Source: Spirochaetota bacterium
GTDB taxonomy: Bacteria > Spirochaetota > Brachyspiria > Brachyspirales > JACRPF01
Direction of reading: 5' to 3'
NCBI GenBank assembly: GCA_016214035.1
Contig: JACRPF010000014.1
Coordinates: forward strand, 62,001 to 126,000
Length of the DNA: 64,000 nt
In this document: one piece after another, positions 1-64,000 of the stretch
How the letters are laid out: each line of letters opens with the position of its first letter
Position numbering within the stretch: position 1 is the first letter of the stretch
Notes under the pieces: model-generated
What the model was told of the DNA's origin: nothing
Seen by the model: the letters and a program-made list of their open reading frames with translations, nothing else
Databases searched by the model: none
Position numbers and translations under genes: made by a program

Positions 1-2
1 CG

Positions 3-350
3 ACGTTGGCAAACATTATCGCGGTGTTCAAACAGCACCGTGACGCGCTGCATGCAGCCGAAGTGTTTCCCATCGGTGAAATCCCCGACGGCACCTCGTT
101 CACCGGCTTTCAGGCGGTCACCGGTGCCGACGAAGGATATCTTATACTCATCAAGGAATACTCATCCCGGCAATCGTACCGGTATAAGCTTACGGATGCT
201 GCGGGCAGGACGCTCACGGTCACCGAGCTTGCCACGAACGCCTCCGGCGGATATACGGTTGCCGCCGCTGTCGACGCGGAAGGGTATATCGATGTCTCGA
301 TATCGTCGCCGCGTTCGTATGTTTTTTTGAAATATTGCATTGAGAACTGA
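3..350 (+). CDS. C-terminal fragment of an unidentified protein, possibly a glycoside hydrolase
   Basis: The reading frame is open from the left edge and ends with TGA at 348-350, so this is the last ~115 residues of a gene that starts outside the window. The visible part alternates short hydrophobic strands with turns rich in Gly, Asp and Thr (for example GYLILIKEYS and YVFLKYCIEN). That is what the small beta-sandwich at the C terminus of alpha-galactosidase-like and related glycosidases looks like. No catalytic motif lies in the visible part, so the glycosidase suggestion rests on this look and on the neighbouring glycosidase genes. An internal TTG at position 6 could be mistaken for a start but has no ribosome binding site. 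The gene converges on the minus-strand arabinofuranosidase-like gene that ends at 384. Confidence 0.55.
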   Translation, partial: TLANIIAVFKQHRDALHAAEVFPIGEIPDGTSFTGFQAVTGADEGYLILIKEYSSRQSYRYKLTDAAGRTLTVTELATNASGGYTVAAAVDAEGYIDVSISSPRSYVFLKYCIEN

Positions 351-383
351 CAGGGCAGAACCGCATCGGGCATTGACGGCTGT

Positions 384-1949
384 TCAACGTGAAATATGCA
401 CCCGCGTAAGCGAATACGGCGGCAGTACAAGTTCATCCGGACATAACGGCATACGGAGTTCCGTCATAATGAATCGATCACCGTACGCCTGTTCCAGAGG
501 CACGTCACCGCGCGGTGAATATTGCAGAACGCTGCCGTTTCTGCAGATGCCATCCGCCGCATGGTCGGCAAACTCAGACGGCGCAAGACGGTATTCCCGT
601 TCGAATTTGTTGACAATCACGAGCCAGCCGCTGCTGCCGTTCCAGAATATCGCAGTTTCAATCTCTGCATAATCACCGCGGTACTTGCCGGCCCCCGAAT
701 AACGTTCAGCACCCGCAACGCGCGGGATACAGACACGTTCCGAGCCGCGCAGTGCTTCGCCCAACAGCAGGAAATGCCGCCAGTTATTGTTGCGCACGCG
801 CGTTATCCCGTCTGCGGCAGTGGTTCCGCCCAGCATGGCGGTGAATGTATTGCGGTGCGCCATGGTTATTTCACTTCGCCGCGCGGCCTTGAGCAGCATT
901 GCCGCCGAATGCAGCGATCCGAGATACGAATCGCTCAGAGGGTATTGCCGCAGTGCCGGTGTCCAGCCGCCAAGATGATATTCGGTAAGCCATATGTCTT
1001 TTCCGGGAAACAGCGCCGCCGCCGAATCGATACAGACATCGAAACGGCCGTCTTGATGCGCCATGGCATTCCGGTAGGTCTGCGCAAGCGGCGGGAAAAT
1101 TTCAATTTTAATATCCGGCGGCAAGCCGTAGGTCGAATACAAATGGAGAATGACAGCATCGAAAAAAACATCCTGCCGGAGCTGCCGCACCCAATCATCG
1201 TAGCGACGGTTGTTTTTCGCCGCAGGCCGGAGTTCGTCAAGAAATACCTCGTCGGTGTACGATACATTGGGGATGACGACGCCGACGCGCGCACCGGGAA
1301 ACAGTTCGCGAATGACGTCGGTCATGCGCCGCGCCGTTACAGCATACGCGGCGCCATCGGCAAAGAAGCCGGCGTATTCGTTATAATGCACCTCGTTGCC
1401 GAGCTCGAAAAAACGAGGCCGTGCTCCTGCATCGCGCACCGCGGCAAGCCATCGCCGGTTGCTTTCCACGCTCAACGTACACAGGTTGAGGGTTATGCTG
1501 TACGGGACATCGAGATCACGCACGAATTTAAAAAATTCACCGTAGGGTTCTCCGCTGCCCCCGGTTCGTTTACGTATCGCTTCGTTTGCTTCAACCGAAC
1601 GATGCTCGTGTCCGGGAATAACATCCATGAATCCCGTGAACGGGTTCCAGTAATTCGCCGTAGTACCGCCCGGATACCGGATGATCGGTTTTTCAGCAGC
1701 ACGGTATAGTTCCTGAAAACCGGAGTCAAGATAGCTCAAACGGCGCATCATCTCACAGTTGACGCCGTACAGTTCCTGATGCAGCGGCCGCATGTCGTTG
1801 AGCGGGATTGTAACGCGGAGCCGCCCGGGCTCCTGGCCGGCGATGGGCTCCATATATAAAAAACACAATATAAAAACTACGCAGGCGGTTATTTTTATGC
1901 GGCATACAGATAGTAACGGGTAGTACTTTGTTTGTGTGTCACATGTCAT
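384..1949 (-). CDS. Exported alpha-L-arabinofuranosidase-like clan GH-A glycosidase
   Basis: About 521 residues. A hydrophobic stretch (KITACVVFILCFLYMEPIAG) near the N terminus reads as a signal peptide, so the enzyme should act outside the cytoplasm. The core has the clan GH-A (GH51/GH79-like) landmarks: a RYPGGTT turn near residue 95, FFELGNEVHYN near 185 with the putative acid/base Glu after Asn, VILHLYSTYG, and WLTEYHLGGW near 325 with the putative nucleophile Glu. Predicted reaction: release of non-reducing arabinofuranose or a related sugar from a glycan. The ATG at 1949 is chosen because it directly precedes the signal peptide; a TTG at 1985 would add 12 residues, and a GGAGA lies between the two. 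It is divergent from the GH42 gene. The exact family is not certain. Confidence 0.78.
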   Translation of the reverse strand: MTCDTQTKYYPLLSVCRIKITACVVFILCFLYMEPIAGQEPGRLRVTIPLNDMRPLHQELYGVNCEMMRRLSYLDSGFQELYRAAEKPIIRYPGGTTANYWNPFTGFMDVIPGHEHRSVEANEAIRKRTGGSGEPYGEFFKFVRDLDVPYSITLNLCTLSVESNRRWLAAVRDAGARPRFFELGNEVHYNEYAGFFADGAAYAVTARRMTDVIRELFPGARVGVVIPNVSYTDEVFLDELRPAAKNNRRYDDWVRQLRQDVFFDAVILHLYSTYGLPPDIKIEIFPPLAQTYRNAMAHQDGRFDVCIDSAAALFPGKDIWLTEYHLGGWTPALRQYPLSDSYLGSLHSAAMLLKAARRSEITMAHRNTFTAMLGGTTAADGITRVRNNNWRHFLLLGEALRGSERVCIPRVAGAERYSGAGKYRGDYAEIETAIFWNGSSGWLVIVNKFEREYRLAPSEFADHAADGICRNGSVLQYSPRGDVPLEQAYGDRFIMTELRMPLCPDELVLPPYSLTRVHISR

Positions 1950-2095
1950 TACAGATAGCTTAATGCAACATCTCCACCGCGTCAAGCCGCATATGCGGCA
2001 CTACACCCCCACGCTTTCTCTCAGCCTCGATACACTATCTTATAACCGTGATACTGGCATTGCCGGATAGCATATATTATTTGCAGCAACGGATA

Positions 2096-2124
2096 TTTAC
2101 CATGAGGCAGTGCCGGAGTATAAT
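2096..2124 (+). promoter_or_regulatory. Sigma-70-type promoter of the GH42 gene
   Basis: TTTACC (2096-2101), a 17-base spacer and TATAAT (2119-2124). Transcription would begin near 2131, giving a ~37-base leader that contains the GAGGAG ribosome binding site just before the ATG at 2168. Confidence 0.6.
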
Positions 2125-2167
2125 ACGGGTACGATTTTAATGATGTTCACTCCGAGGAGCACACATA

Positions 2168-4297
2168 ATGTTCGATACCCCCTTCGTGTTCGGCACGCAA
2201 TATCTCCGCGGTATGACACCTCCGCAAAGCGACTGGGACCGCGACATGGAACGCATACGCGGCCTCGGTATGAACACCATACGGGCATGGCTTGTCTGGG
2301 GCGTTGTTGAACCGGCGGCGGGAAAGATCGACACCGGCTATCTCGACCGTTTTCTCGACTGTGCCGAACGTCATTCGCTGAATGTCGGTTTTCTGTTTCA
2401 TCTGCACGGCGCCCCCGAATGGGCGATACAGTCACACCGCAAACACTGGTATGTGGATGCCGAGGGGCGCGCATTCGAACCGTCGGCACGCACGAATACA
2501 CCGTCGGGCGGCTGGCCGGGACTGTGTCCGGATAATCCGTCAGTCATACGGCTTGAGGACAGATTCATCTCCCGCGTTGTGAAACATGTATCATCGCGGC
2601 ATAACATCGCATTCTGGGAACCGATCAACGAGCCTCATATGTGGATGGATTTTGCGCGCACGCCGCCGGGTGTTTTCTGCTATTGCCCGGCAACAAGGCT
2701 GCGCTTCATCGATTGGCTGCGGAAGAAATATACATCACTCGATGCGCTCGAAAACGCATGGGGCCGGAGACATGCGCGCTGGCAGGACGTGCGTCCTCCA
2801 ACATGGCGCTTCGGCTTTTCCGATTGGGCCGACTGGCGTACATTCACCGCGGACAATATCGCATCGCTCGTGGAACGCCGCGCGGCGACGATTCGCAGAT
2901 ATACACAACAGCCGGTGATAGCGCATGCGTGGGGCGGGGGATGCGTCACCAATAATCATCTCGGCGCAATGGCCTTCGACGACTGGAAGAACGCGCGGTC
3001 GCTCGATAAATGGGGCTACAGCGCATTCCCGGGATCGATGGGCGCAACGATGATGGTGGGTCTCGGTACCGACGCCACCCGCAATGTCGCCGGCGATAAA
3101 GAGTTCTGGCAGTCGGAGCTCGGGTCGGGCGATCACGGTTACGGGTTCGACCGGAAAGGACGTGTTGATCCGGATATGCTCGCCATGTGGTGCTGGGAAT
3201 CGATACGCCACGGCGCCAAAGGGCTTCTGTTCTGGCAATACCGCAAAGAGGCTCACGGCTCCGAGATAGGCGCATTGGGACTTACCGATTACGCCGGGGA
3301 ATATACAGAAAATGCGCATGCGGTTTCGCGCATCGGAAAACTGCTGACGAAACATGCCGGGGTATTTATAAAGTTACAGTATCCCCGCGCACAGGTGGCA
3401 CTGGTCTTCAGTTATCAAAGCTATGTCACCGAGTGGGCGATGTACCGCACCTGTAATCTGTCGGTGGATTCATTGAGCGGTTATTATCGTATGTTCTGGG
3501 AAAAGAATATTCCTGTGGATATCGTCCATGAAGATTCTATCAGCGCAACTTCACTTGCCGTGTACAAGGCTGTTGTAGTGCCGATGCCCGCGGCACTTAC
3601 CAAGAATGCCCGGGATGCGATCTCCGGTTACGTCAGCGGCGGCGGACTCGTGATATCCGATCCGTTTTTCTGCGGATTCGATGATGCAAAGGCGCTTGCC
3701 CGCGAGATGCCCGGCGGCGGTTGTGTCGATATGTTCGGCTGCAGCGAGATCGATATAACAACGACAAAAGCCCCCGTAACGATATCGCATAATGGGAAAG
3801 CATACGTGCTGGCGAACGGTCATTTCCGGGAGCATTTCAATGTGAAGCCCGGAGCATCTGTCGTCGCTGTTTACGATGACGGTACGGCGGCAATCGTATC
3901 TAACAGCTTCGGTAAGGGGCGCGCCGTCATGTGCGGCGTGAATCTTGGCCTTGCATATTCTTCGCGGGAAAGCCTCGGTGATGAAATGATCCGTGAAGGC
4001 AAAGCGAGGACGGATGAAGGAGCGATGCATATCGTGTATGATATTCTTGCCGATACGGGGATTACCTCCGGCATGACAGTGCCGCCGTCAATACGGGCAG
4101 CGATGCTCAGCGCAGAGCGGCAGACGGTGCTGCTTGCGGGGAATATTGCCCGTGATGCGGTGCGCGGCGAGATAATAGTTGAGCGCTCGTTTACTTCATG
4201 TGTCGATCTTATCAGCGGTGAATCGGTGAATATCGAGGGCGGCCGGATGACGATTTCTTTCAAAGCGTGGGAATCCAAGGTGCTGTTGTTGTCATAA
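2168..4297 (+). CDS. GH42-family beta-galactosidase-like glycosidase, cytoplasmic
   Basis: 709 residues, the usual length for GH42. The N terminus (FGTQYLRGMTPPQSDWDRDM, then MNTIRAWLVWGVVEPAAGKID) is the typical first strands of a GH42 barrel. FWEPINEPHMW places the acid/base at Glu155 and FWQSELGSGDHGYG the likely nucleophile at Glu317. The region from ~400 resembles the trimerisation domain of GH42 (class I glutamine amidotransferase fold), followed by a C-terminal beta domain. There is no signal peptide, so it should hydrolyse imported galactosides or arabinosides in the cytoplasm, complementing the exported enzymes nearby. The ATG has a strong GAGGAG ribosome binding site. It is monocistronic or leads the following membrane gene 57 bases downstream. 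Substrate (beta-galactose versus alpha-L-arabinopyranose) cannot be told from the sequence. Confidence 0.88.
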   Translation: MFDTPFVFGTQYLRGMTPPQSDWDRDMERIRGLGMNTIRAWLVWGVVEPAAGKIDTGYLDRFLDCAERHSLNVGFLFHLHGAPEWAIQSHRKHWYVDAEGRAFEPSARTNTPSGGWPGLCPDNPSVIRLEDRFISRVVKHVSSRHNIAFWEPINEPHMWMDFARTPPGVFCYCPATRLRFIDWLRKKYTSLDALENAWGRRHARWQDVRPPTWRFGFSDWADWRTFTADNIASLVERRAATIRRYTQQPVIAHAWGGGCVTNNHLGAMAFDDWKNARSLDKWGYSAFPGSMGATMMVGLGTDATRNVAGDKEFWQSELGSGDHGYGFDRKGRVDPDMLAMWCWESIRHGAKGLLFWQYRKEAHGSEIGALGLTDYAGEYTENAHAVSRIGKLLTKHAGVFIKLQYPRAQVALVFSYQSYVTEWAMYRTCNLSVDSLSGYYRMFWEKNIPVDIVHEDSISATSLAVYKAVVVPMPAALTKNARDAISGYVSGGGLVISDPFFCGFDDAKALAREMPGGGCVDMFGCSEIDITTTKAPVTISHNGKAYVLANGHFREHFNVKPGASVVAVYDDGTAAIVSNSFGKGRAVMCGVNLGLAYSSRESLGDEMIREGKARTDEGAMHIVYDILADTGITSGMTVPPSIRAAMLSAERQTVLLAGNIARDAVRGEIIVERSFTSCVDLISGESVNIEGGRMTISFKAWESKVLLLS

Positions 4298-4354
4298 TAG
4301 AAAAAAAACGTATACTGTTGCCGTTGTAACTATCACATTTCATGGCGGCGATTC

Positions 4355-6319
4355 ATGGTTCTGCGGGTCATTCTTTTCTGCATACTGCTGCCGTTCATGC
4401 TATGGCTGTCATATATTTCATTATATCGTCCTCACGTCGAAATGTCCGCACCGCGAAAACGTCTTCTGTTCGTGCTGCAGACGATTTCCGCGGTTATGCT
4501 GCTCTTTATGATAATAGACATTGTTCCGTCATTCACCGTGCGGAAAAATACACATGAAGCAGTCATTTATCTTGATAATACGTTCAGTATGCAGCGTAAC
4601 TATTCCAAAGATACACTGCTTCGTGACATTGCCCGATGGCAGCATGACAGCGGGCCGGTGAAAACGCGCCGTATACTCGCCGATATATTTCTTGATGATA
4701 AAGCATCGCCTGTTTTTAAGAATGCCGGTTCTCCTACGGCGTTGTTTACCCATGCGGCAGCGGCAAAATCCGCGCAGGTGATAATAATATCAGACGGCGA
4801 GCATATGCAGATACCGGCGCATCTCGCAGGATTATCGAACATCGTTGCGATACGGCCCGTACCGGCGGCAAATTATGCAATCACCGCGGTTATTCCACGG
4901 ACGCTTATCGCCGGGACGGTTACCGAGCTTCGATATCTTGTGACACGGCGCGCGGTGAGCAATATGCTGCAGATAGCCGTCACTGCAAACGGCAATACGA
5001 TAGCGCAGAGGACAGTACCCCCGGGTACCGGCACCGTAGCCGTAAACGTTCCCTATCGCCCGGATCGCGCCGGTACGGCAGTGCTGAAGGCGTCGATAGT
5101 GCGGTCCGGAAATGATACATCGGATGTTGATAACGAACGTATTGATATCGTCTCCGTTGAGAAAGAAAAAACCGGTGTGGTCGTCGTGACGGGCGCGCCG
5201 ACAAAAGATACCGGAATTCTGCGCGATTTTTTCACCCGTGATTCGTCGGTGTCGCTTGCGATGGTGGATCCCGCACAGGGTAACATCCGCATCGAAAATC
5301 CTGATGTCGTGTTTCTCATCAATCCCACCGGACCGGCGCTTGATGCGGTGAAAGAGTATCTTCCCGGCGCCCGCAGGGCGGTTCCGCTGGTATGTGTATA
5401 CTCAACGTACAGCGATGCGCCGGAGGCATACCGCTACCTCGTTCCGCGGGTTCAGCGGGAAACAGGGACGTATGCGCTTGCCCCGGCGGAGGACGACGAT
5501 GATATCACCCGGCTGACGGCAACATATGACGGTACACGAAGCGTGTGGCGATCGGTGACATTTCTCGATACGCTGTTTCTGCCCGAACGTTCCGATGCAC
5601 ACGTTTTATTAACGGCGAACAACAGGCCCGCAATTACCGCGCGTCTGGTCTCCGGCGTGCCGGTGATATACGTGTATATCGGTCCGCTCTGGCGCCTGAA
5701 ACTGTACGGCAGTACGATGGACCTTGACCGGTATTATGACGTTCTCATCGCTAATATGGTGCGCGCACTCGGTGCGTCATCTGAAGATAAAGCGCTTGCG
5801 GCCGATACCTATACACTTGCTGTCGGAGATACTGCACGACTCACGCTGCGCGTGCCGGATGGCGGCGGTACGCTCCGTGTGCATGAATCGGGAATGCCGT
5901 TGACTAATGAGACCGCATTGGAGGACGTGTCGGTGAAAGCCGTGCGCGGAAGCGTGTCGGTGATGAAGCTTGGTGCCGGACGGCAGAGCGTTCCGCTGAA
6001 TGCCTCGGATGCGGGGCTGTTCACCGTGGATCTGCAGTCCGCGGGAAATACATCGGCGATAACGATTGCGGTGAATCCATCATATGACGAGATTATAACC
6101 GCTGATGACGGACGCGAACGCATGCAGGCGATTGCGAAAAACAGCGGCAAGTATCATGAGTCATTCGATCAGGGTATATGGCGGGATATCATGAGGAAAA
6201 CGTCGATACAGGAACAGCAGGTGTCGTTTCATCTCTGGCGTAATCCATACTATATCGTTCTGCTGTTGGTGCTGCTGACGATTACATGGTTTATGAAACG
6301 GCGCTTCGGGTTGTCGTAG
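4355..6319 (+). CDS. Large membrane-anchored protein with a VWA-like region
   Basis: 654 residues with two N-terminal membrane segments (VILFCILLPFMLWLSYISLY and LLFVLQTISAVMLLFMIIDI), a long extracytoplasmic part and one C-terminal membrane segment (PYYIVLLLVLLTITWFM). Just after the second segment, AVIYLDNTFSMQRN resembles the start of a von Willebrand A domain, but the metal site reads DNTFS instead of DxSxS, so metal binding is doubtful. QVIIISDGEH is a second VWA-like strand. Repeated beta-rich stretches follow. The architecture is like that of BatA-like or uncharacterised VWA/amidotransferase-fold membrane proteins that often accompany MoxR-DUF58 operons, though here it is 35 kb from that operon. 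The start lacks a clear ribosome binding site. It ends with TAG. Confidence 0.6.
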   Translation: MVLRVILFCILLPFMLWLSYISLYRPHVEMSAPRKRLLFVLQTISAVMLLFMIIDIVPSFTVRKNTHEAVIYLDNTFSMQRNYSKDTLLRDIARWQHDSGPVKTRRILADIFLDDKASPVFKNAGSPTALFTHAAAAKSAQVIIISDGEHMQIPAHLAGLSNIVAIRPVPAANYAITAVIPRTLIAGTVTELRYLVTRRAVSNMLQIAVTANGNTIAQRTVPPGTGTVAVNVPYRPDRAGTAVLKASIVRSGNDTSDVDNERIDIVSVEKEKTGVVVVTGAPTKDTGILRDFFTRDSSVSLAMVDPAQGNIRIENPDVVFLINPTGPALDAVKEYLPGARRAVPLVCVYSTYSDAPEAYRYLVPRVQRETGTYALAPAEDDDDITRLTATYDGTRSVWRSVTFLDTLFLPERSDAHVLLTANNRPAITARLVSGVPVIYVYIGPLWRLKLYGSTMDLDRYYDVLIANMVRALGASSEDKALAADTYTLAVGDTARLTLRVPDGGGTLRVHESGMPLTNETALEDVSVKAVRGSVSVMKLGAGRQSVPLNASDAGLFTVDLQSAGNTSAITIAVNPSYDEIITADDGRERMQAIAKNSGKYHESFDQGIWRDIMRKTSIQEQQVSFHLWRNPYYIVLLLVLLTITWFMKRRFGLS

Positions 6320-6351
6320 CGCCGCCCGGGAATACCGCCCCGGAACGTGTA

Positions 6352-6379
6352 TTGAAAAAGAATCGTTGTAGTATAGAAT
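6352..6379 (+). promoter_or_regulatory. Promoter of the GGDEF/EAL gene, predicted leaderless
   Basis: TTGAAA (6352-6357), a 16-base spacer and TAGAAT (6374-6379). Only six bases separate the -10 hexamer from the ATG at 6386, so transcription should start at or within a base or two of the start codon. No ribosome binding site is visible. Confidence 0.55.
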
Positions 6380-6385
6380 ACTGGT

Positions 6386-8827
6386 ATGTCAGTACGCAAG
6401 AAAGCATTCATCATCATTTTTTCGGCCGTGCTTTTCGTTTTCATCCTGCTTACGGTAGTCTCGCAATTTATACTCGAGCGCGGCTTTCGTACGCTTGAAA
6501 ACCAGAATGTAGTGAGCTGCCTGAACCGCATCGTCAGGTCTGTGGAGCTTCGGCTCGAACGGGTTCAGGATACCATATCCCACTGGTCACGGCATGATGA
6601 TATATACAACGGTTTGTTGCGTCGTGATACCGCGATGCTGTCGGAAAAAATTAACGTTGCGCTACTGGATGAAATGAATATCAATGACATCATGCTTGTT
6701 GATACCAATGGCGTGCTCGTGGCGGGGCAGGGGTACGACTGGGAACGCAGGATATTCATGCCGGTACCCGCAGCGTTGAAAACAGCTGTCAGCAACGGCA
6801 GCATTCTTGTAAACATTGAGAAATCAGTCCGCGGCATTCTGATGCTTCCTGAAGGTCCCATGCTCGTCGTAACACTGCCGATACGCGGCGGAAATAAACG
6901 GAATGCCGCTGCCGGAACGATGATAGCGGGACGATATTTCGATACGAATGAACTTGCCTCGCTTGAGCGCGAGATACAGATGCCGCTCCGGCTCTACCGA
7001 TGCGACAGCGGTACTATCCCCGACGATGTGGCATGTCTCTGCGAGCTCAGCATGAAAGGACAGGCAACTATCACCCGGGCGCTCAATGAACGGACATTCG
7101 CCGGATATACGATAATGCAGGATGTGTACGGTGCCCAGGCCTTTGTGCTCCGTGTGGCGGCATCGCGCGAGATCTATACGGGCGGACGCCGTACGATGTG
7201 GTATCTGACACTCATGATCTTCGCTATGGCGATAATATCCGAAATCATCTTTTTCATCATACTTGAACGTGTTATTCTGGTCAGGCTCGGACGTCTGACG
7301 ACACAGATGCAGGCGGTTACCCGTGAGCGCAATCCGGAACACCGTATTGTCATGGACGGCAGGGATGAGTTCTTTACACTGGCGACTATCATCAACGACA
7401 TGCTTGCCACGCTTGCGCAGTCGCACAGCGATCTTGAATGCCGTGTCCAGGAACGGACCAGGGAGCTTCAGGAGACCAACACAAAGCTTGCCGACGAAAT
7501 AGCGGCACACCAGAAGGCGCAGAAAGAGCTCGTGCATCTGGCGTACCATGACCCTCTTACCGATTTTCCCAACCGGCTTCTGTTCAATAATCTCCTGTCG
7601 CAGGCGCTTCTTGTGGCACGGCGCGCAAAGGTATCGCTTGCCGTCGCCATGCTCGATCTCGACCGTTTTAAGGAAGTGAACAGTACGTTCGGACACACCA
7701 TCGGGGATCTGTTCATCGTGGCGGTGGCCCGGCGCATCCGGGAAGCGGTGCGTGAGAGCGATGTCGTTGCCCGCATGTCGGGCGATGAGTTCGCGTTCAT
7801 CTTCAACGAGGTGGCGGATACCGCAGCCGCGACGCTGCTCGGCAACAAGCTCCTCAAAGCGTTTCAGAAACCGTTTGTCGTCCACGGCGAGGAGATGTAT
7901 CTCACCTCGAGCATCGGTATGTGCCTGTTTCCCGCCGACGGTGACAGCGCGGAGATGCTTACCCGTTATGCCGGTACCGCCATGGCGCGCGCTAAAGCTC
8001 AGGGGCGTAATAACTGCCAGTTATTCTCCTCCGAGATGGCACGGGATATTTCCGAACGTAAGCAGTTTGAAAGCGGACTTCATCGCGCCATCGACCGCGG
8101 CGAATTCCTTGTGTATTATCAGCCTCAGATCGATATTATCAGCGGGGAGATCGTCGGGGCAGAGGCGCTGGTTCGCTGGAAACACCCGGAACAGGGCCTT
8201 ATCATGCCCGATAAGTTCATTCCCATTGCCGAGGAGACCGGGCTTATCGTACCCATCGGCGATATCGTGCTTAAAAACGCTTGCCAGGAAGTGAAACGCT
8301 GGCAGCGTGAGACCGGGAAGACATTGCGTGTCTCGGTGAATATCTCTGCGCGGCAATTCATCGCGAGCAATCTGAAAGAACGTATTGTCGCCACACTTCA
8401 GGAAGCCGGGGTGCCGCCGGAACTCCTCGTGCTGGAAATAACCGAGAGCACTGCCATGCTCAATATCGTCAATACCGTTGCGGTGCTTGAAGAACTTGCC
8501 GCCATCGGCGTTCAGCTTGCGATAGACGATTTCGGCGTCGGTTACTCGTCGTTCAACTATCTCAAGCAGTTCCGCATTCACACCATCAAGATTGATAAAT
8601 CGTTCGTCCAGAATCTTGATCGGAATACGAATGACAGCGCCATTGTAACCGCCATCATCGCGATGACCAAGAGCTTTCGCGTCAAGGTGCTTGCCGAGGG
8701 CGTTGAGAATGAGGCCCATCTCGCGTTTCTGCGTCAACATGAATGCGATGAGATTCAAGGGTATCTGATGAGTAAGCCGTTACCCGCCGATGAATTTTCA
8801 ATGTATCTGAAAAACTTTAAAAAATAA
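6386..8827 (+). CDS. Membrane sensor diguanylate cyclase/phosphodiesterase (CHASE4-like, HAMP, GGDEF, EAL)
   Basis: 813 residues. Membrane segments at ~7-29 and ~272-295 flank a periplasmic sensor (~30-270) containing DIMLVDTNGVLVAGQGYD, like CHASE4. HAMP (~295-350) and a coiled coil lead to GGDEF (~380-540) and EAL (~555-805). The cyclase signature is SGDEF; Ser in the first position is tolerated in active enzymes. RESD lies exactly five residues before it, matching the product-inhibition I-site. The EAL domain keeps its catalytic landmarks: AEALVRW, VLEITES, DDFGVGYSS, IKIDKSF, AEGVENE and IQGY. It should therefore be able to degrade cyclic di-GMP, and possibly make it, in response to a periplasmic signal. 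The transcript is predicted to be leaderless. Confidence 0.93.
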   Translation: MSVRKKAFIIIFSAVLFVFILLTVVSQFILERGFRTLENQNVVSCLNRIVRSVELRLERVQDTISHWSRHDDIYNGLLRRDTAMLSEKINVALLDEMNINDIMLVDTNGVLVAGQGYDWERRIFMPVPAALKTAVSNGSILVNIEKSVRGILMLPEGPMLVVTLPIRGGNKRNAAAGTMIAGRYFDTNELASLEREIQMPLRLYRCDSGTIPDDVACLCELSMKGQATITRALNERTFAGYTIMQDVYGAQAFVLRVAASREIYTGGRRTMWYLTLMIFAMAIISEIIFFIILERVILVRLGRLTTQMQAVTRERNPEHRIVMDGRDEFFTLATIINDMLATLAQSHSDLECRVQERTRELQETNTKLADEIAAHQKAQKELVHLAYHDPLTDFPNRLLFNNLLSQALLVARRAKVSLAVAMLDLDRFKEVNSTFGHTIGDLFIVAVARRIREAVRESDVVARMSGDEFAFIFNEVADTAAATLLGNKLLKAFQKPFVVHGEEMYLTSSIGMCLFPADGDSAEMLTRYAGTAMARAKAQGRNNCQLFSSEMARDISERKQFESGLHRAIDRGEFLVYYQPQIDIISGEIVGAEALVRWKHPEQGLIMPDKFIPIAEETGLIVPIGDIVLKNACQEVKRWQRETGKTLRVSVNISARQFIASNLKERIVATLQEAGVPPELLVLEITESTAMLNIVNTVAVLEELAAIGVQLAIDDFGVGYSSFNYLKQFRIHTIKIDKSFVQNLDRNTNDSAIVTAIIAMTKSFRVKVLAEGVENEAHLAFLRQHECDEIQGYLMSKPLPADEFSMYLKNFKK

Positions 8828-8838
8828 CAGTCCGCCGG

Positions 8839-9546
8839 TTACTCGACGATGTCTTCATCTTTGGGGACATATTTCTTTTTCGGCAGTTCACTCTCGATCT
8901 TTTTAGCGTCCGGATTGATGTTCGTCACGCTGATGTCAAGCCCGAACGCATTGCCCCCGGCGGTTGTGTTTGTGGCGGTAATCGGCATCGGAATTTTTCC
9001 GCTGCGTATAAGGTCGATGACCGTGCGTATGCGCTCATATTGATAATAGTTCGTGGTGATTTTGGTTAAGAACGTTTCGTACCAGTTCGCGGCATTCGTG
9101 TAGTCGCTGAGCTGCATATACGTGTGCCCGATGTGCAGGTAGGGTGTCAGATAGAAAAAATTAGTCTTTCCGAGGGATTCGACCAATGCAATGCCGCGGC
9201 GGTAATTGATGAGCGCATTGGTGAAGCTTCTCATCTCATAGTGCATATTGGCGCTGTCGATGATATACGCGGGCTCGTCGCCGTTCAGTTCGGATGCCAC
9301 GCGGTAATACTTCATCGCCTGGGCGTAATTGGATTCCGCCGCGCACATATTTCCGAGATAAAAAAACGCCCTGTCGTTGATGGTGTTCGGGTATTTCTGA
9401 AGATAGGCATCCATGAGGCGCCTCGCGATGCCGAAGCGGTTCTGGAAATATGCCTTTTCAGCCTCGAGGAAATCGGGATCCGGCGGAGCAGCAACGGCGC
9501 AGAACCCGATAGCAGCGGTGATAATGAGGAGGATGGCGCGTATCAT
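8839..9546 (-). CDS. Exported TPR-repeat protein
   Basis: 235 residues. A signal peptide (MIRAILLIITAAIGFCAVAA) is followed by about four tetratricopeptide-like helical pairs between residues ~25 and ~175, with motifs such as DRAFFYLGNMCAAESNYAQAMKYYRVA and FTNALINYRRGIALV. The last ~45 residues are charged and probably disordered. There is no Cys at the cleavage site, so it is not obviously a lipoprotein. Its ATG overlaps the TGA of the peptide deformylase gene (ATGA, 9543-9546), so translation is probably coupled. TPR proteins are usually protein-protein scaffolds in envelope complexes; the partner is unknown. It converges on the GGDEF/EAL gene with 11 bases between the stops. Confidence 0.75.
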   Translation of the reverse strand: MIRAILLIITAAIGFCAVAAPPDPDFLEAEKAYFQNRFGIARRLMDAYLQKYPNTINDRAFFYLGNMCAAESNYAQAMKYYRVASELNGDEPAYIIDSANMHYEMRSFTNALINYRRGIALVESLGKTNFFYLTPYLHIGHTYMQLSDYTNAANWYETFLTKITTNYYQYERIRTVIDLIRSGKIPMPITATNTTAGGNAFGLDISVTNINPDAKKIESELPKKKYVPKDEDIVE

Positions 9547-10070
9547 AATATTCGTGTACGTCCTTCGCGCTTGATGCGCTTAAGCTCGAGCGTCAGTGTT
9601 TTTTTGACTTCAGTTGGTATACGCTCGACGAACAGAATGCCGTCCAGATGGTCGGTCTCATGCTGAACGATGCGGGCGAGCATGTCATCCGCTTCGATGG
9701 TATGTTCATTCCCGTCAATGTCGAGGAACCGGACCGATACTATGTCGGGACGTATCACCTCGGTACGAACGCCCGGCACGGACAGACAGCCCTCTTCTTC
9801 GGTTGCAAGTGTTTCAGAACGTGTCAGAATTTTCGGGTTTATCATGGCGATCTTCAGCGCTTTGCGTTTTTCACCGCCCGGCATGCCGATGACGATGATG
9901 CGTTTTGATACGCCGACCTGATTCGCCGCAAGTCCCACGCCGTCAGCCGCGCGCATCGTCTCGAACATATCCTCGATGAGCGTCTGTATGCCGTCATTGA
10001 TTCTTGTTACTTCGGCGCACGGGTTTTTGAGCACATCGGCGCCGTACCAATATATGTTGCGAACTGCCAT
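9543..10070 (-). CDS. def: Peptide deformylase
   Basis: 175 residues, normal for the family. All three signatures are present: GVGLAANQVG, EEGCLSVPG (metal-ligand Cys) and QHETDHLDG (HExxH metal site). The enzyme removes the N-formyl group from nascent proteins in the cytoplasm using Fe2+ or a similar metal. GAGG lies a few bases before the ATG. It is the first gene of a two-gene unit with the exported TPR protein, which is an unusual partner; def is more often next to fmt or priA. Confidence 0.97.
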   Translation of the reverse strand: MAVRNIYWYGADVLKNPCAEVTRINDGIQTLIEDMFETMRAADGVGLAANQVGVSKRIIVIGMPGGEKRKALKIAMINPKILTRSETLATEEEGCLSVPGVRTEVIRPDIVSVRFLDIDGNEHTIEADDMLARIVQHETDHLDGILFVERIPTEVKKTLTLELKRIKREGRTRIL

Positions 10071-10113
10071 AAAAGCCTCGATGTATGTATTATCGGATAT
10101 TCATCATAGAGTG

Positions 10114-10141
10114 ATAATATAAAATTCGGCATGAAATGCAA
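10114..10141 (-). promoter_or_regulatory. Promoter of def
   Basis: Read on the minus strand: TTGCAT (10141-10136), a 16-base spacer and TATTAT (10119-10114). The start point would be near 10107, leaving a ~37-base leader before the ATG at 10070. Confidence 0.55.
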
Positions 10142-10180
10142 ATGCGGGCGGAGTTTTCGAATAGGAATCATCCCCGTTAT

Positions 10181-10207
10181 TTGACAGATTATCGATTCTG
10201 ATAGAAA
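10181..10207 (+). promoter_or_regulatory. Promoter of the SpoIIE-type phosphatase gene
   Basis: TTGACA (10181-10186) and an extended -10, TG-a-TAGAAA (10199-10207), with a short 15-base spacer. The expected start point (~10214) lies after the ATG at 10208, which argues for the GTG at 10238 as the real start codon. Confidence 0.45.
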
Positions 10208-10237
10208 ATGCGGGTAGAAGTTAAAAAGGATGCACGC

Positions 10238-11287
10238 GTGACGATGCGGCGTATGCTCATGATCATTGCAGTATCGATACTGCTGCTCGGTGTAAACCTT
10301 TACATAGTTATACTTCCCGGAAGGATACCCGAATTTCTTGCGGCAGTCCTGAACGCGGTTTTTGCGGCAGGTATCGGTATCGCTGCGGTGCTGAGACCGC
10401 CGCGGCAGCCGGACAGCGCAAGGAAAGTGAGCGACATCGAGCGTGTCATCAACGAATACCGCGATATTATCGTGGTGCTTGAAGAGAAGAACGAATACCT
10501 TATCAACAAATGGAATGCGCTTGAAAAGGACCGGCGCAGCACCATACGCGACCGTGCGGTTGCTACCGCTATTCAGCGGAATATTCTGCCCCGGGAATTT
10601 CCGCGCAGCGATGAGATAAAATTCAGCGCGTTTTACAAACCCATCGAAGGTGTCGGCGGGGATTATTACGATGTTATAGAGCTTGATGATAATAATATGT
10701 TTGTATTCATCGCCGATGTCGCGGGACACGGCATATCATCGGCGCTCATCACCGCAATGCTGAAGGCTGCCGCGGTCTCGTATACACACCGGTATCCAGC
10801 GCCGAAATTCCTTATGGAACGCATCAACAGCGATCTCTCGCAGTATGTGACCTCGGCGCATTTTGTGACCGCAGTTATCGCGCATATCAATCTCGAGACG
10901 CATACGCTCACCCATGTCATCGCGGGACATCCGCGGCCGCTTTTGATGCGTAAAAAGGAAGTCATCGTATTTGAGGGGAATAATCCCGTCATCGGACAGA
11001 ATAAGGATACGCAGTTCAACGAAGAGACCATACAGCTCTGCGGCGGTGACAAACTGCTTTTCTATACCGACGGCGCAGTAGAACTCTCCCGTGAGCGCAG
11101 CAAACGTGACGCCTACGGCGCGGCCCGTCTCACCGAATCATTCATGGCGCACAGCGTCAAAGATATCATACACACGGTTGACGGCGTGAAGAACGACATG
11201 ATGGCGTACGGCGCCGCCGGCACTATCGATGATGACCTGACACTGCTTGGTGTGGAAATAACCAGGAAACGGAACGGCGTCAGCTGA
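10238..11287 (+). CDS. Membrane-anchored SpoIIE/RsbU-type PP2C serine phosphatase
   Basis: About 349 residues from the GTG at 10238, which has AAGGA seven bases upstream; an upstream ATG at 10208 would add ten residues but has no binding site. Two hydrophobic segments (MLMIIAVSILLLGVNLYIVI and FLAAVLNAVFAAGIGIAAVL) anchor it, then a coiled coil (IERVINEYRDIIVVLEEKNE) leads to the phosphatase. Signatures: AIQRNILP, GVGGDYYDVIEL with metal-binding Asp, FIADVAGHGISSALITAML, and DKLLFYTDGAVELSRER. Such proteins dephosphorylate anti-sigma-factor antagonists (STAS proteins) in partner-switching. No STAS protein, anti-sigma kinase or sigma factor lies in this window, so the target is elsewhere. It overlaps the convergent queA by eight bases. 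Confidence 0.9.
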   Translation: MTMRRMLMIIAVSILLLGVNLYIVILPGRIPEFLAAVLNAVFAAGIGIAAVLRPPRQPDSARKVSDIERVINEYRDIIVVLEEKNEYLINKWNALEKDRRSTIRDRAVATAIQRNILPREFPRSDEIKFSAFYKPIEGVGGDYYDVIELDDNNMFVFIADVAGHGISSALITAMLKAAAVSYTHRYPAPKFLMERINSDLSQYVTSAHFVTAVIAHINLETHTLTHVIAGHPRPLLMRKKEVIVFEGNNPVIGQNKDTQFNEETIQLCGGDKLLFYTDGAVELSRERSKRDAYGAARLTESFMAHSVKDIIHTVDGVKNDMMAYGAAGTIDDDLTLLGVEITRKRNGVS

Positions 11288-12326
11288 TAAACATCGCATC
11301 GCCGAAAGAAAAAAAACGATAGCGTTCCGCAATGGCGGTATGGTATGCCGCACGCAGATGGTCATATCCGGCGAAAGCGCTTACCATGGCGAGCAGCGTT
11401 GAACGCGGCGTGTGAAAATTCGTGATCATGCCGTCAATGCAGCCGAACTGGTAGGGCGGATAGATGAAGATTGATGTCTCGCCCGATGTCCGGCGAAAGG
11501 CGTTCCGGGAAGCATCATATTCGCTTTCAAGTACGCGTACCGCTGTCGTCCCGCAGGCGATGACACGGCGATGTTCACGCTTCGCATCGATAACCGCAGC
11601 CGCCGTATCCCCGGGTATGATGAACGATTCCGCATGCATGTGATGCTGTCTGATGTCCGCTCCGGTCATCGGCGTGAAAGTATCGTAACCGACATGCAGT
11701 GTCAGCGGATATATCTGTACGCCGTTCTCCCGCAGTGATGCGAGCAGTGTTTCCGTGAAATGCAGCCCCGCGGTGGGAGCGGCCACCGAGCCTGTATTCC
11801 GGGCGTAGACGCTCTGATAATCATCATTGTCGCCAGGCGCGGTGACGGATTCGCCCGAATCTTTTCTGCGTTTGAGGATATACGGCGGGAGCGGTATGGT
11901 TCCGTTTTCGGCAAGATACTTTTCGGTAATTGCCTCGGAGAAACGTGCCGTGCGTACTTTGTTGTCCGCTGAGACGATCTCGGCCGTGACGCCGCCGGGA
12001 AGTGTCACGGTTGTGCCGGATTGTACCGCGGCGCCCTTGGTGAGCACGTTCCAGGTGAACACATCGATCTTTTTCAGCAGAAGCACTTCAACACTGCCGC
12101 CGCTTTTTTTCTTTGCGGAAAGACGGGCGCGAATCACCTTCGCGTCATTGACAATGAGTATATCTCCGGACCTGAAATGAGCTGCAATACCGGAGAACCG
12201 TTCATGAGACAGCGCGCCGTTCATGCGGCTGAGAACCATGAGTCTGCAGGTGTCCCGTGTCGCCGACGGATGCGTTGCGATAAGTCCATCGGGCAGTGTA
12301 AAATCGTAGTCGGATAATGAGTACAT
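11280..12326 (-). CDS. queA: S-adenosylmethionine:tRNA ribosyltransferase-isomerase (queuosine synthesis)
   Basis: 348 residues, full length for QueA. Diagnostic stretches are YDFTLPDGLIATHPSATRD at the N terminus, GSVEVLLLKK, and, near the end, YPPYQFGCIDGMITNFHTPRSTLLAMVSAFAG. The enzyme transfers and isomerises the ribose of SAM onto preQ1 at tRNA position 34, giving epoxyqueuosine. It lies 13 bases after ilvH and is probably co-transcribed with it. Its 3' end overlaps the convergent phosphatase gene, so the two transcripts are antisense to each other there. No other queuosine gene is in the window. Confidence 0.97.
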   Translation of the reverse strand: MYSLSDYDFTLPDGLIATHPSATRDTCRLMVLSRMNGALSHERFSGIAAHFRSGDILIVNDAKVIRARLSAKKKSGGSVEVLLLKKIDVFTWNVLTKGAAVQSGTTVTLPGGVTAEIVSADNKVRTARFSEAITEKYLAENGTIPLPPYILKRRKDSGESVTAPGDNDDYQSVYARNTGSVAAPTAGLHFTETLLASLRENGVQIYPLTLHVGYDTFTPMTGADIRQHHMHAESFIIPGDTAAAVIDAKREHRRVIACGTTAVRVLESEYDASRNAFRRTSGETSIFIYPPYQFGCIDGMITNFHTPRSTLLAMVSAFAGYDHLRAAYHTAIAERYRFFSFGDAMFIS

Positions 12327-12339
12327 GAAGAGCGAAGCG

Positions 12340-12834
12340 TCAGTCGCCGTTGACGGATTCCCGTGTGAGCGCTATCTTACCCGTGCGCGCGGTTTCGATG
12401 ATGCCGAACGGTTTAAGCATCTCGATGAATGCGGCGATCTTCTGTGTAGATCCGGAGACCTCGGCGGTGACCGACTTCAGGGTGATGTCAACAACTTTTG
12501 CCTGAAAAACCTCGAACAGCTGCAGCGCGCTCATACGGGATTCCTTGGTGATGTTTATTTTGATGAGTGCGAGTTCCCGGTCGACGTAATTGTTCGAAGA
12601 AAGATCGAGCACTTTGATGACGTCGATGAGTTTATTAAGCTGTTTTTTAACCTGTTCCATGATGCGTTCGTCGCCGAGCACGACAATGGTCATACGGGAA
12701 ATGGACGGGTCTTCCGTGGCGCCCACGGTGAGTGAATCTATATTGAATCCGCGTGCTGAAAAAAGGCCGGAAATACGCGCCAATACGCCGAAATGATTTT
12801 CCACAAGACACGCGATGACGAATCTGCGTTCCAT
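12340..12834 (-). CDS. ilvH: Acetolactate synthase regulatory (small) subunit
   Basis: 164 residues from the ATG at 12834, which has AGGAG eight bases upstream; a longer reading starting at 12954 adds 40 unrelated residues and is rejected. An N-terminal ACT domain (RRFVIACLVENHFGVLARISG, then LFSARGFNIDSLTVG) binds the feedback inhibitor valine in known homologues, and the C-terminal domain (residues ~80-155) contains EVSGSTQKIAAFIEMLKPFG. It would partner the catalytic subunit IlvB/IlvI in branched-chain amino acid synthesis. That subunit is not adjacent, which is unusual because ilvB usually comes first. It is followed by queA. Confidence 0.95.
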   Translation of the reverse strand: MERRFVIACLVENHFGVLARISGLFSARGFNIDSLTVGATEDPSISRMTIVVLGDERIMEQVKKQLNKLIDVIKVLDLSSNNYVDRELALIKINITKESRMSALQLFEVFQAKVVDITLKSVTAEVSGSTQKIAAFIEMLKPFGIIETARTGKIALTRESVNGD

Positions 12835-12877
12835 GACGTTCTCCTCATGCGGGTGACTGCCCGCGACAGTAGCGTGG

Positions 12878-12906
12878 ATTATAGGATATGTACCGATAAA
12901 ATGCAA
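12878..12906 (-). promoter_or_regulatory. Promoter of ilvH-queA
   Basis: On the minus strand TTGCAT (12906-12901), a 17-base spacer and TATAAT (12883-12878). The leader contains a small hairpin, GCGGG/CCCGC (12849-12864), just before the ribosome binding site. It is too short to call an attenuator. Confidence 0.65.
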
Positions 12907-12913
12907 TGACAGG

Positions 12914-13852
12914 CTACAGTTCGAATAGCATTGGACTGAAACGGAAGTCGACACCGGCTGAAATCGTTATGTGCGGGGGCACATCGTACGCATTATGATT
13001 GAAATCACTGCCCCTGACGGAGCGATGATACGCCCCCTCAACGGCAACACCGAGTTTCAGGTCAGCATACGGCAGGCTGTAGCGCGCCTCTTCCATGAAC
13101 GAATACCGGAGCACATAGCCCGGCAGCCCGATGATATTGACGCCGACAAACATATCGAGACCGATATCAAGACCGCCGTCGAATGCGGTATTGAATGAAA
13201 GCCACGGTGTTACCGGTATGAGTATACCGGCGCGTGCGGCAAGCGACAGTGCAGGGGTTACCATACGTACGGCGCTGTCATTGAACTGTATATGCCACGG
13301 CAGCGGATAGACGGTTGCAGGGTTGTTGCTGTATACCAGCGATGCGCCGTTGGTGGCGTAGCTGTTGTAGGCGAGTATATACGACTCAAGACTCTGTGCG
13401 GACAGATTGCGTATATCGAATTTGAATGCGCCGCCGCCTTCGGTGTAGGGGATGATGCTGATGATCCAGTCAACCGGATACCGCTGATACGCGAAGATCA
13501 TGAGCCGCGCGGCATATGATTCATAGAGGAATGACAAGGCGTCGTTGTCAATACGGTAGACCGCCGCGTTGTAATGACGGATGACATCGATCAGGAGTTC
13601 CGTGCGGTGTCCGGCGACGGTGTTCGCTTTGGTGATGAAGTCGAAGTAATATTTATTGTGTATATCAAGGAATGTGGCGGAGCCGTTGCTGATGAGTGAT
13701 GAACGTGTGATGTATTCGGGCGCTACGGCATAGGTGATATGGAACTCATTGAACGGCCGGGCCGTGGCCTCGTTGCGGTCTGCTTTTTCCGCAAACGCCG
13801 TGAGCGCTACGCAGATAAGCGCCAGCATCGCCGGGAAATTTGTTTTTATCAT
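12914..13852 (-). CDS. Unknown exported protein, possibly an outer-membrane beta-structure
   Basis: About 312 residues from the ATG at 13852, which starts a clear signal peptide (MIKTNFPAMLALICVALTAFA). The mature part is rich in aromatic residues and in alternating strands (FHITYAVAPEYITRSSLI, WIISIIPYTEGGGAFKF, RYSLPYADLKLGVAVEGAYH) and ends in FRFSPMLFEL. A C-terminal Phe-x-Phe strand pattern of this kind is common in small outer-membrane barrels, so a barrel is possible. I do not recognise a family. Neither the ATG nor the alternative TTG at 13891 has a convincing ribosome binding site. It lies 71 bases after the SGNH gene on the same strand and could be on the same transcript. Confidence 0.6.
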   Translation of the reverse strand: MIKTNFPAMLALICVALTAFAEKADRNEATARPFNEFHITYAVAPEYITRSSLISNGSATFLDIHNKYYFDFITKANTVAGHRTELLIDVIRHYNAAVYRIDNDALSFLYESYAARLMIFAYQRYPVDWIISIIPYTEGGGAFKFDIRNLSAQSLESYILAYNSYATNGASLVYSNNPATVYPLPWHIQFNDSAVRMVTPALSLAARAGILIPVTPWLSFNTAFDGGLDIGLDMFVGVNIIGLPGYVLRYSFMEEARYSLPYADLKLGVAVEGAYHRSVRGSDFNHNAYDVPPHITISAGVDFRFSPMLFEL

Positions 13853-13923
13853 GAACACGTACCATTCTACTATAACCGTCCGATATGGCAAGAAGTGAGA
13901 TTGAAGTGTCGAAACCGGTGCGG

Positions 13924-15825
13924 CTATTTTCCGGATATATCGACAATTTTGAGGTCGTCGAACAGCACCTTGCCGGTAACCGCCTCCAGTCCGAGCGTAA
14001 GGCCGATCGATATGGCCATTTCATGGACGGTATAGGTGAATGAAATGCGCTGCCAGTCGAATGTTCCGGTTCCCACAGGCGCCTGCGGATAATCCATGCG
14101 GCTTTCCGCATCTTTTACGACAAGCATGCACTTGATGCCGTTATATGATTTCGGCTTGTCGCTGACATTTTCAGCTTTTACCAATACGGATACCTCGATC
14201 TTTTTTCCACGCAGCGTTTCGACCGGCAACATCACGCTTGCGCTGTTGCCTTTAGCCTCAACCGCGACTATAGCGAGCGCCGATCCGCTTTTGCCCGGTT
14301 CAAAGGTCAATGCTTCCGGTTGCCATTTTTTAGTATTGCCGCCGTCAAAATTATCCTCGAATATGGTGCCGATATTCTTGACAACCGGTGCGACATCAGC
14401 AACGGTGACTGCTTTCGGTGCCGGCATGACAGGCTGTTCTTTCATCGCTTTCCAGAGCATATCCGCATAACCCTGCATTCCCTTGTCGCCCGGGTGCCAG
14501 TTGACGCCGCCGTTCGAAAACCGCTTTTCGCTTTCCGCTGATGCCGCCGGGTCTGAATGTACTGAAGTGATATCAACGTATACGACGCCCATGCGCGTGC
14601 AGACATTCTTGATCATGGTGTCTTTTGCGGCGCCGCTCCGCCAGGCGCTGCAGCAATAGATGCGTATCGACGGATTCATCTGTTTCAGAGCCGTGATGAG
14701 CTTTTCATACGGTTTTTCAAATCCCGCTTCAGTGGCGTCGCGGTCATTTTCTCCGAGCTGGATGACGGCAAGATCGGCTCCCGCAGCGGATGCAGTTATC
14801 TTTTCAATAGCGGCGAGTTTTCCCGTTATCGTTCCGCCGCCGACAGCGTCGATGAGGAGTTCCGGTTTATTGTCCGGCTGCGCATCGCACAGTTTGGCAT
14901 ACAGGAGATGCACATAATCCTTGTCTTCACTCGATGCCGCCATTCCCCAGTTGCCGCTCCAGCCGAGTTTTTCTACCGCCGGCCCGTGTTTCGTGATGCT
15001 GTCGCCGAGTACGAGCATCTTTTTGACCGTGGGAGGCGTACCGGTAACCGGTGCGGCGGCCGCTGCTGTCTCCTTTGGCGCAGCAAGCGCCGCATTGAGT
15101 TTTTTCATCCCGATATCATATGTTTTCATGATTTCCTCTCCGGTTATTTCGCGGTTATAGATTCGCACTTCATCGATGATGCCGGTGAATCCATGGGAGC
15201 CGTCCGCGGAAAATGCCCCGATGATAAGATCGTTTCCCGACGGCACTATCGACCCGGCGCGCGGCATCGTTCCCGCTGGTTTACCGTTTATATAGACACG
15301 CATCGTGTTCCCGTCATAAGTGGTGACGACATAATTCCATGCCCCGATATTCACCTTTTCCGAGGCGTTCAAGCCATAATTCCATGCACGTTCTTCATTG
15401 GGGATCTGCCATTGTATCGAGTCGCCGCCGGTGTTGATGCGGTAGCCCGCCTTGCCGGAACCTGCCATTTTGACGATAAGCTGGGCGTCATTCTGTTTTG
15501 CTGAAGGTTTCATCCATAACGATATGCTGATGGACGCAGGTGTGTAAGCGGCGGCATTCTTCACGACAACGGCCGATTTCGCTTCCTTTGAAAACGAAAG
15601 CGCTGAACCGGATATTCCCTGAACCCATTGCGCCCGGGTGATTGAAGCGCTTATTTGTCCCGATACGTCTTTTGCTGCATCACCCGCGCCTTCATCAAAT
15701 GACAGCCGCAGGACAGGTCCCTGAGCTAACACCGCAACTGCGCTTAAAAAAAACATAAGCCCGATTGCTGCTCTCATGCCCGCATTTCGGGTAGTTGTGC
15801 GGATAGTAGTGTCATTTGTGGTCAT
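13924..15825 (-). CDS. Exported LamG - SGNH hydrolase - C-terminal module protein (acetyl esterase-like)
   Basis: About 633 residues from the ATG at 15825, which has AGGAG upstream. A signal peptide (MRAAIGLMFFLSAVAVLA) sits near residues 17-35. Then come a LamG/concanavalin-like domain (~40-235; ISISLWMKP, DEVRIYNREI), an Ala/Pro linker, an SGNH domain (~268-465) and a module (~490-633) shared with enzymes of the neighbouring operon. Catalytic landmarks are VLGDSI (Ser276), IQLGEND (Asn360) and NWHPGD (His444). The usual Asp three residues before this His is Val, so a Ser-His dyad or a displaced acid is implied. SGNH proteins of this layout usually remove acetyl groups from polysaccharides. 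Shared upstream elements tie it to the glycosidase operon. Confidence 0.85.
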   Translation of the reverse strand: MTTNDTTIRTTTRNAGMRAAIGLMFFLSAVAVLAQGPVLRLSFDEGAGDAAKDVSGQISASITRAQWVQGISGSALSFSKEAKSAVVVKNAAAYTPASISISLWMKPSAKQNDAQLIVKMAGSGKAGYRINTGGDSIQWQIPNEERAWNYGLNASEKVNIGAWNYVVTTYDGNTMRVYINGKPAGTMPRAGSIVPSGNDLIIGAFSADGSHGFTGIIDEVRIYNREITGEEIMKTYDIGMKKLNAALAAPKETAAAAAPVTGTPPTVKKMLVLGDSITKHGPAVEKLGWSGNWGMAASSEDKDYVHLLYAKLCDAQPDNKPELLIDAVGGGTITGKLAAIEKITASAAGADLAVIQLGENDRDATEAGFEKPYEKLITALKQMNPSIRIYCCSAWRSGAAKDTMIKNVCTRMGVVYVDITSVHSDPAASAESEKRFSNGGVNWHPGDKGMQGYADMLWKAMKEQPVMPAPKAVTVADVAPVVKNIGTIFEDNFDGGNTKKWQPEALTFEPGKSGSALAIVAVEAKGNSASVMLPVETLRGKKIEVSVLVKAENVSDKPKSYNGIKCMLVVKDAESRMDYPQAPVGTGTFDWQRISFTYTVHEMAISIGLTLGLEAVTGKVLFDDLKIVDISGK

Positions 15826-15855
15826 AGGAAATACTCCTGCTGCCTTCATTGTCTA

Positions 15856-15897
15856 ACAGTATACACCGAATTCGATGTTTATTCTTGGTGAATATTA
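15856..15897 (-). promoter_or_regulatory. Two-part upstream element and promoter of the SGNH gene
   Basis: On the minus strand: TAATATTCACCAAGA (15897-15883), 17 bases, then TGTATACTGT (15865-15856), which contains the -10-like TATACT. There is no recognisable -35 hexamer where one would be expected; the conserved 15-mer takes its place. The same arrangement, with one base changed and the same spacing, lies upstream of the glycosidase operon at 29245-29204. This suggests an activator site. Confidence 0.55.
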
Positions 15898-15934
15898 TGT
15901 TTTTTTCTGCATATTTTAAGGAATTGCCGTGTTT

Positions 15935-15963
15935 TTGACCGGGACCGGATGTCATGATATACT
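15935..15963 (+). promoter_or_regulatory. Promoter of the membrane gene at 15970, predicted leaderless
   Basis: TTGACC (15935-15940), a 17-base spacer and TATACT (15958-15963), ending six bases before the GTG start at 15970. Transcription should therefore begin at the start codon. Confidence 0.65.
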
Positions 15964-15969
15964 GTAGTC

Positions 15970-16764
15970 GTGAAAATGAATGTCTGGCTTACAAAGCATA
16001 TACGCCGCGATGACGCACTGGTTGCTGTCTGGCTTGTCATCATATATCCAGCGCTGGCTGTCATATCTGATTCAATACCCGGTATATCGCCGCACAGCGC
16101 CGCCGGTCATGCCATGGCGATTATTTATTTTTTTTTCGCATCAGCTGCGCTCGCGATGTATGCTGTCTGCACGGTAGTTTCAGCCATTCGCAATGCGCGC
16201 GATGTGAAAAACGTGTTTGCGGTATACGCCGCGTTAGTGATAGGTTGTATTGAATATCTTATAATAGGACTAGCGACATTCACTGCGGACTCTCAGAAAA
16301 GCAATGTGATCGTCTATATGATGCTGGTGCTCCTGCTCACGCTCATCGCCGTGACGCTGGCACGAGTGATAACGATATTCTACCGGCTGGCCGCGCATAG
16401 GACGGACGATATTCAAAAAGAAAGTGCTGTTTTGAAATACGGTGCGGGGCCGTTTTATATTGTCAGTGCTCAGAGCGGTGCTTCAGGGATAGCATATTTT
16501 CTGTGCGATGTCCCCAAGTTCGCCGGGGTCATGCATCAGCCGCTTACATTTACGACGCTTCCGGTACTGGCTATGGGACTGGGCGCTGTGCTCCCGTATA
16601 CAATGCTTATCTTTTTTTTCGGCATTGCGGTGCCGCATTACGCGCTCATGTCGCGTAAAGAGCGTACGCGCGCAAGCTGGTTCAAGCGGTATCTCATTTT
16701 TATGTGCGGCATGCTGATATGCACCGGCGTTATGTTCATACTCGGCAGATTCAGAAGCTGGTAA
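15970..16764 (+). CDS. Unknown multi-pass membrane protein
   Basis: 264 residues with seven likely membrane segments, including VAVWLVIIYPALAVISDSI, MAIIYFFFASAALAMYAVCT, VFAVYAALVIGCIEYLIIG, VIVYMMLVLLLTLIAVTLA, TLPVLAMGLGAVLPYTMLIFF and YLIFMCGMLICTGVMFIL. It has no soluble domain and no family motif that I recognise; the layout recalls the sensor half of 7TM histidine kinases but no kinase follows. The GTG at 15970 coincides with the predicted transcription start; an ATG two codons later is the alternative. It is a lone plus-strand gene between the SGNH gene and the glycosidase operon. Confidence 0.65.
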   Translation: MKMNVWLTKHIRRDDALVAVWLVIIYPALAVISDSIPGISPHSAAGHAMAIIYFFFASAALAMYAVCTVVSAIRNARDVKNVFAVYAALVIGCIEYLIIGLATFTADSQKSNVIVYMMLVLLLTLIAVTLARVITIFYRLAAHRTDDIQKESAVLKYGAGPFYIVSAQSGASGIAYFLCDVPKFAGVMHQPLTFTTLPVLAMGLGAVLPYTMLIFFFGIAVPHYALMSRKERTRASWFKRYLIFMCGMLICTGVMFILGRFRSW

Positions 16765-16776
16765 CGCTGTGCGTGG

Positions 16777-16800
16777 AACGGGTGAATGCCGTTTTATTTT
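16777..16800 (+). terminator. Weak terminator after the membrane gene
   Basis: AACGG (16777-16781) and CCGTT (16789-16793) pair around a seven-base loop and are followed by TTATTTT. The stem is only five pairs, so it may be inefficient. It overlaps the stop codon of the convergent glycosidase gene. Confidence 0.35.
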
Positions 16801-18833
16801 ATCATGCACTCGATTGCAGTCATTGAATGCGCCGGAAATGTACCGGTGATGCTGCCGCTAGCGCGTACCGGAATTGATAACCCCGTCACGGTTTCATTCG
16901 CCTGTTCGCCGGATCCGTTTACTGCCGTGAGCGGTCCGTTCACCTGCCAGAGTTTCGCCGCAGACAGCACCGAGCCGTTGATCGCGATATCAGCCGTGAT
17001 GTCGGATTCGGTATGTTTATTGAAAACCATGAGATAGAGTTTTTTCCCGTCACGGGACATACTTGCAGCCGCGGTCATCGCATCGAACGGCGGCTTGTCG
17101 TCAGCAGCTTTAATCTCTATATCTTTTACTTCAACGGTTGCGCTGAACGGTGTTTTGTCCTTGCCGATGATGCGCCAGAGCATGATGAGCTTTTCACAGT
17201 CGGGGAGCACCGTCATGGCGCCTTTGAAATCCGACCATGCGGATGCCGCCTGAAGATCCTCAACGCCGGCCGCCGATTTTGTAGCAGTCCAGCCGCGTGC
17301 GTCCATGAGCCCTATGCCGATACGGTAGGTGCCGGTAGCGCCTGTCGTACGTGCCTTGAATGTTATGCGATAGGTCGTCGACGGCGAGACTGCAAATGTG
17401 GTTATCGCCGGATATCGTTCGCCGGTATATTCGTTGAATTTTACCGTGAGCATTTTTCCATCGGTGTCCCATGCGGCGTTTGCCTCGCTTCCCGATTTCA
17501 GAACAAGCTCAGGAGCTTTAATGCCGCCTTCTTTCGGGTTACGGCGCGGCTCAACGCGCAGCGCTCCGTCAAAACTTATCTTCGGAGACTCGACGGTTGA
17601 TGATACGAGCGTTGTGCCGAAGTGCTGCGCCCAGAGACGAAAAACATAATACGCGGGAAGCTTTTTCCACTCGGCCGTTTTACCGTCCGGCAGCGTCGAT
17701 ATGTCATTCGGACCGCGGACATAGCCCCAATATCCGTTGATGAACTGCCAGTAATTCGCCATGAGGATGTTCTGCTCCGGCTGCATGAGAACTCTGAGAT
17801 AATCGCCGCAGAAGAGCGCGGTGCCGTATGCGAAACGGTAGGGGATGGGCTTTTCCTGGACGAACATGCCGTTATATTCAGTGATGGCAAGCGGAATATC
17901 GCGTCCCGCATTTTCACGTATGACGCGCCGGTATTCGGCAAGCATATCGATGAAGTCATCCACTCCGGCCATGCATGCGCGCATGAGCGTATCGGCGGGA
18001 ATGATGTTTGCGTCGCTGTGGTAGCCCACCTGATAGGTATGCAGCGCGAGAAAATCAATGCTGTCTTTCGCCGTTTTGCAGAGTTCCGCATTCCATTTGT
18101 CATACGGTCCGGTGCCGGTGCCGAGGTGCGGTCCCATTTTTATGGACGGATCCGCCTGCTTCATCGTCCGCCAGCACTTCAGGTAATAATACGTGTACTG
18201 CTGAACGGTGAATTTCTTAAACGGTTTAACGTTATGATTGCCGTGATCTTCCTCGTTACCTATTTCGAAATAGCGGACACCGTACGGTTCCTTATGTCCC
18301 CACTGCGCACGCTTCATCGCCCATGGATGATCTGCGGTCGCCGGGGCGTTGAGATATTCCACGAGTTCCGCTTTATCTTCCGGTGTGCCTACATAGACTG
18401 CCACATTCATAAGCGGTTCTGCGCCCACAGCGCGGCAGTATTCGATGAACTCATCGACACCGAAGGTGAAATCTGGCCGTTCATCAACAGGGCCGACGGC
18501 CATTTTCCAGTCGAAGTTGTGGACAAGACAGCCGCCCGGATAGCGCATCACTTTAACACCGGCGTCTTTCGACATCTGTACCACTTCGGCGACGGTTGTT
18601 TTGTTTTTCCTGTCCCACAAGCCGCTGCCGGTCTTTCCCACCGGACTCTTGTTCTGCCCGAAAATATACTGTGCCTCAGCCGCTTCGGTGTTTTGTCCGA
18701 ACACGAATTGATTGACCGGCCCGACGATGCTTTTCGTGTCGATGGATATTCTCGCCTTCATGACGCTTTCCTGGCCGTATCCCGCCAGCGTCAGCAGTCC
18801 GCATACTATCGCTGCCGAAATGATTGTTTTCAT
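16794..18833 (-). CDS. Exported alpha-L-arabinofuranosidase-like enzyme (paralogue A)
   Basis: 679 residues with a signal peptide (MKTIISAAIVCGLLTLAGYG). The barrel has GVKVMRYPGGCLVHNFDW, YFEIGNEEDHG with acid/base Glu194, and PLAITEYNGMF with nucleophile Glu319, as in GH51 enzymes. An inserted beta-rich module (about residues 430-590: VSPSTTYRITFKARTTG, GLMDARGWTATKSAAGVE) interrupts the C-terminal beta-sandwich, which resumes with LYLMVFNKH and closes with FPAHSMTAIECMIK. It is very similar to the gene at 24614-27022 through the barrel, the insert and the end, but lacks that protein's N-terminal module. It is the last gene of the six-gene operon, 43 bases after the previous stop, with GGAG before the ATG. 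Predicted role: debranching arabinose side chains outside the cytoplasm. Confidence 0.85.
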   Translation of the reverse strand: MKTIISAAIVCGLLTLAGYGQESVMKARISIDTKSIVGPVNQFVFGQNTEAAEAQYIFGQNKSPVGKTGSGLWDRKNKTTVAEVVQMSKDAGVKVMRYPGGCLVHNFDWKMAVGPVDERPDFTFGVDEFIEYCRAVGAEPLMNVAVYVGTPEDKAELVEYLNAPATADHPWAMKRAQWGHKEPYGVRYFEIGNEEDHGNHNVKPFKKFTVQQYTYYYLKCWRTMKQADPSIKMGPHLGTGTGPYDKWNAELCKTAKDSIDFLALHTYQVGYHSDANIIPADTLMRACMAGVDDFIDMLAEYRRVIRENAGRDIPLAITEYNGMFVQEKPIPYRFAYGTALFCGDYLRVLMQPEQNILMANYWQFINGYWGYVRGPNDISTLPDGKTAEWKKLPAYYVFRLWAQHFGTTLVSSTVESPKISFDGALRVEPRRNPKEGGIKAPELVLKSGSEANAAWDTDGKMLTVKFNEYTGERYPAITTFAVSPSTTYRITFKARTTGATGTYRIGIGLMDARGWTATKSAAGVEDLQAASAWSDFKGAMTVLPDCEKLIMLWRIIGKDKTPFSATVEVKDIEIKAADDKPPFDAMTAAASMSRDGKKLYLMVFNKHTESDITADIAINGSVLSAAKLWQVNGPLTAVNGSGEQANETVTGLSIPVRASGSITGTFPAHSMTAIECMIK

Positions 18834-18876
18834 AACGTATACTCCACGTGAATATTTTCTGAACTGAACACGAGCC

Positions 18877-20388
18877 TCATTTAATGTCTTTAATAGTAAC
18901 CGCGCTTACCGAGCATGCAGGAAGCACTACGCTGGCCGGTAATGAAGGCGTATGTATCGTTTCACGAATGCCGTATGTCTCACTGAATGCATTCTCACCA
19001 GAAAACAGCGTGCATGAGATGCCGGCCGCTTTTGAAGCTCCGTCAAGTTGAATGACTGCGGTAACCTCATACTCCAGTTTGTTCACGAGCATAAGGGTGA
19101 CTGCATTGCTGTTCTGCGCCGCAATCACATCGATGCCGGGTGTATCCTTCCCGGCGCGGACGATGCTGTATTTCGCATGGTCAAAACGCGGACCGTCGAC
19201 GGACACCGGTAATATGCGTCCGGACAGCGAGCGGGCATAGAGCGAGAGTACATGCCATGACGGGCGATACATCCATTTACCCTCGGACGGATTTGCTATC
19301 GCGGCGAATCGTGACCAGCCGGAGGATGCCATATCCCAGTTGCAGGCCAGCGGTATGTTCAGTCGTACGAATTCGTTCATCATCGATGCGACGAGAACGC
19401 CGTTGATGGTATGGCCGAGTATTTTGCACATGCCTTTTTCGCCGTAATAGCCGTTGAACTCCGTCATCCATATCGGGAGATCGGGTACACCGGCGTCAGC
19501 AAATGATTTTCGCACCGCCAGAAGTTCTTTCGCCATCTGCGGCGGCCAGCCGAGTACGGTGTGCATGAGTTCATCGGTGCGCTGCTCGGGTTTCGGCGCG
19601 GGGTCAATCCAGCAGTATTCATGGATGATGAACGCGTCGAGATGTTTTCCGGCTATGGCAAGCACGGTCTCGTTCCACGGATCGGTGTCTTTGGTGTAGT
19701 GGCTTTTCCAGTTCGGCCATCCCCAGCCCACACCGCCGATTTTTATTGATGGATCTGCTGCTTTCATCAATCGCGCGAATTCGGGTATGGACGCGGCATA
19801 ATCCTTCGCTTTTTGGGAAACATAGTTTTCATTGCCGATTTCCCAGCAGCGGACGTTATAAGGTAGTGGATGCCCGTTCTCTGCACGGAGTTTTCCCATC
19901 GGTGTGTCGATGCTGCCGTTGCAGTATTCCACCCAGTCGGCTGCTTCTTTCGGCGCCGCGCCGCCGTTCACGGTGATAAGCGGCTCCGCTTTAAGCCGCC
20001 GGCAGAACTCCATGAACTCATCGGTACCGAAATCGAAACGTGTGCCCCCCGTACCGCCGCGCGTTTTACCGACTGCCGCCCGCCAGTCATATTCCTCCGC
20101 TTTCGAACCGCCGGGGAAACGAAGCACCGTTACACCAAGCGGGGCGAGCCGTTCGACAATGCCGTTTTTAAGCGTATGCCCGTTGGTGTCCCAGACCATT
20201 TCGCCGCCGCCGCCCCATACTTTCATGTTGTTCCCGAATATGTGGTTGGAGATGACAGGCCCCGGAGCGTTCAGGTCCACGCGGATAATCGCGCGTGTGG
20301 TTTCGGGATGTGCTGCCGGAACGAAGAGAAGTATCGCCGTAACAATGATCGATGCATATCGAAGTCGTAAAGAGTGTGCCAGTGTCAA
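18877..20388 (-). CDS. Exported alpha-L-arabinofuranosidase-like enzyme, divergent
   Basis: 503 residues. The hydrophobic N terminus (IIVTAILLFVPAAHP) is a signal peptide. Landmarks: TVLRFPGGSKAEEYDW, VRCWEIGNENY with acid/base Glu187, and PIWMTEFNGYYG with nucleophile Glu310. This is a third, more distant member of the GH51-like fold in the same operon, shorter because it has no inserted module. The start is a TTG two bases after the upstream stop codon, with a weak GGATAA; no ATG is available before the signal peptide. Tight spacing means it is almost certainly translated from the operon message. The substrate is likely another arabinoside linkage or a related sugar. Confidence 0.82.
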   Translation of the reverse strand: MTLAHSLRLRYASIIVTAILLFVPAAHPETTRAIIRVDLNAPGPVISNHIFGNNMKVWGGGGEMVWDTNGHTLKNGIVERLAPLGVTVLRFPGGSKAEEYDWRAAVGKTRGGTGGTRFDFGTDEFMEFCRRLKAEPLITVNGGAAPKEAADWVEYCNGSIDTPMGKLRAENGHPLPYNVRCWEIGNENYVSQKAKDYAASIPEFARLMKAADPSIKIGGVGWGWPNWKSHYTKDTDPWNETVLAIAGKHLDAFIIHEYCWIDPAPKPEQRTDELMHTVLGWPPQMAKELLAVRKSFADAGVPDLPIWMTEFNGYYGEKGMCKILGHTINGVLVASMMNEFVRLNIPLACNWDMASSGWSRFAAIANPSEGKWMYRPSWHVLSLYARSLSGRILPVSVDGPRFDHAKYSIVRAGKDTPGIDVIAAQNSNAVTLMLVNKLEYEVTAVIQLDGASKAAGISCTLFSGENAFSETYGIRETIHTPSLPASVVLPACSVSAVTIKDIK

Positions 20389-20390
20389 GG

Positions 20391-21995
20391 TTATTTATCC
20401 TGTTTTGATAAAGTGATCGATCGTAGTGATGCCGTGCCGGTTGCCCCGGCGATATGCGCGACTATCGTATATGCACCGCCATCGACCGTAAACACCTTAT
20501 CCGCTTTCGTCATCGGCGTATTATTCCATTTGAGGGCATTGTCCTGTGATTTCCAGTTCCCGCTTTTGTTGATATATACGGTGAGCAGACCGCCGGCTTC
20601 CACGGAAAGTCTGTACGTGCCGGTTTGGAGCTTCACGCCGCGATATATTTTTGAATCCCATGTTGTCCCGGTGATTTCGAGCACGGCTGACGTACCTTCG
20701 CCTTTGACGCTCATCGTTGTACTCGAGGTGGCCGACCACACCGATGTGTCAGCCTTTGTCGCGAATGAAAATGCATACTCGCCGCTTTCATTCTTTCTGT
20801 TCGCTGCGGCTTTCTCGGCAATGAAAGTTTCGATGGCGCCGATGTTCTGTTTCGGAAGTTCATTTCGCTTCAGATAGCCGAGCACAAGTTTTGCGCGATC
20901 GGTCAGATACGTTGCCATCGGCGGTACCGGCATGCCTTCTATCCAATCCATCGCATCGGCATACTCAAGGCTCCAGCCGTTGTATTCCCGGAACGCGTGA
21001 TAGCTCCACGACCAGCCCTGCGACTCCCAGAACTCGATGAGGTCATTGAGGTATCTGAGTCCCGCTTCCTTCGGCGCCCAGCGTATGACGCTGAACTCGC
21101 CGAGATAGATAGGCACGTTATACTTTTTTTGAAAAGCGATGGCGGGTGCTGCTATCTTCGCAATAGTCTCCTTGTCGAATACGTTGAGGTCGGGGAGACG
21201 GTGATATGAAAGTTCCCAGGTGTCCCGCTTCAAATCCTCAACGGGCAGCGGGTAGGGGATGTTCACTTTTGTCATCGCCTGCGTAAGCTCGGTGTTCTTC
21301 ACATTCCAAATACCCTGATGCGTGAACATGTGCGGGAAGTAATAGTGACCGCTGTAGATGACCTTTGTGTCCGGCAGCGGTTCGAGGTCGAAAAAGCCGG
21401 CGAACGTACCGCCGGGCCCTGGTTCATAAATGATCCACGTGTCCTTGTCTATCTCGCGGATGGCGCTTGTTATCTTTATTGCAAGTTCGCGCCATTGAGC
21501 CGGTGATCGGGGCGCGACACTGCGGTCAAGCGGTTCATTCATGAGATCGTAGCCGTACACCGAATCGCGGTAAGGATAAACCCGTTTCGCGATGCGCCGC
21601 CACGCTTCAACATGGTACTGCTCAAGATCGGGGTGCGTCCAGTATTCATTCTTGTCACGATTGACGCCGGGGATGAATGACCCGAGTGTCAAAATCACCT
21701 TGATGCCGGTTCCGCGGGCGTTGGAGACTACCTTCTCGGCGTCGTTTTCCACCTGCTCAAACGCCTTCCAATAATCGCCCGCAGGTATTTTGCTGATGGG
21801 TTTCAGATGCACGCGCATATTGTTGGCGCCCCAGAGTGCGGCGTCTTCGAATGTCTGTCGCTGTAATGCTGCGCCGCCGGTATTGAATCCGCGTGTCATC
21901 ATTGGTTTATCCTTCGCAAAGGAACTTGATGCGAGCATCATGCTTATTCCGAACATAAGCAGCATGGTTGAACATGGCGCAATAGTATGCTTCAT
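20391..21995 (-). CDS. Exported GH5-like endoglycanase with C-terminal beta module (paralogue A)
   Basis: About 534 residues from the ATG at 21995, which opens a signal peptide (STMLLMFGISMMLASSSFA). A TIM-barrel follows with GYDLMNEPLD (acid/base Glu154) and PIYLGEFSVIRWAP (nucleophile Glu300), the hallmark of GH5. After ~residue 405 a separate ~130-residue beta-rich module (FATKADTSVWSATSS to LRSITLSKQDK) looks like a carbohydrate-binding domain. The barrel is clearly related to that of the first operon gene (SWSYHAFREYNGWSLEYADA against DWSYHAFREWPGWSVEHADA). Expected action: cutting a beta-1,4 backbone (glucan, mannan or xyloglucan) outside the cytoplasm. It sits 23 bases after the GH42-like gene. 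Confidence 0.87.
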   Translation of the reverse strand: MKHTIAPCSTMLLMFGISMMLASSSFAKDKPMMTRGFNTGGAALQRQTFEDAALWGANNMRVHLKPISKIPAGDYWKAFEQVENDAEKVVSNARGTGIKVILTLGSFIPGVNRDKNEYWTHPDLEQYHVEAWRRIAKRVYPYRDSVYGYDLMNEPLDRSVAPRSPAQWRELAIKITSAIREIDKDTWIIYEPGPGGTFAGFFDLEPLPDTKVIYSGHYYFPHMFTHQGIWNVKNTELTQAMTKVNIPYPLPVEDLKRDTWELSYHRLPDLNVFDKETIAKIAAPAIAFQKKYNVPIYLGEFSVIRWAPKEAGLRYLNDLIEFWESQGWSWSYHAFREYNGWSLEYADAMDWIEGMPVPPMATYLTDRAKLVLGYLKRNELPKQNIGAIETFIAEKAAANRKNESGEYAFSFATKADTSVWSATSSTTMSVKGEGTSAVLEITGTTWDSKIYRGVKLQTGTYRLSVEAGGLLTVYINKSGNWKSQDNALKWNNTPMTKADKVFTVDGGAYTIVAHIAGATGTASLRSITLSKQDK

Positions 21996-22018
21996 AGATT
22001 TTCCAGTATGAATCGTTA

Positions 22019-24589
22019 TCAACGAGCAACACGCAGTACACGTGTTTCGCCGAACTTCATATCAAGCGTCACTTCCGGTCCGCCGATCTTCTCGTTACTG
22101 AACGCATCGAAAACCGTGCCGCGGGCGTTTATTGTCACTGAACCGGTGATGCTCGCATGTACCGCGATATATGGTCCGTTCGCACAGACGACGGCATCGG
22201 TCTCCGAATAGAGATGTACACCGGCGCGTTTCGCGATATATCTGAGCAGTGACTGCGGGAGTTCCGTTGTAGCGACGAACACCGATGTACCGCTTTTTCC
22301 GGAACGTATCACAATAGCCGGTTTGCCGTCGGAAAAAGCGGCGATGACCTCATCGCTTCCTTCAGTAACCGGTGAGAGCATCGGCCTGACAACCGCGTCG
22401 GGTCCGAATTGTGCGGTGATGCCGTATTTTTGCGCCGCTTCCGTAGCGGTCACACGCGCATTCAGTCCGTCGGGGAATTCCTTCACCGAAAATCCGGTCA
22501 CATCGCGTACCGATGACGTGGATAATTGTCTCCCGTCGATATAGCCGGGAAGCCAGCACCACACCGCCGTAGCATTGCCTACAGCTTTAGTCAGTTGCAT
22601 ACGCTGCTGGGCGGATAACGCGAGTGCGTTGACGAATACATACATCTTAGCCTTTACTTTGCCGGCAATGACATCCTCGATAAGATACTGCCCGTACGGC
22701 GCACCCATGAGATTGAAATTGGAACGTGATGTATATGCGAGCGGCCGCGTGGTAGTGTATGCCGCATTGCTCGCAGCGATATACCGCATGCTCTGTTCAT
22801 CAATTACAACCGCCACTTCCGGCTGATACGGCGTGGGATTTTTCATAAAATAATTGTCCATGGCATCGAATCGTTTCATATCGGCCCAGAGCGCCGGGTC
22901 GTTGAACCAGCCGGATCCGCCGAGGTCCATCCACCATGTTGCGATGTTTCTGAACGCCTCAAAGGCAATATTACGGATGAGCAGATTTCGTGTCTCATTC
23001 AGATTCGCCCCGCCGTCCTTCCAGCCGGGGAATGATGTTTCTTTGGTCAGATGCGTTTTGGTGTCGTCCTCGTTCAGCCACATCTTTCCCGAAAGTGCAA
23101 CGCTTTCTGCGGCCGTCATTACCGTTGTCCCGCCGCCGAGGCCGCGATGGAAATACGATATCGGAGCACAGAGTACGTCGATATCCTTACTGGCAAGCAG
23201 CCGTCCTATCGCGTAATGGCCGGAGTTTGCGGGACCGTTCTGGACTCCGGCGAATTCGAACAGATATCCGTAGAAGAACATGCTTATCTTTTTCGGCGCA
23301 CCTTCGCGTATCGCACGTCCGAGCGCAAGTATCATATCGGTCATCGATTCCTGGCGGAACTTTTCGAATTCGATGATGTTGCCCTGTGCTTCGGGATGGC
23401 GTATGTTGCCGGTCGCTGCGCGCCGCTCCTCGGGCGTGGGGACATTTTTACCCGTTTTCGCGAGCCACGCGGCACCGGTAGCCTCGTCATAGCCGCAGAG
23501 CGGATACTTCCATGAATCGTAATAGAACCATTCGTCGGTGTTCTGCCCGGCCGGATGATAGCCGAGTATCGAATCGCCGAAACGTTTTTCAAGAACAGCG
23601 ATGAGGCGTTTGAGCGCCAGAGCCGCCTCGGTGCGGTATTCCGCGGATGCCACGCATGCCTGTTCGTTCTCTTTCCCGTTCTCATATTTCATCGATGTGC
23701 CCGGATGCGACTTGCGCCACCATTGCGGTGCGTTCATATTGATACGCGGGAGCAGGAGCGCCTTCGGGTTCACTGACAGCACTTTTTCGCATGCGGAGAT
23801 TGCCATGGTATAATCTTCTTTTCCGGGTTCATTCCAGCACAGGCGTACCGGAAAACTGACGATGTTGACACCGCCGTCCATGGCATGTTTCATCTCGCTT
23901 ACGAACGGTCCAGGAAGTCCGGCGTAAAAACGGTAATCGCCGCCCAGATGGCGTACTTCCGGACGTATGAATCTGTCGGGTGCGGAGGACGCCCGGACTG
24001 AAACCGTATAGCGGTGGTCTTTTACTGTCGGAAATGCCTTTGAATAGAGATGAAATCCGTTGATGCTGTCGTCTTTTTTCAGCGTTATCTGAAGTCCGGT
24101 AGAAGCGTTATTCCCTTTGCCCGGTACGGTGACGATGTTTACCGATGGCGATTTCACATCCTTGCACCAGTAATTCCATGCATTCGTGAACGCACCCGCG
24201 TCACCCTCGAAGTCTGACCGGTAGACATCTTTGCCTGACGTATCGTCGGTGATGATGATGTCGTCGACGATTATGGTTCCGGAATCCTCGCCGAAACGAA
24301 GATGCAGCGTGCATTGACTGTCATCGGTCACGGCGTCGAACGAGAACGAATGTTTCTCCATTCTGCCCGTGAGCGGGTTATCACCGCCGCTGCCGAATCC
24401 GTGTCCCCAGAAAATGCGCGGACGAACCGGCGTGCCGTTTACCACAAGCAACGGTGCGCCGTTACGTACTTCCACTTTTGCCGTAAGCGCGGAGACCGGT
24501 GATGTACTCATGCCCAGAACTCCTGCGATAAGCATGAACAAGCGTGCCGAAACGTGCATAGCCCCGAATAGATTTCTGCCGATTTTCAT
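22019..24589 (-). CDS. Exported GH42-like glycosidase with N-terminal beta domain
   Basis: About 856 residues from the ATG at 24589, which has GGAGG upstream. A signal peptide (LFMLIAGVLGMSTSPVSA) precedes a jelly-roll-like region (~40-215; LHLRFGEDSGTIIVDDIIITDD). The barrel (~225-590) has ALLLPRINMNAPQWW and GYHPAGQNTDEWFYYDSWKYP, positions like the GH42 first half, where NTDEW is the candidate acid/base site. KMWLNEDD may carry the nucleophile. PEVAVVIDEQSMRYI starts a GH42-type amidotransferase-fold domain. The match to classic GH42 motifs is loose, so it could be a related family (GH-A). It is the third gene of the operon. Confidence 0.72.
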   Translation of the reverse strand: MKIGRNLFGAMHVSARLFMLIAGVLGMSTSPVSALTAKVEVRNGAPLLVVNGTPVRPRIFWGHGFGSGGDNPLTGRMEKHSFSFDAVTDDSQCTLHLRFGEDSGTIIVDDIIITDDTSGKDVYRSDFEGDAGAFTNAWNYWCKDVKSPSVNIVTVPGKGNNASTGLQITLKKDDSINGFHLYSKAFPTVKDHRYTVSVRASSAPDRFIRPEVRHLGGDYRFYAGLPGPFVSEMKHAMDGGVNIVSFPVRLCWNEPGKEDYTMAISACEKVLSVNPKALLLPRINMNAPQWWRKSHPGTSMKYENGKENEQACVASAEYRTEAALALKRLIAVLEKRFGDSILGYHPAGQNTDEWFYYDSWKYPLCGYDEATGAAWLAKTGKNVPTPEERRAATGNIRHPEAQGNIIEFEKFRQESMTDMILALGRAIREGAPKKISMFFYGYLFEFAGVQNGPANSGHYAIGRLLASKDIDVLCAPISYFHRGLGGGTTVMTAAESVALSGKMWLNEDDTKTHLTKETSFPGWKDGGANLNETRNLLIRNIAFEAFRNIATWWMDLGGSGWFNDPALWADMKRFDAMDNYFMKNPTPYQPEVAVVIDEQSMRYIAASNAAYTTTRPLAYTSRSNFNLMGAPYGQYLIEDVIAGKVKAKMYVFVNALALSAQQRMQLTKAVGNATAVWCWLPGYIDGRQLSTSSVRDVTGFSVKEFPDGLNARVTATEAAQKYGITAQFGPDAVVRPMLSPVTEGSDEVIAAFSDGKPAIVIRSGKSGTSVFVATTELPQSLLRYIAKRAGVHLYSETDAVVCANGPYIAVHASITGSVTINARGTVFDAFSNEKIGGPEVTLDMKFGETRVLRVAR

Positions 24590-24613
24590 AAAATCCTCCA
24601 AACGAATTCCGGG

Positions 24614-27022
24614 TTATTTTACAGTCAATTCATATGCCGTCATTGAATGAGCGGGAAGCACGGCGTTGAACGAACCGCCGGATATACCCTCAACGGCAGC
24701 GCCCGAGAGCGTTTCACGTGCGGACTCTTTACCGCCGTCCTTGTTGTCGAGTTCGGGGGCGTTTACCTGCCACGCTTTGCCGGATGCAATCGATACGCCG
24801 TTGACGGCAATGCGTGTTGTTATGTTATTCAATGCGCTTTTATTGAATACGATGAGATAGAGTGTCTTTCCGTCGGCGGCGCGGCTGGCGCTTGCGGTGA
24901 GGAGATCATACGGCTTCATCGGCTTTCTGACAACACGTAAGTCCTTCACCTCGATGGATGCTTTTATGCCGGCGGCCGAGGTACCGCGCAGACGTCCGAG
25001 TATCGATATGCCGGTTGCGTTCGGCAGCGTATTGTATTCACCTTTAAACTCGTACCAGTCGCGTTTGGTTTCTATCCCCTCGATGCCGATGGCCGATTTC
25101 GTAGCCGTCCATCCGCGTTTGTCCATGACGCCGAGACCAAGAACGAAATTCTCCGGATCTCCCGTAACGCGCGCTTTGAATGACACCTCATAGGTCGACA
25201 TGGGTGACACCGCCGCTGCGATGAATTCCGGATACTGGTCGCTTTTCACGCCGTGGATGTCAACGGTGAAAGCATCTTTGCCGGTTACACGGAACGTGTA
25301 CTGATCCGTACTCTGTTCCTCAAGATTGAACGCCGGTGTATCGATGATGTTCGCGATTTTCGCCTCGAATTTCGGCGGCGCGGTTTTTATCTCGAGCAAT
25401 TCGGTTCCGAAATGCTGTCCCCAGAGGCGGAATGTGTAATACGCGGGAAGTTTGACATATGAACCGCCCATCGGACGGATGAAGCCCCAGAAGCCCTGGA
25501 TGAAATGCCAGTATTGTGCCATGAGCACATTGTTGGCGGGTTCAAGCATGTGCCGGACATAATCGGCACAGAAGAGCGCTGCCCCGTATGAATACCGGAA
25601 TTCATGATTGCCGCCGTTGAATTCAGTGATGGCCATGGGGATGTCTTTACCGGCGTTCTTTCTGATGACTTCGCGGTATTCGGCAAGTCTCGCCGCGGCA
25701 ACGTCGGTGGATCGCATATACATATCGTCGGGTGACAGATACGTGTGTATCGCGATGAAATCCGCCTTGTCTTTTACTATGGAAAATACTGTCGCGTTCC
25801 AGGGATCGGACGGGGGAGTACCCGTGCCAGCATGGACACTCATTTTTATGGTAGGGTCCACCTTTTTCATCAAGCGCACGCATTCAAGATAATATGCCGC
25901 ATACTGCTCGGCGCTCCATTTCTGACGGGGCTTCACGTCATGATTGCCGTGATCCTCCTCATTGCCTATCTCAAAATATTTTACGCCGTACGGTTCCTTG
26001 TGCCCCCATTGCGCGCGCTTCATCGCCCAGGGATGTTGACTCGTCGCCGGTGCGTTCAGATATTCAACGAGATCGGCTTTATCCGCCGCCGTACCCACGT
26101 AGACCGCCACATTCATGAGCGGCTCGGCTCCCACCGCGCGGCAGTATTCTATGTATTCATCGATGCCGAACGCAAAATCAGGACGCTCTTCATACGGCCC
26201 CACGGCTTTATGCCAGTCGAAATTATGCACAAGACAGCCTCCGGGATAGCGTATCGCTCCCATGCCGACATCTTTTGAGAATTGTACAACCTCGGGAACA
26301 AGCCGGCGATTCTTCGGGTCCCATACTCCGTCGCCGTTTCGTCCCTTGGGGCTCGGGTATGCCCCGAAAATATCCTTGCCGTCGGCGGCCTCGAGATTAT
26401 GGCCGAATATCAAACGGTTGACGGGCCCTTTCACGCGTAATGCATCCACGGTAATACTGCCGGAAAGGTCCTCTTTTGCCGGCGGTATCACGGTACTCAG
26501 CTCCTGCGCTTTTTCGGATGTCACTATCGACACATCATCGAACCAGGCTTTGCCCGTCACCGATTCCAGTCCAAGATAAAAATATGCCGCGGTTGTATCC
26601 GAAGGTACATCAACGGTGAACTGCACTCGCTGCCAGCCGAAGGTGCCCACGCCGACAGTCGCCTGCGGCCAGTCTTTTTTAGCGGGCGTCTGCCAGTGGA
26701 ACATTATCTTGATGCCGTTCCATAATTTCGGTCTTTCGCTCACATTCTCGGCTTTTACCATTGCGGTGATTCGGATCTTTTTTCCTTTTACCGCAGCCGC
26801 ATCGAACGTATACATAGGCTTGTTCGCTTCGGGCGTTTTCTGCTCAACACACATCGCCGTGCCGCGGTCTGTCTTTTCCAGTGTGTAGGTGCCGTCCTTC
26901 CAGTTCTTCGCGACAAGTTCGGCGTTTTCAAAATTCTCGGTGAATACCGGTGTCTGTGCGTACATGTGCATGCTCATACAGCATATTCCGATCATAGTGA
27001 TAATGCTGCTGCGTATACTCAT
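24614..27022 (-). CDS. Exported arabinofuranosidase-like enzyme with N-terminal module (paralogue B)
   Basis: 802 residues. The signal peptide (IITMIGICCMSMHMYA) is followed by the operon's shared module (~25-168; VKAENVSERPKLWNGIKIMF, GTFGWQRVQF, LGLESVTGKAWFDD), then a GH51-like barrel with AIRYPGGCLVHNFDW, YFEIGNEEDHG (acid/base Glu355) and PMAITEFNGG (nucleophile Glu467). A second module inserted before the final strands (MSTYEVSFKARVTG, GVMDKRGWTATKSAIGIE) matches the one in the gene at 16794-18833. The two are close paralogues that differ by the gain or loss of the N-terminal module. The ATG overlaps the upstream TGA (27019-27022), so translation is coupled. Expected to debranch arabinose while held on the polysaccharide by the module. 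Confidence 0.86.
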   Translation of the reverse strand: MSIRSSIITMIGICCMSMHMYAQTPVFTENFENAELVAKNWKDGTYTLEKTDRGTAMCVEQKTPEANKPMYTFDAAAVKGKKIRITAMVKAENVSERPKLWNGIKIMFHWQTPAKKDWPQATVGVGTFGWQRVQFTVDVPSDTTAAYFYLGLESVTGKAWFDDVSIVTSEKAQELSTVIPPAKEDLSGSITVDALRVKGPVNRLIFGHNLEAADGKDIFGAYPSPKGRNGDGVWDPKNRRLVPEVVQFSKDVGMGAIRYPGGCLVHNFDWHKAVGPYEERPDFAFGIDEYIEYCRAVGAEPLMNVAVYVGTAADKADLVEYLNAPATSQHPWAMKRAQWGHKEPYGVKYFEIGNEEDHGNHDVKPRQKWSAEQYAAYYLECVRLMKKVDPTIKMSVHAGTGTPPSDPWNATVFSIVKDKADFIAIHTYLSPDDMYMRSTDVAAARLAEYREVIRKNAGKDIPMAITEFNGGNHEFRYSYGAALFCADYVRHMLEPANNVLMAQYWHFIQGFWGFIRPMGGSYVKLPAYYTFRLWGQHFGTELLEIKTAPPKFEAKIANIIDTPAFNLEEQSTDQYTFRVTGKDAFTVDIHGVKSDQYPEFIAAAVSPMSTYEVSFKARVTGDPENFVLGLGVMDKRGWTATKSAIGIEGIETKRDWYEFKGEYNTLPNATGISILGRLRGTSAAGIKASIEVKDLRVVRKPMKPYDLLTASASRAADGKTLYLIVFNKSALNNITTRIAVNGVSIASGKAWQVNAPELDNKDGGKESARETLSGAAVEGISGGSFNAVLPAHSMTAYELTVK

Positions 27023-29133
27023 TTCCCGGCCTCCGCGATTCTGATATTGTCGAACAACGCCTTGCCGCTCACTTTTTCAAGTCCGAGCGTAAGTTCAATC
27101 TTCACCGCATTCACGGGGACTTGTACCGTAAAAGAAACGTCGGTCCAGTCGAACGATCCGCCGGGAAGGTTTTTCTGCAGATAATCCTTTTTGCCGTCGT
27201 CTTTGCTGATGACGAGCATATATTTGATGCCGTTATATTCTTTCGGCGGCGTACTTACATCCGCGGCTTTCACCTTTGCCGTGCAGATAATCGTTTTGCC
27301 CTTCATGCGTTCCACCGGAAGTACGGCTACGGTGTTTTTTGTTTTCGTCGCATCGTCAAGCTCGATGGCAAGCGCCGTTCCGCTGATACCGGCATCCATG
27401 GTGTAATTCTTTGCCGGGAACGCCTTGCAATCCGCGGTGTCGAACGGCTCGTCGAAATAAACGCCTTCGGGAAGCGTTTTTACCGCAGGGACGTCGGCTT
27501 TCGGGGGTTCAACAGGTTTTACTTCGGCGGGCGGAGGAACGTTTTTTATCCATTTTGCAGCATCGGGATACAACGGCTTTTTGTTTTTTGCGAACCACGA
27601 GAGGAGCACTTCCTTGCGTGCGGTGGTTGCGGCCGGATGATGCACGTTCTTGTCCACCGGCGCATCGGCGTGTTCTACGCTCCATCCCGGCCATTCGCGG
27701 AATGCGTGATACGACCAGTCCCATCCGTATTCCTCGAATATCTCGATGACGTCGGATAGATATTGTGCGCCTCCGGGCGCCCAGCGTACCGCGCTGAACT
27801 CGCCCACGTAGATATGCGCATTGTACGCAAGCTGGAAATCGCGGACGTGTTTCAGTACTCCTTTCAGTGCGTCTTTGTCGTACATCTTTTTACTGATCAT
27901 TCCCGGATAGGTGATGCCGGTGGTATTGTTGTAAATGCCCTGATGCGTAAACTCGCCGGGCTCATACATGTGCACCTGATAGACGATGTTCGGCACATTG
28001 ACGGGCATCATCTCGGCGAAGCCGCGCGGAGAGTCCCATTCAAGCACCTCGACGATGATCGGCATGACGGGGTCGATGGCGCGAATCGCTTTCGCCGCGC
28101 GCGTCTGCGTGGCGTGATAGTCCATGTCGGATGACGCCGGTTTTGCCTCGACGGGTTCGTTGACGAGATCGTATCCCCATATCGCGGGATGCCCCTTAAA
28201 CCGTTTTGCGAAACGTTCCCACACCGTGACAAAGTGGTCCTGATATTTCTTTTCATAGAACATGCGCATGCTGCGGTCTTCATACCGGCCGCCGGGCGGC
28301 GAGTGCAGATCCACCACGACTTTGAAGCCGTACGTGAGCGCGGAGTTGAGCAGCCGGTCGAGGTCGGTCATCTCCTCCTCGATCCATGCATCGTATTCGG
28401 CAAGGTCGAGGTCGGTGTTCGCCGCGCCCCATTTGCGCGTCATCTGATAGCGGACAAGGTTGGCGTTCCATTCTTTTGCAAATACGCGAAAGTCATCGTC
28501 CTTCACCGAGTTCGGCGACATCGCGCCGCGCAGACGAGGGAGATCGTGGCCGCGATACATCGGCGGCGGATTGACCATGGGTGCCGGACGGGCGGGAGCT
28601 TGAGTCTTTATGACGACGATTTTCGGTTTGTCGAACCACACTTCGCCGGTGCACATCTCAAGCCCGAGGCTGAGGTCGGCATTGAGAATGTCATCGTCGA
28701 TCAACTGCACGAACGATATCTCCTTCCAGTCGAACGTGCCGTACACATCACCCTGATTCTGATAGGATTCGCGCGCCGGCGTCTTGAAGTGCAGCATCCA
28801 TTTGATGCCGTTGTACGACTGCGGTGCTTTGGTGACGTTCTTCGCTTTTACCATGCATGAAAGATGCAGTTTCATCCCTTTATATGCGGAAAGATCGATG
28901 GGCATACCGATCTTGTGATGTCCCGGCGTTTCGCTTGCCGGTACGGTTACTTTCAAAACGATGCCGCCGTCCTTACCTTCTTTCACCCAAGCGGCGAATG
29001 GAGCTTCCGACCATTTTCCCCGGTCGGCTTCCTTGTTAAAATCCATCTGCAGAGCGTTGTCCCCGCGTTTAATTTCCGCATGCATTCCCGCAGCACAGAA
29101 GAACAGGCCGATCAATGACAGCAACAGTTTCAT
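27019..29133 (-). CDS. Exported GH5-like endoglycanase flanked by two copies of the shared module (paralogue B)
   Basis: 704 residues with a signal peptide (MKLLLSLIGLFFCAAGMHA). The first module (~25-175) has VKAKNVTKAPQSYNGIKWML, GTFDWKEISF and LGLEMCTGEVWFD. The GH5 barrel (~195-510) has VVVDLHSPPGGRY, GYDLVNEPVE (acid/base Glu326) and HIYVGEFSAVRWAP (nucleophile Glu445). A Pro-rich linker (~532-555) leads to the second module (~556-704; VKAADVSTPPKEYNGIKYML, GSFDWTDVSF, LGLEKVSGKALFDN). This is the first gene of the six-gene operon and the only one with two modules. GAGG lies before the ATG. Expected to open the backbone of the target polysaccharide. Confidence 0.9.
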   Translation of the reverse strand: MKLLLSLIGLFFCAAGMHAEIKRGDNALQMDFNKEADRGKWSEAPFAAWVKEGKDGGIVLKVTVPASETPGHHKIGMPIDLSAYKGMKLHLSCMVKAKNVTKAPQSYNGIKWMLHFKTPARESYQNQGDVYGTFDWKEISFVQLIDDDILNADLSLGLEMCTGEVWFDKPKIVVIKTQAPARPAPMVNPPPMYRGHDLPRLRGAMSPNSVKDDDFRVFAKEWNANLVRYQMTRKWGAANTDLDLAEYDAWIEEEMTDLDRLLNSALTYGFKVVVDLHSPPGGRYEDRSMRMFYEKKYQDHFVTVWERFAKRFKGHPAIWGYDLVNEPVEAKPASSDMDYHATQTRAAKAIRAIDPVMPIIVEVLEWDSPRGFAEMMPVNVPNIVYQVHMYEPGEFTHQGIYNNTTGITYPGMISKKMYDKDALKGVLKHVRDFQLAYNAHIYVGEFSAVRWAPGGAQYLSDVIEIFEEYGWDWSYHAFREWPGWSVEHADAPVDKNVHHPAATTARKEVLLSWFAKNKKPLYPDAAKWIKNVPPPAEVKPVEPPKADVPAVKTLPEGVYFDEPFDTADCKAFPAKNYTMDAGISGTALAIELDDATKTKNTVAVLPVERMKGKTIICTAKVKAADVSTPPKEYNGIKYMLVISKDDGKKDYLQKNLPGGSFDWTDVSFTVQVPVNAVKIELTLGLEKVSGKALFDNIRIAEAGK

Positions 29134-29203
29134 AATACTACCTCGTATTGTTGATTATAGGATATTTTATCCCGTGAATGCCGAATAGCAATCATCATGA
29201 CGG

Positions 29204-29245
29204 ACAGTATACAGCGGTTTTTAACTGAAATCTTGGTAAATATTA
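29204..29245 (-). promoter_or_regulatory. Two-part upstream element and promoter of the six-gene glycosidase operon
   Basis: On the minus strand: TAATATTTACCAAGA (29245-29231), 17 bases, then TGTATACTGT (29213-29204), which holds the -10-like TATACT. This matches the SGNH upstream region (15897-15856) at 24 of 25 conserved positions with identical spacing. The predicted start near 29199 gives a ~66-base leader. A second -10-like TATAAT (29159-29154) lies closer to the gene but has no -35. Confidence 0.55.
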
Positions 29246-29285
29246 AGAAATACACCGTTGATATTAACTCATGGCAGTAGTTATC

Positions 29286-29313
29286 TTGTCTTTTCCTGCG
29301 TGTTTTATATACT
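29286..29313 (+). promoter_or_regulatory. Promoter of the YgiQ gene, predicted leaderless
   Basis: TTGTCT (29286-29291), a 16-base spacer and TATACT (29308-29313), ending six bases before the ATG at 29320. No ribosome binding site precedes the ATG. Confidence 0.55.
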
Positions 29314-29319
29314 TTCGGG

Positions 29320-31014
29320 ATGATACGTCCAACCGATTTTCTGCCGACAACTCTTGCCGAAGCACGCGCAAAAGGCTGGGACGAACTTGATGTTATCCTC
29401 ATCACCGCCGACGACTATGTCGACCATCCGTCGTTCGGCATGGCCATCGTGGGCCGTTATCTTGAATCACTCGGTCTTCGTGTCGGCATCATACCGCGTC
29501 CCATTGTCGATAACAACGATGACTTCACCGTTCTCGGAATTCCAAAGATGTTTTTCGGCGTAACGGCCGGGAACCTCGATTCCATGGTGTCGAAATATAC
29601 AGCCGCACGGAAGATACGCTCGGACGATCCATACGCCGCCGGCGGTCTTGCGCAGGGACGGCCGTATCTGCCGTCTATCGTTTATACCAATAAGATAAAA
29701 TCACTGTTCAAGAATGTGCCGGTGGTACTCGGCGGCATAGAAGCCAGTCTCAGACGTACCGCACACTACGACCATTATCACGGCCGTGTGCGGCCGTCGG
29801 TGCTGCTCGCGGCAAAGGCCGACATGCTCGTATACGGCAACGGTGAAGCGCCGCTCAAGGATCTTGTCGGGCGGCTGCGTGACGGAACGCCGTTCGATGC
29901 CATCCATGACATTCGCGGGACAGCGATACCGGTGAATGCCGGAAAACGGGAACTGATTGCCGATGCGCGTATACTACCGTCATATGAAGTTGTGAGCGAC
30001 AATGCCGACGCGTTCAACGATATGACCAGGATTATCATGGAGGAACTCAATCCGCATAACGCAAAACCACTTGCGCAGGATACGGCGGGCAGAGCGGTAC
30101 GTATCAATCCTCCGGCATTTGCGCTCAGCACCGTAGAGCTTGATGCCGCTTTCGATCTTCCCTATACGCGCAAAGCTCATCCGCGATATACGAAAACGAT
30201 TCCGGCACTTGCCGTTATTGAAAATTCAATTATTTCACATCGCGGCTGCTACGGCGGTTGCTCGTTCTGCGCGCTTGCGCTTCATCAGGGTAAGACCATA
30301 CAGTCGCGCAGCAAAGTTTCCGTAGAACGGGAAATAAAAACAATTTCGGCACAGACCGGAAAGCCCGTTGTCATCACCGACGTGGGCGGTCCTACGGCTA
30401 ACATGTACGGAACCTGCTGCACATCATCGGAAGCGAACAAGGTATGCAAACGGCCAAGCTGCCTGTTTCCGGAGATTTGCAAACATCTCGATACGTCGCA
30501 TGCAAATTACCGTGCGTTGCTGAACGAATTAAGGAATATGCCTGAAGCAAAACGCGTGTATATCAATTCCGGAATACGCTATGACCTCGCACTTCGCGAT
30601 GAGGCATTCATCGCCGAGCTTGCGGAGCATCACACGCAGGGCAGGCTTTCAACGGCACCCGAACATGTCGATGCCGGAGTGCTTCGAATCGCCCGGAAAC
30701 CATCGTTTGCTGTTTATGAGAAATTCGCCCGCGTATTTGACGGTGTTTCTAAGCGCGCGGGGCTGAAACAATATCTGGTTCCGTATCTGATAGCCGGGCT
30801 GCCCGGTGAAACGCAGCAGGCTGCCGAGTCATTGATTCGCGAAACACGAAAGCCGCATATGCGGAGTGTTCAGGTGCAGGAGTTCTATCCCACGCCGATG
30901 ACGATAGCCGCGGCGATGTATTACACCGGCAAGGACCCGTTCACCGGCGAGAAAGTGCATATTGAGAAGAGCGAGCGAGTGAAGCGGATGAGGAAGAGAA
31001 GAATCGTAAGGTAA
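29320..31014 (+). CDS. YgiQ family radical SAM protein
   Basis: 564 residues. The radical SAM cluster motif CX3CX2C is at Cys310, Cys314 and Cys317 (HRGCYGGCSFCALALHQGK). The N-terminal part begins with FLPTTLAEARAKGWDELDVI and contains YVDHPSFGMAIVGRYLE and VVLGGIEASLRRTAHYD, which are typical of YgiQ (UPF0313). After the core, CCTSSEANKVCKRPSCLFPEICKHL carries further Cys residues that could hold a second iron-sulfur cluster. The reaction of this family is not established. The protein is somewhat shorter than the ~700-residue Escherichia coli member because the C terminus stops soon after EFYPTPMTIAAAMYYTGKDP. It is a single gene with its own terminator. Confidence 0.93.
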   Translation: MIRPTDFLPTTLAEARAKGWDELDVILITADDYVDHPSFGMAIVGRYLESLGLRVGIIPRPIVDNNDDFTVLGIPKMFFGVTAGNLDSMVSKYTAARKIRSDDPYAAGGLAQGRPYLPSIVYTNKIKSLFKNVPVVLGGIEASLRRTAHYDHYHGRVRPSVLLAAKADMLVYGNGEAPLKDLVGRLRDGTPFDAIHDIRGTAIPVNAGKRELIADARILPSYEVVSDNADAFNDMTRIIMEELNPHNAKPLAQDTAGRAVRINPPAFALSTVELDAAFDLPYTRKAHPRYTKTIPALAVIENSIISHRGCYGGCSFCALALHQGKTIQSRSKVSVEREIKTISAQTGKPVVITDVGGPTANMYGTCCTSSEANKVCKRPSCLFPEICKHLDTSHANYRALLNELRNMPEAKRVYINSGIRYDLALRDEAFIAELAEHHTQGRLSTAPEHVDAGVLRIARKPSFAVYEKFARVFDGVSKRAGLKQYLVPYLIAGLPGETQQAAESLIRETRKPHMRSVQVQEFYPTPMTIAAAMYYTGKDPFTGEKVHIEKSERVKRMRKRRIVR

Positions 31015-31018
31015 AATA

Positions 31019-31064
31019 ATAAAAAAAACGCAGGCGCGAATATAAATTCGCACCTGCGTTTTTT
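31019..31064. terminator. Bidirectional intrinsic terminator
   Basis: Arms 31028-31040 and 31045-31057 pair over 13 positions with one mismatch around an ATAA loop. An A run precedes them and a T run follows, so it works in both directions for the convergent YgiQ and fucose isomerase-like genes. Confidence 0.92.
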
Positions 31065-31085
31065 TATTTCGTGATTATTCTGATA

Positions 31086-32798
31086 TTACCGTTTCACCCG
31101 CAGCATCTTCGTCTGCACTTCTCCGCCGTTGAGGTGATAGAGCAACGGCTCGGGTCTGTCCGTTCCCGCGATGAATTTCGGCCGTGCCTGCCACGGAGTG
31201 ACCGAGAGCACATTCGCCATATCCATCCAGTACTGCAGACGTGAAGGTTTGAGGTTCCACGTCATATGAAAGTGATTTGCCGGAGCGTATTGTTTGTATT
31301 CAAGCATGTCAGCATACTTCGGCACTACGAATGTGTGCGGCCAGGTATTGTTTGAAGTATTGTATACTTTCTCCGCCAGCTTTCCCGGAAGTTCAACGGT
31401 TACAGCTTCGTCCCATATCATCGAGAAGAGGCCGTTGAGCGAGCTGTATGCGAGCCGTGCCGCGATGCCTTCGATGCCGCCGGGCGATACGAAGAACACC
31501 GAGTTGCCCATGCCGGGGAAATAGCCTTCATCGGCAAGCGGGAAACGGACGCCGCGCATGATCTCTTCGATGGATGCGCCGGGCTTTGCCGCCCAGTCGA
31601 ACGCAGCGCTGCCGGAGTTGTCGCCGTCAACGATGCCTTTTCTTGCCCAGAGTTCATCGCCGTATTTGATGCCGAGTTCATCGGCGGCTTTCTTGATTTC
31701 CCACGGTTCCCATACCTTTCTGAAGTCCATGAACAGGGGAGGATTCCCGCCGGAAAGCCATGTGGAGAAGAGCATGGTGAGGAGACCCTGAACGTCGGCT
31801 TCGGTGCCGAATGAAAGCGGAGTCTTTCTGCCTTCATGGTCGAACGTGGAATTGAAGAGCGATTCCATGATGTCGGCGACCGGAAGCGGGACGCCGCGCA
31901 TATCCGAACCCCATTCAAGCTGGCTCATGAAACCGCCGCCCACGGCGTTCAGGTCTTTCATGAGGTCACGGACGATGAGATACATCGCGAGGCTCTGACG
32001 GAAACGCTCATTATCCTTATCGTCGCGAAGCTGGACTTTGTCTTTGCCGAAACGAAGTATCCAATTTTCAAGAGCATCGAGTTCGGCTTTTTTATATGCT
32101 TGCTTTTTGAGCATGTCGGCGACGAGTTTCATATCGAGGCGTGTGATCTCAAGACCGAACGTGTTACGCGTGGGGATGATGTGACCGAGCGCCGTTTCCA
32201 TGCCCATCGAATCGTGTCCGAATACGACAACGCGGCGGCCCTTGAGACCCTGAAACGTGACAGCCGAGAAGCACCAGTCGACAAGAGCGTCGGCAGTGGC
32301 ATCGGTCATCACCGGGTTCGATCCGGTATCGGCCCAGGTGCCCACGTTCAGGTGGACAAGACGGCCATACTGACTTATCGCGCCGCTTGCCGCATGTGCG
32401 AACACAACGCCCGGTTTCGGACCGCTGTTGCCGCAGGTGAGATTAATAGGCGTGTCGGCGGGGAATTGCGATAACAGAGAAATCACGGTGAGCTGCGGGA
32501 ATGCCCAGGTGTCTGGAACGCAGACGATGATGTTCACGCCGCTGTCCTTGAATACCTGTGCCACGGCATCGGCCTGCTTTTCACCGTCAACAAGAAGGTC
32601 GGAATATACAACGCGGACATCGGTGCCGTCGGGCATTTTCACCCGCGATGAGAGGATGTCGGCGGTCATTTTAATGATATTGACGCAGCGTTTGCGCGAA
32701 TCTTCATCGATGCGCGGGTCGCTTGTTGCAAAAACGCCTATCGTGGGTTTTCCGCTCTCAATCTTCCGCGGTATTTTCAGTTGTTCAGCAGATGCCAT
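31086..32798 (-). CDS. L-fucose isomerase-like sugar isomerase
   Basis: About 570 residues from the ATG at 32798, which has GGAGGAG upstream. The fold markers of the L-fucose/D-arabinose isomerase family are present: PTIGVFATSDPRIDEDSRKRC, VVCVPDTWAFPQ-like strands, SFGTEADVQGLLTMLFSTWL (metal-ligand Glu), PLFMDFRKVWEPWE (metal-ligand Asp) and NHFHMTWNLKPSRLQYW (His). The enzyme would interconvert an aldose and ketose (L-fucose, D-arabinose or a related sugar) with Mn2+ in the cytoplasm. No kinase, aldolase or transporter is adjacent, so the pathway must be completed elsewhere. It may use a sugar released by the glycosidase system 2 kb away, but nothing in the regulatory sequence links them. 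Confidence 0.88.
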   Translation of the reverse strand: MASAEQLKIPRKIESGKPTIGVFATSDPRIDEDSRKRCVNIIKMTADILSSRVKMPDGTDVRVVYSDLLVDGEKQADAVAQVFKDSGVNIIVCVPDTWAFPQLTVISLLSQFPADTPINLTCGNSGPKPGVVFAHAASGAISQYGRLVHLNVGTWADTGSNPVMTDATADALVDWCFSAVTFQGLKGRRVVVFGHDSMGMETALGHIIPTRNTFGLEITRLDMKLVADMLKKQAYKKAELDALENWILRFGKDKVQLRDDKDNERFRQSLAMYLIVRDLMKDLNAVGGGFMSQLEWGSDMRGVPLPVADIMESLFNSTFDHEGRKTPLSFGTEADVQGLLTMLFSTWLSGGNPPLFMDFRKVWEPWEIKKAADELGIKYGDELWARKGIVDGDNSGSAAFDWAAKPGASIEEIMRGVRFPLADEGYFPGMGNSVFFVSPGGIEGIAARLAYSSLNGLFSMIWDEAVTVELPGKLAEKVYNTSNNTWPHTFVVPKYADMLEYKQYAPANHFHMTWNLKPSRLQYWMDMANVLSVTPWQARPKFIAGTDRPEPLLYHLNGGEVQTKMLRVKR

Positions 32799-32841
32799 TG
32801 GCTCCTCCAAAACATGTTATTTGTTCGAAATTCGATGCTTA

Positions 32842-32869
32842 ACTATACCATATACACGGCGTTTGTAAA
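32842..32869 (-). promoter_or_regulatory. Extended -10 promoter of the isomerase gene
   Basis: On the minus strand TTTACA (32869-32864), 16 bases, TATAGT (32847-32842) with TGG directly before it. Same design as the promoters at 39422, 58434 and 63326. Confidence 0.65.
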
Positions 32870-33289
32870 CCGACGGCATTGACATTTAAGTGGAGTTTAT
32901 TGACTTCGTATCGCTGCTCGATGGATTATGGGCTTCACATTCTGCTGTGTCCAGCCATTCCCCTCGATATAACCGAATCAGTACCCGTTTCGGCTACGAC
33001 TGTAGCAGCTGTCGCTACGACTTGTGAACTGGTAGCACACTCACCCCCGCCGCGGAATACGCGGCCCCCCCTCTCTCAAAAACGAGAGAGGGGGAATTCA
33101 AGGATAATAGATGTTCATCAGAAAATCGACGGCGGCAGCACGGGGTTTGAGGGCGCGGCAGACGGAAGCAAAAAAGATGCAGCTCAATCACCTGAATCCG
33201 TTATCAAAATTTACAATTAACATCCATTCCATCCGCGCGATGAGCGAAGGGAAGAAATGTCTTTCTGAGCACCAACGCGTACACCCATC
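32870..33289. other. Gene-free interval
   Basis: About 420 bases between the isomerase promoter and the end of dinB. It holds the palindrome at 33067-33094 and a small inverted repeat GCTAC/GTAGC near 32993-33006. Reading frames here show no domain, no ribosome binding site and biased composition, so I call no gene. Confidence 0.6.
33067..33094. repeat. Perfect 11-bp palindrome, REP-like
   Basis: CCCCCTCTCTC (33067-33077) and its exact complement (33084-33094) enclose a six-base loop AAAAAC. There is no T run on either side, so it is not a standard terminator. Such GC-rich palindromes in gene-free DNA are often dispersed genomic repeats, but only one copy is in this window. Confidence 0.6.
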
Positions 33290-34348
33290 TCACACCCCCG
33301 GCAATCCCCCGTCCTCCTCCTGCCCGAAATTACTCACCGTCGCGCCGATGAGCCGCACCGGTCTTTTGCCTATTTCCGTGTCCGGGAAAAGCTTCTTACA
33401 TGCGGCGAAAATATCGTCGGTGCTGTTGACATACCGGTCGAGTGTCATCCGCCGCGTTATCGTCGTGAAGTCGCCGTATTTCACTTTGAGGGTGACGGTT
33501 CTGCCGGTCATATTCTTCCGCATCAGATGCTCGGCGACAGTCACTATCTCGTCCTTTAGCTTTTGCTCGATGAACGCGATGTCGGTTGAGTCCTCCGGGA
33601 ACGTGGTCTCGCTGCCTACGGATTTTCTAACGTGCGTGGGGTATACCGGCCGTTCGTCGATGCCGCGGCAGAAGCTGTAGAGCTCAAGACCGAATTTGCC
33701 GAAGCGTCTGGTGAGTTCGGAGCGCGACATCGCCTGAAGGTCTGCGCAGGTGTGAAGCCCCATGCCGTACATGCGCTCGCGGGTGACCTTGCCCACGCCC
33801 CAGATATTCTTGATGTCGAGTGTTTTCATGAACGCGTCAACCTGATGCGGCTTGATGACGAAGAGCCCGTCGGGTTTGCGTATGTCGCTCGCTATCTTCG
33901 CGAGGAATTTATTGGGCGCAACGCCTGCCGATGCGGTAAGCTTCAACTCGTCCTTGATCCGCTGGCGTATCTCTTTGGCGATGGCGGTTGCGGTACCGAT
34001 GTTCTTCTTGTTCTCGGTAACGTCGAGATAGCATTCGTCGAGCGAGAGCGGTTCCACGAGGTCGGTGTATTCGCGGTAGATGGCGATGAGCGCTTTCGAT
34101 ATGGCGCTGTATTTGGTGAAATCGGGCTTGATGCATACGGCATGCGGACAGCGTTTGACGGCAACGGCCATAGCCATCGCCGAATGTACGCCGAACTTCC
34201 GCGCCTCGTACGATGCGGTGCAGACAACACCGCGTCCCTTGGGGTTTCCGCCCACGACGACGGGTTTGCCCCTGAGCGACGGATTATCGCGCTGTTCCAC
34301 GGATGCGTAGAAAGCATCCATATCAATGTGTATGATTTTTCTATCCAC
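33290..34348 (-). CDS. dinB: DNA polymerase IV (Y-family)
   Basis: 352 residues, full length. Signatures: IIHIDMDAFYASVEQRDNP (first catalytic Asp), KPVVVGG, SLDECYLDVTE (catalytic Asp-Glu), LTASAGVAPNKFLAKIASD and IWGVGKVTRERM (helix-hairpin-helix). It performs error-prone translesion synthesis. The C terminus ends shortly after the little-finger domain; a beta-clamp-binding motif may lie in the last residues but is not obvious. The start is GTG with GGGAG upstream, 14 bases after the smc stop, so smc and dinB are probably one operon. No LexA-type operator like the one at lexA is visible upstream of the pair. Confidence 0.97.
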   Translation of the reverse strand: MDRKIIHIDMDAFYASVEQRDNPSLRGKPVVVGGNPKGRGVVCTASYEARKFGVHSAMAMAVAVKRCPHAVCIKPDFTKYSAISKALIAIYREYTDLVEPLSLDECYLDVTENKKNIGTATAIAKEIRQRIKDELKLTASAGVAPNKFLAKIASDIRKPDGLFVIKPHQVDAFMKTLDIKNIWGVGKVTRERMYGMGLHTCADLQAMSRSELTRRFGKFGLELYSFCRGIDERPVYPTHVRKSVGSETTFPEDSTDIAFIEQKLKDEIVTVAEHLMRKNMTGRTVTLKVKYGDFTTITRRMTLDRYVNSTDDIFAACKKLFPDTEIGKRPVRLIGATVSNFGQEEDGGLPGV

Positions 34349-34362
34349 GGGGCACTCCCGTG

Positions 34363-37218
34363 TTATGCTAGAATGTGGACATTCCCGCTTTCATTCACGC
34401 TGCCGTCGTCATTGACCCTGAGCGTGTAGATGTTCGACGGTCCTTTCTCCGGACGGGTGACGCCGTAGAACGTGTCGGCGATTGTTGCGGTGATCTCGTT
34501 GTGCGTTATGACGAGGAATTGCGTTTTTTCGGAGAACTGTTTTACGATTTCCTTAAACCGCACTACGTTCGCCGCGTCAAGCGCCGCGTCGGCCTCGTCA
34601 AGTATGCAGAACGGCGAGGGGTGATAGCGGAATATTGCGAATACCAGTGAGAGTCCTATCATCGAACGTTCGCCGCCGGAATTGGAAACGATGTTTTCCC
34701 GTTTGCTGCCTTTCTGCTGCACGAAGATGTCGATGCCCGTTTCAAGCAGATTGTTCTCGTCGGTGAGCGTAAGACCGGCGCGGCTGCCGGGGAAGAGGTA
34801 ATCGAATATCTCGCGGAAATTCTTATCAACCTCTTCGAAGGTCTTTTTGAAGAGTATGGTGGCTTCGCGGTTGCTCTCGTCAATGACGTTGAGTATCTCA
34901 ACGCGCGCTTTCTCGAGGTCTTCCTTCTGGCGGGTGAGGAATTCAAAGCGCTCTTTCGCCTCGGCGAATTCGTCCAGCGCCATTTCGTTGATGGCCCCGA
35001 GGTCGCGGATCTGGTTCTTGAGCTTCTCGATCTTCTCGCGTATCTTGTCCTCGTCGATGGCTTTTTCAAGCGCCTGCTTTTCGAACTCCTTGAGGTCGGT
35101 GGCGTGATTCTCGTAGAAGCTGGTATAGATGCCGTCGATCTTCGCGTGAATGTCGATGAGTCGTTCATTGATGCGCGCGAGGTTTTCGCGTATCTCGTCG
35201 AGTTTACGCACCCGCTGCGTGATGCCGGTCTCGTAGGAACTGATGTTGCCTTCGGCCGCCTTGAGCTCCTTGGTCCGTTCCTTGAACTCTTTATCAAGCG
35301 CGCTGTGTTTTTCTTTGAGTTCCAGAAGGCGCTGATTGCCGGTGGTGTGCTCGTTCTCGAGGTTCTTGAGCGTCATATCGAGCTTTTCGATGCGCGCCGC
35401 CCATGCGGCAATTTCCTGTTCAACCTCGGCGCGTTCTTTCATCACGCGTTCGTAGCCGGATTCCACGTTGCCATGGCGTTCCATCATCTGCGCGCTGGTG
35501 ACCGCGATCTCGGCTATTCTGCCGTTGGCGCGTTCAATTGTCTCCTGCGCTGCGACGATAGCCGCGCGTGCCGCTTCCGTCTCTTTCTCCAGCCGGTTGA
35601 TATCGAATTCGGCTACTGCGATCTCCTGGTCGATGGTCTCCTTGCGGCGGTAGGTTCCTTCTTTATCGAAGAGGAGTTCAACGAACGGGTCTTTTATCTT
35701 TATATATTCCTCGAAAATCTGTCTGAGGAATTTTGTGTCGCGTCGTTCCACCTCGAGGCGTTCTTTCAGCTTTGCGACGAACTCGACAAGTCGCTGATAG
35801 TTCACATCGCTGAACGTGGTGAGCACGCCGATCTCTTCGAATTCGCCGATGCGCGACGCCTTGCCTTCAAGCGATGAGAGAATATTCGTGAACCCTATCT
35901 CGATGTCATGTTCGATCTTGTCCTTATTCTGATACACGGACAGATGTTCGATGTCCTTTTTCTTGACGTCGATTTCGGCGATGATCTTGTCGATGAGTTC
36001 CTTCTGCTTGATGCGTGCGTCCTGCACCTTGGCGCGGAGCACTTCCATTTCAGCGGCAATCTCGGTGAGCCGCTGGCGGTTCGTGTCGATGCGGCGGCGT
36101 TCCTCGTCGATGCGCGCCTGTTCGCGTTCCTGTTCCGCACCGAGTGTCGACATGGTGTCTTTGATGACCACACGCTCGTTCTCAAATGCCCGCATCTCGT
36201 CGTTGCAGGCGTTGAACTTTTCCTGGAGTTTCTCATGGCGCTTGCGCGACTCGTCGAGGTCGGAGACGGTGTTCGCCTTCTGCCCGTTGAGCGAGTTTAC
36301 GTCGCGCTGAATGTGCGTCATCTCATTGAAGACTTCGAACCGCTGCTTATCGATGCGCGCGGTGTCGGCCTTCAGCTGGTCGTAGCGTTCCACCTCGCTC
36401 TTTTTGCGGTCGCCGAACTCGGTGAATTCTTTTTCCAGCGTCTCGCGCCGTGTGTTGAGTTCAACCATATCCGCGGCAAGTGATGTCTCAGCCGCGCGCG
36501 CTTTGAAGACCAGATGCAGATTGAGGTCTATCATCGCCTTCTTTTTTTCGTCGTTCATGCGGTAGAATCGTTCCGTGCGTTCGGCCTGTTCCTTGAGCTG
36601 CCGGTACTGTTTTTCAACTTCACGGAGCGTGGTGCGCGTTTTGTCGAGATTCGCTTCCGACTCTTCGAGTTTCCTGAGCGCGTCTTTGCGCCGCTCGATG
36701 TATTTGCTGATACCCGCCGCTTCTTCGATGATCTGCCGGCGTTCGATGGGATTCTGTTCGACGATCTTGTCAACCGTTCCCTGTTTTATCACCGAATAGG
36801 CGTTCCTGCCGAGGCCGGTGCCGAGGAAAAGCTCGGTGAGGTCTTTGAGTCTGACCGGTTCGTCGTTGATGTATACGTTGCTTTCACCGGACCGGAAATA
36901 CTCGCGCTTCACGGTGACTTCGGGTGTTTCGTAGGGGAGCCAGCGGCTTTCGTTGTCGAGGGTAAGCGATACCATCGCAAAGCCCATGCGCTTCTTTTCA
37001 TCGGTGCCGCGGAAGATGAGCCCTTCAAGTCCTTCCTCGCGATGCACACGGAGCGACGTGGCGCTCTGTTCGCCGAGTATCCACATGAACGCTTCGACGA
37101 TATTGCTTTTACCCGAACCGTTTGGTCCGAGCACAACAGTGACGCCTTTGTTGAAGTCTATGGACGTTTCATCGGCGAACGTCTTGAATCCATACATTGA
37201 AAGGCGCTTTATGAACAT
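34363..37218 (-). CDS. smc: Chromosome segregation SMC ATPase, short form
   Basis: 951 residues, against ~1150-1200 in most bacteria. Walker A is at residues 31-39 (GPNGSGKSN), the signature at ~846 (NSGGERSMIGLSLVFAIF) and Walker B at ~870 (FCILDEADAALD). Two long coiled coils rich in Lys, Glu and Arg lie between them. The centre (~425-545) contains EEIGVLTTFSDVNYQRLVEF and DPFVELLFDKEG but not the usual Gly-rich SMC hinge motifs, so the hinge appears small or highly diverged. Short SMC proteins are, as I recall, known in spirochaetes, which supports that placement. It should organise and segregate chromosomes with ScpA/ScpB, which are not in this window. The ATG has only a weak binding site. 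Confidence 0.93.
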   Translation of the reverse strand: MFIKRLSMYGFKTFADETSIDFNKGVTVVLGPNGSGKSNIVEAFMWILGEQSATSLRVHREEGLEGLIFRGTDEKKRMGFAMVSLTLDNESRWLPYETPEVTVKREYFRSGESNVYINDEPVRLKDLTELFLGTGLGRNAYSVIKQGTVDKIVEQNPIERRQIIEEAAGISKYIERRKDALRKLEESEANLDKTRTTLREVEKQYRQLKEQAERTERFYRMNDEKKKAMIDLNLHLVFKARAAETSLAADMVELNTRRETLEKEFTEFGDRKKSEVERYDQLKADTARIDKQRFEVFNEMTHIQRDVNSLNGQKANTVSDLDESRKRHEKLQEKFNACNDEMRAFENERVVIKDTMSTLGAEQEREQARIDEERRRIDTNRQRLTEIAAEMEVLRAKVQDARIKQKELIDKIIAEIDVKKKDIEHLSVYQNKDKIEHDIEIGFTNILSSLEGKASRIGEFEEIGVLTTFSDVNYQRLVEFVAKLKERLEVERRDTKFLRQIFEEYIKIKDPFVELLFDKEGTYRRKETIDQEIAVAEFDINRLEKETEAARAAIVAAQETIERANGRIAEIAVTSAQMMERHGNVESGYERVMKERAEVEQEIAAWAARIEKLDMTLKNLENEHTTGNQRLLELKEKHSALDKEFKERTKELKAAEGNISSYETGITQRVRKLDEIRENLARINERLIDIHAKIDGIYTSFYENHATDLKEFEKQALEKAIDEDKIREKIEKLKNQIRDLGAINEMALDEFAEAKERFEFLTRQKEDLEKARVEILNVIDESNREATILFKKTFEEVDKNFREIFDYLFPGSRAGLTLTDENNLLETGIDIFVQQKGSKRENIVSNSGGERSMIGLSLVFAIFRYHPSPFCILDEADAALDAANVVRFKEIVKQFSEKTQFLVITHNEITATIADTFYGVTRPEKGPSNIYTLRVNDDGSVNESGNVHILA

Positions 37219-37325
37219 CAGTAATCCGTTGTATCACGTTGTCGGAAATCGGAGCAGCGGTGTATATTACCACAATTATTTAAAAAGACAACGGGCGCTG
37301 AGCTGCGGCAGAATACAGCGTTTTT

Positions 37326-38408
37326 TCAGTATTTTCCGTATTCCTCAACCGCTTCGACCATGGCTTTGATGTTCGCCGTAGGCACTTCAGGTTCAAGCAC
37401 ATGTGTAGGAGCAAGACAGAGCCCGCCGTTCTCTCCAACGGTGCTGATGAGCCGTCGTATCTCGTTCTTGACGTCGCTTGGAGTCCCGAACGGCATGACC
37501 TGCTGCGTGCCGATGACGCCCCAGAATGAGAGGTCACGGCCGTATTCACGCTTCACCCAAGCTGCGTCCATACATTCCGGCTGCACCGGGTTAAGAATAT
37601 CAAGGCCTATCTCGATAAGATCGGGGATGATGGCGCGGATGTCGCCGTCGCTGTGATACCAGATGAGCACTGACGGGTTGATGCGTTTCGCTGTGTCGAT
37701 ATACGCCTTGAGCCGCGGTTTGAAAAGTCTGCGCCAGAACTCGGGCGAGAACATCATGCCGGTCTGTGTGCCCACATCGTCGCCAAGGCGAAGCACATCG
37801 ATGCCGGCGGAAACAGACTCGCGTACAACGTTGATGTTCACATTGAACACTTTTTCTATCAAAGCTTCACACCAGTCGATATTCAGATACATGTCAGAAA
37901 GGAACGCCTCCATGCCGCGTATCTGCCATACGGTCTCAAAGGTGTGTCCGGAAAATGCCGTTACCGCATAGCCGTCTTTATGGAGCGCTTCGGTCTGCGT
38001 CTGTGCTTCATCCCATCGATAGTGGGCCCCGCAGTCGGGCATGGGATAATCTTCTATTTCACGGAGCGATGAAGCGTTTACCAGCGGAGATTCCATATGC
38101 GTGAAATGCATGAAGCTCCCTGCCTGATGACCGATGCCCCATTCATCAATGTCCACTTTGTTCTCAAAGGTACGCCCTGCATAATAGCGAGAATAATCAT
38201 TCGGCCGGACACTTTTTTTCATACCCACATTTCTGGTCCCGATGTTCGCGTGATGGTGCACGCTTTCCAGATATGCGTACGGATCGCTGCCCGTCTCAGT
38301 GCGTATCTTGTCGGCAAGTGCAGCGGTGAAGCTGTATTCGAACGGCACAAATTCCGGCTGCTGTCGTTTCATCGCGCGTATCATATTCTCACGATAGGTG
38401 ATAGACAT
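37326..38408 (-). CDS. Uroporphyrinogen decarboxylase-superfamily protein (UroD-like)
   Basis: About 360 residues from the ATG at 38408, which has AGGAG upstream; reading back to 38564 would add an unrelated leader through the regulatory region. The fold is the UroD/cobamide methyltransferase barrel: YRENMIRAMKRQQPEFVPFEY, HTFETVWQIRGMEAFLSDM, GDDVGTQTGMMFSPEFWRRLFKPRL and LIWYHSDGDIRAIIPDLIEIGLDILNPVQP. In the methyltransferase branch this position has HxC for zinc; here it is HSD. The role is therefore unknown, and true haem synthesis is unlikely. It is divergent from an AraC regulator, a common arrangement for these proteins beside sugar or methyl-group metabolism genes. Confidence 0.83.
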   Translation of the reverse strand: MSITYRENMIRAMKRQQPEFVPFEYSFTAALADKIRTETGSDPYAYLESVHHHANIGTRNVGMKKSVRPNDYSRYYAGRTFENKVDIDEWGIGHQAGSFMHFTHMESPLVNASSLREIEDYPMPDCGAHYRWDEAQTQTEALHKDGYAVTAFSGHTFETVWQIRGMEAFLSDMYLNIDWCEALIEKVFNVNINVVRESVSAGIDVLRLGDDVGTQTGMMFSPEFWRRLFKPRLKAYIDTAKRINPSVLIWYHSDGDIRAIIPDLIEIGLDILNPVQPECMDAAWVKREYGRDLSFWGVIGTQQVMPFGTPSDVKNEIRRLISTVGENGGLCLAPTHVLEPEVPTANIKAMVEAVEEYGKY

Positions 38409-38466
38409 ATTGGGCTCCTGATAAGGTTGTATATTATTAATAACCATATGCAAATATATAGTAAAT

Positions 38467-38513
38467 GGATATATTTTGAGTTCTGATGGACAATTTGGGA
38501 TATATGATATAAT
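38467..38513 (+). promoter_or_regulatory. AraC-gene promoter with direct repeats in the shared control region
   Basis: GGATATAT occurs at 38467-38474 and again at 38498-38505, 31 bases apart (about three helical turns). The second copy runs into an extended -10, TG-a-TATAAT (38505-38513), nine bases before the AraC ATG at 38523. AraC proteins often bind direct repeats at such spacing, so autoregulation and control of the divergent UroD-like gene are plausible. Confidence 0.45.
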
Positions 38514-38522
38514 ATTGATGCT

Positions 38523-39353
38523 ATGGCACAATGGCTGACCGATAGAAGCGTTATCTGCAGACAATTCGGCATTGAACCGCTCGGCGCAGGAAAACAGACT
38601 GTGGCACTGCGGAAGGGCATGACTGAACGCCGGATATTGCCGATGTATGCGGTCATCTACGTTTCCCGCGGTGAAAACTATTTTGAATCTGAGGCAACCG
38701 GAAGACTAACCATTCGTGCCGGGCAGACATATATGCTTTTCCCGGGGCTCTGGCACAAGTACGGCGCATGCGATACCGAGTGGGAGCATTACTGGTTTGT
38801 CTTTGAAGGTACCATACCGGACATGTACCGTACGAACGGGATGCTTGCACCGTCTGCGCCGGTATATGACACCCCGGGTCTGTCTGCATATCTGCCGCAA
38901 TGGGATGGGTATATACGACTCGCCGCAGATAAACAAGCGGGATATCTGGAACACATCGCCGTTGGAATAGCGGATGTGCTGGCGTCGGTATTGCTGACGG
39001 GGCAGTCACAGACACCGAAGGGAAATGCCGACGTGGCCGCGGTTGTCAGTGCTATGCAGAAAAATATCGCCGCGATGGAATTCGATCTTGCATCGTTCTG
39101 CGCGGACAGGAGCATCGCATTCGAATATATCCGAAAACGGTTCAGAAAAGAAACCGGTAAAAGTCCGGGTTCATATTTCAAAATGCTGAAAGTGCACGCG
39201 GCGAAGAAACGTCTGGTTGAAAGCGATGAACCGGTGAGCGTAATCGCCGGCAGTCTCGGTTATGACGATCCTTACTACTTCTCGCGGTGGTTTAAAAAAC
39301 ATGAAAAGGTCTCGCCTGCGCATTATCGTTCGGGTTTGCGCAGTTGGGAATAG
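38523..39353 (+). CDS. AraC family transcriptional regulator
   Basis: 276 residues. The N-terminal cupin sensor (~30-120; YAVIYVSRGENYFESE, TIRAGQTYMLFPGLWHKYGA, EHYWFVFEG) binds a small ligand. The C-terminal pair of helix-turn-helix motifs (~185-270) contains FEYIRKRFRKETGKSPGSYF and VIAGSLGYDDPYYFSRWFKK, the AraC signature, and ends in SPAHYRSG. It is divergent from the UroD-like gene and likely controls it. The ATG follows the -10 box closely and has no ribosome binding site. It might also be the activator of the glycosidase operon, but there is no sequence link. It ends with TAG. Confidence 0.93.
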   Translation: MAQWLTDRSVICRQFGIEPLGAGKQTVALRKGMTERRILPMYAVIYVSRGENYFESEATGRLTIRAGQTYMLFPGLWHKYGACDTEWEHYWFVFEGTIPDMYRTNGMLAPSAPVYDTPGLSAYLPQWDGYIRLAADKQAGYLEHIAVGIADVLASVLLTGQSQTPKGNADVAAVVSAMQKNIAAMEFDLASFCADRSIAFEYIRKRFRKETGKSPGSYFKMLKVHAAKKRLVESDEPVSVIAGSLGYDDPYYFSRWFKKHEKVSPAHYRSGLRSWE

Positions 39354-39421
39354 GAGAGTTCACCGCAAAGCTGAAAAAGGTACGTCTGTACGAGGGGATG
39401 ATAGGGGACGGTACTATTTGA

Positions 39422-39449
39422 TTGACAACGAATGCTGTCTTGGTATAAT
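39422..39449 (+). promoter_or_regulatory. Near-perfect sigma-70 promoter of the DUF4139 gene
   Basis: TTGACA (39422-39427), 16 bases and TATAAT (39444-39449), with TGG directly before the -10. Both hexamers are exact consensus. Start near 39456; the GGGAGGG binding site follows at once. Confidence 0.85.
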
Positions 39450-39468
39450 CATCGGGAGGGTAATAAGT

Positions 39469-41286
39469 ATGATAATGAAAAATCTTTCTCTGTGTCTTGC
39501 GTGTATTGTGTTGGCAACCGGCCTCGTTTTCGCGGCAAAAAGCGAGGAGGTCGTTGTATCGAAAATAGACCGCGTCATGGTGTATCGTGACCGGGCGTTT
39601 GTAACGCGTGTTGCACGGTTATCCGTCGGGGCTGCCGGTGTCGTCGATGCCGTTTTCCCCGGGCTGCCGAATCTGCTTGCCGATGATTCGGTACGGGCAA
39701 AGGTTACTCCCGCAACGGTTAAGATACTCGATGTGCAGGTGAAGAGCGTTAGTCATGAACAGGCGGCCGATCCCAAAGCGCAGGTCCTGCAGGAACGTCT
39801 GCAGGGCCTTGATGAGGAGAAGGGTAGGATAGAAAGCAGATTGCGCGTATTATCCATTGAAAACGATTATCTCGACGGCGTTCGCAAAAGTTATCTCAAC
39901 GCTTTTAGCGGTTTGCGTCCGAAATCGGCGGGCGGCGGGGACGAATCTCCGGCGCGTCCATCGGTGCAGGAACTCGATGCGCTGCTGAAATTTCTTGTCG
40001 ATAAGCATCAATCAAACGCACTTGCCGTTCAGCGTGAGCAGAAATCGCTGCAGACGCTTCTTGTGCGCATCGGTGTTGTCAAGCACGACCTCGCGCAGCT
40101 GGAATCCGGCGGCGGGCGGGAGACAAAAACGGTTCGCGTGACCGTCGAGACCGCGGGCGCTCCCGTTGAGATCGAACTCGCCTATCAGATCATGAGCGTT
40201 GAATGGAGTCCGGGTTACGATATACGCGTACTGCTTGATGAGAAAAAGACCGAGTTTACCGGTTACGGTGTTGTTTCGCAATCGAGCGGCGAGGATTGGT
40301 TGCAGGCACAAATAGGATTTTCCACGGCTGTTCCGGCTGTGCGCGGATGGGTGCCCGACCTCGTTCCGGTCTATGCGATTCCGCAGGCGAATCTGCCTTC
40401 GGATCGCAGGAGCACGGCAGGCGGCAGACGTCTCGCAACGCAGCAGGAGGCAAACCGCATGCTCCTTGACAATGTTGCGGAGAAGGAATCCGGTGGAGCG
40501 GGCGGTGACGGCTCGTTGACTGAAACGTCATCCTCCGGTGACGGGCGCGCGGGATCGCTTGTATTCACGGTACCCAAGCGCGCCGATATTCCGAGCGACG
40601 GTTCGCCGCATCGCACCATGCTCTCCCTCGATACGTTTCCCGTCCGGTTCGAATATCTGTGTGTTCCCAAGCTTTCCCCGCACGCATTCCTGCAGGCGGT
40701 GGGATCCAACACGCTTACCACACCCATACTCCGCGGCAATCTGAACATATTCCTCGGGGGTGATTTCGTTGGTTCGTCGTTCACCGAGAACATACTTCCC
40801 GGCGAACCGTTCGAGCTCACCCTGAGTGTGAACGAGAACATCCGGGTAACTCGAACACTCGAGGAGCGGGAGGAGAAAACGAGCGGACTGCTCGGAGACC
40901 GTATCCGCAGTACGTTCACGTTCAATATAAAGGTTGAGAATTATACCGGCAGCGAAATAGTCATGAATATCCTCGATCAGGTTCCCGTAAGCGGCACGGA
41001 GGATGTCACTGTCGAAGGGTTCGTATTCTCACGGGAACCGGTGATACGGAATAAGCAGGGAATTGTCAAATGGCAGTTGTCGATGAAACCAAAGGAGACG
41101 GTAAATATTACCTTCTCATTCACAGTGAGTGCGCCTAAGGACAAGGGTTTGGCTTTTATTCGCACCGCGCTGCCGCCATCAGTATATTTACAGCAGCTGA
41201 ATGAAGTCAAAGGGAAGAAAGATATCGAGCAGGATTTTAATTTCGAGAAGAAGGCCGCTCCGGGGATGAGGATGAAACAGTATTGA
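39469..41286 (+). CDS. Exported DUF4139-family protein (mucoidy-inhibitor MuiA-like)
   Basis: 605 residues from the ATG at 39469, which has GGGAGGG upstream and opens a signal peptide (LSLCLACIVLATGLVFA); an earlier frame start at 39262 lies inside the AraC gene and is rejected. The N-terminal DUF4140-like part (~25-130; VSKIDRVMVYRDRAFVTRVARL) is followed by a coiled coil, then the DUF4139 region (ELAYQIMSVEWSPGYDIRVLL, FTGYGVVSQSSGEDW, FEYLCVPKLSPHAFLQA) and the closing strands with KWQLSMKPKETVNITFSFTV. Proteins of this family occur in the envelope of many Gram-negatives; function is unproven. The strong promoter suggests high constitutive expression. Confidence 0.85.
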   Translation: MIMKNLSLCLACIVLATGLVFAAKSEEVVVSKIDRVMVYRDRAFVTRVARLSVGAAGVVDAVFPGLPNLLADDSVRAKVTPATVKILDVQVKSVSHEQAADPKAQVLQERLQGLDEEKGRIESRLRVLSIENDYLDGVRKSYLNAFSGLRPKSAGGGDESPARPSVQELDALLKFLVDKHQSNALAVQREQKSLQTLLVRIGVVKHDLAQLESGGGRETKTVRVTVETAGAPVEIELAYQIMSVEWSPGYDIRVLLDEKKTEFTGYGVVSQSSGEDWLQAQIGFSTAVPAVRGWVPDLVPVYAIPQANLPSDRRSTAGGRRLATQQEANRMLLDNVAEKESGGAGGDGSLTETSSSGDGRAGSLVFTVPKRADIPSDGSPHRTMLSLDTFPVRFEYLCVPKLSPHAFLQAVGSNTLTTPILRGNLNIFLGGDFVGSSFTENILPGEPFELTLSVNENIRVTRTLEEREEKTSGLLGDRIRSTFTFNIKVENYTGSEIVMNILDQVPVSGTEDVTVEGFVFSREPVIRNKQGIVKWQLSMKPKETVNITFSFTVSAPKDKGLAFIRTALPPSVYLQQLNEVKGKKDIEQDFNFEKKAAPGMRMKQY

Positions 41287-41441
41287 ATATCACCGCGAAT
41301 AGCGGAAATGTGTTTCGGCGGTACAGCGTTTTCTTCGGACAATACGGGTCTTGTGGATATTTGTGAATATCGAGGTCGGATGCAGATTGTATTAAAATGT
41401 AGTATACTGATCGAAAGGCTGCAGTAGAAAAGGAGCAAACC

Positions 41442-42395
41442 GTGGAAGACATACGCGCATGGGGCGATTCCGTCGCCGTCGGAGTTGAAAAAGCATTCAT
41501 TGGAAAGCGTCAGGTCATCGAAAAAATACTGGTATCCGTGCTGGCGCGCGGGCATGTATTGCTCGAAGACGTACCGGGTGTCGGCAAGACGGTGCTCGCG
41601 CATTCGCTTGCACGGGCGCTTGGCGGAAGTTTCAAGCGCATACAATGTACGCCGGACCTGTTACCCGCAGATATCATCGGCGTTTCCATCTATAATCAGC
41701 AGGAAGGACGTTTCCGGTTCCGGCGCGGTCCGCTGCACGCATCGTTCGTGCTTGTCGATGAGATCAACCGGGCGACACCGCGAACGCAGTCGGCGCTCCT
41801 TGAGGCGATGGCTGAAGGGCAGGTGAGTGTCGAGGGTAAGCGCATGTAGCTGCCCAAACCGTTCTTTCTCATCGCAACCGAAAATCCAATCGAGTTTGAA
41901 GGCACGTTCCCGCTGCCCGAAGCGCAGAAAGACCGATTTTTGCTCTCGCTCGACATCGGCTATCCGGCGCGTGTGGCCGAGGAGAATATCCTTGAGATGC
42001 AGCGTCGCACCACGCATCCGGTGTTCGATGTGAACGCGGTTTCCGACACCGAAACGCTTTTGAAACATCAGGAAAAAGTCGTCAGTGTCCATATGGACGC
42101 ACGCATACGCGGTTACATCATGGATATCGTGGAAAAGACACGCGCCGATGTGCGTTTCAGGCTCGGTGTTTCTCCGCGCGGAACGCTCGCGCTTTACGCG
42201 TCGTGTCAGGCGCTTGCGGCGCTTCGCGGACGCAATTACATCGTTCCCGAGGATGTCAAGGAACTCGTGGTCCCGGTATTCTCAAAACGCGTGCTTCTGA
42301 AGCCGGACTATCTCATGAAAGGCCACACTACCGCTGAAGCGCTTGCCGGCGTGCTTGAGTCCATACCCATGCCGGTGCTCAAGGAAAAGGTGTGA
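41442..42395 (+). pseudogene. MoxR family AAA+ ATPase interrupted by an in-frame amber codon
   Basis: One continuous reading frame of 317 codons with TAG at codon 136 (41847-41849). The first part (41442-41849) has Walker A (DVPGVGKT, ~43-50), [10 protein letters not shown] and Walker B ([10 protein letters not shown], ~102-111). The second part (41850-42395) carries sensor 1 (FFLIATENPIE), PLPEAQKDRF and the helical lid, so each half is incomplete alone. MoxR homologues read straight through this point with VxGxxxxLPxPFxxIATxNP, and the codon after TAG continues the family sequence exactly. The GTG start has AAGGAG upstream. Since TAG is an ordinary stop for several genes here, the codon is a nonsense mutation, a sequencing or assembly error, or is read through. 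The downstream DUF58 gene overlaps its end (GTGA). Confidence 0.85.
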
Positions 42396-43546
42396 CCGCT
42401 CGAAAGGTCATCGTACTCTTCGTCTGCGCCGTATGTTTTCTACTTATACCTGTGCGCGGTGTGCAATGGCTCGCGTTGACGTTTTTTGTCGTCATAATCC
42501 TGTCCTACATATACTCAAAAGCGATGTTCGTTTTTTTCTCCGTGCGGCACCGGTATCCATTACTGCGCACGTACCGGTATCAGGATGTGGAACTCTCACT
42601 CATCCTCGAGAACAAAAGCCCCATACCGTTCCATCACGTGACGGTCATCTTTCCCTGCGGCCTTTATGAAAGGAACAAATCCACGGTCATGGCGCTGCGC
42701 GCGGGTGAGCGGAAGGATTTCCAATACCGTCTCATCTGTGATAAGCGCGGCGAGTACCGAATCGGCCCCGTGCGTGCGAAGGGCGGTGACCCGCTCGGGC
42801 TTTTTCCGTGGGAAAAACTGTACAACGAGATAACCACCGTCATCGTGTATCCGGCGCTGTATGATGTGGCGCTCATCAATAATAAAGGACTACCGTCCGG
42901 AAACCTGCGCATCGCCAACCCGATGTACGAGGACGTTACCCGTTACCGCTCGATACGCGATTACATGCCCGGTGACGACCCGCGCATCATCAGCTGGAAA
43001 GTCACCGCGCGTACCGGCAAGCTTGCGTCACTCCAGTATCTGCCGGTGTTCTATTTTCCGGTCATCATCGTACTCAATATAACGGCTGCGCATTATCCGC
43101 TCAAGCACCGGCATTCTCTCGTCGAACGTGCCATTGAGACTGCGGCGTCGCTTGCGCGGTATGCGGTGTCGCTCAGTCAGGGCGTGGGGCTTGTCACCAC
43201 GGGAAAGCGCGGGCTTGCCAATGAACATTTCTATGTCCCTGTCGGTTACGGGCATCAGCATGTCGTAACTATTCTCGAAACGCTTGCCTGCATCAATCTC
43301 GCCGACGGCAACGACGATATACTCACGCACTTTCTCAATCCTGATCTGAGATTGCCGTGGGGGACGCGCTTGTTCTATGTGGGACCCGCCCCCGACGCAT
43401 CACAGATAGACTTTTTCTTCTCGCTCAGGCAGAAAGCGGGAGTCGATATCGGTATTTTCCCGCTCACGTCGCCGAAGGAATCAACGCAGCTGTCGCGGCT
43501 CTTTTCCGTATATGAAGTGAAGGAATTCGGCAATGAGCTCATCTGA
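42392..43546 (+). CDS. DUF58 domain membrane protein
   Basis: 384 residues. Two adjacent N-terminal membrane segments (VIVLFVCAVCFLLIPV, LALTFFVVIILSYIYSK) precede a beta region and the DUF58 core with the signature YRSIRDYMPGDDPRIISWKVTARTG-type stretch (~180-205) and YFPVIIVLNITAAHY, a VWA-like strand. The partner of MoxR ATPases, likely in envelope or metal-centre assembly; exact function is not established. Its GTG start overlaps the moxR stop by four bases, so its translation depends on ribosomes reaching the end of moxR, past the amber codon. It overlaps the next gene by 14 bases. Confidence 0.9.
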   Translation: MTARKVIVLFVCAVCFLLIPVRGVQWLALTFFVVIILSYIYSKAMFVFFSVRHRYPLLRTYRYQDVELSLILENKSPIPFHHVTVIFPCGLYERNKSTVMALRAGERKDFQYRLICDKRGEYRIGPVRAKGGDPLGLFPWEKLYNEITTVIVYPALYDVALINNKGLPSGNLRIANPMYEDVTRYRSIRDYMPGDDPRIISWKVTARTGKLASLQYLPVFYFPVIIVLNITAAHYPLKHRHSLVERAIETAASLARYAVSLSQGVGLVTTGKRGLANEHFYVPVGYGHQHVVTILETLACINLADGNDDILTHFLNPDLRLPWGTRLFYVGPAPDASQIDFFFSLRQKAGVDIGIFPLTSPKESTQLSRLFSVYEVKEFGNELI

Positions 43547-45059
43547 AGTAAAACTCGAGCGGCATACGTCCGCGCAGTCGCTCATCGCCGTGGCGCCAGC
43601 GTTCTTCTGCATCATGACGACAGCGCTGCTCCTCCATGCGCTTTTTCCGAAATTCGTAACGGTGCATCCGCTCTATGTGGTGCTTCTCATCGTACTCGCG
43701 CTGTTTCAGACCGTCGTGAGCGATATGCTCTACCGCGAACACTCACGTATGACGGTGAGCGAGTTCATGATAAGCTTTCTTATCGCCGTTGTGTGCGTCA
43801 TCCTCTTTCGCGATATGCCGTTTCCCGCGCGTCTCATCCCCGGCTGGGACATCGCATTGCCGCTTCTCGGCGCCGCGTCGCAGATAGGCTTTACCGCATA
43901 TATTTATGAAAATCTCAGGGAACGTGAAATATTCCTGGCCGCGCATGAACGTCAGGAAGGCGTGCTCCTCAAGGACGAATCACGCCGGAATCTGGGGCTC
44001 TATAACGGCGTGCGTGACCTCAAACGCATCAAGACTGCACTGATATTCTTCACGTTATTCGTCTCGATTGCGCTGCTCGTCATCGTCGGTGCGGGAGTGA
44101 AGCCTTCATGGCTCGTCTACCTTTCAGCTGGTCTTTTTATGATGTCGTTTCTGCTGTCATTCGCCGGTGTCAACAGCCTGCTCGAGGAGATGGAGCGGCG
44201 TTCTGAGGGTATCATCATCGAGCCTGCGCTTCACCGGAGACGTTTTAATATTGCCACGGTACTCGTGGCAGTCTGTCTCGCCGGCGCGTTCATGACCGCC
44301 CGCGATACGGCGCTGCTGCCGCTGTCGTTCATCAAAACGCTCATGCAGAACTTTTCCATAACCGGTCCGCGATTCGATATGCAGGTTCCGGATACGCATC
44401 TGGGTGTCATCAAACCGCCGGTCGACGACACTGAAGTGCCGCAGGGCAGCAGAGAGACGATAGACCTTTCATGGCTGTATCTCATATTCAAGATACTTGT
44501 CTTCATCGTTATTAGTGCGCAGGTGGCGATAATAATCATGTTCCTTATTGTGCCGATATTTTCGCCGCGGCTCATCCAGAAACTCGCCCGCGGAAATCCA
44601 TTCGCCCGGCTTCTTGCACGGATACTGAGCATCGGCGCCGCATGGGTGAATTTCATCAAAGGCTTTTTCGGTCTGTTCAGGCATGAGCCGCGTCTTCGCT
44701 CCGAACGGACTTCGGATAATGCCGAGGCAATGCTCGCCGGATTAGCGGACAAACGCGCGTCCATCGCGAAACGGCGTGAGACGAATAAAATAATCGCGTC
44801 GTTCCTCCGGGTGATACGCTGGGGAAAGTCGCACGATGTGCCCTATACGCTCAACCTTGCGCCGCAGGAATATCTCACGCGTATAGAAAAACGCTTTCCG
44901 TCGCTGCATGAACGTCTTACGCTCATTGCCTCTGTTTTCGAAGAGGCGATATTCTCGCTGAATCTTATCGGCGACACGAAAACGGCGTCGTATTACGAGG
45001 CTGTCGCCGGTGTCCTGAAATACCGTGAACCGAAGAAGGCTGCTGGGAATAAGCGATAA
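43533..45059 (+). CDS. Membrane protein with DUF4129-like C terminus, MoxR-DUF58 operon
   Basis: 508 residues with about seven membrane segments: SLIAVAPAFFCIMTTALLLH, VVLLIVLALFQTVV, FMISFLIAVVCVILF, TALIFFTLFVSIALLVIVGA, LVYLSAGLFMMSFLLSFAG, NIATVLVAVCLAGAFM and LIFKILVFIVISAQVAIIIMF. The cytoplasmic tail (~380-508) includes YTLNLAPQEYLTRIEKRFPS followed by LTLIASVFEEAIFS. This resembles the DUF4129 motif (TPxEYxxxL...LTxxYxxARY) found after transglutaminase-like domains in MoxR-DUF58 operons, but the transglutaminase domain is missing. The third gene of the operon. Function unknown. Confidence 0.7.
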   Translation: MSSSEVKLERHTSAQSLIAVAPAFFCIMTTALLLHALFPKFVTVHPLYVVLLIVLALFQTVVSDMLYREHSRMTVSEFMISFLIAVVCVILFRDMPFPARLIPGWDIALPLLGAASQIGFTAYIYENLREREIFLAAHERQEGVLLKDESRRNLGLYNGVRDLKRIKTALIFFTLFVSIALLVIVGAGVKPSWLVYLSAGLFMMSFLLSFAGVNSLLEEMERRSEGIIIEPALHRRRFNIATVLVAVCLAGAFMTARDTALLPLSFIKTLMQNFSITGPRFDMQVPDTHLGVIKPPVDDTEVPQGSRETIDLSWLYLIFKILVFIVISAQVAIIIMFLIVPIFSPRLIQKLARGNPFARLLARILSIGAAWVNFIKGFFGLFRHEPRLRSERTSDNAEAMLAGLADKRASIAKRRETNKIIASFLRVIRWGKSHDVPYTLNLAPQEYLTRIEKRFPSLHERLTLIASVFEEAIFSLNLIGDTKTASYYEAVAGVLKYREPKKAAGNKR

Positions 45060-45083
45060 TCCGTCCTGTGACTGCCGTGCAAA

Positions 45084-46076
45084 TTACTTCGCTTCGCCGG
45101 GTATCATCGTCCGCTGCATCATCTCGGTGCCGCGAAGGAACACAGCCTTTACCGGAACGTCGATACTCGATTCGGTGAGGAGCCGGTGCAGCGTGTCAAC
45201 GTCGGGAAGCGGTTTGTCATCGATGCCGATGAGTATGTCGCCTTCACGTAATCCCGCCCGGTCGGCGGGGGTGTGTTTTTCCACGGCGATGACATGTATC
45301 CCCGTTTCCTGTTTCAATCCGAAGAACCGGATTACCTTTCTCGGGAGCGGTACGTCCTGCCCGCCGAGCCCGATATAGCCGCGCCGTATGCGCCCGTCGC
45401 GCATGAGATGCATGGCGACGTATTCTGCGGTGGCGCTCGGAATGGCGAAACAGATGCCCTGTGCCTGCATGATCACCGCCGTGTTCACGCCGATAACATC
45501 GCCTCGCGCGTTCACGAGGGGCCCGCCGGAATTGCCGGGGTTAAGAGCGGCATCGGTTTGAATGATATTATCCATGAGCCGTCCGGAGATCGACCGCAGA
45601 CCTCTGCCGAGCGCGCTGATGACGCCTGCGGTCACCGTGTTCTGGAATCCGTACGGATTGCCGATGGCGATGACGAGCTGGCCGGGTGTGAGCGCTCGCG
45701 AATCACCGAGCGGTGCGTAGGGTAATACGCGGGCGTGTATGCGGAGCACGGCTATGTCGGTGTGCGGATCGTCGCCGATGATGTCCGCGGGATACCCGTC
45801 ACCATCAGGCAGTGTGGCGGTAATTGCGGCGGCATTATGCACCACATGGCTGTTGGTGATGATGAATCCATCCGGGGTGAAAATGAAACCGGATCCGCTT
45901 CCGCCGTTGTGTTCCGCAGAGGCGTCCGGCCCGGTGGTCTTGATATGGACAACAGCGGGCCCCGCGGTATGTACAGCCCCGATTACAGCCCGTGAATATG
46001 CATCGAGAATCTCTTCAGATCCCGAAGCGACAGATGCAGTGACCGTGCTGTTATGTATATCAGTAATCGTTTCCAT
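45084..46076 (-). CDS. HtrA/DegP-like trypsin-fold serine protease with PDZ domain, no signal peptide
   Basis: 330 residues from the ATG at 46076, which has AAGGAGAT upstream. Catalytic triad: IITNSHVV (His), DPHTDIAVLRI (Asp) and DAALNPGNSGGPLV (Ser). A single PDZ domain (~235-325; GIHVIAVEKHTPADRAGLREGDILIGIDDKPLPD) follows. HtrA proteins usually carry a signal peptide or membrane anchor; here the N terminus (METITDIHNSTVTASVASG) is hydrophilic and there is none even if translation began at 46112. The protease would thus be cytoplasmic, or exported by another route. It could also be a protein whose anchor has been lost. Single transcription unit. Confidence 0.92.
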   Translation of the reverse strand: METITDIHNSTVTASVASGSEEILDAYSRAVIGAVHTAGPAVVHIKTTGPDASAEHNGGSGSGFIFTPDGFIITNSHVVHNAAAITATLPDGDGYPADIIGDDPHTDIAVLRIHARVLPYAPLGDSRALTPGQLVIAIGNPYGFQNTVTAGVISALGRGLRSISGRLMDNIIQTDAALNPGNSGGPLVNARGDVIGVNTAVIMQAQGICFAIPSATAEYVAMHLMRDGRIRRGYIGLGGQDVPLPRKVIRFFGLKQETGIHVIAVEKHTPADRAGLREGDILIGIDDKPLPDVDTLHRLLTESSIDVPVKAVFLRGTEMMQRTMIPGEAK

Positions 46077-46249
46077 GCTCATCTCCTTCGCGATAGCGGC
46101 AACTATCGTCATTCCATAATCAAAATAATAAATATTTCAGGAATGTAAACAGCGTTTGCGCGGGACATTGTATAATCCCCATTGTAGTTGCGCATCCATA
46201 CGCTCGTAGATGCGATGAGCGTTTCAGATTGAGTTACAGGAAATCCGCG

Positions 46250-46918
46250 CTACGCGTTTAAGAGACGCTTTGCGAGCGCTTCGCTGTTCGTGAGCGCCTT
46301 ATCGAATTCGGTCTGCGAAAGTCCGCTGCCGAGGCCGGTATCACGGCGCTTCTGCTCGGTGAGGAATTCCCCGGGGCGGTGGCAGTCGCTGTCAAGCACG
46401 ATGGCGGCGCCGTGTCTGAGCGCGCATGCGGCGACATACCCGTTCGTGATGGAATGGCCTTTTTTGGCGGTTATCTCGATATGCACGCCGTTCTTCACGG
46501 CAAGCGCCATATCCTCGCCGGAGATGAATCCCGGGTGCGCGAGAATATCAACGTGCGCTTCAATAGCCGCGCGGTTTGTTCCTTCTGCTACGGGTTCGGC
46601 ACGTGTTTCGCCATGCACCACGATGAGCGGAAGTTTCATGGCGCGCGCTTCTTTCACCAGGAGCGCTATCTCTTTCGGCGGCACATGCGTGAGTTCCACG
46701 CCCGGTATGATGGCGATGTCGGGGAAGAACTTCCGGCTTTTTTCCGCGAATGACATGATTGTCCGTGCTATCGATTCAAGGGTTGCGCTGTCGGCGTGAT
46801 CGGTTATTCCGATGACACCGTACCCTTCAACTGAAGCACGGCGTACGAGCTCCGCGGGTATGAGTTCTCCGTCGCTGAGTATCGAATGGGTATGAAGGTC
46901 TATGATCGATGCAGCCAT
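46250..46918 (-). CDS. PHP domain phosphoesterase
   Basis: 222 residues, the size of single-domain PHP proteins. Metal-binding motifs: IIDLHTHSILSDGE (HxH), GITDHAD, GVELTH, LAHPGF, and LDSDCHRPGEF (DxH). Related proteins are histidinol phosphatases, or nucleotide phosphatases like YciV/RNase AM; the exact substrate is not clear. It is the last gene of an operon with the tail-anchored protein and the Gfo/Idh/MocA oxidoreductase, 12 bases after the former. The trinuclear metal site predicts a phosphatase or phosphodiesterase in the cytoplasm. Confidence 0.87.
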   Translation of the reverse strand: MAASIIDLHTHSILSDGELIPAELVRRASVEGYGVIGITDHADSATLESIARTIMSFAEKSRKFFPDIAIIPGVELTHVPPKEIALLVKEARAMKLPLIVVHGETRAEPVAEGTNRAAIEAHVDILAHPGFISGEDMALAVKNGVHIEITAKKGHSITNGYVAACALRHGAAIVLDSDCHRPGEFLTEQKRRDTGLGSGLSQTEFDKALTNSEALAKRLLNA

Positions 46919-46930
46919 GATCCGTATCCG

Positions 46931-48016
46931 TTACGATGACATTATCAGCATGAGTATTATTGATACCACAGCGATGACGGCAATTGCGATGCCGGCATAA
47001 GCCACGATTGACCATACGCCGCTTTTCGGGGCGGGCGCGGTGACGTTGAATTCTTTGGCGGTCTCCGCGGCCGTTTCGGCGGTGACTTTCAGGATCTTAA
47101 GCGGATCGGTTTCTTCGATCTTGCCGACAAGCCCGTCTTCAAGCGCTACGTATATCGTGATGCGCGGGAGATTTTTTTCAATACGCTTGACAACACCGGG
47201 GATCTTCGGGTTGTCGTCCTTGTACTTGGTTATCATGCGGCCGAGATAATCGATGCCGCGTGTTGAGCTGTCGTTCACATTGATAAAGATGACATCGCCT
47301 TCCTGGATCTGATAGATGATGACACCGCGTACCGGGCTGAGCAGCGGCTTGACCTGAATGATCGCTTCCTTGAACTGAGGAGTCACCGTTGCCGGTTCTG
47401 GTTCCTGCTCATCGCTTTTCTGGCCTTTGGATTCTTTTTCGCTCAACTTAAAATCGATAATATTGATGTTCTCTATGCCGATATCTACGTCAAAATTTTT
47501 GCTGGCAAATGCCATCAACAGTATTTCCTCGACGAGCGGTTTCAGGTATTTCTCTTTTTTCATATCGAGAAATTTGATGAAATCCTCACGGCGGCTGCTT
47601 TCAATAGTCTCTTTGAAAACCTTATTCACCTTATTTACCAGTTCGTACTTCGCCTTCCCGAGCAAGAGCTGTTCTTCAAGACGCTGCTTATACTCTGCCC
47701 AACCGGTATGCGGTGATATGGATAATATCGATTTGTCATAATTGACCGCACTCGTCAGATGCAGCATCGTCGTTTCAGGAACGTAATAAAAAAATGAAAC
47801 GCATCCGGCAACTTTGAGGTTTACTTCAAAAAAGTTGATGCGGACGTTCATGACATCCTTATTGTCCGAGTTCATGAGCGCCTTCGCTTTCGCGTCGTTA
47901 CCGCGCGCAAGCTCATGCGCTATGTTGTACCGCTCGGTTTCCCGTGCGAGGTTCTTGGCGTTTTCGACGAGTGACGTTGCCGGTGCGGCAGCGTCCTTAT
48001 TGTCTTTTGGATCCAT
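46931..48016 (-). CDS. Unknown tail-anchored protein
   Basis: About 361 residues from the ATG at 48016, which has GGAGG upstream. There is no signal peptide. The body is mixed alpha/beta with FFYYVPETTMLHLTSAVNYD, KRLEEQLLLGKAKYELVNKV and ESSRREDFIKFLDMKKEKY, a charged linker (SEKESKGQKSDEQEPEP), then VRGVIIYQIQEGDVIFINVND. The end has a single membrane segment (SIVAYAGIAIAVIAVVSIIL, ~335-357) with three or four residues after it, as in tail-anchored proteins facing the cytoplasm. I do not recognise the family. It starts inside the last 20 bases of the oxidoreductase gene and precedes the PHP gene, so it is translated with both. Confidence 0.75.
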   Translation of the reverse strand: MDPKDNKDAAAPATSLVENAKNLARETERYNIAHELARGNDAKAKALMNSDNKDVMNVRINFFEVNLKVAGCVSFFYYVPETTMLHLTSAVNYDKSILSISPHTGWAEYKQRLEEQLLLGKAKYELVNKVNKVFKETIESSRREDFIKFLDMKKEKYLKPLVEEILLMAFASKNFDVDIGIENINIIDFKLSEKESKGQKSDEQEPEPATVTPQFKEAIIQVKPLLSPVRGVIIYQIQEGDVIFINVNDSSTRGIDYLGRMITKYKDDNPKIPGVVKRIEKNLPRITIYVALEDGLVGKIEETDPLKILKVTAETAAETAKEFNVTAPAPKSGVWSIVAYAGIAIAVIAVVSIILMLIMSS

Positions 48017-48989
48017 CACTTCCTCCGTGGATTTTCGTGAGGATGTCATGGGTGATCTCCAGTGTACGTACATCGTTCATGACATCAACCAGCGGTACCG
48101 CAGTACCGCGCGCGCAATTAACAAAATGTTCAACTTCAAGTTTGAGCGCGTTCTCACGGTGAGTGAATACGCGCTCTACAATCGATTCCTGCCGGTAGCT
48201 TATGCCGTCGTTCAGTTTGACGACACTTTCGCTTGATGACTGCCGGTGTATTTCCATTTCCTGCGTCGTATAGTTAAGGATAATATAGTCTTTTTCCTCG
48301 GATATGGCGAGTGTGCGTATTTTTTCCTGTGTCGCGCGGCTTGCGGTGATAACGGCTACGCAGCCGTTATCAAACGTCAATGTGGCGGATGCAACGTCTT
48401 CGTGCTGGCTGAACACTCTCGTGCCGGCGGCCGACAGGTGCGTGAGCGGACGGTTGACCAGGTTGAGGACGATATCGATGTCGTGTATCATAAGGTCAAG
48501 CACAACACCGACGTCTTTGATGCGGGGGTTGAACGGCGAGAGGCGTCGTGTTTCGATGAGCCGCGGCGCCCGTACGACATTGCGGAGTTCCTGCACAGCG
48601 CCGTTGAAACGTTCCACATGGCCAACCTGCAGTATCAGCGAACGTTTTTTTGCCTCAGCCGCAAGCGCTTTCGCCTCGTCCACCGTGGGTGTCATCGGTT
48701 TTTCAACGAGCACATGCACATTCGCCTTGAGCGCGGCAAGCGCCGCATCAAAGTGATATTTTGTAGGTACCGCTATAATGACCCCGTCAACGTTCGCGAG
48801 GGTGTCTTCAACGCTCTTGAACGCAGTCGTATTATATTTCTTAGCGACCGCTGTGCGCTCATCCTTGTTCGTATCGAAAACACCGGCAAGCTCTGCCGAG
48901 GATAATTGTTTTATGACATTGACGTGATATTTCCCCATATGCCCGACACCGATGACGCCAAGACGCATGGTTTTATTCTCAGATTGCAT
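47997..48989 (-). CDS. Gfo/Idh/MocA family oxidoreductase
   Basis: About 330 residues from the ATG at 48989, with AAGGAA upstream. The Rossmann fold shows MRLGVIGVGHMGKYHVNVIK, then GVIIAVPTKYHFDAA and LVEKPMTP (catalytic Lys of the family). The second domain has VGHVERFNGAVQELRNVV and LDLMIHDIDIVLNLV (MIHDID motif near the active site). NAD(P)-dependent oxidation or reduction of a sugar or sugar nucleotide is expected. The strings are reminiscent of GnnA, the UDP-GlcNAc 3-dehydrogenase of lipid A synthesis, but the partner aminotransferase GnnB is not here. It heads the operon. Confidence 0.88.
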   Translation of the reverse strand: MQSENKTMRLGVIGVGHMGKYHVNVIKQLSSAELAGVFDTNKDERTAVAKKYNTTAFKSVEDTLANVDGVIIAVPTKYHFDAALAALKANVHVLVEKPMTPTVDEAKALAAEAKKRSLILQVGHVERFNGAVQELRNVVRAPRLIETRRLSPFNPRIKDVGVVLDLMIHDIDIVLNLVNRPLTHLSAAGTRVFSQHEDVASATLTFDNGCVAVITASRATQEKIRTLAISEEKDYIILNYTTQEMEIHRQSSSESVVKLNDGISYRQESIVERVFTHRENALKLEVEHFVNCARGTAVPLVDVMNDVRTLEITHDILTKIHGGSDGSKRQ

Positions 48990-49008
48990 GGATGTATTCC
49001 TTAATCGT

Positions 49009-49022
49009 TTCCACAAGTGGAA
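49009..49022. promoter_or_regulatory. Palindrome at the start point of the oxidoreductase operon
   Basis: TTCCACAAGTGGAA, six-base arms around AA, lying just downstream of the -10 at 49030-49025 at the predicted start of transcription. This is a position where a repressor would block. Confidence 0.4.
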
Positions 49023-49024
49023 CA

Positions 49025-49052
49025 ATTATACCTCGCAATCTGTAAAAATCAA
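49025..49052 (-). promoter_or_regulatory. Promoter of the oxidoreductase operon
   Basis: On the minus strand TTGATT (49052-49047), a 16-base spacer and TATAAT (49030-49025). The leader to the ATG at 48989 is ~30 bases. Confidence 0.65.
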
Positions 49053-49233
49053 TCGCAGGTTCTGAATCGGCAGGAATATGACGGTATATATCATCTTTCA
49101 GATGTCATGCCGCCGATTTTGGCGATGTATTTTAACAAAGATACCTAAGGTTGATTTATGATAAACATGAAAGTGATTTGAGTGGTAATTATGTAAAAAA
49201 TAAGACCAGCAAAAAAAAAATATTAAAAAGCGC

Positions 49234-49296
49234 TTGACTATTTTAGATTATGTATTACTATATATTTGTACACTGGTTATAAATACAGTGTACAAA
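49234..49296 (+). promoter_or_regulatory. lexA promoter and long palindromic SOS-type operator
   Basis: TTGACT (49234-49239), 16 bases and TACTAT (49256-49261) form the promoter, preceded by a run of ten A (49211-49220). Immediately after it, TTTGTACACTG (49265-49275) and CAGTGTACAAA (49286-49296) are perfect 11-base arms separated by ten bases. The inner part is CTG-N10-CAG, the Escherichia coli-type LexA box. It covers the start point and reaches the ribosome binding site, so LexA should repress its own gene. Confidence 0.85.
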
Positions 49297-49304
49297 GGAA
49301 CACC

Positions 49305-49940
49305 ATGAGCGAACAACTTACCGATAAACAGCGCGAAATGCTTGAATTTATCGAAAGCTATGCAAAACAGCAGGGATATCCGCCAACGGTGCAGGAAATC
49401 ATGCATCATTTCAATTTTGCCTCTCCCAATGCGGTGACATCGCAGCTTGCCGCTCTTGAGAAGAAAGGCCATATACGAAAAGCAGGCCGGCGTGCCCGGG
49501 GTATCGAAGTACTCAACCCGACTAATACGCTGGAAACGGGCGATCTGATAAACGTACCGCTGCTCGGTTCAGTTATGGCGGGACCGAACATGATAGCGGA
49601 TTCCGCTGTCGAAGACCGGATGCTTTTTCCGAAATTCATTGCGCGTGAAGACGGTGTTTTTCTTATGAAGGTCAAAGGCGATTCTATGATAAATGCCCAT
49701 ATTGCCGACGGTGATTATGTGCTCGTGAAACCGTCGATCGATGCCAATAACGGCGAGATCATTGTCGCTACCTATCGTAATGAAGATACCGGCAGTGACG
49801 ATGTTACCGTTAAACGGTTTTTCCGCGAAAAGGATCACATCCGTCTCGCACCGGAAAACGATGAGTACAAACCGATCTTGTGTGAAACGGTGACTATCGT
49901 AGGCAAAGTTATCGCCGTCATCCGTCTTAATATTCAGTGA
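49305..49940 (+). CDS. lexA: LexA repressor
   Basis: 211 residues from the ATG at 49305 (AAAGGA upstream). The winged helix (~1-70) contains GYPPTVQEIMHHFNFASPNAV; residues 40-43 are Ser-Pro-Asn-Ala, the same recognition start as in E. coli LexA. The self-cleavage site is Ala92-Gly93 (GSVMAGPN), the nucleophile Ser127 (VKGDSMIN) and the general base Lys170 (DVTVKRFF). RecA filaments would trigger cleavage and induce the SOS genes. It is followed after 12 bases by a small CxxC protein on the same message. No recA, uvr or imuB genes are linked; dinB lies 15 kb away without the operator. Confidence 0.98.
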   Translation: MSEQLTDKQREMLEFIESYAKQQGYPPTVQEIMHHFNFASPNAVTSQLAALEKKGHIRKAGRRARGIEVLNPTNTLETGDLINVPLLGSVMAGPNMIADSAVEDRMLFPKFIAREDGVFLMKVKGDSMINAHIADGDYVLVKPSIDANNGEIIVATYRNEDTGSDDVTVKRFFREKDHIRLAPENDEYKPILCETVTIVGKVIAVIRLNIQ

Positions 49941-49952
49941 AAAGGAATTATT

Positions 49953-50204
49953 ATGTTTTTAACAAAAGATGCATATACAATGGACAATGCACGCTGTGTC
50001 CGCTGTGCGGAATATATGTCACGGCTTCTGCACAACACCAAGCGCGAACAGTATCTTGCGAAGGGCAAGATCAAAGACACCTACATGATTGAGCGGCGTA
50101 AAGAATACTGTGCCGTCTGCCGCGGACTTTCGCTCCCGAAAGTTGAACGTGCGGTCATGGTGAGCAGCACCCCGGCTAACGCGTTCATTCCCGAAATCGC
50201 ATGA
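49953..50204 (+). CDS. Small CxxC/CxxC protein downstream of lexA
   Basis: 83 residues. Two Cys pairs, Cys15-x2-Cys18 (ARCVRCAEY) and Cys53-x2-Cys56 (EYCAVCRGL), separated by 34 mostly charged residues, are suited to one zinc ion. The rest is basic and helical (KREQYLAKGKIKDTYMIERRKEY). I do not recognise a family. It begins 12 bases after lexA, so it is probably expressed in the SOS response. AAAGGAATT lies before the ATG. Possible roles are nucleic-acid binding or protein-protein contact. There is no start codon ambiguity other than Met10. Confidence 0.7.
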   Translation: MFLTKDAYTMDNARCVRCAEYMSRLLHNTKREQYLAKGKIKDTYMIERRKEYCAVCRGLSLPKVERAVMVSSTPANAFIPEIA

Positions 50205-50214
50205 AAATAAGAGA

Positions 50215-50267
50215 TAAGGGGGGAGCGGAATTCCCATCATCCCTCCCAAATGACCGCTCCTCCCTTA
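50215..50267. repeat. Long imperfect hairpin between the two small genes
   Basis: Arms 50215-50228 and 50254-50267 pair at 13 of 14 positions around a 25-base loop. G-rich on the left, C-rich on the right. There is no T run after it, so it is a processing or stability element or a dispersed palindrome and not a clear terminator. Confidence 0.55.
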
Positions 50268-50307
50268 CCTTATTCATAGCCCAGGATTATTCCACGAGGA
50301 GTTTCAT

Positions 50308-50439
50308 ATGGCACCGATGACAACTGAAAAAGAATCCTTGACCGACGATATCGATTCACTTTCCGAGGAAGTGAAGATACTTGAGCTGAAAATGCATATC
50401 CTCGACCTGGAACTCAATAAAATAAAAAGCGGGGCATGA
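50308..50439 (+). CDS. 43-residue coiled-coil protein
   Basis: ATG at 50308 with ACGAGGAG upstream; TGA at 50437-50439. The product starts MAPMTTEKESLTDDIDSLSE and continues with a Leu/Ile heptad pattern (EVKILELKMHILDLELNKIK), which is a short coiled coil. The stop codon sits in the loop of a terminator. The good ribosome binding site and the heptads argue for a real small gene, distal in the lexA transcript or with its own promoter. Function unknown. Confidence 0.6.
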   Translation: MAPMTTEKESLTDDIDSLSEEVKILELKMHILDLELNKIKSGA

Positions 50440-50452
50440 GCCCCGCTTTTTT
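50425..50452. terminator. Bidirectional intrinsic terminator
   Basis: AAAAGCGGGGC (50425-50435) and GCCCCGCTTTT (50440-50450) form a perfect stem with loop ATGA, T-rich on both strands. It ends the lexA-side transcription and also that of the convergent ppdK. Confidence 0.93.
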
Positions 50453-50473
50453 ATTCGTCTGTGTGCGAAAGGG

Positions 50474-53281
50474 TTATTTCTTTCCCTTTTTGCCTTTCTT
50501 AGCCGGTTTCTTGGCCGCCTTTTTAGCAGCTTTTTTTCCACCGGTTTTTGCAGCACTCTTGCTTTCAATGGCAGCCTGAGCCGCGGCAAGACGTGCGATG
50601 GGTACACGGAACGGTGAGCATGAAACATAGCTCATGCCGATCTTGTGACAGAACTTCACGGAATCAGCATCGCCGCCGTGTTCGCCGCATATGCCCACTT
50701 TGAGTCCCGGGCGTGTGCTGCGACCGCGTTCGATACCGGTCTTGATCAGTTCGCCGACACCGTCAACATCGATGGTCTGGAACGGATCGTTGATCAGTAT
50801 CTTGCTGGTCAGATAATCGGGGAGGAATGAGCCGATGTCGTCGCGTGAGAAGCCGAATGACATCTGCGTAAGGTCGTTTGTGCCGAAAGAGAAGAACTCC
50901 GCCGTTTCCGCCATCTTGTGTGCAAGCAGCGCCGCGCGGGGTATCTCGATCATCGTGCCGTACATGAACGGAATCTTTACGCCGAGTTTTTTCTCGACTT
51001 CAGCGTGTACTTTGTCGACGATCACTTTCTGATGGTCAAGTTCGGTGACCGCGCAGGTTACCGGGATCATGATCTCGGGTACCGCTTTCTTACCGGCTTT
51101 GATGAGTTCGCCGGCCGCTTCAAGTATCGCGCGCACCTGCATTTCGGTTACTTCAGGATAGGTGACACCGAGACGTACGCCGCGGTGGCCGAGCATCGGA
51201 TTGTTTTCTTTGAGCGATTCGCCGCGCTTATGCGCTTCTTCGACGCTGATGCCGAGTTCCTGCGCCATTGCCGCGACTTTGTCGGGGCTGTGCGGAACGA
51301 ATTCGTGCAGCGGCGGGTCAAGCAGGCGGATGGTGATAGGATAGCCGTTGAGGGCTTCCATGGTGGCTTTCATATCGTTCTTAACGAACACTGAAAGTTC
51401 ATCAAGCGCCGCTTTGCGTTCAGCGAGGGCTTTCGACATGATCATCTTACGGAGCAGGAACAACGGTTTGTCGCTGCCTTCGCCGTAGAACATGTGCTCG
51501 GTGCGGAAAAGACCGATGCCTTCTGCGCCGAATGCGATGGCCTGTTTCGCGTCTTTCGGCGAATCGGCGTTTGTGCGTACTTTGAGCACGCGGAACTTGT
51601 CGACGAGTTTCATCAGTTCGGTGTAGGAAGTGTTGCGCTCGAGGTCCGGAGCGACCAATGCGAGTTCACCGGTATACACGGTCCCCTTCGTTCCGTTGAT
51701 GGAGATCCAGTCTCCTTCACGGACAAGTGCGCCGCTTTTCGTCTTGAATGACTTGCCGTCGTCGCCTATTTCGAGGTCAGCACAGCCGACCACGCAGCAT
51801 TTTCCCCAACCGCGCGCAACGAGTGCCGCGTGGCTTGTCATGCCGCCTTTCGAGGTGAGAATGGCTTCCGCTTTGTGCATGCCGTCAACATCTTCCGGCG
51901 ATGTTTCTTCGCGTACGAGAATGACTTTCTCGCCGCGCTCAGCCCACTTAACTGCGTCTTCAGAACTGAACACTACACGGCCTTTTGCGCCGCCCGGGCC
52001 GGCAGGAAGACCCTTGGCTATCGGGCTTGTGGCGGATTCCGCTTTCGGATCGAACATCGGCAGGAGCAGTTCTACAAGCTGCTGCGGCGGAACACGCATG
52101 ATCGCTGTTTCAGCATCGATGAACTTTTCATTATACATATCAACGGCCATGCGGACAGCCGCTGTGCCGTTGCGTTTGCCGTTACGGCACTGGAGCATGA
52201 AGAGTTTGCTTTTTTCAATAGTAAACTCGATGTCCTGCATGTCGCGGTAATGCGTTTCAAGACGCTTCTGGATGTCATTCAGTTCTTTATAGCATGCGGG
52301 CATTATCTTTTCGAGCGTCGGGAGCGTTTTGCTCTGATCGTTCTTCGACATGTCGTTGATCGGGCCCGGTGTGCGTATGCCGGCCACAACGTCTTCGCCC
52401 TGTGCGTTGACGAGATATTCGCCGTAGAAATACGGTTCGCCGTTGCCGGGGTTGCGGGTGAATGCCACGCCGGTTGCGGAATCATCACCCATGTTGCCGA
52501 ACACCATGGACTGGACGTTCACCGCAGTTCCCCACTCATCGGGGATCTTCTCTATGCGGCGGTATTCGACCGCGCGCTTTCCGTTCCAACTCATGAACAC
52601 GGCGCCGATGCCGCCCCACAGCTGATCTTCCGGTTTTTCAGGGAAGGGTTTGCCGAGTTCTTTTTTGATCATATCCTTGAATTCGGCGACAAGCGCTTTG
52701 AGTTCTTCGGTGGTTATCTCGGTGTCGAGTTTATAACCCTTTGATTTTTTGATCTCGCTCAGGCGTTCGTCCATGAGTTTGCGAATGCCTTTGCCGCGAG
52801 CAGGTTCCATACCGGCAGCCTTTTCCATAACAACGTCGGCATACATCATGACAAGCCGGCGGTACGCATCATAAGCGAAACGCGGATTATTCGTCATCTT
52901 GATGAGGCCGAGGACGGTGGTATCGTTGAGACCCACGTTGAGAACCGTGTCCATCATACCGGGCATAGATTTCCGGGCGCCTGAGCGCACCGAAACGAGG
53001 AGCGGATTCGCCGCATCGCCGAACTTTTTGCCCATGATCTTCTCAACTGAAACAAGCGCTTTTTCAATCTGCGCCTTCAATTCGGGCGGATATTTCCGTC
53101 CATTTTTGTAGAAATACGTGCAGACATCGGTGGTGATCGTGAATCCCGGTGGTACCGGCAGGCGAAGCTTCGGGTGACCCGCCATTTCAGCGAGGTTTGC
53201 ACCTTTACCGCCCAAGAGATTCTTCATGCTTTCGTTACCGTCGGCTTTTCCGCCGCCGAACGAATATACGTACTTTGGCAT
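50474..53281 (-). CDS. ppdK: Pyruvate, phosphate dikinase with lysine-rich tail
   Basis: 935 residues against ~875 in most homologues. The nucleotide domain begins VYSFGGGKADGNESMKNLLGGKGANLAEMA. The phosphorylated His is His484 (GGMTSHAALVARGWGKCC) and the C-terminal catalytic Cys is Cys865 (VGICGEHGGD). It interconverts ATP, phosphate and pyruvate with AMP, pyrophosphate and phosphoenolpyruvate. In anaerobes it often serves as a glycolytic enzyme. The extra ~45 C-terminal residues end in a Lys/Ala/Gly run (KKAAKKAAKKPAKKGKKGKK), like histone H1-type tails; this is unusual. AAGGAG lies before the ATG. Single gene. Confidence 0.97.
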   Translation of the reverse strand: MPKYVYSFGGGKADGNESMKNLLGGKGANLAEMAGHPKLRLPVPPGFTITTDVCTYFYKNGRKYPPELKAQIEKALVSVEKIMGKKFGDAANPLLVSVRSGARKSMPGMMDTVLNVGLNDTTVLGLIKMTNNPRFAYDAYRRLVMMYADVVMEKAAGMEPARGKGIRKLMDERLSEIKKSKGYKLDTEITTEELKALVAEFKDMIKKELGKPFPEKPEDQLWGGIGAVFMSWNGKRAVEYRRIEKIPDEWGTAVNVQSMVFGNMGDDSATGVAFTRNPGNGEPYFYGEYLVNAQGEDVVAGIRTPGPINDMSKNDQSKTLPTLEKIMPACYKELNDIQKRLETHYRDMQDIEFTIEKSKLFMLQCRNGKRNGTAAVRMAVDMYNEKFIDAETAIMRVPPQQLVELLLPMFDPKAESATSPIAKGLPAGPGGAKGRVVFSSEDAVKWAERGEKVILVREETSPEDVDGMHKAEAILTSKGGMTSHAALVARGWGKCCVVGCADLEIGDDGKSFKTKSGALVREGDWISINGTKGTVYTGELALVAPDLERNTSYTELMKLVDKFRVLKVRTNADSPKDAKQAIAFGAEGIGLFRTEHMFYGEGSDKPLFLLRKMIMSKALAERKAALDELSVFVKNDMKATMEALNGYPITIRLLDPPLHEFVPHSPDKVAAMAQELGISVEEAHKRGESLKENNPMLGHRGVRLGVTYPEVTEMQVRAILEAAGELIKAGKKAVPEIMIPVTCAVTELDHQKVIVDKVHAEVEKKLGVKIPFMYGTMIEIPRAALLAHKMAETAEFFSFGTNDLTQMSFGFSRDDIGSFLPDYLTSKILINDPFQTIDVDGVGELIKTGIERGRSTRPGLKVGICGEHGGDADSVKFCHKIGMSYVSCSPFRVPIARLAAAQAAIESKSAAKTGGKKAAKKAAKKPAKKGKKGKK

Positions 53282-53429
53282 ACGCAGACTCCTTGTGGTA
53301 TTTATAGGTATCTCAATAACGTCACGCCCGCATCAATAGGCATGTGAGCATATGCCGTTAGTGAATTACGCAAGGCGGGATGATATCATCAAATTATTTT
53401 TAATGCAAATTATTTTTGAAAAATTATGC

Positions 53430-53502
53430 TTGCAAAAAAGGATGGCTGATAGTACTATACCGCCGCTCATTTAACCTTTTACAATTGTAATTGTTTTACA
53501 AT
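53430..53502 (+). promoter_or_regulatory. Promoter and palindrome upstream of the GldA-like operon
   Basis: TTGCAA (53430-53435), 17 bases and TACTAT (53453-53458) suggest a start near 53465. Downstream, TTACAATTGTAA (53479-53490) is a perfect 12-base palindrome and TTACAAT (53496-53502) a further half-site. Placed at about +14 to +37, they suit a repressor. The remaining ~90 bases of leader show nothing else; the gap from 53282 to 53593 holds no gene. Confidence 0.5.
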
Positions 53503-53593
53503 GCGCGTTACACTTTAAAGAAAATGGTATCTTCCGCGAGACGGTTTTCGCCTGCGGATGATGATCAATAAAAGTATCACTGTGGAGGAACGT

Positions 53594-54529
53594 ATGATAA
53601 CGGTCAGCGGACTATCAAAACACTACGGCGACATACGTGCGGTTGACGGCATCGATTTCAGCATCAACCGCAAGGAAATCGTCGGAATTCTCGGACCAAA
53701 CGGCGCCGGAAAGACAACGACGCTGCGTATGCTTACCTGCTTTCTTACCCCCACCAAAGGCGACGCGTCGATCAACGGCGTGAGCGTGTATGAAGACCCC
53801 ATCGCCATTAAAAAGACGATCGGTTATCTGCCGGAAATGGCCCCGCTCTACGCGGACATGGTGGTCTATGATTATCTGGTGTACGTATCCGCCATCCAGG
53901 AACTGCCCACCGCGAACGTTGAACCGAGCATCCGGTATGTCGTTGAAAAATGCGGCCTGCGCGAATTTATATCAAAGAAGATCGGTGAGCTTTCCAAAGG
54001 TCAAAAGCAGCGCGTAGGTCTTGCCGCCGCCATCATCCACAATCCCGAAGTGCTCATACTCGACGAGCCCACCAGCGGTCTTGACCCCAATCAGATCATC
54101 GAGATACGTTCGCTCATCCGCGAGCTTGGTAAAGAAAAGACTGTCATCCTTTCCACGCACATACTTCCGGAAGTGGAAGCAACGTGTGACCGCGTTATCA
54201 TTATAAGCCGCGGGAAGATTGTTGCGGACAGCCCCACGAAAGACCTCGTCAGCGGCAAAGACCGCCCGACCATCGTGACTGTCGAACTGAAGACAAACGC
54301 CTCGGCACAGGAAATTGAGCGTGTGGTGCGTACGGCGGGTTCAGTGAACCGCGTTGATGTGAAGGACCACGGCGCCACGAAAGTTGCGCACATCGAAACG
54401 CCGATGAACGTCGACATCCGCGAGAAGCTCTATGGCGCCATCAAAACGACCGACTGGGCTATCTACGGCATGCAGCGCGAGACTCAGAACCTTGAAAATA
54501 TATTCCACGAACTGACCCGGGAGGCTTAA
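53594..54529 (+). CDS. ABC transporter ATP-binding subunit, GldA-like
   Basis: 311 residues from the ATG at 53594, which has GGAGGA upstream; the in-frame ATG at 53558 is less well placed. Walker A (GPNGAGKTT, 34-42), Q-loop near KKTIGYLPEMAPLY, signature ELSKGQKQRVGLA (~132), Walker B (VLILDEPTSGLDP) and H-loop (STHILPE) are all intact. A ~85-residue C-terminal region follows (DRPTIVTVELKTNASAQE). With the next two genes it forms a GldA/GldF/GldG-type ABC-2 exporter of unknown substrate, which in Bacteroidota is tied to gliding but is common in many non-gliding phyla. Confidence 0.93.
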   Translation: MITVSGLSKHYGDIRAVDGIDFSINRKEIVGILGPNGAGKTTTLRMLTCFLTPTKGDASINGVSVYEDPIAIKKTIGYLPEMAPLYADMVVYDYLVYVSAIQELPTANVEPSIRYVVEKCGLREFISKKIGELSKGQKQRVGLAAAIIHNPEVLILDEPTSGLDPNQIIEIRSLIRELGKEKTVILSTHILPEVEATCDRVIIISRGKIVADSPTKDLVSGKDRPTIVTVELKTNASAQEIERVVRTAGSVNRVDVKDHGATKVAHIETPMNVDIREKLYGAIKTTDWAIYGMQRETQNLENIFHELTREA

Positions 54530-54531
54530 TT

Positions 54532-55272
54532 ATGAACGAAATGGTCATAAACTGGCAGAAGGTGCTCATCATCGCCAAAAAAGAACTGCGGTTCTTTTTC
54601 TTTTCACCTATCGCCTATATTTTCGTCTGCATTTTCCTTGCGCTCATGGGCGTTGTGTTTTTCTTTTTCCCTTTCTATAACTTTTTCATGATCAACCAGG
54701 TTGAGATGCGGATATTTTTCGAAATACTGCCGCCGGTTTTGTCGATAATCATACCGCTCGTGACGATGGCGCTTTTCTCCGAGGAGTTCAGCGTTGGGTC
54801 CTACGAGATCCTGAACACGCTTGCGGTGACCACCTTCGATATTACACTCGGCAAGTTTATCGCGGCAACCGCGTTTATCGCTTCCGCGCTCATACCCACG
54901 CTCATCTATCCGGTGTCACTCATGCTGCTCGGCGATTTGAGCATCATGCCGGTCATCGGCGGTTACATCGGTTCCGTATTTCTTATCGGTGCGCTGACAT
55001 CGATAGGAATACTGACGTCGGCAATCACGAAGAACCAGATTATCGCGTTCATTACCGCGTTCGCCGCATGTCTCACCATATCATTCCTTATCCAGCTTGC
55101 CATGCCGGTCATCCCGGGCATCGTAAGCCCGCTGTTCGATTATCTCTCGGCGTTCAGCCACTTCTCGAACATAGCGCGCGGCATTCTCGACTGGCGCGAC
55201 ATTCTGTATTTCCTCTCGATTATCGTGATAGCGCTTTACTCGACAAAGCTCGTCCTCGATAACCGGAAATAG
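54532..55272 (+). CDS. ABC-2 type permease subunit, GldF-like
   Basis: 246 residues and six membrane segments: FFFSPIAYIFVCIFLALMGV, LPPVLSIIIPLVTMALFSEEF, FIAATAFIASALIPTLIYP, VIGGYIGSVFLIGALTSIGIL, IIAFITAFAACLTISFLIQL and DILYFLSIIVIALYSTKLVL. The cytoplasmic loop LFSEEFSVGSYEILNTLAVT is a typical ABC-2 element. It starts two bases after the ATPase stop, with GGGAGG upstream. It ends with TAG. It forms the membrane pore of the exporter with the neighbouring subunits. Confidence 0.92.
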   Translation: MNEMVINWQKVLIIAKKELRFFFFSPIAYIFVCIFLALMGVVFFFFPFYNFFMINQVEMRIFFEILPPVLSIIIPLVTMALFSEEFSVGSYEILNTLAVTTFDITLGKFIAATAFIASALIPTLIYPVSLMLLGDLSIMPVIGGYIGSVFLIGALTSIGILTSAITKNQIIAFITAFAACLTISFLIQLAMPVIPGIVSPLFDYLSAFSHFSNIARGILDWRDILYFLSIIVIALYSTKLVLDNRK

Positions 55273-55287
55273 GATAAGGAGCACGAA

Positions 55288-57399
55288 ATGAAAGAAACGA
55301 ATATACAGGACCAGAAAAACCGCATTGATAATACAACGCTCTATCTGATCGTTGTGGGCATCATCGTGGTGCTGAATATTATCTGTCTCAAATTCTACGC
55401 GCGGCTCGACCTCACCCGCGACGGTGATTACTCGCTGTCCGCACCGAGCAAAAAGATAGTGCGTCAGCTCCGTGAGCCGATGACGGTGAAAGTGTTTTTT
55501 ACGCGCGATCTTCCGTCGCCGTACAGCACCTATTACCGCTACCTCGAAGACATCCTCCGCGAGTATCGCGCAAGCGGAAGGAATTTCCGTTTTGAATTCG
55601 TCGATCTGAAACGCTTTCCGAACGCTCCCGACGAATACGGCATCCAGCCGATACAGCTGCAGGTCTATGAAAAGGATCAGGCGAAATTCATACGCGCGCA
55701 TATCGGCATGGTGTTCCTGCACGGCGACGTCATCGAACGCATACCGCAGATAACGACGACCGAAGGACTTGAATACAAGATCACGTCCATCATCCGCAAG
55801 ATGAACGACAAGGTGGACAAGCTTGCCGCGCTCAACGGCACGGTCGAAGTTACGCTGTTTGTATCGGGCAATCTTCCGTCGCAGGCTATTCAGGGGCTTG
55901 AGGGCTTAAGCGACAAGATGAAAGAAAAGTTCGATACACTCAATAAGAAATTTATGGGCAAACTGAAGTATTCGTTCATCGACACCGCGTCTGATCCGGC
56001 TGCCGAGAAAAAAGCCATCGAGCGCGGTGCGCAGCGGCTTGACTGGCCGGCCTTCCGCAACTACGCCGCGGGACACGGGTTCATCGGACTTACGGTGACC
56101 TACGGCGATAAACACGAGAACGTACAGCTGCTCGGACGCAATCTGTTCGGACAATATTACATCGAAGGTGTAGAGAATCTCGAAAGCACGGTGCAGGGCG
56201 TCATCGACAATATCATCGGACTGAACCGGAAGATCGGTTATGTAACCGGATACGGAGAACCCGCACGCTGGGGCGGATACGGTATGATGGGGCAGCAGCA
56301 ACAGAGCCAGAACACCATAGCGAATCTCGCCGGCTTCATTGAAGAGCAGTATCAGTTCGAGAATCTCGCGCTGAAAGATAAGAAGATTCCGGCGGATGTC
56401 GATGCGCTTCTCATCGTAGGCCCCAAGCAGCGTCTCGGCGACTATGAACTCTATCAGATCGACCAGTTCATCATGAGCGGAAAGCCCGTTGCATTCCTCC
56501 TGAACGGTCTCGATTTTCCGCAGCCGCCGCCGGAGATGGCCATGTATCAGCAGCAGCCGCCGCAGGGTATGTCGGTGAACACGGGGCTTGAATATCTGTT
56601 AAGCTCATATGGCGTACGTTTGAACAACAACCTTGTGCTTGACGAGAAATGCTACAAACAGCAGGCCCCGCGCGAGTACGGCGGCGGAGAACGGGCGATC
56701 TATTTTGCTCCCATCGCCGAGCAGGATAATATCTCGCAGAAACATATAATCTCCCGCCGCATCAAGGGGCTCGTTGTTCTGCAGGCATCGTCGATCGAGC
56801 CGATCGACAGTATCATCAAGACGAACAAGATTACGTACACCGAGCTCATCAAGACCTCGAAGCGCGCATGGCAGAAAGGCGAGGGTGTCATGCTTAATTA
56901 TGTTATGCCGCCAGAACAGACAAATGAATACAAACAGATGGCCGTTGCGGCAACGCTCGAAGGACCGTTCAAGAGCTACTTCGAAGGGAAGGAGATCCCC
57001 GCAGAACCGAGCACCAACATGAAGAAGGCTGCCGTTCAGGCCGCTAGTGCTTTCTCGAATCAGCAGTCGGGCTTCATCGCGCAGGCGAAAAAGGCCCGCG
57101 TATTTGTTCTCGGTTCCGGCGAAATGGCGAAGAACTCGCTCATTGACGCTGAAGGGAAATACCCCAACGCGGTATTCATGAAGAACGTCGTCGACTGGCT
57201 GGTGGCGGATTCGGACCTTATCGCGATACGCAAAAAGGGACTTACCTATAATCCGATGAAGCAGTCGTCCGACCTTCTGAAGACCATCATTAAAGTGATT
57301 AATATTTTCGGTCTGCCGCTTATCGTCATAGCGTTCGGCATATTCCTCTGGCGCATCGACATGCGGCGCCGTCAGCGTATTGCCGGGATGTTCAAATAA
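55288..57399 (+). CDS. GldG-like membrane-anchored exporter component
   Basis: 703 residues. Membrane segments at both ends (TTLYLIVVGIIVVLNIICLKF, ~13-33; IFGLPLIVIAFGIFLWRID, ~670-690) enclose a large periplasmic region with YSLSAPSKKIVRQLREPMTVKVFFTRDLPSPYSTYYRYLEDIL near the start, KIGYVTGYGEPARWGGYGMM, and ADVDALLIVGPKQRLGDYELYQIDQFIMSG, the family landmark. YIEGVENLEST precedes a conserved region. Together with the ATPase and permease it forms the Gld-type ABC system; the middle part carries a glutamine amidotransferase-like fold whose role is unknown. A Gln-rich stretch (GMMGQQQQSQN) is notable. GGAG lies before the ATG. Confidence 0.88.
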   Translation: MKETNIQDQKNRIDNTTLYLIVVGIIVVLNIICLKFYARLDLTRDGDYSLSAPSKKIVRQLREPMTVKVFFTRDLPSPYSTYYRYLEDILREYRASGRNFRFEFVDLKRFPNAPDEYGIQPIQLQVYEKDQAKFIRAHIGMVFLHGDVIERIPQITTTEGLEYKITSIIRKMNDKVDKLAALNGTVEVTLFVSGNLPSQAIQGLEGLSDKMKEKFDTLNKKFMGKLKYSFIDTASDPAAEKKAIERGAQRLDWPAFRNYAAGHGFIGLTVTYGDKHENVQLLGRNLFGQYYIEGVENLESTVQGVIDNIIGLNRKIGYVTGYGEPARWGGYGMMGQQQQSQNTIANLAGFIEEQYQFENLALKDKKIPADVDALLIVGPKQRLGDYELYQIDQFIMSGKPVAFLLNGLDFPQPPPEMAMYQQQPPQGMSVNTGLEYLLSSYGVRLNNNLVLDEKCYKQQAPREYGGGERAIYFAPIAEQDNISQKHIISRRIKGLVVLQASSIEPIDSIIKTNKITYTELIKTSKRAWQKGEGVMLNYVMPPEQTNEYKQMAVAATLEGPFKSYFEGKEIPAEPSTNMKKAAVQAASAFSNQQSGFIAQAKKARVFVLGSGEMAKNSLIDAEGKYPNAVFMKNVVDWLVADSDLIAIRKKGLTYNPMKQSSDLLKTIIKVINIFGLPLIVIAFGIFLWRIDMRRRQRIAGMFK

Positions 57400-57419
57400 T
57401 CGGTGATGGAGATACAGCT

Positions 57420-58391
57420 ATGAAAAACAAGTCGCTTATGTTCATTCTCGGCGCGGTTCTCATCGGGCTTCTCGGAGTGCTCGCGCTGTCGATGTTCGTT
57501 TTCCAGGATCGCGGATATTCGCTTCCAGCGCTCAAGGAATTTAAGAACCTTAACAAGATCGAGGTGAAGAAGAGTACGAATACCGTGCTTTTCACGCAGT
57601 CCGCTGACAAGTGGACGGTGACGCCTCCCAACGACACCGCCGACAAGACCGTAGTTGACGCGATGGTCATCAAGCTCAAGCAGATGAAACTCACCTCGCT
57701 TCTGTCATACGGCGAAAATCTCGAGAAGTACAATCTCGATACGAACGCGCGTGTTGAAGTAACCGCATGGCAGGACAAGAAGGTTGTGGCGCATTTCTAT
57801 CTTGGAAAAACATCGCCGACCTACAGCCATTCGTATGTGCAGCTTCCGGGTAACAAGAATGTATATGAAATGGCCGGAAATCTCCCGGAGACATTTGATA
57901 AGAACAGTATCGATTCATTCCGCTCAAAGGATGTCACCTCGGTTGCCATGGATGATGTGCAGGAGATCGCCTTCGTTGAAGGCGGACGTGAAACGATGTT
58001 TGTACGAAACACGTCGACGATAACGAATCTCACGGCGACGAACGACAAGACAAACTTCGGGAAACCGAAGACGGAGATAATTACCGTTTGGAAGACACCG
58101 AAAGGAAGCGCGGCGAACGTCAAAACGATGGAAGAACTCCTGACACGCATATGCAAGCTGAACGCGGTTTCATTTGCCGGCGAGAAGCAGGAAGAGCCCA
58201 AAGGCGTTCTTGCCGCATACCGCATGAAAACGAAACTCGGCGATGTTGACGTCACCGTGGTCCGGAAAGATACGAATAATAATTATCTCGTTTCAACCGC
58301 CGGAAGAAAGTCGTTCTTTCACGTGAATGAGACGACGATAAAGGATATTTTCGACAAGGCTAAAGCGGTAAAGGCTGAGGCCGGATATTGA
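57420..58391 (+). CDS. DUF4340 domain protein
   Basis: 323 residues with one N-terminal membrane anchor (SLMFILGAVLIGLLGVLALSMFVF) and a beta-rich extracytoplasmic domain typical of DUF4340: FKNLNKIEVKKSTNTVLFTQSADKWTV near the start, then YGLD-like spacing (NLEKYNLDTNARVEVTA), FYLGKTSPTYSHSYVQLPGNKNVYEMAGNLPETF and ENSIDSFRSKDVTSVAMDDV. DUF4340 genes regularly follow gldG-type genes, so it probably belongs to the exporter complex. It is the last gene, 20 bases after gldG. The role is not known. Confidence 0.9.
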   Translation: MKNKSLMFILGAVLIGLLGVLALSMFVFQDRGYSLPALKEFKNLNKIEVKKSTNTVLFTQSADKWTVTPPNDTADKTVVDAMVIKLKQMKLTSLLSYGENLEKYNLDTNARVEVTAWQDKKVVAHFYLGKTSPTYSHSYVQLPGNKNVYEMAGNLPETFDKNSIDSFRSKDVTSVAMDDVQEIAFVEGGRETMFVRNTSTITNLTATNDKTNFGKPKTEIITVWKTPKGSAANVKTMEELLTRICKLNAVSFAGEKQEEPKGVLAAYRMKTKLGDVDVTVVRKDTNNNYLVSTAGRKSFFHVNETTIKDIFDKAKAVKAEAGY

Positions 58392-58433
58392 CAACGGCTG
58401 ACGATCCCGGCTGTACCCCGGTGTTTTCGGGAA

Positions 58434-58461
58434 TTGCATTTCTGTCACGGTATGGTATATT
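58434..58461 (+). promoter_or_regulatory. Extended -10 promoter of cheW
   Basis: TTGCAT (58434-58439), a 16-base spacer and TATATT (58456-58461) preceded by TGG. Leader ~44 bases, ending in GGAGGAG before the ATG at 58511. Confidence 0.7.
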
Positions 58462-58510
58462 ATCCGTAACGGACAACAGCGATGAGTAACACACGCAGGA
58501 GGAGCCGGCA

Positions 58511-59005
58511 ATGGATCCGATAGCCCGGAAAACCAAAGACACGCAGGAGACGGATGGCGTTGTCATACAGTTTGTGACCTTCCGTCTTGCGGATGCGGAA
58601 TACGCCGTTAATATCATGCAGACGAAAGAGATCATCCGCATGGAACGGATCACGCTCATCCCCAACGCGCCGGATTTTGTAGAAGGCGTCATCAATCTTC
58701 GCGGCAATGTAATCCCGGTAATCGACCTTAAAAAACGGTTCCATCTGAAGTCCGGCGAAAATGACACGAGTTCGTGCATCATCATCGTACGCATAGATAA
58801 AATGGAAATGGGCATCATCATCGACGCGATATCGAAAGTGATGCACCTGCCGCAGTCAGACGTGCAGCCGCCGCCCGCGGTGCTTGCCGGCATCGGCGAG
58901 AAGTACATCAACGGCGTGGCGAAAATAGATGAACGCCTGGTGATGATACTTGATCTTGAGAAACTGTTCACCTTTGACGAACAGGAGTCGCTCAAAAAGC
59001 TTTAG
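58511..59005 (+). CDS. cheW: CheW chemotaxis coupling protein
   Basis: 164 residues, a single CheW domain from ~18 to ~158. QFVTFRLADAEYAVNIMQTKEIIRM, then NAPDFVEGVINLRGNVIPVIDLKKRF and GIIIDAISKVMHLP are the family pattern. It links methyl-accepting chemoreceptors to the CheA kinase at the inner membrane. Neither cheA nor receptors are in the window, so this is an orphan or extra coupling protein. It has GGAGGAG before the ATG and is the first gene of an operon with cutA and a Rid-like gene, an unexpected partnership. It ends with TAG, one base before cutA. Confidence 0.95.
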   Translation: MDPIARKTKDTQETDGVVIQFVTFRLADAEYAVNIMQTKEIIRMERITLIPNAPDFVEGVINLRGNVIPVIDLKKRFHLKSGENDTSSCIIIVRIDKMEMGIIIDAISKVMHLPQSDVQPPPAVLAGIGEKYINGVAKIDERLVMILDLEKLFTFDEQESLKKL

Positions 59006-59006
59006 C

Positions 59007-59324
59007 ATGAACGTTACGGTAATACTTACCACCATCGACAGAAAGCACGAACAGCATTTCAGTCATCATCTGGTTAAGGAACGGTTTGCCGCATGTATCG
59101 AACGTTTTGATGTGAAGACGCTGTACTGGTGGGAAGGGAAGCTCTGCGACGAACATGAGGTGTCGCTCATCATAAAAACGCCCCGTAAGATGCGTGCCGC
59201 ATGCATCGCCGAGATTGAACGTACGCATCCGTATGATTGTCCGCAGATCATCGTACTGGACGGGACGGTTGCCAATAAGCCCTATTTTAATTTTCTGCTG
59301 CATTCCGTTACCGCCGGACCCTGA
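59007..59324 (+). CDS. cutA: CutA1 family divalent-cation tolerance protein
   Basis: 105 residues from the ATG at 59007, two bases after the cheW stop codon. The fold markers VTVILTTIDRKHEQHFSHHLVKERFAACIE and YWWEGKLCDEHEVSLIIKTPR match CutA, and HPYDCPQIIVLDG replaces the usual HPYExPxIIxLPI. The family forms very stable trimers, linked to copper tolerance though the molecular role is disputed. A longer frame starting at 58950 lies inside cheW and is rejected. Confidence 0.93.
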   Translation: MNVTVILTTIDRKHEQHFSHHLVKERFAACIERFDVKTLYWWEGKLCDEHEVSLIIKTPRKMRAACIAEIERTHPYDCPQIIVLDGTVANKPYFNFLLHSVTAGP

Positions 59325-59362
59325 ACCCGTCTGCTATTTTGAGCGTCATTGAGAGGTGCCTT

Positions 59363-60541
59363 GTGAAAACACGTGCGATTGCGCCCGGTGTGCGTTGTTC
59401 CATTTTTGAAAGCGATACCGGTGTTTCTGAATATTACCTTGTCATTGAATCGAGACCTGAAAGTATTTTTTCGAAAACACTGTCGGAAATGTATACGCAG
59501 TACACCGATGCGCTCAAGGAGATGGGGCTTGCCGAAAGCACGCTCTGTTTCGCACGGGTGTACTTAAGCGATATAGAAAATCAGAAGAAAGAGGTTATCG
59601 TTTCGCCGCTCTTCAACAGCCTGAGCATCGGTACCTGTTCGCTCAAGGAGCAGGCGCCGCTTGAAAGCGGTGATTTGACGCTGTTCGCCTATCATATCAA
59701 AGGCGTGAACAGCCCCATCACCAATGAGAAGTATAATTTTGACGATCAGTATTTCGGATACGGGACAAAGTTCATCGGAAAGAATTACAACCTCTATTAT
59801 ACCGCGAATTTCTCGGGCTGGGGGGAATTGAATTCCTACATTCAGACGAGCAAGATTTTTTCCATGTACACGCGGTTTCTCCATGACAACAAGATGACGC
59901 TCATGAATAACACCGTGCGTACCTGGATTTATGTCCGTGATATCGACAATAATTATCACGGCATGGTGAGCGCGCGTAAGGATTTTTTCGAGGCGCAGGG
60001 ACTTACCAAGGAAACACGCTACATCGCCAGCACGGGGATTGAGTCCATCAATACGAATCCCGACGCGCTGGTGTCGCTCGATGCGCTCTCGATATCGAAC
60101 CTCGATCCGAAGCAGATCGTCCGCATGGAGGCGCCGGCCAACATGTGTCCCACGCACTGCTACGGTGTCACGTTTGAACGCGGATCCCGTATCGATTTCG
60201 GCGATCGTTCGCATTTTCATATATCCGGTACGGCGAGCATCGACAATAAGGGCGATGTCATGTACATCGGCGATATAAAAAAGCAGACCGAACGCACACT
60301 CGATAACATCGAAGCGCTGCTGACCGAGCAGCAGGCGACCATCGACGACATGGCGTACCTTATCGTGTATCTCCGCAATAATGCGCATTGTCAGTTCGTT
60401 TCCGAAGTGATAAAAAAACGGCTGAAAAGTCCGATACCTATCGTCATGGTGAACGGCGCCGTATGCCGGCCGACGTGGCTGGTGGAGATGGAAGGTGTAG
60501 GCATCAAGAAGCAGGCAACATCTTTTCCCGCATTTTTTTAA
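59363..60541 (+). CDS. Two-domain Rid/YjgF-like protein (chorismatase-like)
   Basis: About 392 residues from the GTG at 59363, which has GAGAGGTG five bases upstream; a TTG at 59339 is the alternative. The C-terminal half (~225-385; FHISGTASIDNKGDVMYIGD, TERTLDNIEALLTEQQATIDD, VYLRNNAHCQFV) is like RidA, and the N-terminal half (~20-120; LSEMYTQYTDALKEMGLAESTLCFARVYLSDI) reads as a second, degenerate copy. The middle (NNTVRTWIYVRDIDNNYHGMVSARKDFF) is reminiscent of the FkbO/Hyg5 chorismatases, which share this two-domain layout. Chorismate hydrolysis or imine deamination are both possible. Third gene of the cheW operon. Confidence 0.75.
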   Translation: MKTRAIAPGVRCSIFESDTGVSEYYLVIESRPESIFSKTLSEMYTQYTDALKEMGLAESTLCFARVYLSDIENQKKEVIVSPLFNSLSIGTCSLKEQAPLESGDLTLFAYHIKGVNSPITNEKYNFDDQYFGYGTKFIGKNYNLYYTANFSGWGELNSYIQTSKIFSMYTRFLHDNKMTLMNNTVRTWIYVRDIDNNYHGMVSARKDFFEAQGLTKETRYIASTGIESINTNPDALVSLDALSISNLDPKQIVRMEAPANMCPTHCYGVTFERGSRIDFGDRSHFHISGTASIDNKGDVMYIGDIKKQTERTLDNIEALLTEQQATIDDMAYLIVYLRNNAHCQFVSEVIKKRLKSPIPIVMVNGAVCRPTWLVEMEGVGIKKQATSFPAFF

Positions 60542-60553
60542 TGTGTTAACTGC

Positions 60554-60582
60554 TTGACTGCACCGATTGGTTATTGTATATT
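60554..60582 (+). promoter_or_regulatory. Promoter of tmRNA
   Basis: TTGACT (60554-60559), a 17-base spacer and TATATT (60577-60582). Transcription should begin near 60589, about a dozen bases before the mature 5' end. Confidence 0.75.
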
Positions 60583-60600
60583 ATCAACAGTTCTTTGACA

Positions 60601-60945
60601 GGGGATGATCTGGTTTCGACTGCATAAGAGTATCGAGATCTGCGTGTCGCGGCGGCATGCCCGCGTTAAAACGTGCCAAACTTATAAGTGCTGATAACTT
60701 CGCACTTGCTGCTTAATCAGTAGCCGTCTCGCTCTGTTTTTTCTACGGAGCAGGGATTGAGGCGCAACAACACGTAGGAACGCACCATCCGTGCTATTCT
60801 AACGGATGAATGCGGAACAATAGAATGTAGCGTACGCGAGTTTCGCAGGAATTTTCATCGCGCACGTGAATCAACAATTCCGGCTACACACGTAGGTGGT
60901 TTCGTTGCTGTATGCAGGACGCGGGTTCGATTCCCGCCATCTCCA
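60601..60945 (+). ncRNA. ssrA: Transfer-messenger RNA
   Basis: The 5' end GGGGATGATCTGGTTTCGAC and the 3' end GGGTTCGATTCCCGCCATCTCCA are the tRNA-like half. The 5' GGGGATG pairs over seven positions with the 3' CATCTCC, including one G-U pair. The tag frame most likely begins at GCC (60675-60677), after the usual TTAAAAC-like stretch, and ends at TAA (60714-60716). It encodes AKLISADNFALAA, with the C-terminal LAA that marks products for proteolysis. The CCA end is not encoded in full, so it must be added. With SmpB it rescues stalled ribosomes. The resume codon is inferred. Confidence 0.96.
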
Positions 60946-60994
60946 AAACGCAGGCTATACTTACCGTTACACCACGATGATTTCACTCTTATTG

Positions 60995-61022
60995 TTGACA
61001 ATTTTACCATATCATATAGTAT
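60995..61022 (+). promoter_or_regulatory. Promoter of the HAMP protein gene
   Basis: TTGACA (60995-61000), a 16-base spacer and TAGTAT (61017-61022). Leader ~33 bases with GGGAG before the ATG at 61062. Confidence 0.5.
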
Positions 61023-61061
61023 GAAATAATAGTACGCAGCCATAGGCTAGGGAGTCCTCGA

Positions 61062-61685
61062 ATGGAAAAGAAATATTCGCGAAAACAGTATTTTATCAAT
61101 AAAGATCTGCAATTGCGCATCATGCGGGACGTGTTCTTCACCGTGCTGGTCCTTACATTCGTGCTTTCGCTCAGTATATATTATGTGGTAAACTCCCGGC
61201 TTACCAAGAGTGTCGAGCTCGGCAAGAACAGCATTGAGAATATCGATGCCGGGCGCGGAACCTCGGCGGTTACCCGCGTGAAGCATATGGCAAAGGATAC
61301 GCGAATTATCGACGTGACGAAAGACAATATGTATGTTGATATCATCAAGATATTCGTGCTCAATATTGTTTTTTCGCTCCTCGTGGTCGTCTTTTCGTTC
61401 ATGTTCATCTCGCATCGCATCGCCGGCCCCGTATATCGTTTCAGCAAGGCGTTTGATGCGCTCCGCGAGGGCGACCTTTCAGTTACGGTGAACCTTCGCA
61501 AGAAAGATGAGCTAAAAGACCTGGCCGATAAATTCAATGTCATGATGCTTGACATGAATGATAAAATGCTTGCGGTTACCGCTGCGTCACAGGGTGTTAA
61601 AAAGGCCGTTGGAAAGAGCAAGGCCGCCGCTAAATGCAAGGCGCTTGACGAAGCGATTGGACAGTTCAAGACCGTACAGCGCTGA
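61062..61685 (+). CDS. Two-pass membrane protein with HAMP domain and no output domain
   Basis: 207 residues. Membrane segments at ~23-43 and ~94-116 enclose a small periplasmic loop (~50 residues). ISHRIAGPVYRFSKAFDALREGDLSVTVNLRKKDELKDLADKFN (118-160) is a HAMP domain. Then comes a ~45-residue Lys/Ala-rich tail (AASQGVKKAVGKSKAAAKCK). No methyl-accepting, kinase or cyclase domain follows. It could act as an isolated sensor that contacts another protein, as seen for stand-alone HAMP proteins in some spirochaetes and deltaproteobacteria. The sequence reads as complete, not truncated: the stop codon is at 61683 with no trace of a further domain after it. Confidence 0.82.
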   Translation: MEKKYSRKQYFINKDLQLRIMRDVFFTVLVLTFVLSLSIYYVVNSRLTKSVELGKNSIENIDAGRGTSAVTRVKHMAKDTRIIDVTKDNMYVDIIKIFVLNIVFSLLVVVFSFMFISHRIAGPVYRFSKAFDALREGDLSVTVNLRKKDELKDLADKFNVMMLDMNDKMLAVTAASQGVKKAVGKSKAAAKCKALDEAIGQFKTVQR

Positions 61686-61689
61686 GCGT

Positions 61690-63216
61690 TCACGCCATCA
61701 TACGGTCAATACCGCGATATTGTATCGCTTCGCTTATATGTTCAGCACAAATATCGGCTGCTCCGGCGCAATCTGCGATGGTACGGGCAATGCGAAGTAT
61801 CTTATCATATGACCGCGCGGTGATGCCGATTCGGTTTACCGCTGCCCGCATAAGTGTTTCACCCTCGGTATCCAGTTTGCAATGCGCTGCTATTTCACGC
61901 GGTCCCATCATCGCGTTGCAGTAGACACTCGTTCCGCGAAATCGTGCGGTTTGAATATCACGCGCCTCTTGTACTGCTGAGCGGATTACCGCGGAGGTCT
62001 CGCCATCAGCGGCATTTTTCAGCGTGTCGTAGGGAACGCGACGTACATCAACGATGATATCAATACGGTCCATCACGGGACCGGAGAGGCGTGAGCGGTA
62101 GCGCCGGATTGATGCCTCGGTGCAGGTGCATGCTTTCATTGTGTCGCCGAGATATCCGCAGTCACACGGGTTTGACGCCGCGGCAAGAATGAAATTCGAC
62201 GGGAATTTCAGTGTGCCGCTCGCTCTCGATATGCTCACCGCGCGTTCCTCCATAGGTTCACGGAGCGTCTGAAGCACTTTTGGGTCGAACTCGCCGAACT
62301 CATCGAGAAACAGGATGCCGTTGTGCGCGAGCGTGACCTCTCCCGGACGCGGGAACTGGCCGCCGCCGGCGATGCTTGCATACGATGCGGTATGATGCGG
62401 TGAACGGAACGGCCGCTCGGCGATGATCGACTTGCCCGGCGGTATCAGCCCAACGATAGAATAGACTTTGGTGACTTCAAGCGCCTCTTTGTGGGTGATA
62501 TTGGGCAATATCGTCAAAAGTCTCCGTGCGATGAGCGTTTTGCCGCAGCCCGGAGGGCCTATCATCATGAAATTATGACCGCCGGCAGCAACAATCTTCG
62601 CCGCACGTTTCACGCTTTCCTGTCCGCGAACATCGTGGAAATCGAATGGGTAATTGGGTGTTGCAGCGTGGAATGTGCCGCCGGAAGCAGTACTTCCCGC
62701 AACACGACCTTCGGCCACATCAATGGCTTCGGCGAGATTTTTCACCGGATACACCGTAAGCCCTTCGACGATCTCCGCCTCTTTGGCATTATCAACCGGA
62801 ACAATAGCCGATGTGATGCCCTGTTCATGCAGCGTCAGGAGCATGGGGAAAAGGCCGCGCACCGGGCGCAGATTACCGTTAAGCGCAAGTTCACCGAAAA
62901 TAGCGGTATGTGACAGATCGATTCTCGGGTCGGTCTGATTCGTGGCAATCATGACACCGAGCGCGAAGGCCGCATCATAGAACGAACCTGTTTTCCGCAT
63001 ACTTGCCGGCGCGAGATTGATAATGACGCGTCGTGCCGGGAAACTGCCGCCGGTGTTGGTAACGGCTGCAACAACGCGTTCACGGGCTTCATTAACGGCC
63101 TGATCGGGCAGGCCCACCACCTCGAATCTCGGCATACCGCCGGAAACATTGACCTCGATTGAGATACGATATCCTTCGATTCCAAGAATCCCGCCGGAAT
63201 ACAGTTTTGCGTACAT
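61690..63216 (-). CDS. comM: YifB/ComM family Mg-chelatase-like AAA+ ATPase
   Basis: 508 residues, full length. The N-terminal domain begins MYAKLYSGGILGIEGYRISI followed by VEVNVSGGMPRFEVVGLPD; the ATPase has Walker A (MIGPPGCGKTLIARRLL, ~215), Walker B (GILFLDEFGEFDPKVLQ) and the sensor ASNPCDCGYLGD with its Cys pair, then RYRSRLSGPVMDRIDI. ComM is a hexameric helicase that promotes branch migration during natural transformation in Gram-negatives; YifB is the same family. The gene is not beside other competence genes, so only recombination-related activity is inferred. It converges with the HAMP gene, four bases apart. Confidence 0.95.
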   Translation of the reverse strand: MYAKLYSGGILGIEGYRISIEVNVSGGMPRFEVVGLPDQAVNEARERVVAAVTNTGGSFPARRVIINLAPASMRKTGSFYDAAFALGVMIATNQTDPRIDLSHTAIFGELALNGNLRPVRGLFPMLLTLHEQGITSAIVPVDNAKEAEIVEGLTVYPVKNLAEAIDVAEGRVAGSTASGGTFHAATPNYPFDFHDVRGQESVKRAAKIVAAGGHNFMMIGPPGCGKTLIARRLLTILPNITHKEALEVTKVYSIVGLIPPGKSIIAERPFRSPHHTASYASIAGGGQFPRPGEVTLAHNGILFLDEFGEFDPKVLQTLREPMEERAVSISRASGTLKFPSNFILAAASNPCDCGYLGDTMKACTCTEASIRRYRSRLSGPVMDRIDIIVDVRRVPYDTLKNAADGETSAVIRSAVQEARDIQTARFRGTSVYCNAMMGPREIAAHCKLDTEGETLMRAAVNRIGITARSYDKILRIARTIADCAGAADICAEHISEAIQYRGIDRMMA

Positions 63217-63325
63217 AAATATCCTTTTGTGTTGCTACCTATATAAACAACTTTTTCATACAGGAATCTGCCTGAGAATATGACTTTTTCAGTTTTTTGA
63301 AAAACGGCAGCGATGGTCAACTATT

Positions 63326-63353
63326 TTGACATTATGCAAAAGCTTGGTATTAT
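63326..63353 (+). promoter_or_regulatory. Extended -10 promoter of the phosphorylase gene
   Basis: TTGACA (63326-63331), a 16-base spacer and TATTAT (63348-63353) with TGG directly before it. The leader is ~25 bases, and GAGGTG precedes the ATG at 63384. Confidence 0.75.
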
Positions 63354-63383
63354 GCACTGAACGAATACGACTCGAGGTGCCGC

Positions 63384-64000
63384 ATGAATACCATTCCCGC
63401 GTTTGCTGTTATCGGCGGAAGCAATGGCTTTAGGCTGCTCGGCGACGGAGCAACAGGGTTCACTGATATCGGGCGAATTCGTACGCCGTTCGGTTTAAGC
63501 GAACCGGTGTTCCGCAAAGAGCATACAGCGGTACCGTTCTATTACATGTCCAGACACGGTGTAAGCGGTTATACGGTTACTGCGCCGTTCGTAAACTACC
63601 GGGCGAATGTATATGCGCTGAAGATGCTATCGGTGAAAAGCATTCTCAGCTGGAGCGGCCCGGGTGCGATTGACACGTCATATACGGTCGGTGATTTTGT
63701 GCTTCCGGATGACATCATCGATGAGACCAAATACCGGGCACGTACGTTCTATGAAAACACCGGACTCGGATTCATACGTCAGAATCCCGTGTTCTGTCCC
63801 TGTCTTGAAGGTTTCATTGTTAAAGTCGTAAAACGCGCGGGCCTTACACTAAAAAAGGGCGGTGTCTATGTCTGCACCGACGGTCCGCGGCTTGAGACAA
63901 AAGCCGAGATACGGAAGTATGCATCGTACGGCGGAAGTTTTGTGGGGATGACACTTGCACCCGAGGCTTTTCTTGCCCGTGAGCTTGAGATGTGTTATCG
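63384..64000 (+). CDS. S-methyl-5'-thioadenosine phosphorylase-family protein (5' part)
   Basis: 205 codons are visible and the frame runs off the right edge, so the C terminus is missing. The N terminus FAVIGGSNGFRLLGDG, the phosphate-site YMSRHGVSG, the core FVNYRANVYALKML, and VCTDGPRLETKAEIRKY followed by GMTLAPEAFLARELEM match MTAP/PNP type II phosphorylases. The usual substrate-site stretch after RHG (G-H-x-I-P-P-H) reads VSGYTVTAP and lacks both His, so the substrate may not be MTA. Expected reaction: phosphorolysis of a nucleoside or thionucleoside to a base and sugar 1-phosphate. GAGGTG precedes the ATG. Confidence 0.87.
   Translation, partial: MNTIPAFAVIGGSNGFRLLGDGATGFTDIGRIRTPFGLSEPVFRKEHTAVPFYYMSRHGVSGYTVTAPFVNYRANVYALKMLSVKSILSWSGPGAIDTSYTVGDFVLPDDIIDETKYRARTFYENTGLGFIRQNPVFCPCLEGFIVKVVKRAGLTLKKGGVYVCTDGPRLETKAEIRKYASYGGSFVGMTLAPEAFLARELEMCY

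Follow-up and report, generated by a model that had tools for sequence, protein, structure and literature searches.

A beta-sandwich module on the GH5, GH51 and SGNH proteins of a single gene cluster: a probable carbohydrate-binding family without an entry in Pfam or NCBIfam

In the window (the whole stretch of 64,000 nucleotides that was analysed), three exported enzymes of different type, all encoded in one polysaccharide-degrading gene cluster, carry copies of the same module at one or both ends, which raises the question of what this module is and what it may do for such dissimilar proteins. The initial annotation had placed four copies on these enzymes and had described a common pattern of VKAxxV, a Pro, [YW]NGIKxM, G[TS]FxW, LGLE, [TS]G and [WL]FD; both the sites and the pattern were recovered, and all four copies lie on the minus strand. 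Their limits, set by alignment and HMM, are the following:

13927..14370, minus strand: module copy M1, C-terminus of the SGNH protein, aa 494-641
26510..26953, minus strand: module copy M2, N-terminus of GH51c, aa 24-171; the copy modelled with AlphaFold2
27022..27468, minus strand: module copy M4, C-terminus of GH5a, aa 556-704, behind a Pro-rich flexible linker
28603..29061, minus strand: module copy M3, N-terminus of GH5a, aa 25-177, directly behind the signal peptide

The four copies share 24-44% identity in pairwise comparison (~146 aligned residues). Pairwise phmmer scores among M1-M4 ranged from 48.6 to 109 bits, against best scores of 5.5-10.6 bits for shuffled sequences (2,100 shuffles per copy), and an HMM built from the four copies scored each of them at 222-228 bits. 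No significant fifth copy was found when this HMM was run against the six frames of the window; the whole source genome holds six strong copies, namely M1-M4 and a further pair on another GH5 protein. A repeat unit of ~90 residues, as originally proposed, was rejected: the similarity spans ~148 residues, which fold as one domain in the predicted model, and the shorter estimate arose because only the better conserved second half had been seen. The sequence signature of the module is P-x-x-[WY]-N-G-I-K-x-M, [WY]-P-Q, G-[TS]-F-D-W and L-G-L-E-x-x-[TS]-G-x-x-[WL]-F-D. M1-M4 constitute a distinct beta-sandwich sequence family.

The module-bearing genes and their neighbours are:

13924..15849, minus strand: SGNH gene; signal peptide, LamG, SGNH/GDSL esterase, module (Laminin_G_3, 1.5e-29; Lipase_GDSL_2, 1.2e-12)
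16794..24601, minus strand: GH51a, GH51b, GH5b and GH42-like, the cluster genes without module (ORF coordinates, Pfam)
24614..27022, minus strand: GH51c gene; signal peptide, module, GH51 barrel (E-values down to 1.2e-33 with arabinofuranosidases of the PDB)
27019..29133, minus strand: GH5a gene, 704 aa; signal peptide, module, GH5, linker, module (Pfam Cellulase, 3.3e-29)

Read from 29133 to 13924 on this strand, the order is GH5a, GH51c, GH42-like, GH5b, GH51b, GH51a and then LamG-SGNH. Most junctions overlap or nearly touch, an arrangement of the sequence that is consistent with a single operon; the gap between GH51a and the LamG-SGNH gene contains one ORF on the opposite strand. Signal-peptide-like N-termini were read by eye on all seven cluster proteins. 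The related genome L082, from the same family, encodes, in the same order, module-GH5-module, module-GH51, a GH51 protein without module and LamG-SGNH-module.

Residues 48-526 of GH5a matched PDB entry 8ag9 with an E-value of 1.7e-122, a match covering both the barrel and the module. N325-E326 and E445 of GH5a were invariant among 8 homologues; as in GH5 enzymes generally, these would supply the acid/base and the nucleophile. The linker between M3 and the barrel is short, and residues 532-585 were modelled with low confidence, as would be expected of a disordered linker before M4. The full-length GH5a model was of middling quality (pLDDT 73) and was left out of domain-domain geometry. In GH51c, Pfam identified ASD1_dom, CBM_4_9 (aa 603-671) and Alpha-L-AF_C (spread over 471-793), the CBM_4_9-like domain being inserted before the C-terminal beta domain ends.

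AlphaFold2 modelling of M2 (13 sequences) gave a mostly beta domain with pLDDT 97 and pTM 0.90. Among the 50 Foldseek matches listed for this model, the best solved structures were modules of families CBM70 (4d0q), CBM22 (4xup, 2w5f, 1dyo), CBM30, CBM16 (2zew) and CBM4 (2y64, 1gui), with identities of 10-19% and TM-scores up to about 0.74. Most of the best PDB matches were CBMs. Entry 8ag9 was absent from the 50 matches listed in spite of its close sequence and may lie outside the structure library; the support for the fold therefore rests on the other entries. Binary-toxin B components were also listed, and the same beta-sandwich fold is thus used by domains of other function.

Plain membership in the Pfam families CBM_4_9 or CBM_4_9_1 was rejected, as M1-M4 score below both thresholds. 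None of the four copies reached the cut-off of CBM_4_9 (PF02018; 25.9 bits), M1 scoring 14.9 bits, nor that of CBM_4_9_1 (PF22637, BppA domain 1; 27 bits), for which the best copy was M1 (17.7 bits, E 0.0044). In the wider family, 3 of 56 members matched PF02018 at E < 0.01, and a homologue in L085 passed its cut-off with 32.6 bits. When the module was compared by hhalign with 14 CBM_4_9 domains from its own genome, the match stood at 97.5% (E 6.3e-12, 15% identity); the motif [WYH]NG[IVA]KxM occurred in none of these 14 domains. The hhalign, AlphaFold2 and Foldseek results establish that the module and CBM_4_9 share detectable ancestry and a beta-sandwich fold. Given the sub-threshold Pfam scores, the CBM-like fold and the hhalign match, the module forms a separate branch within the CBM_4_9-type superfamily. 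The suggestion of a divergent CBM4/9/22-like jelly roll agrees with these results.

NCBIfam holds no family for the module and gave one chance-level match to a phage fibre (E 0.017). A profile of 56 members searched against PDB sequences found a single strong entry, 8ag9; the matches to 4d0q (E 3e-4) and 1gui (E 0.05) were partial, and no CBM22 or CBM16 chain appeared at E ≤ 10. Neither Pfam and NCBIfam nor the PDB sequences thus yielded any described CBM family that the module matches with high significance. The earlier remark that the module is not recognisable as an established family holds for the two family libraries; it does not extend to the PDB, where one solved structure already contains the domain.

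The N-terminal domain of 8ag9 (aa ~25-162) matched the module with E 8.9e-36 for the four-copy profile and 6.9e-49 for the 56-member profile, spanning positions 16-149 of the 151 positions of the latter. M3 matches this domain as well as module-GH5 proteins of other phyla. Judged by sequence, with similarity over the whole domain and all signature residues, the domain is a member of the module family. The family is real, of a well-known kind and uncatalogued in the libraries searched, already seen as a domain of 8ag9; neither Pfam nor NCBIfam lists it separately, and its novelty is relative to these and to the papers searched.

Outside the window, genomes were sampled from the phyla to which a Planctomycetota, a Verrucomicrobiota and an Armatimonadota locus belong; at E ≤ 1e-8 the module was detected in 9 of 294, 41 of 289 and 30 of 151 of them, respectively, and at E ≤ 1e-10 in 4 of 296 of the window's own phylum, the weak matches within these counts shading into the CBM_4_9 group at large. 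As the N-terminal domain of GH5 proteins of the 8ag9 type it is common in Planctomycetota, Verrucomicrobiota/Lentisphaerota and Armatimonadota. A plasmid collection yielded no match to the module, only distant GH5 barrels.

The 61 strong hosts (≥ 85 bits) comprised 50 GH5 proteins, 4 GH51, 3 SGNH, 1 GH5+SGNH and 3 others: a different GDSL protein, a protein truncated at the edge of its contig and another whose N-terminal part is coiled-coil-like. In nearly all GH5 hosts the module was N-terminal. This bias would suit an alternative in which GH5 enzymes of this type use the module as a stabilising or structural beta-sandwich that packs on the barrel and helps folding or heat stability, carried along in domain shuffling and binding little sugar: most members have it fixed at the N-terminus of a single GH5 type and joined by a short linker, as for M3, and the PDB has only the module-GH5 pair of 8ag9, where isolated folding of the module is not seen. 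Against such a role, however, the module occurs at either end of proteins and also on GH51, SGNH and AXE1 enzymes; tandem copies occur in L084 and L110, M4 follows a linker that is probably disordered, and some small proteins have the module without any catalytic domain. Moreover, two solved structures closely related to the GH5 barrel, 8anx and 8b3y (only 335-346 residues), contain no module, and the barrel therefore folds without it. We regard the structural explanation as unlikely.

Weaker members extend the range of partners: one (81 bits) is found on L112, an AXE1-type, acetyl-xylan-esterase-like protein, and another (58 bits) on L051, a protein with a domain of the GH123 N-terminal type. 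In several small proteins (e.g. L065, L066, L075, L078) a signal-like N-terminus and the module make up nearly the whole chain. The module is a discrete fold joined to different catalytic domains (GH5, GH51, SGNH, GH5+SGNH, AXE1) that also stands alone. It behaves as a CBM would, as had been proposed, in being an apparently autonomous beta-sandwich, as judged from sequence and model, with many unrelated catalytic partners and stand-alone, probably secreted forms.

The stand-alone proteins, together with the presence of the module on several exported enzymes of one cluster, could also be read as a dockerin-like anchor to the cell surface or to another protein, which would gather the cluster enzymes by binding the cell's own envelope glycans or a partner protein. 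Yet the module sits on single enzymes across several phyla with different envelopes, its structural neighbours are mainly polysaccharide-binding CBMs and the cluster showed no scaffold protein. An anchor of this kind seems very improbable.

The reading that we favour, with considerable confidence, is that the module is a CBM of the CBM4/CBM16/CBM22-type beta-sandwich superfamily that steers the enzymes of the cluster to one polysaccharide. Each copy would bind the same backbone, most likely a beta-1,4-linked one (glucan, xyloglucan or xylan, for example). A plant polysaccharide with beta-1,4 linkages and decorations is the ligand suggested by the partners, namely an endoglucanase-type GH5, an arabinofuranosidase-type GH51 and an esterase. 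The common module would then concentrate backbone cleavage, side-chain removal and de-esterification, holding them on the same material. Whether the family is one unnumbered in CAZy whose GH5, GH51 and SGNH copies share specificity for a single decorated beta-1,4-glycan appears to us evenly poised.

Conservation among 56 members (M2 numbering) suggests where such a ligand might be held. G80, K82 and G134 were invariant (56 of 56) and M84, F105, W107, G128 and L129 nearly so; position 78 was W or Y in 54 members and position 95 in 53. Positions 78 and 95, near-universal, W/Y-interchangeable and placed in loops beside strands, resemble a sugar-stacking site. Binding may thus involve an exposed face with the putative contact residues W/Y78, W/Y95 and the invariant K82. 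K82, together with M84, G80 and F105-x-W107, could instead belong to the core or to an interface.

A tree of 96 modules, with SH-aLRT support only and many open forks, placed the N-terminal GH5 module of the window with N-terminal GH5 modules of another phylum, to which it is up to 70% identical. The C-terminal SGNH and GH5 modules of the window's phylum formed another set (support 91), each kind in a starred subclade of its own (96), and the N-terminal GH51 modules lay, without firm support, near this set. Read most simply, an old module-GH5 unit underwent duplication to the C-terminus of GH5, followed by spread to SGNH and GH51 within the lineage; the order of these steps is an inference. 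Copying within the lineage would account for the module at the other end of the GH5 protein, on the GH51 arabinofuranosidase-type enzyme and on the SGNH esterase of the same cluster.

If the module does bind polysaccharide, a CBM family present in at least four bacterial phyla and absent from Pfam and NCBIfam gains a function and becomes annotatable automatically in many genomes. Where enzymes of different chemistry have a targeting domain in common, this would also reveal which of them work on one polysaccharide; the cluster in the window offers a ready case for how one CBM spreads between enzymes.

Among known systems, CBM70 of the pneumococcal hyaluronate lyase (4d0q) gave the top Foldseek E-value and the second-best sequence match (E 3e-4), but this match is confined to the second half of the domain and the TM-score is 0.59; its ligand is hyaluronan, which would be unexpected for the module of the window. 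The CBM4 modules of a Thermotoga laminarinase (1gui) and a Rhodothermus xylanase (2y64), and PF02018 in general, share the fold class, whereas identity is 15%, M1-M4 fall below the PF02018 cut-off and the 14 CBM_4_9 domains compared lack the [WYH]NG[IVA]KxM motif. The xylan-binding CBM22 modules (1dyo, 4xup, 2w5f) have a beta-sandwich fold with a TM-score of ~0.7 to the model, but identity is 12-17% and no PDB-sequence match was obtained at E up to 10.

The closest system is 8ag9, for which PMC11071339 names Thermogutta terrifontis as the source organism. In the literature searched on 8ag9, 8anx and 8b3y, a single paper cited 8ag9, as a best PDB match; no published account of a ligand or CBM number for its N-terminal domain, and no report of sugar binding by it, was found, the T. 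terrifontis papers retrieved treating other GH5 and DUF1080 proteins. Unlike the window, 8ag9 has a single N-terminal copy and shows no GH51 or SGNH partner. It carries the module signature as PWNGIKCM, WPQ, FDW, GLENVTG and WFD, and it is, like GH5a, an endoglucanase-type GH5 with the module in the same N-terminal position.

Analysis of the GH51 proteins of the cluster pointed to a CBM_4_9-like domain, distinct from the module, in two of them:

24614-27022, minus strand: GH51c; second CBM_4_9-like domain at approximately aa 560-690, unlike the module (Pfam PF02018 match above the cut-off, aa 603-671)
16794-18833, minus strand: GH51a; putative CBM_4_9-like domain different from the module, recognized by reading the sequence

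In both proteins this domain follows the barrel and is placed before the C-terminal Alpha-L-AF_C domain ends. GH51c, which also carries the module, hence combines two unlike CBM-like domains in one protein. The whole genome contains 28 PF02018 matches and is therefore rich in the CBM_4_9 fold class, the module aside.

GH5b (20391-22022), which lacks the module, has a C-terminal extension of another kind (aa ~410-543), of beta-rich appearance; the Pfam search yielded no match above the cut-off for this region. The neighboring gene (22019-24601) encodes a putatively exported protein of 860 aa, whose sole Pfam match, to Glyco_hydro_42, was marginal (E 0.038, below the cut-off); this protein may represent a divergent GH42-like family.

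The cluster is flanked by:

31086-32810: L-fucose isomerase-type protein, on one side
2168-4297: GH42 beta-galactosidase, on the other side

The presence of these two genes suggests that sugar catabolism is encoded locally.

In a genome of the same phylum, the module occurs in a single protein (L085:959-3748) together with both a GH5 barrel and an SGNH esterase; GH5 and SGNH are thus fused in L085, whereas in the window they are encoded by separate genes.
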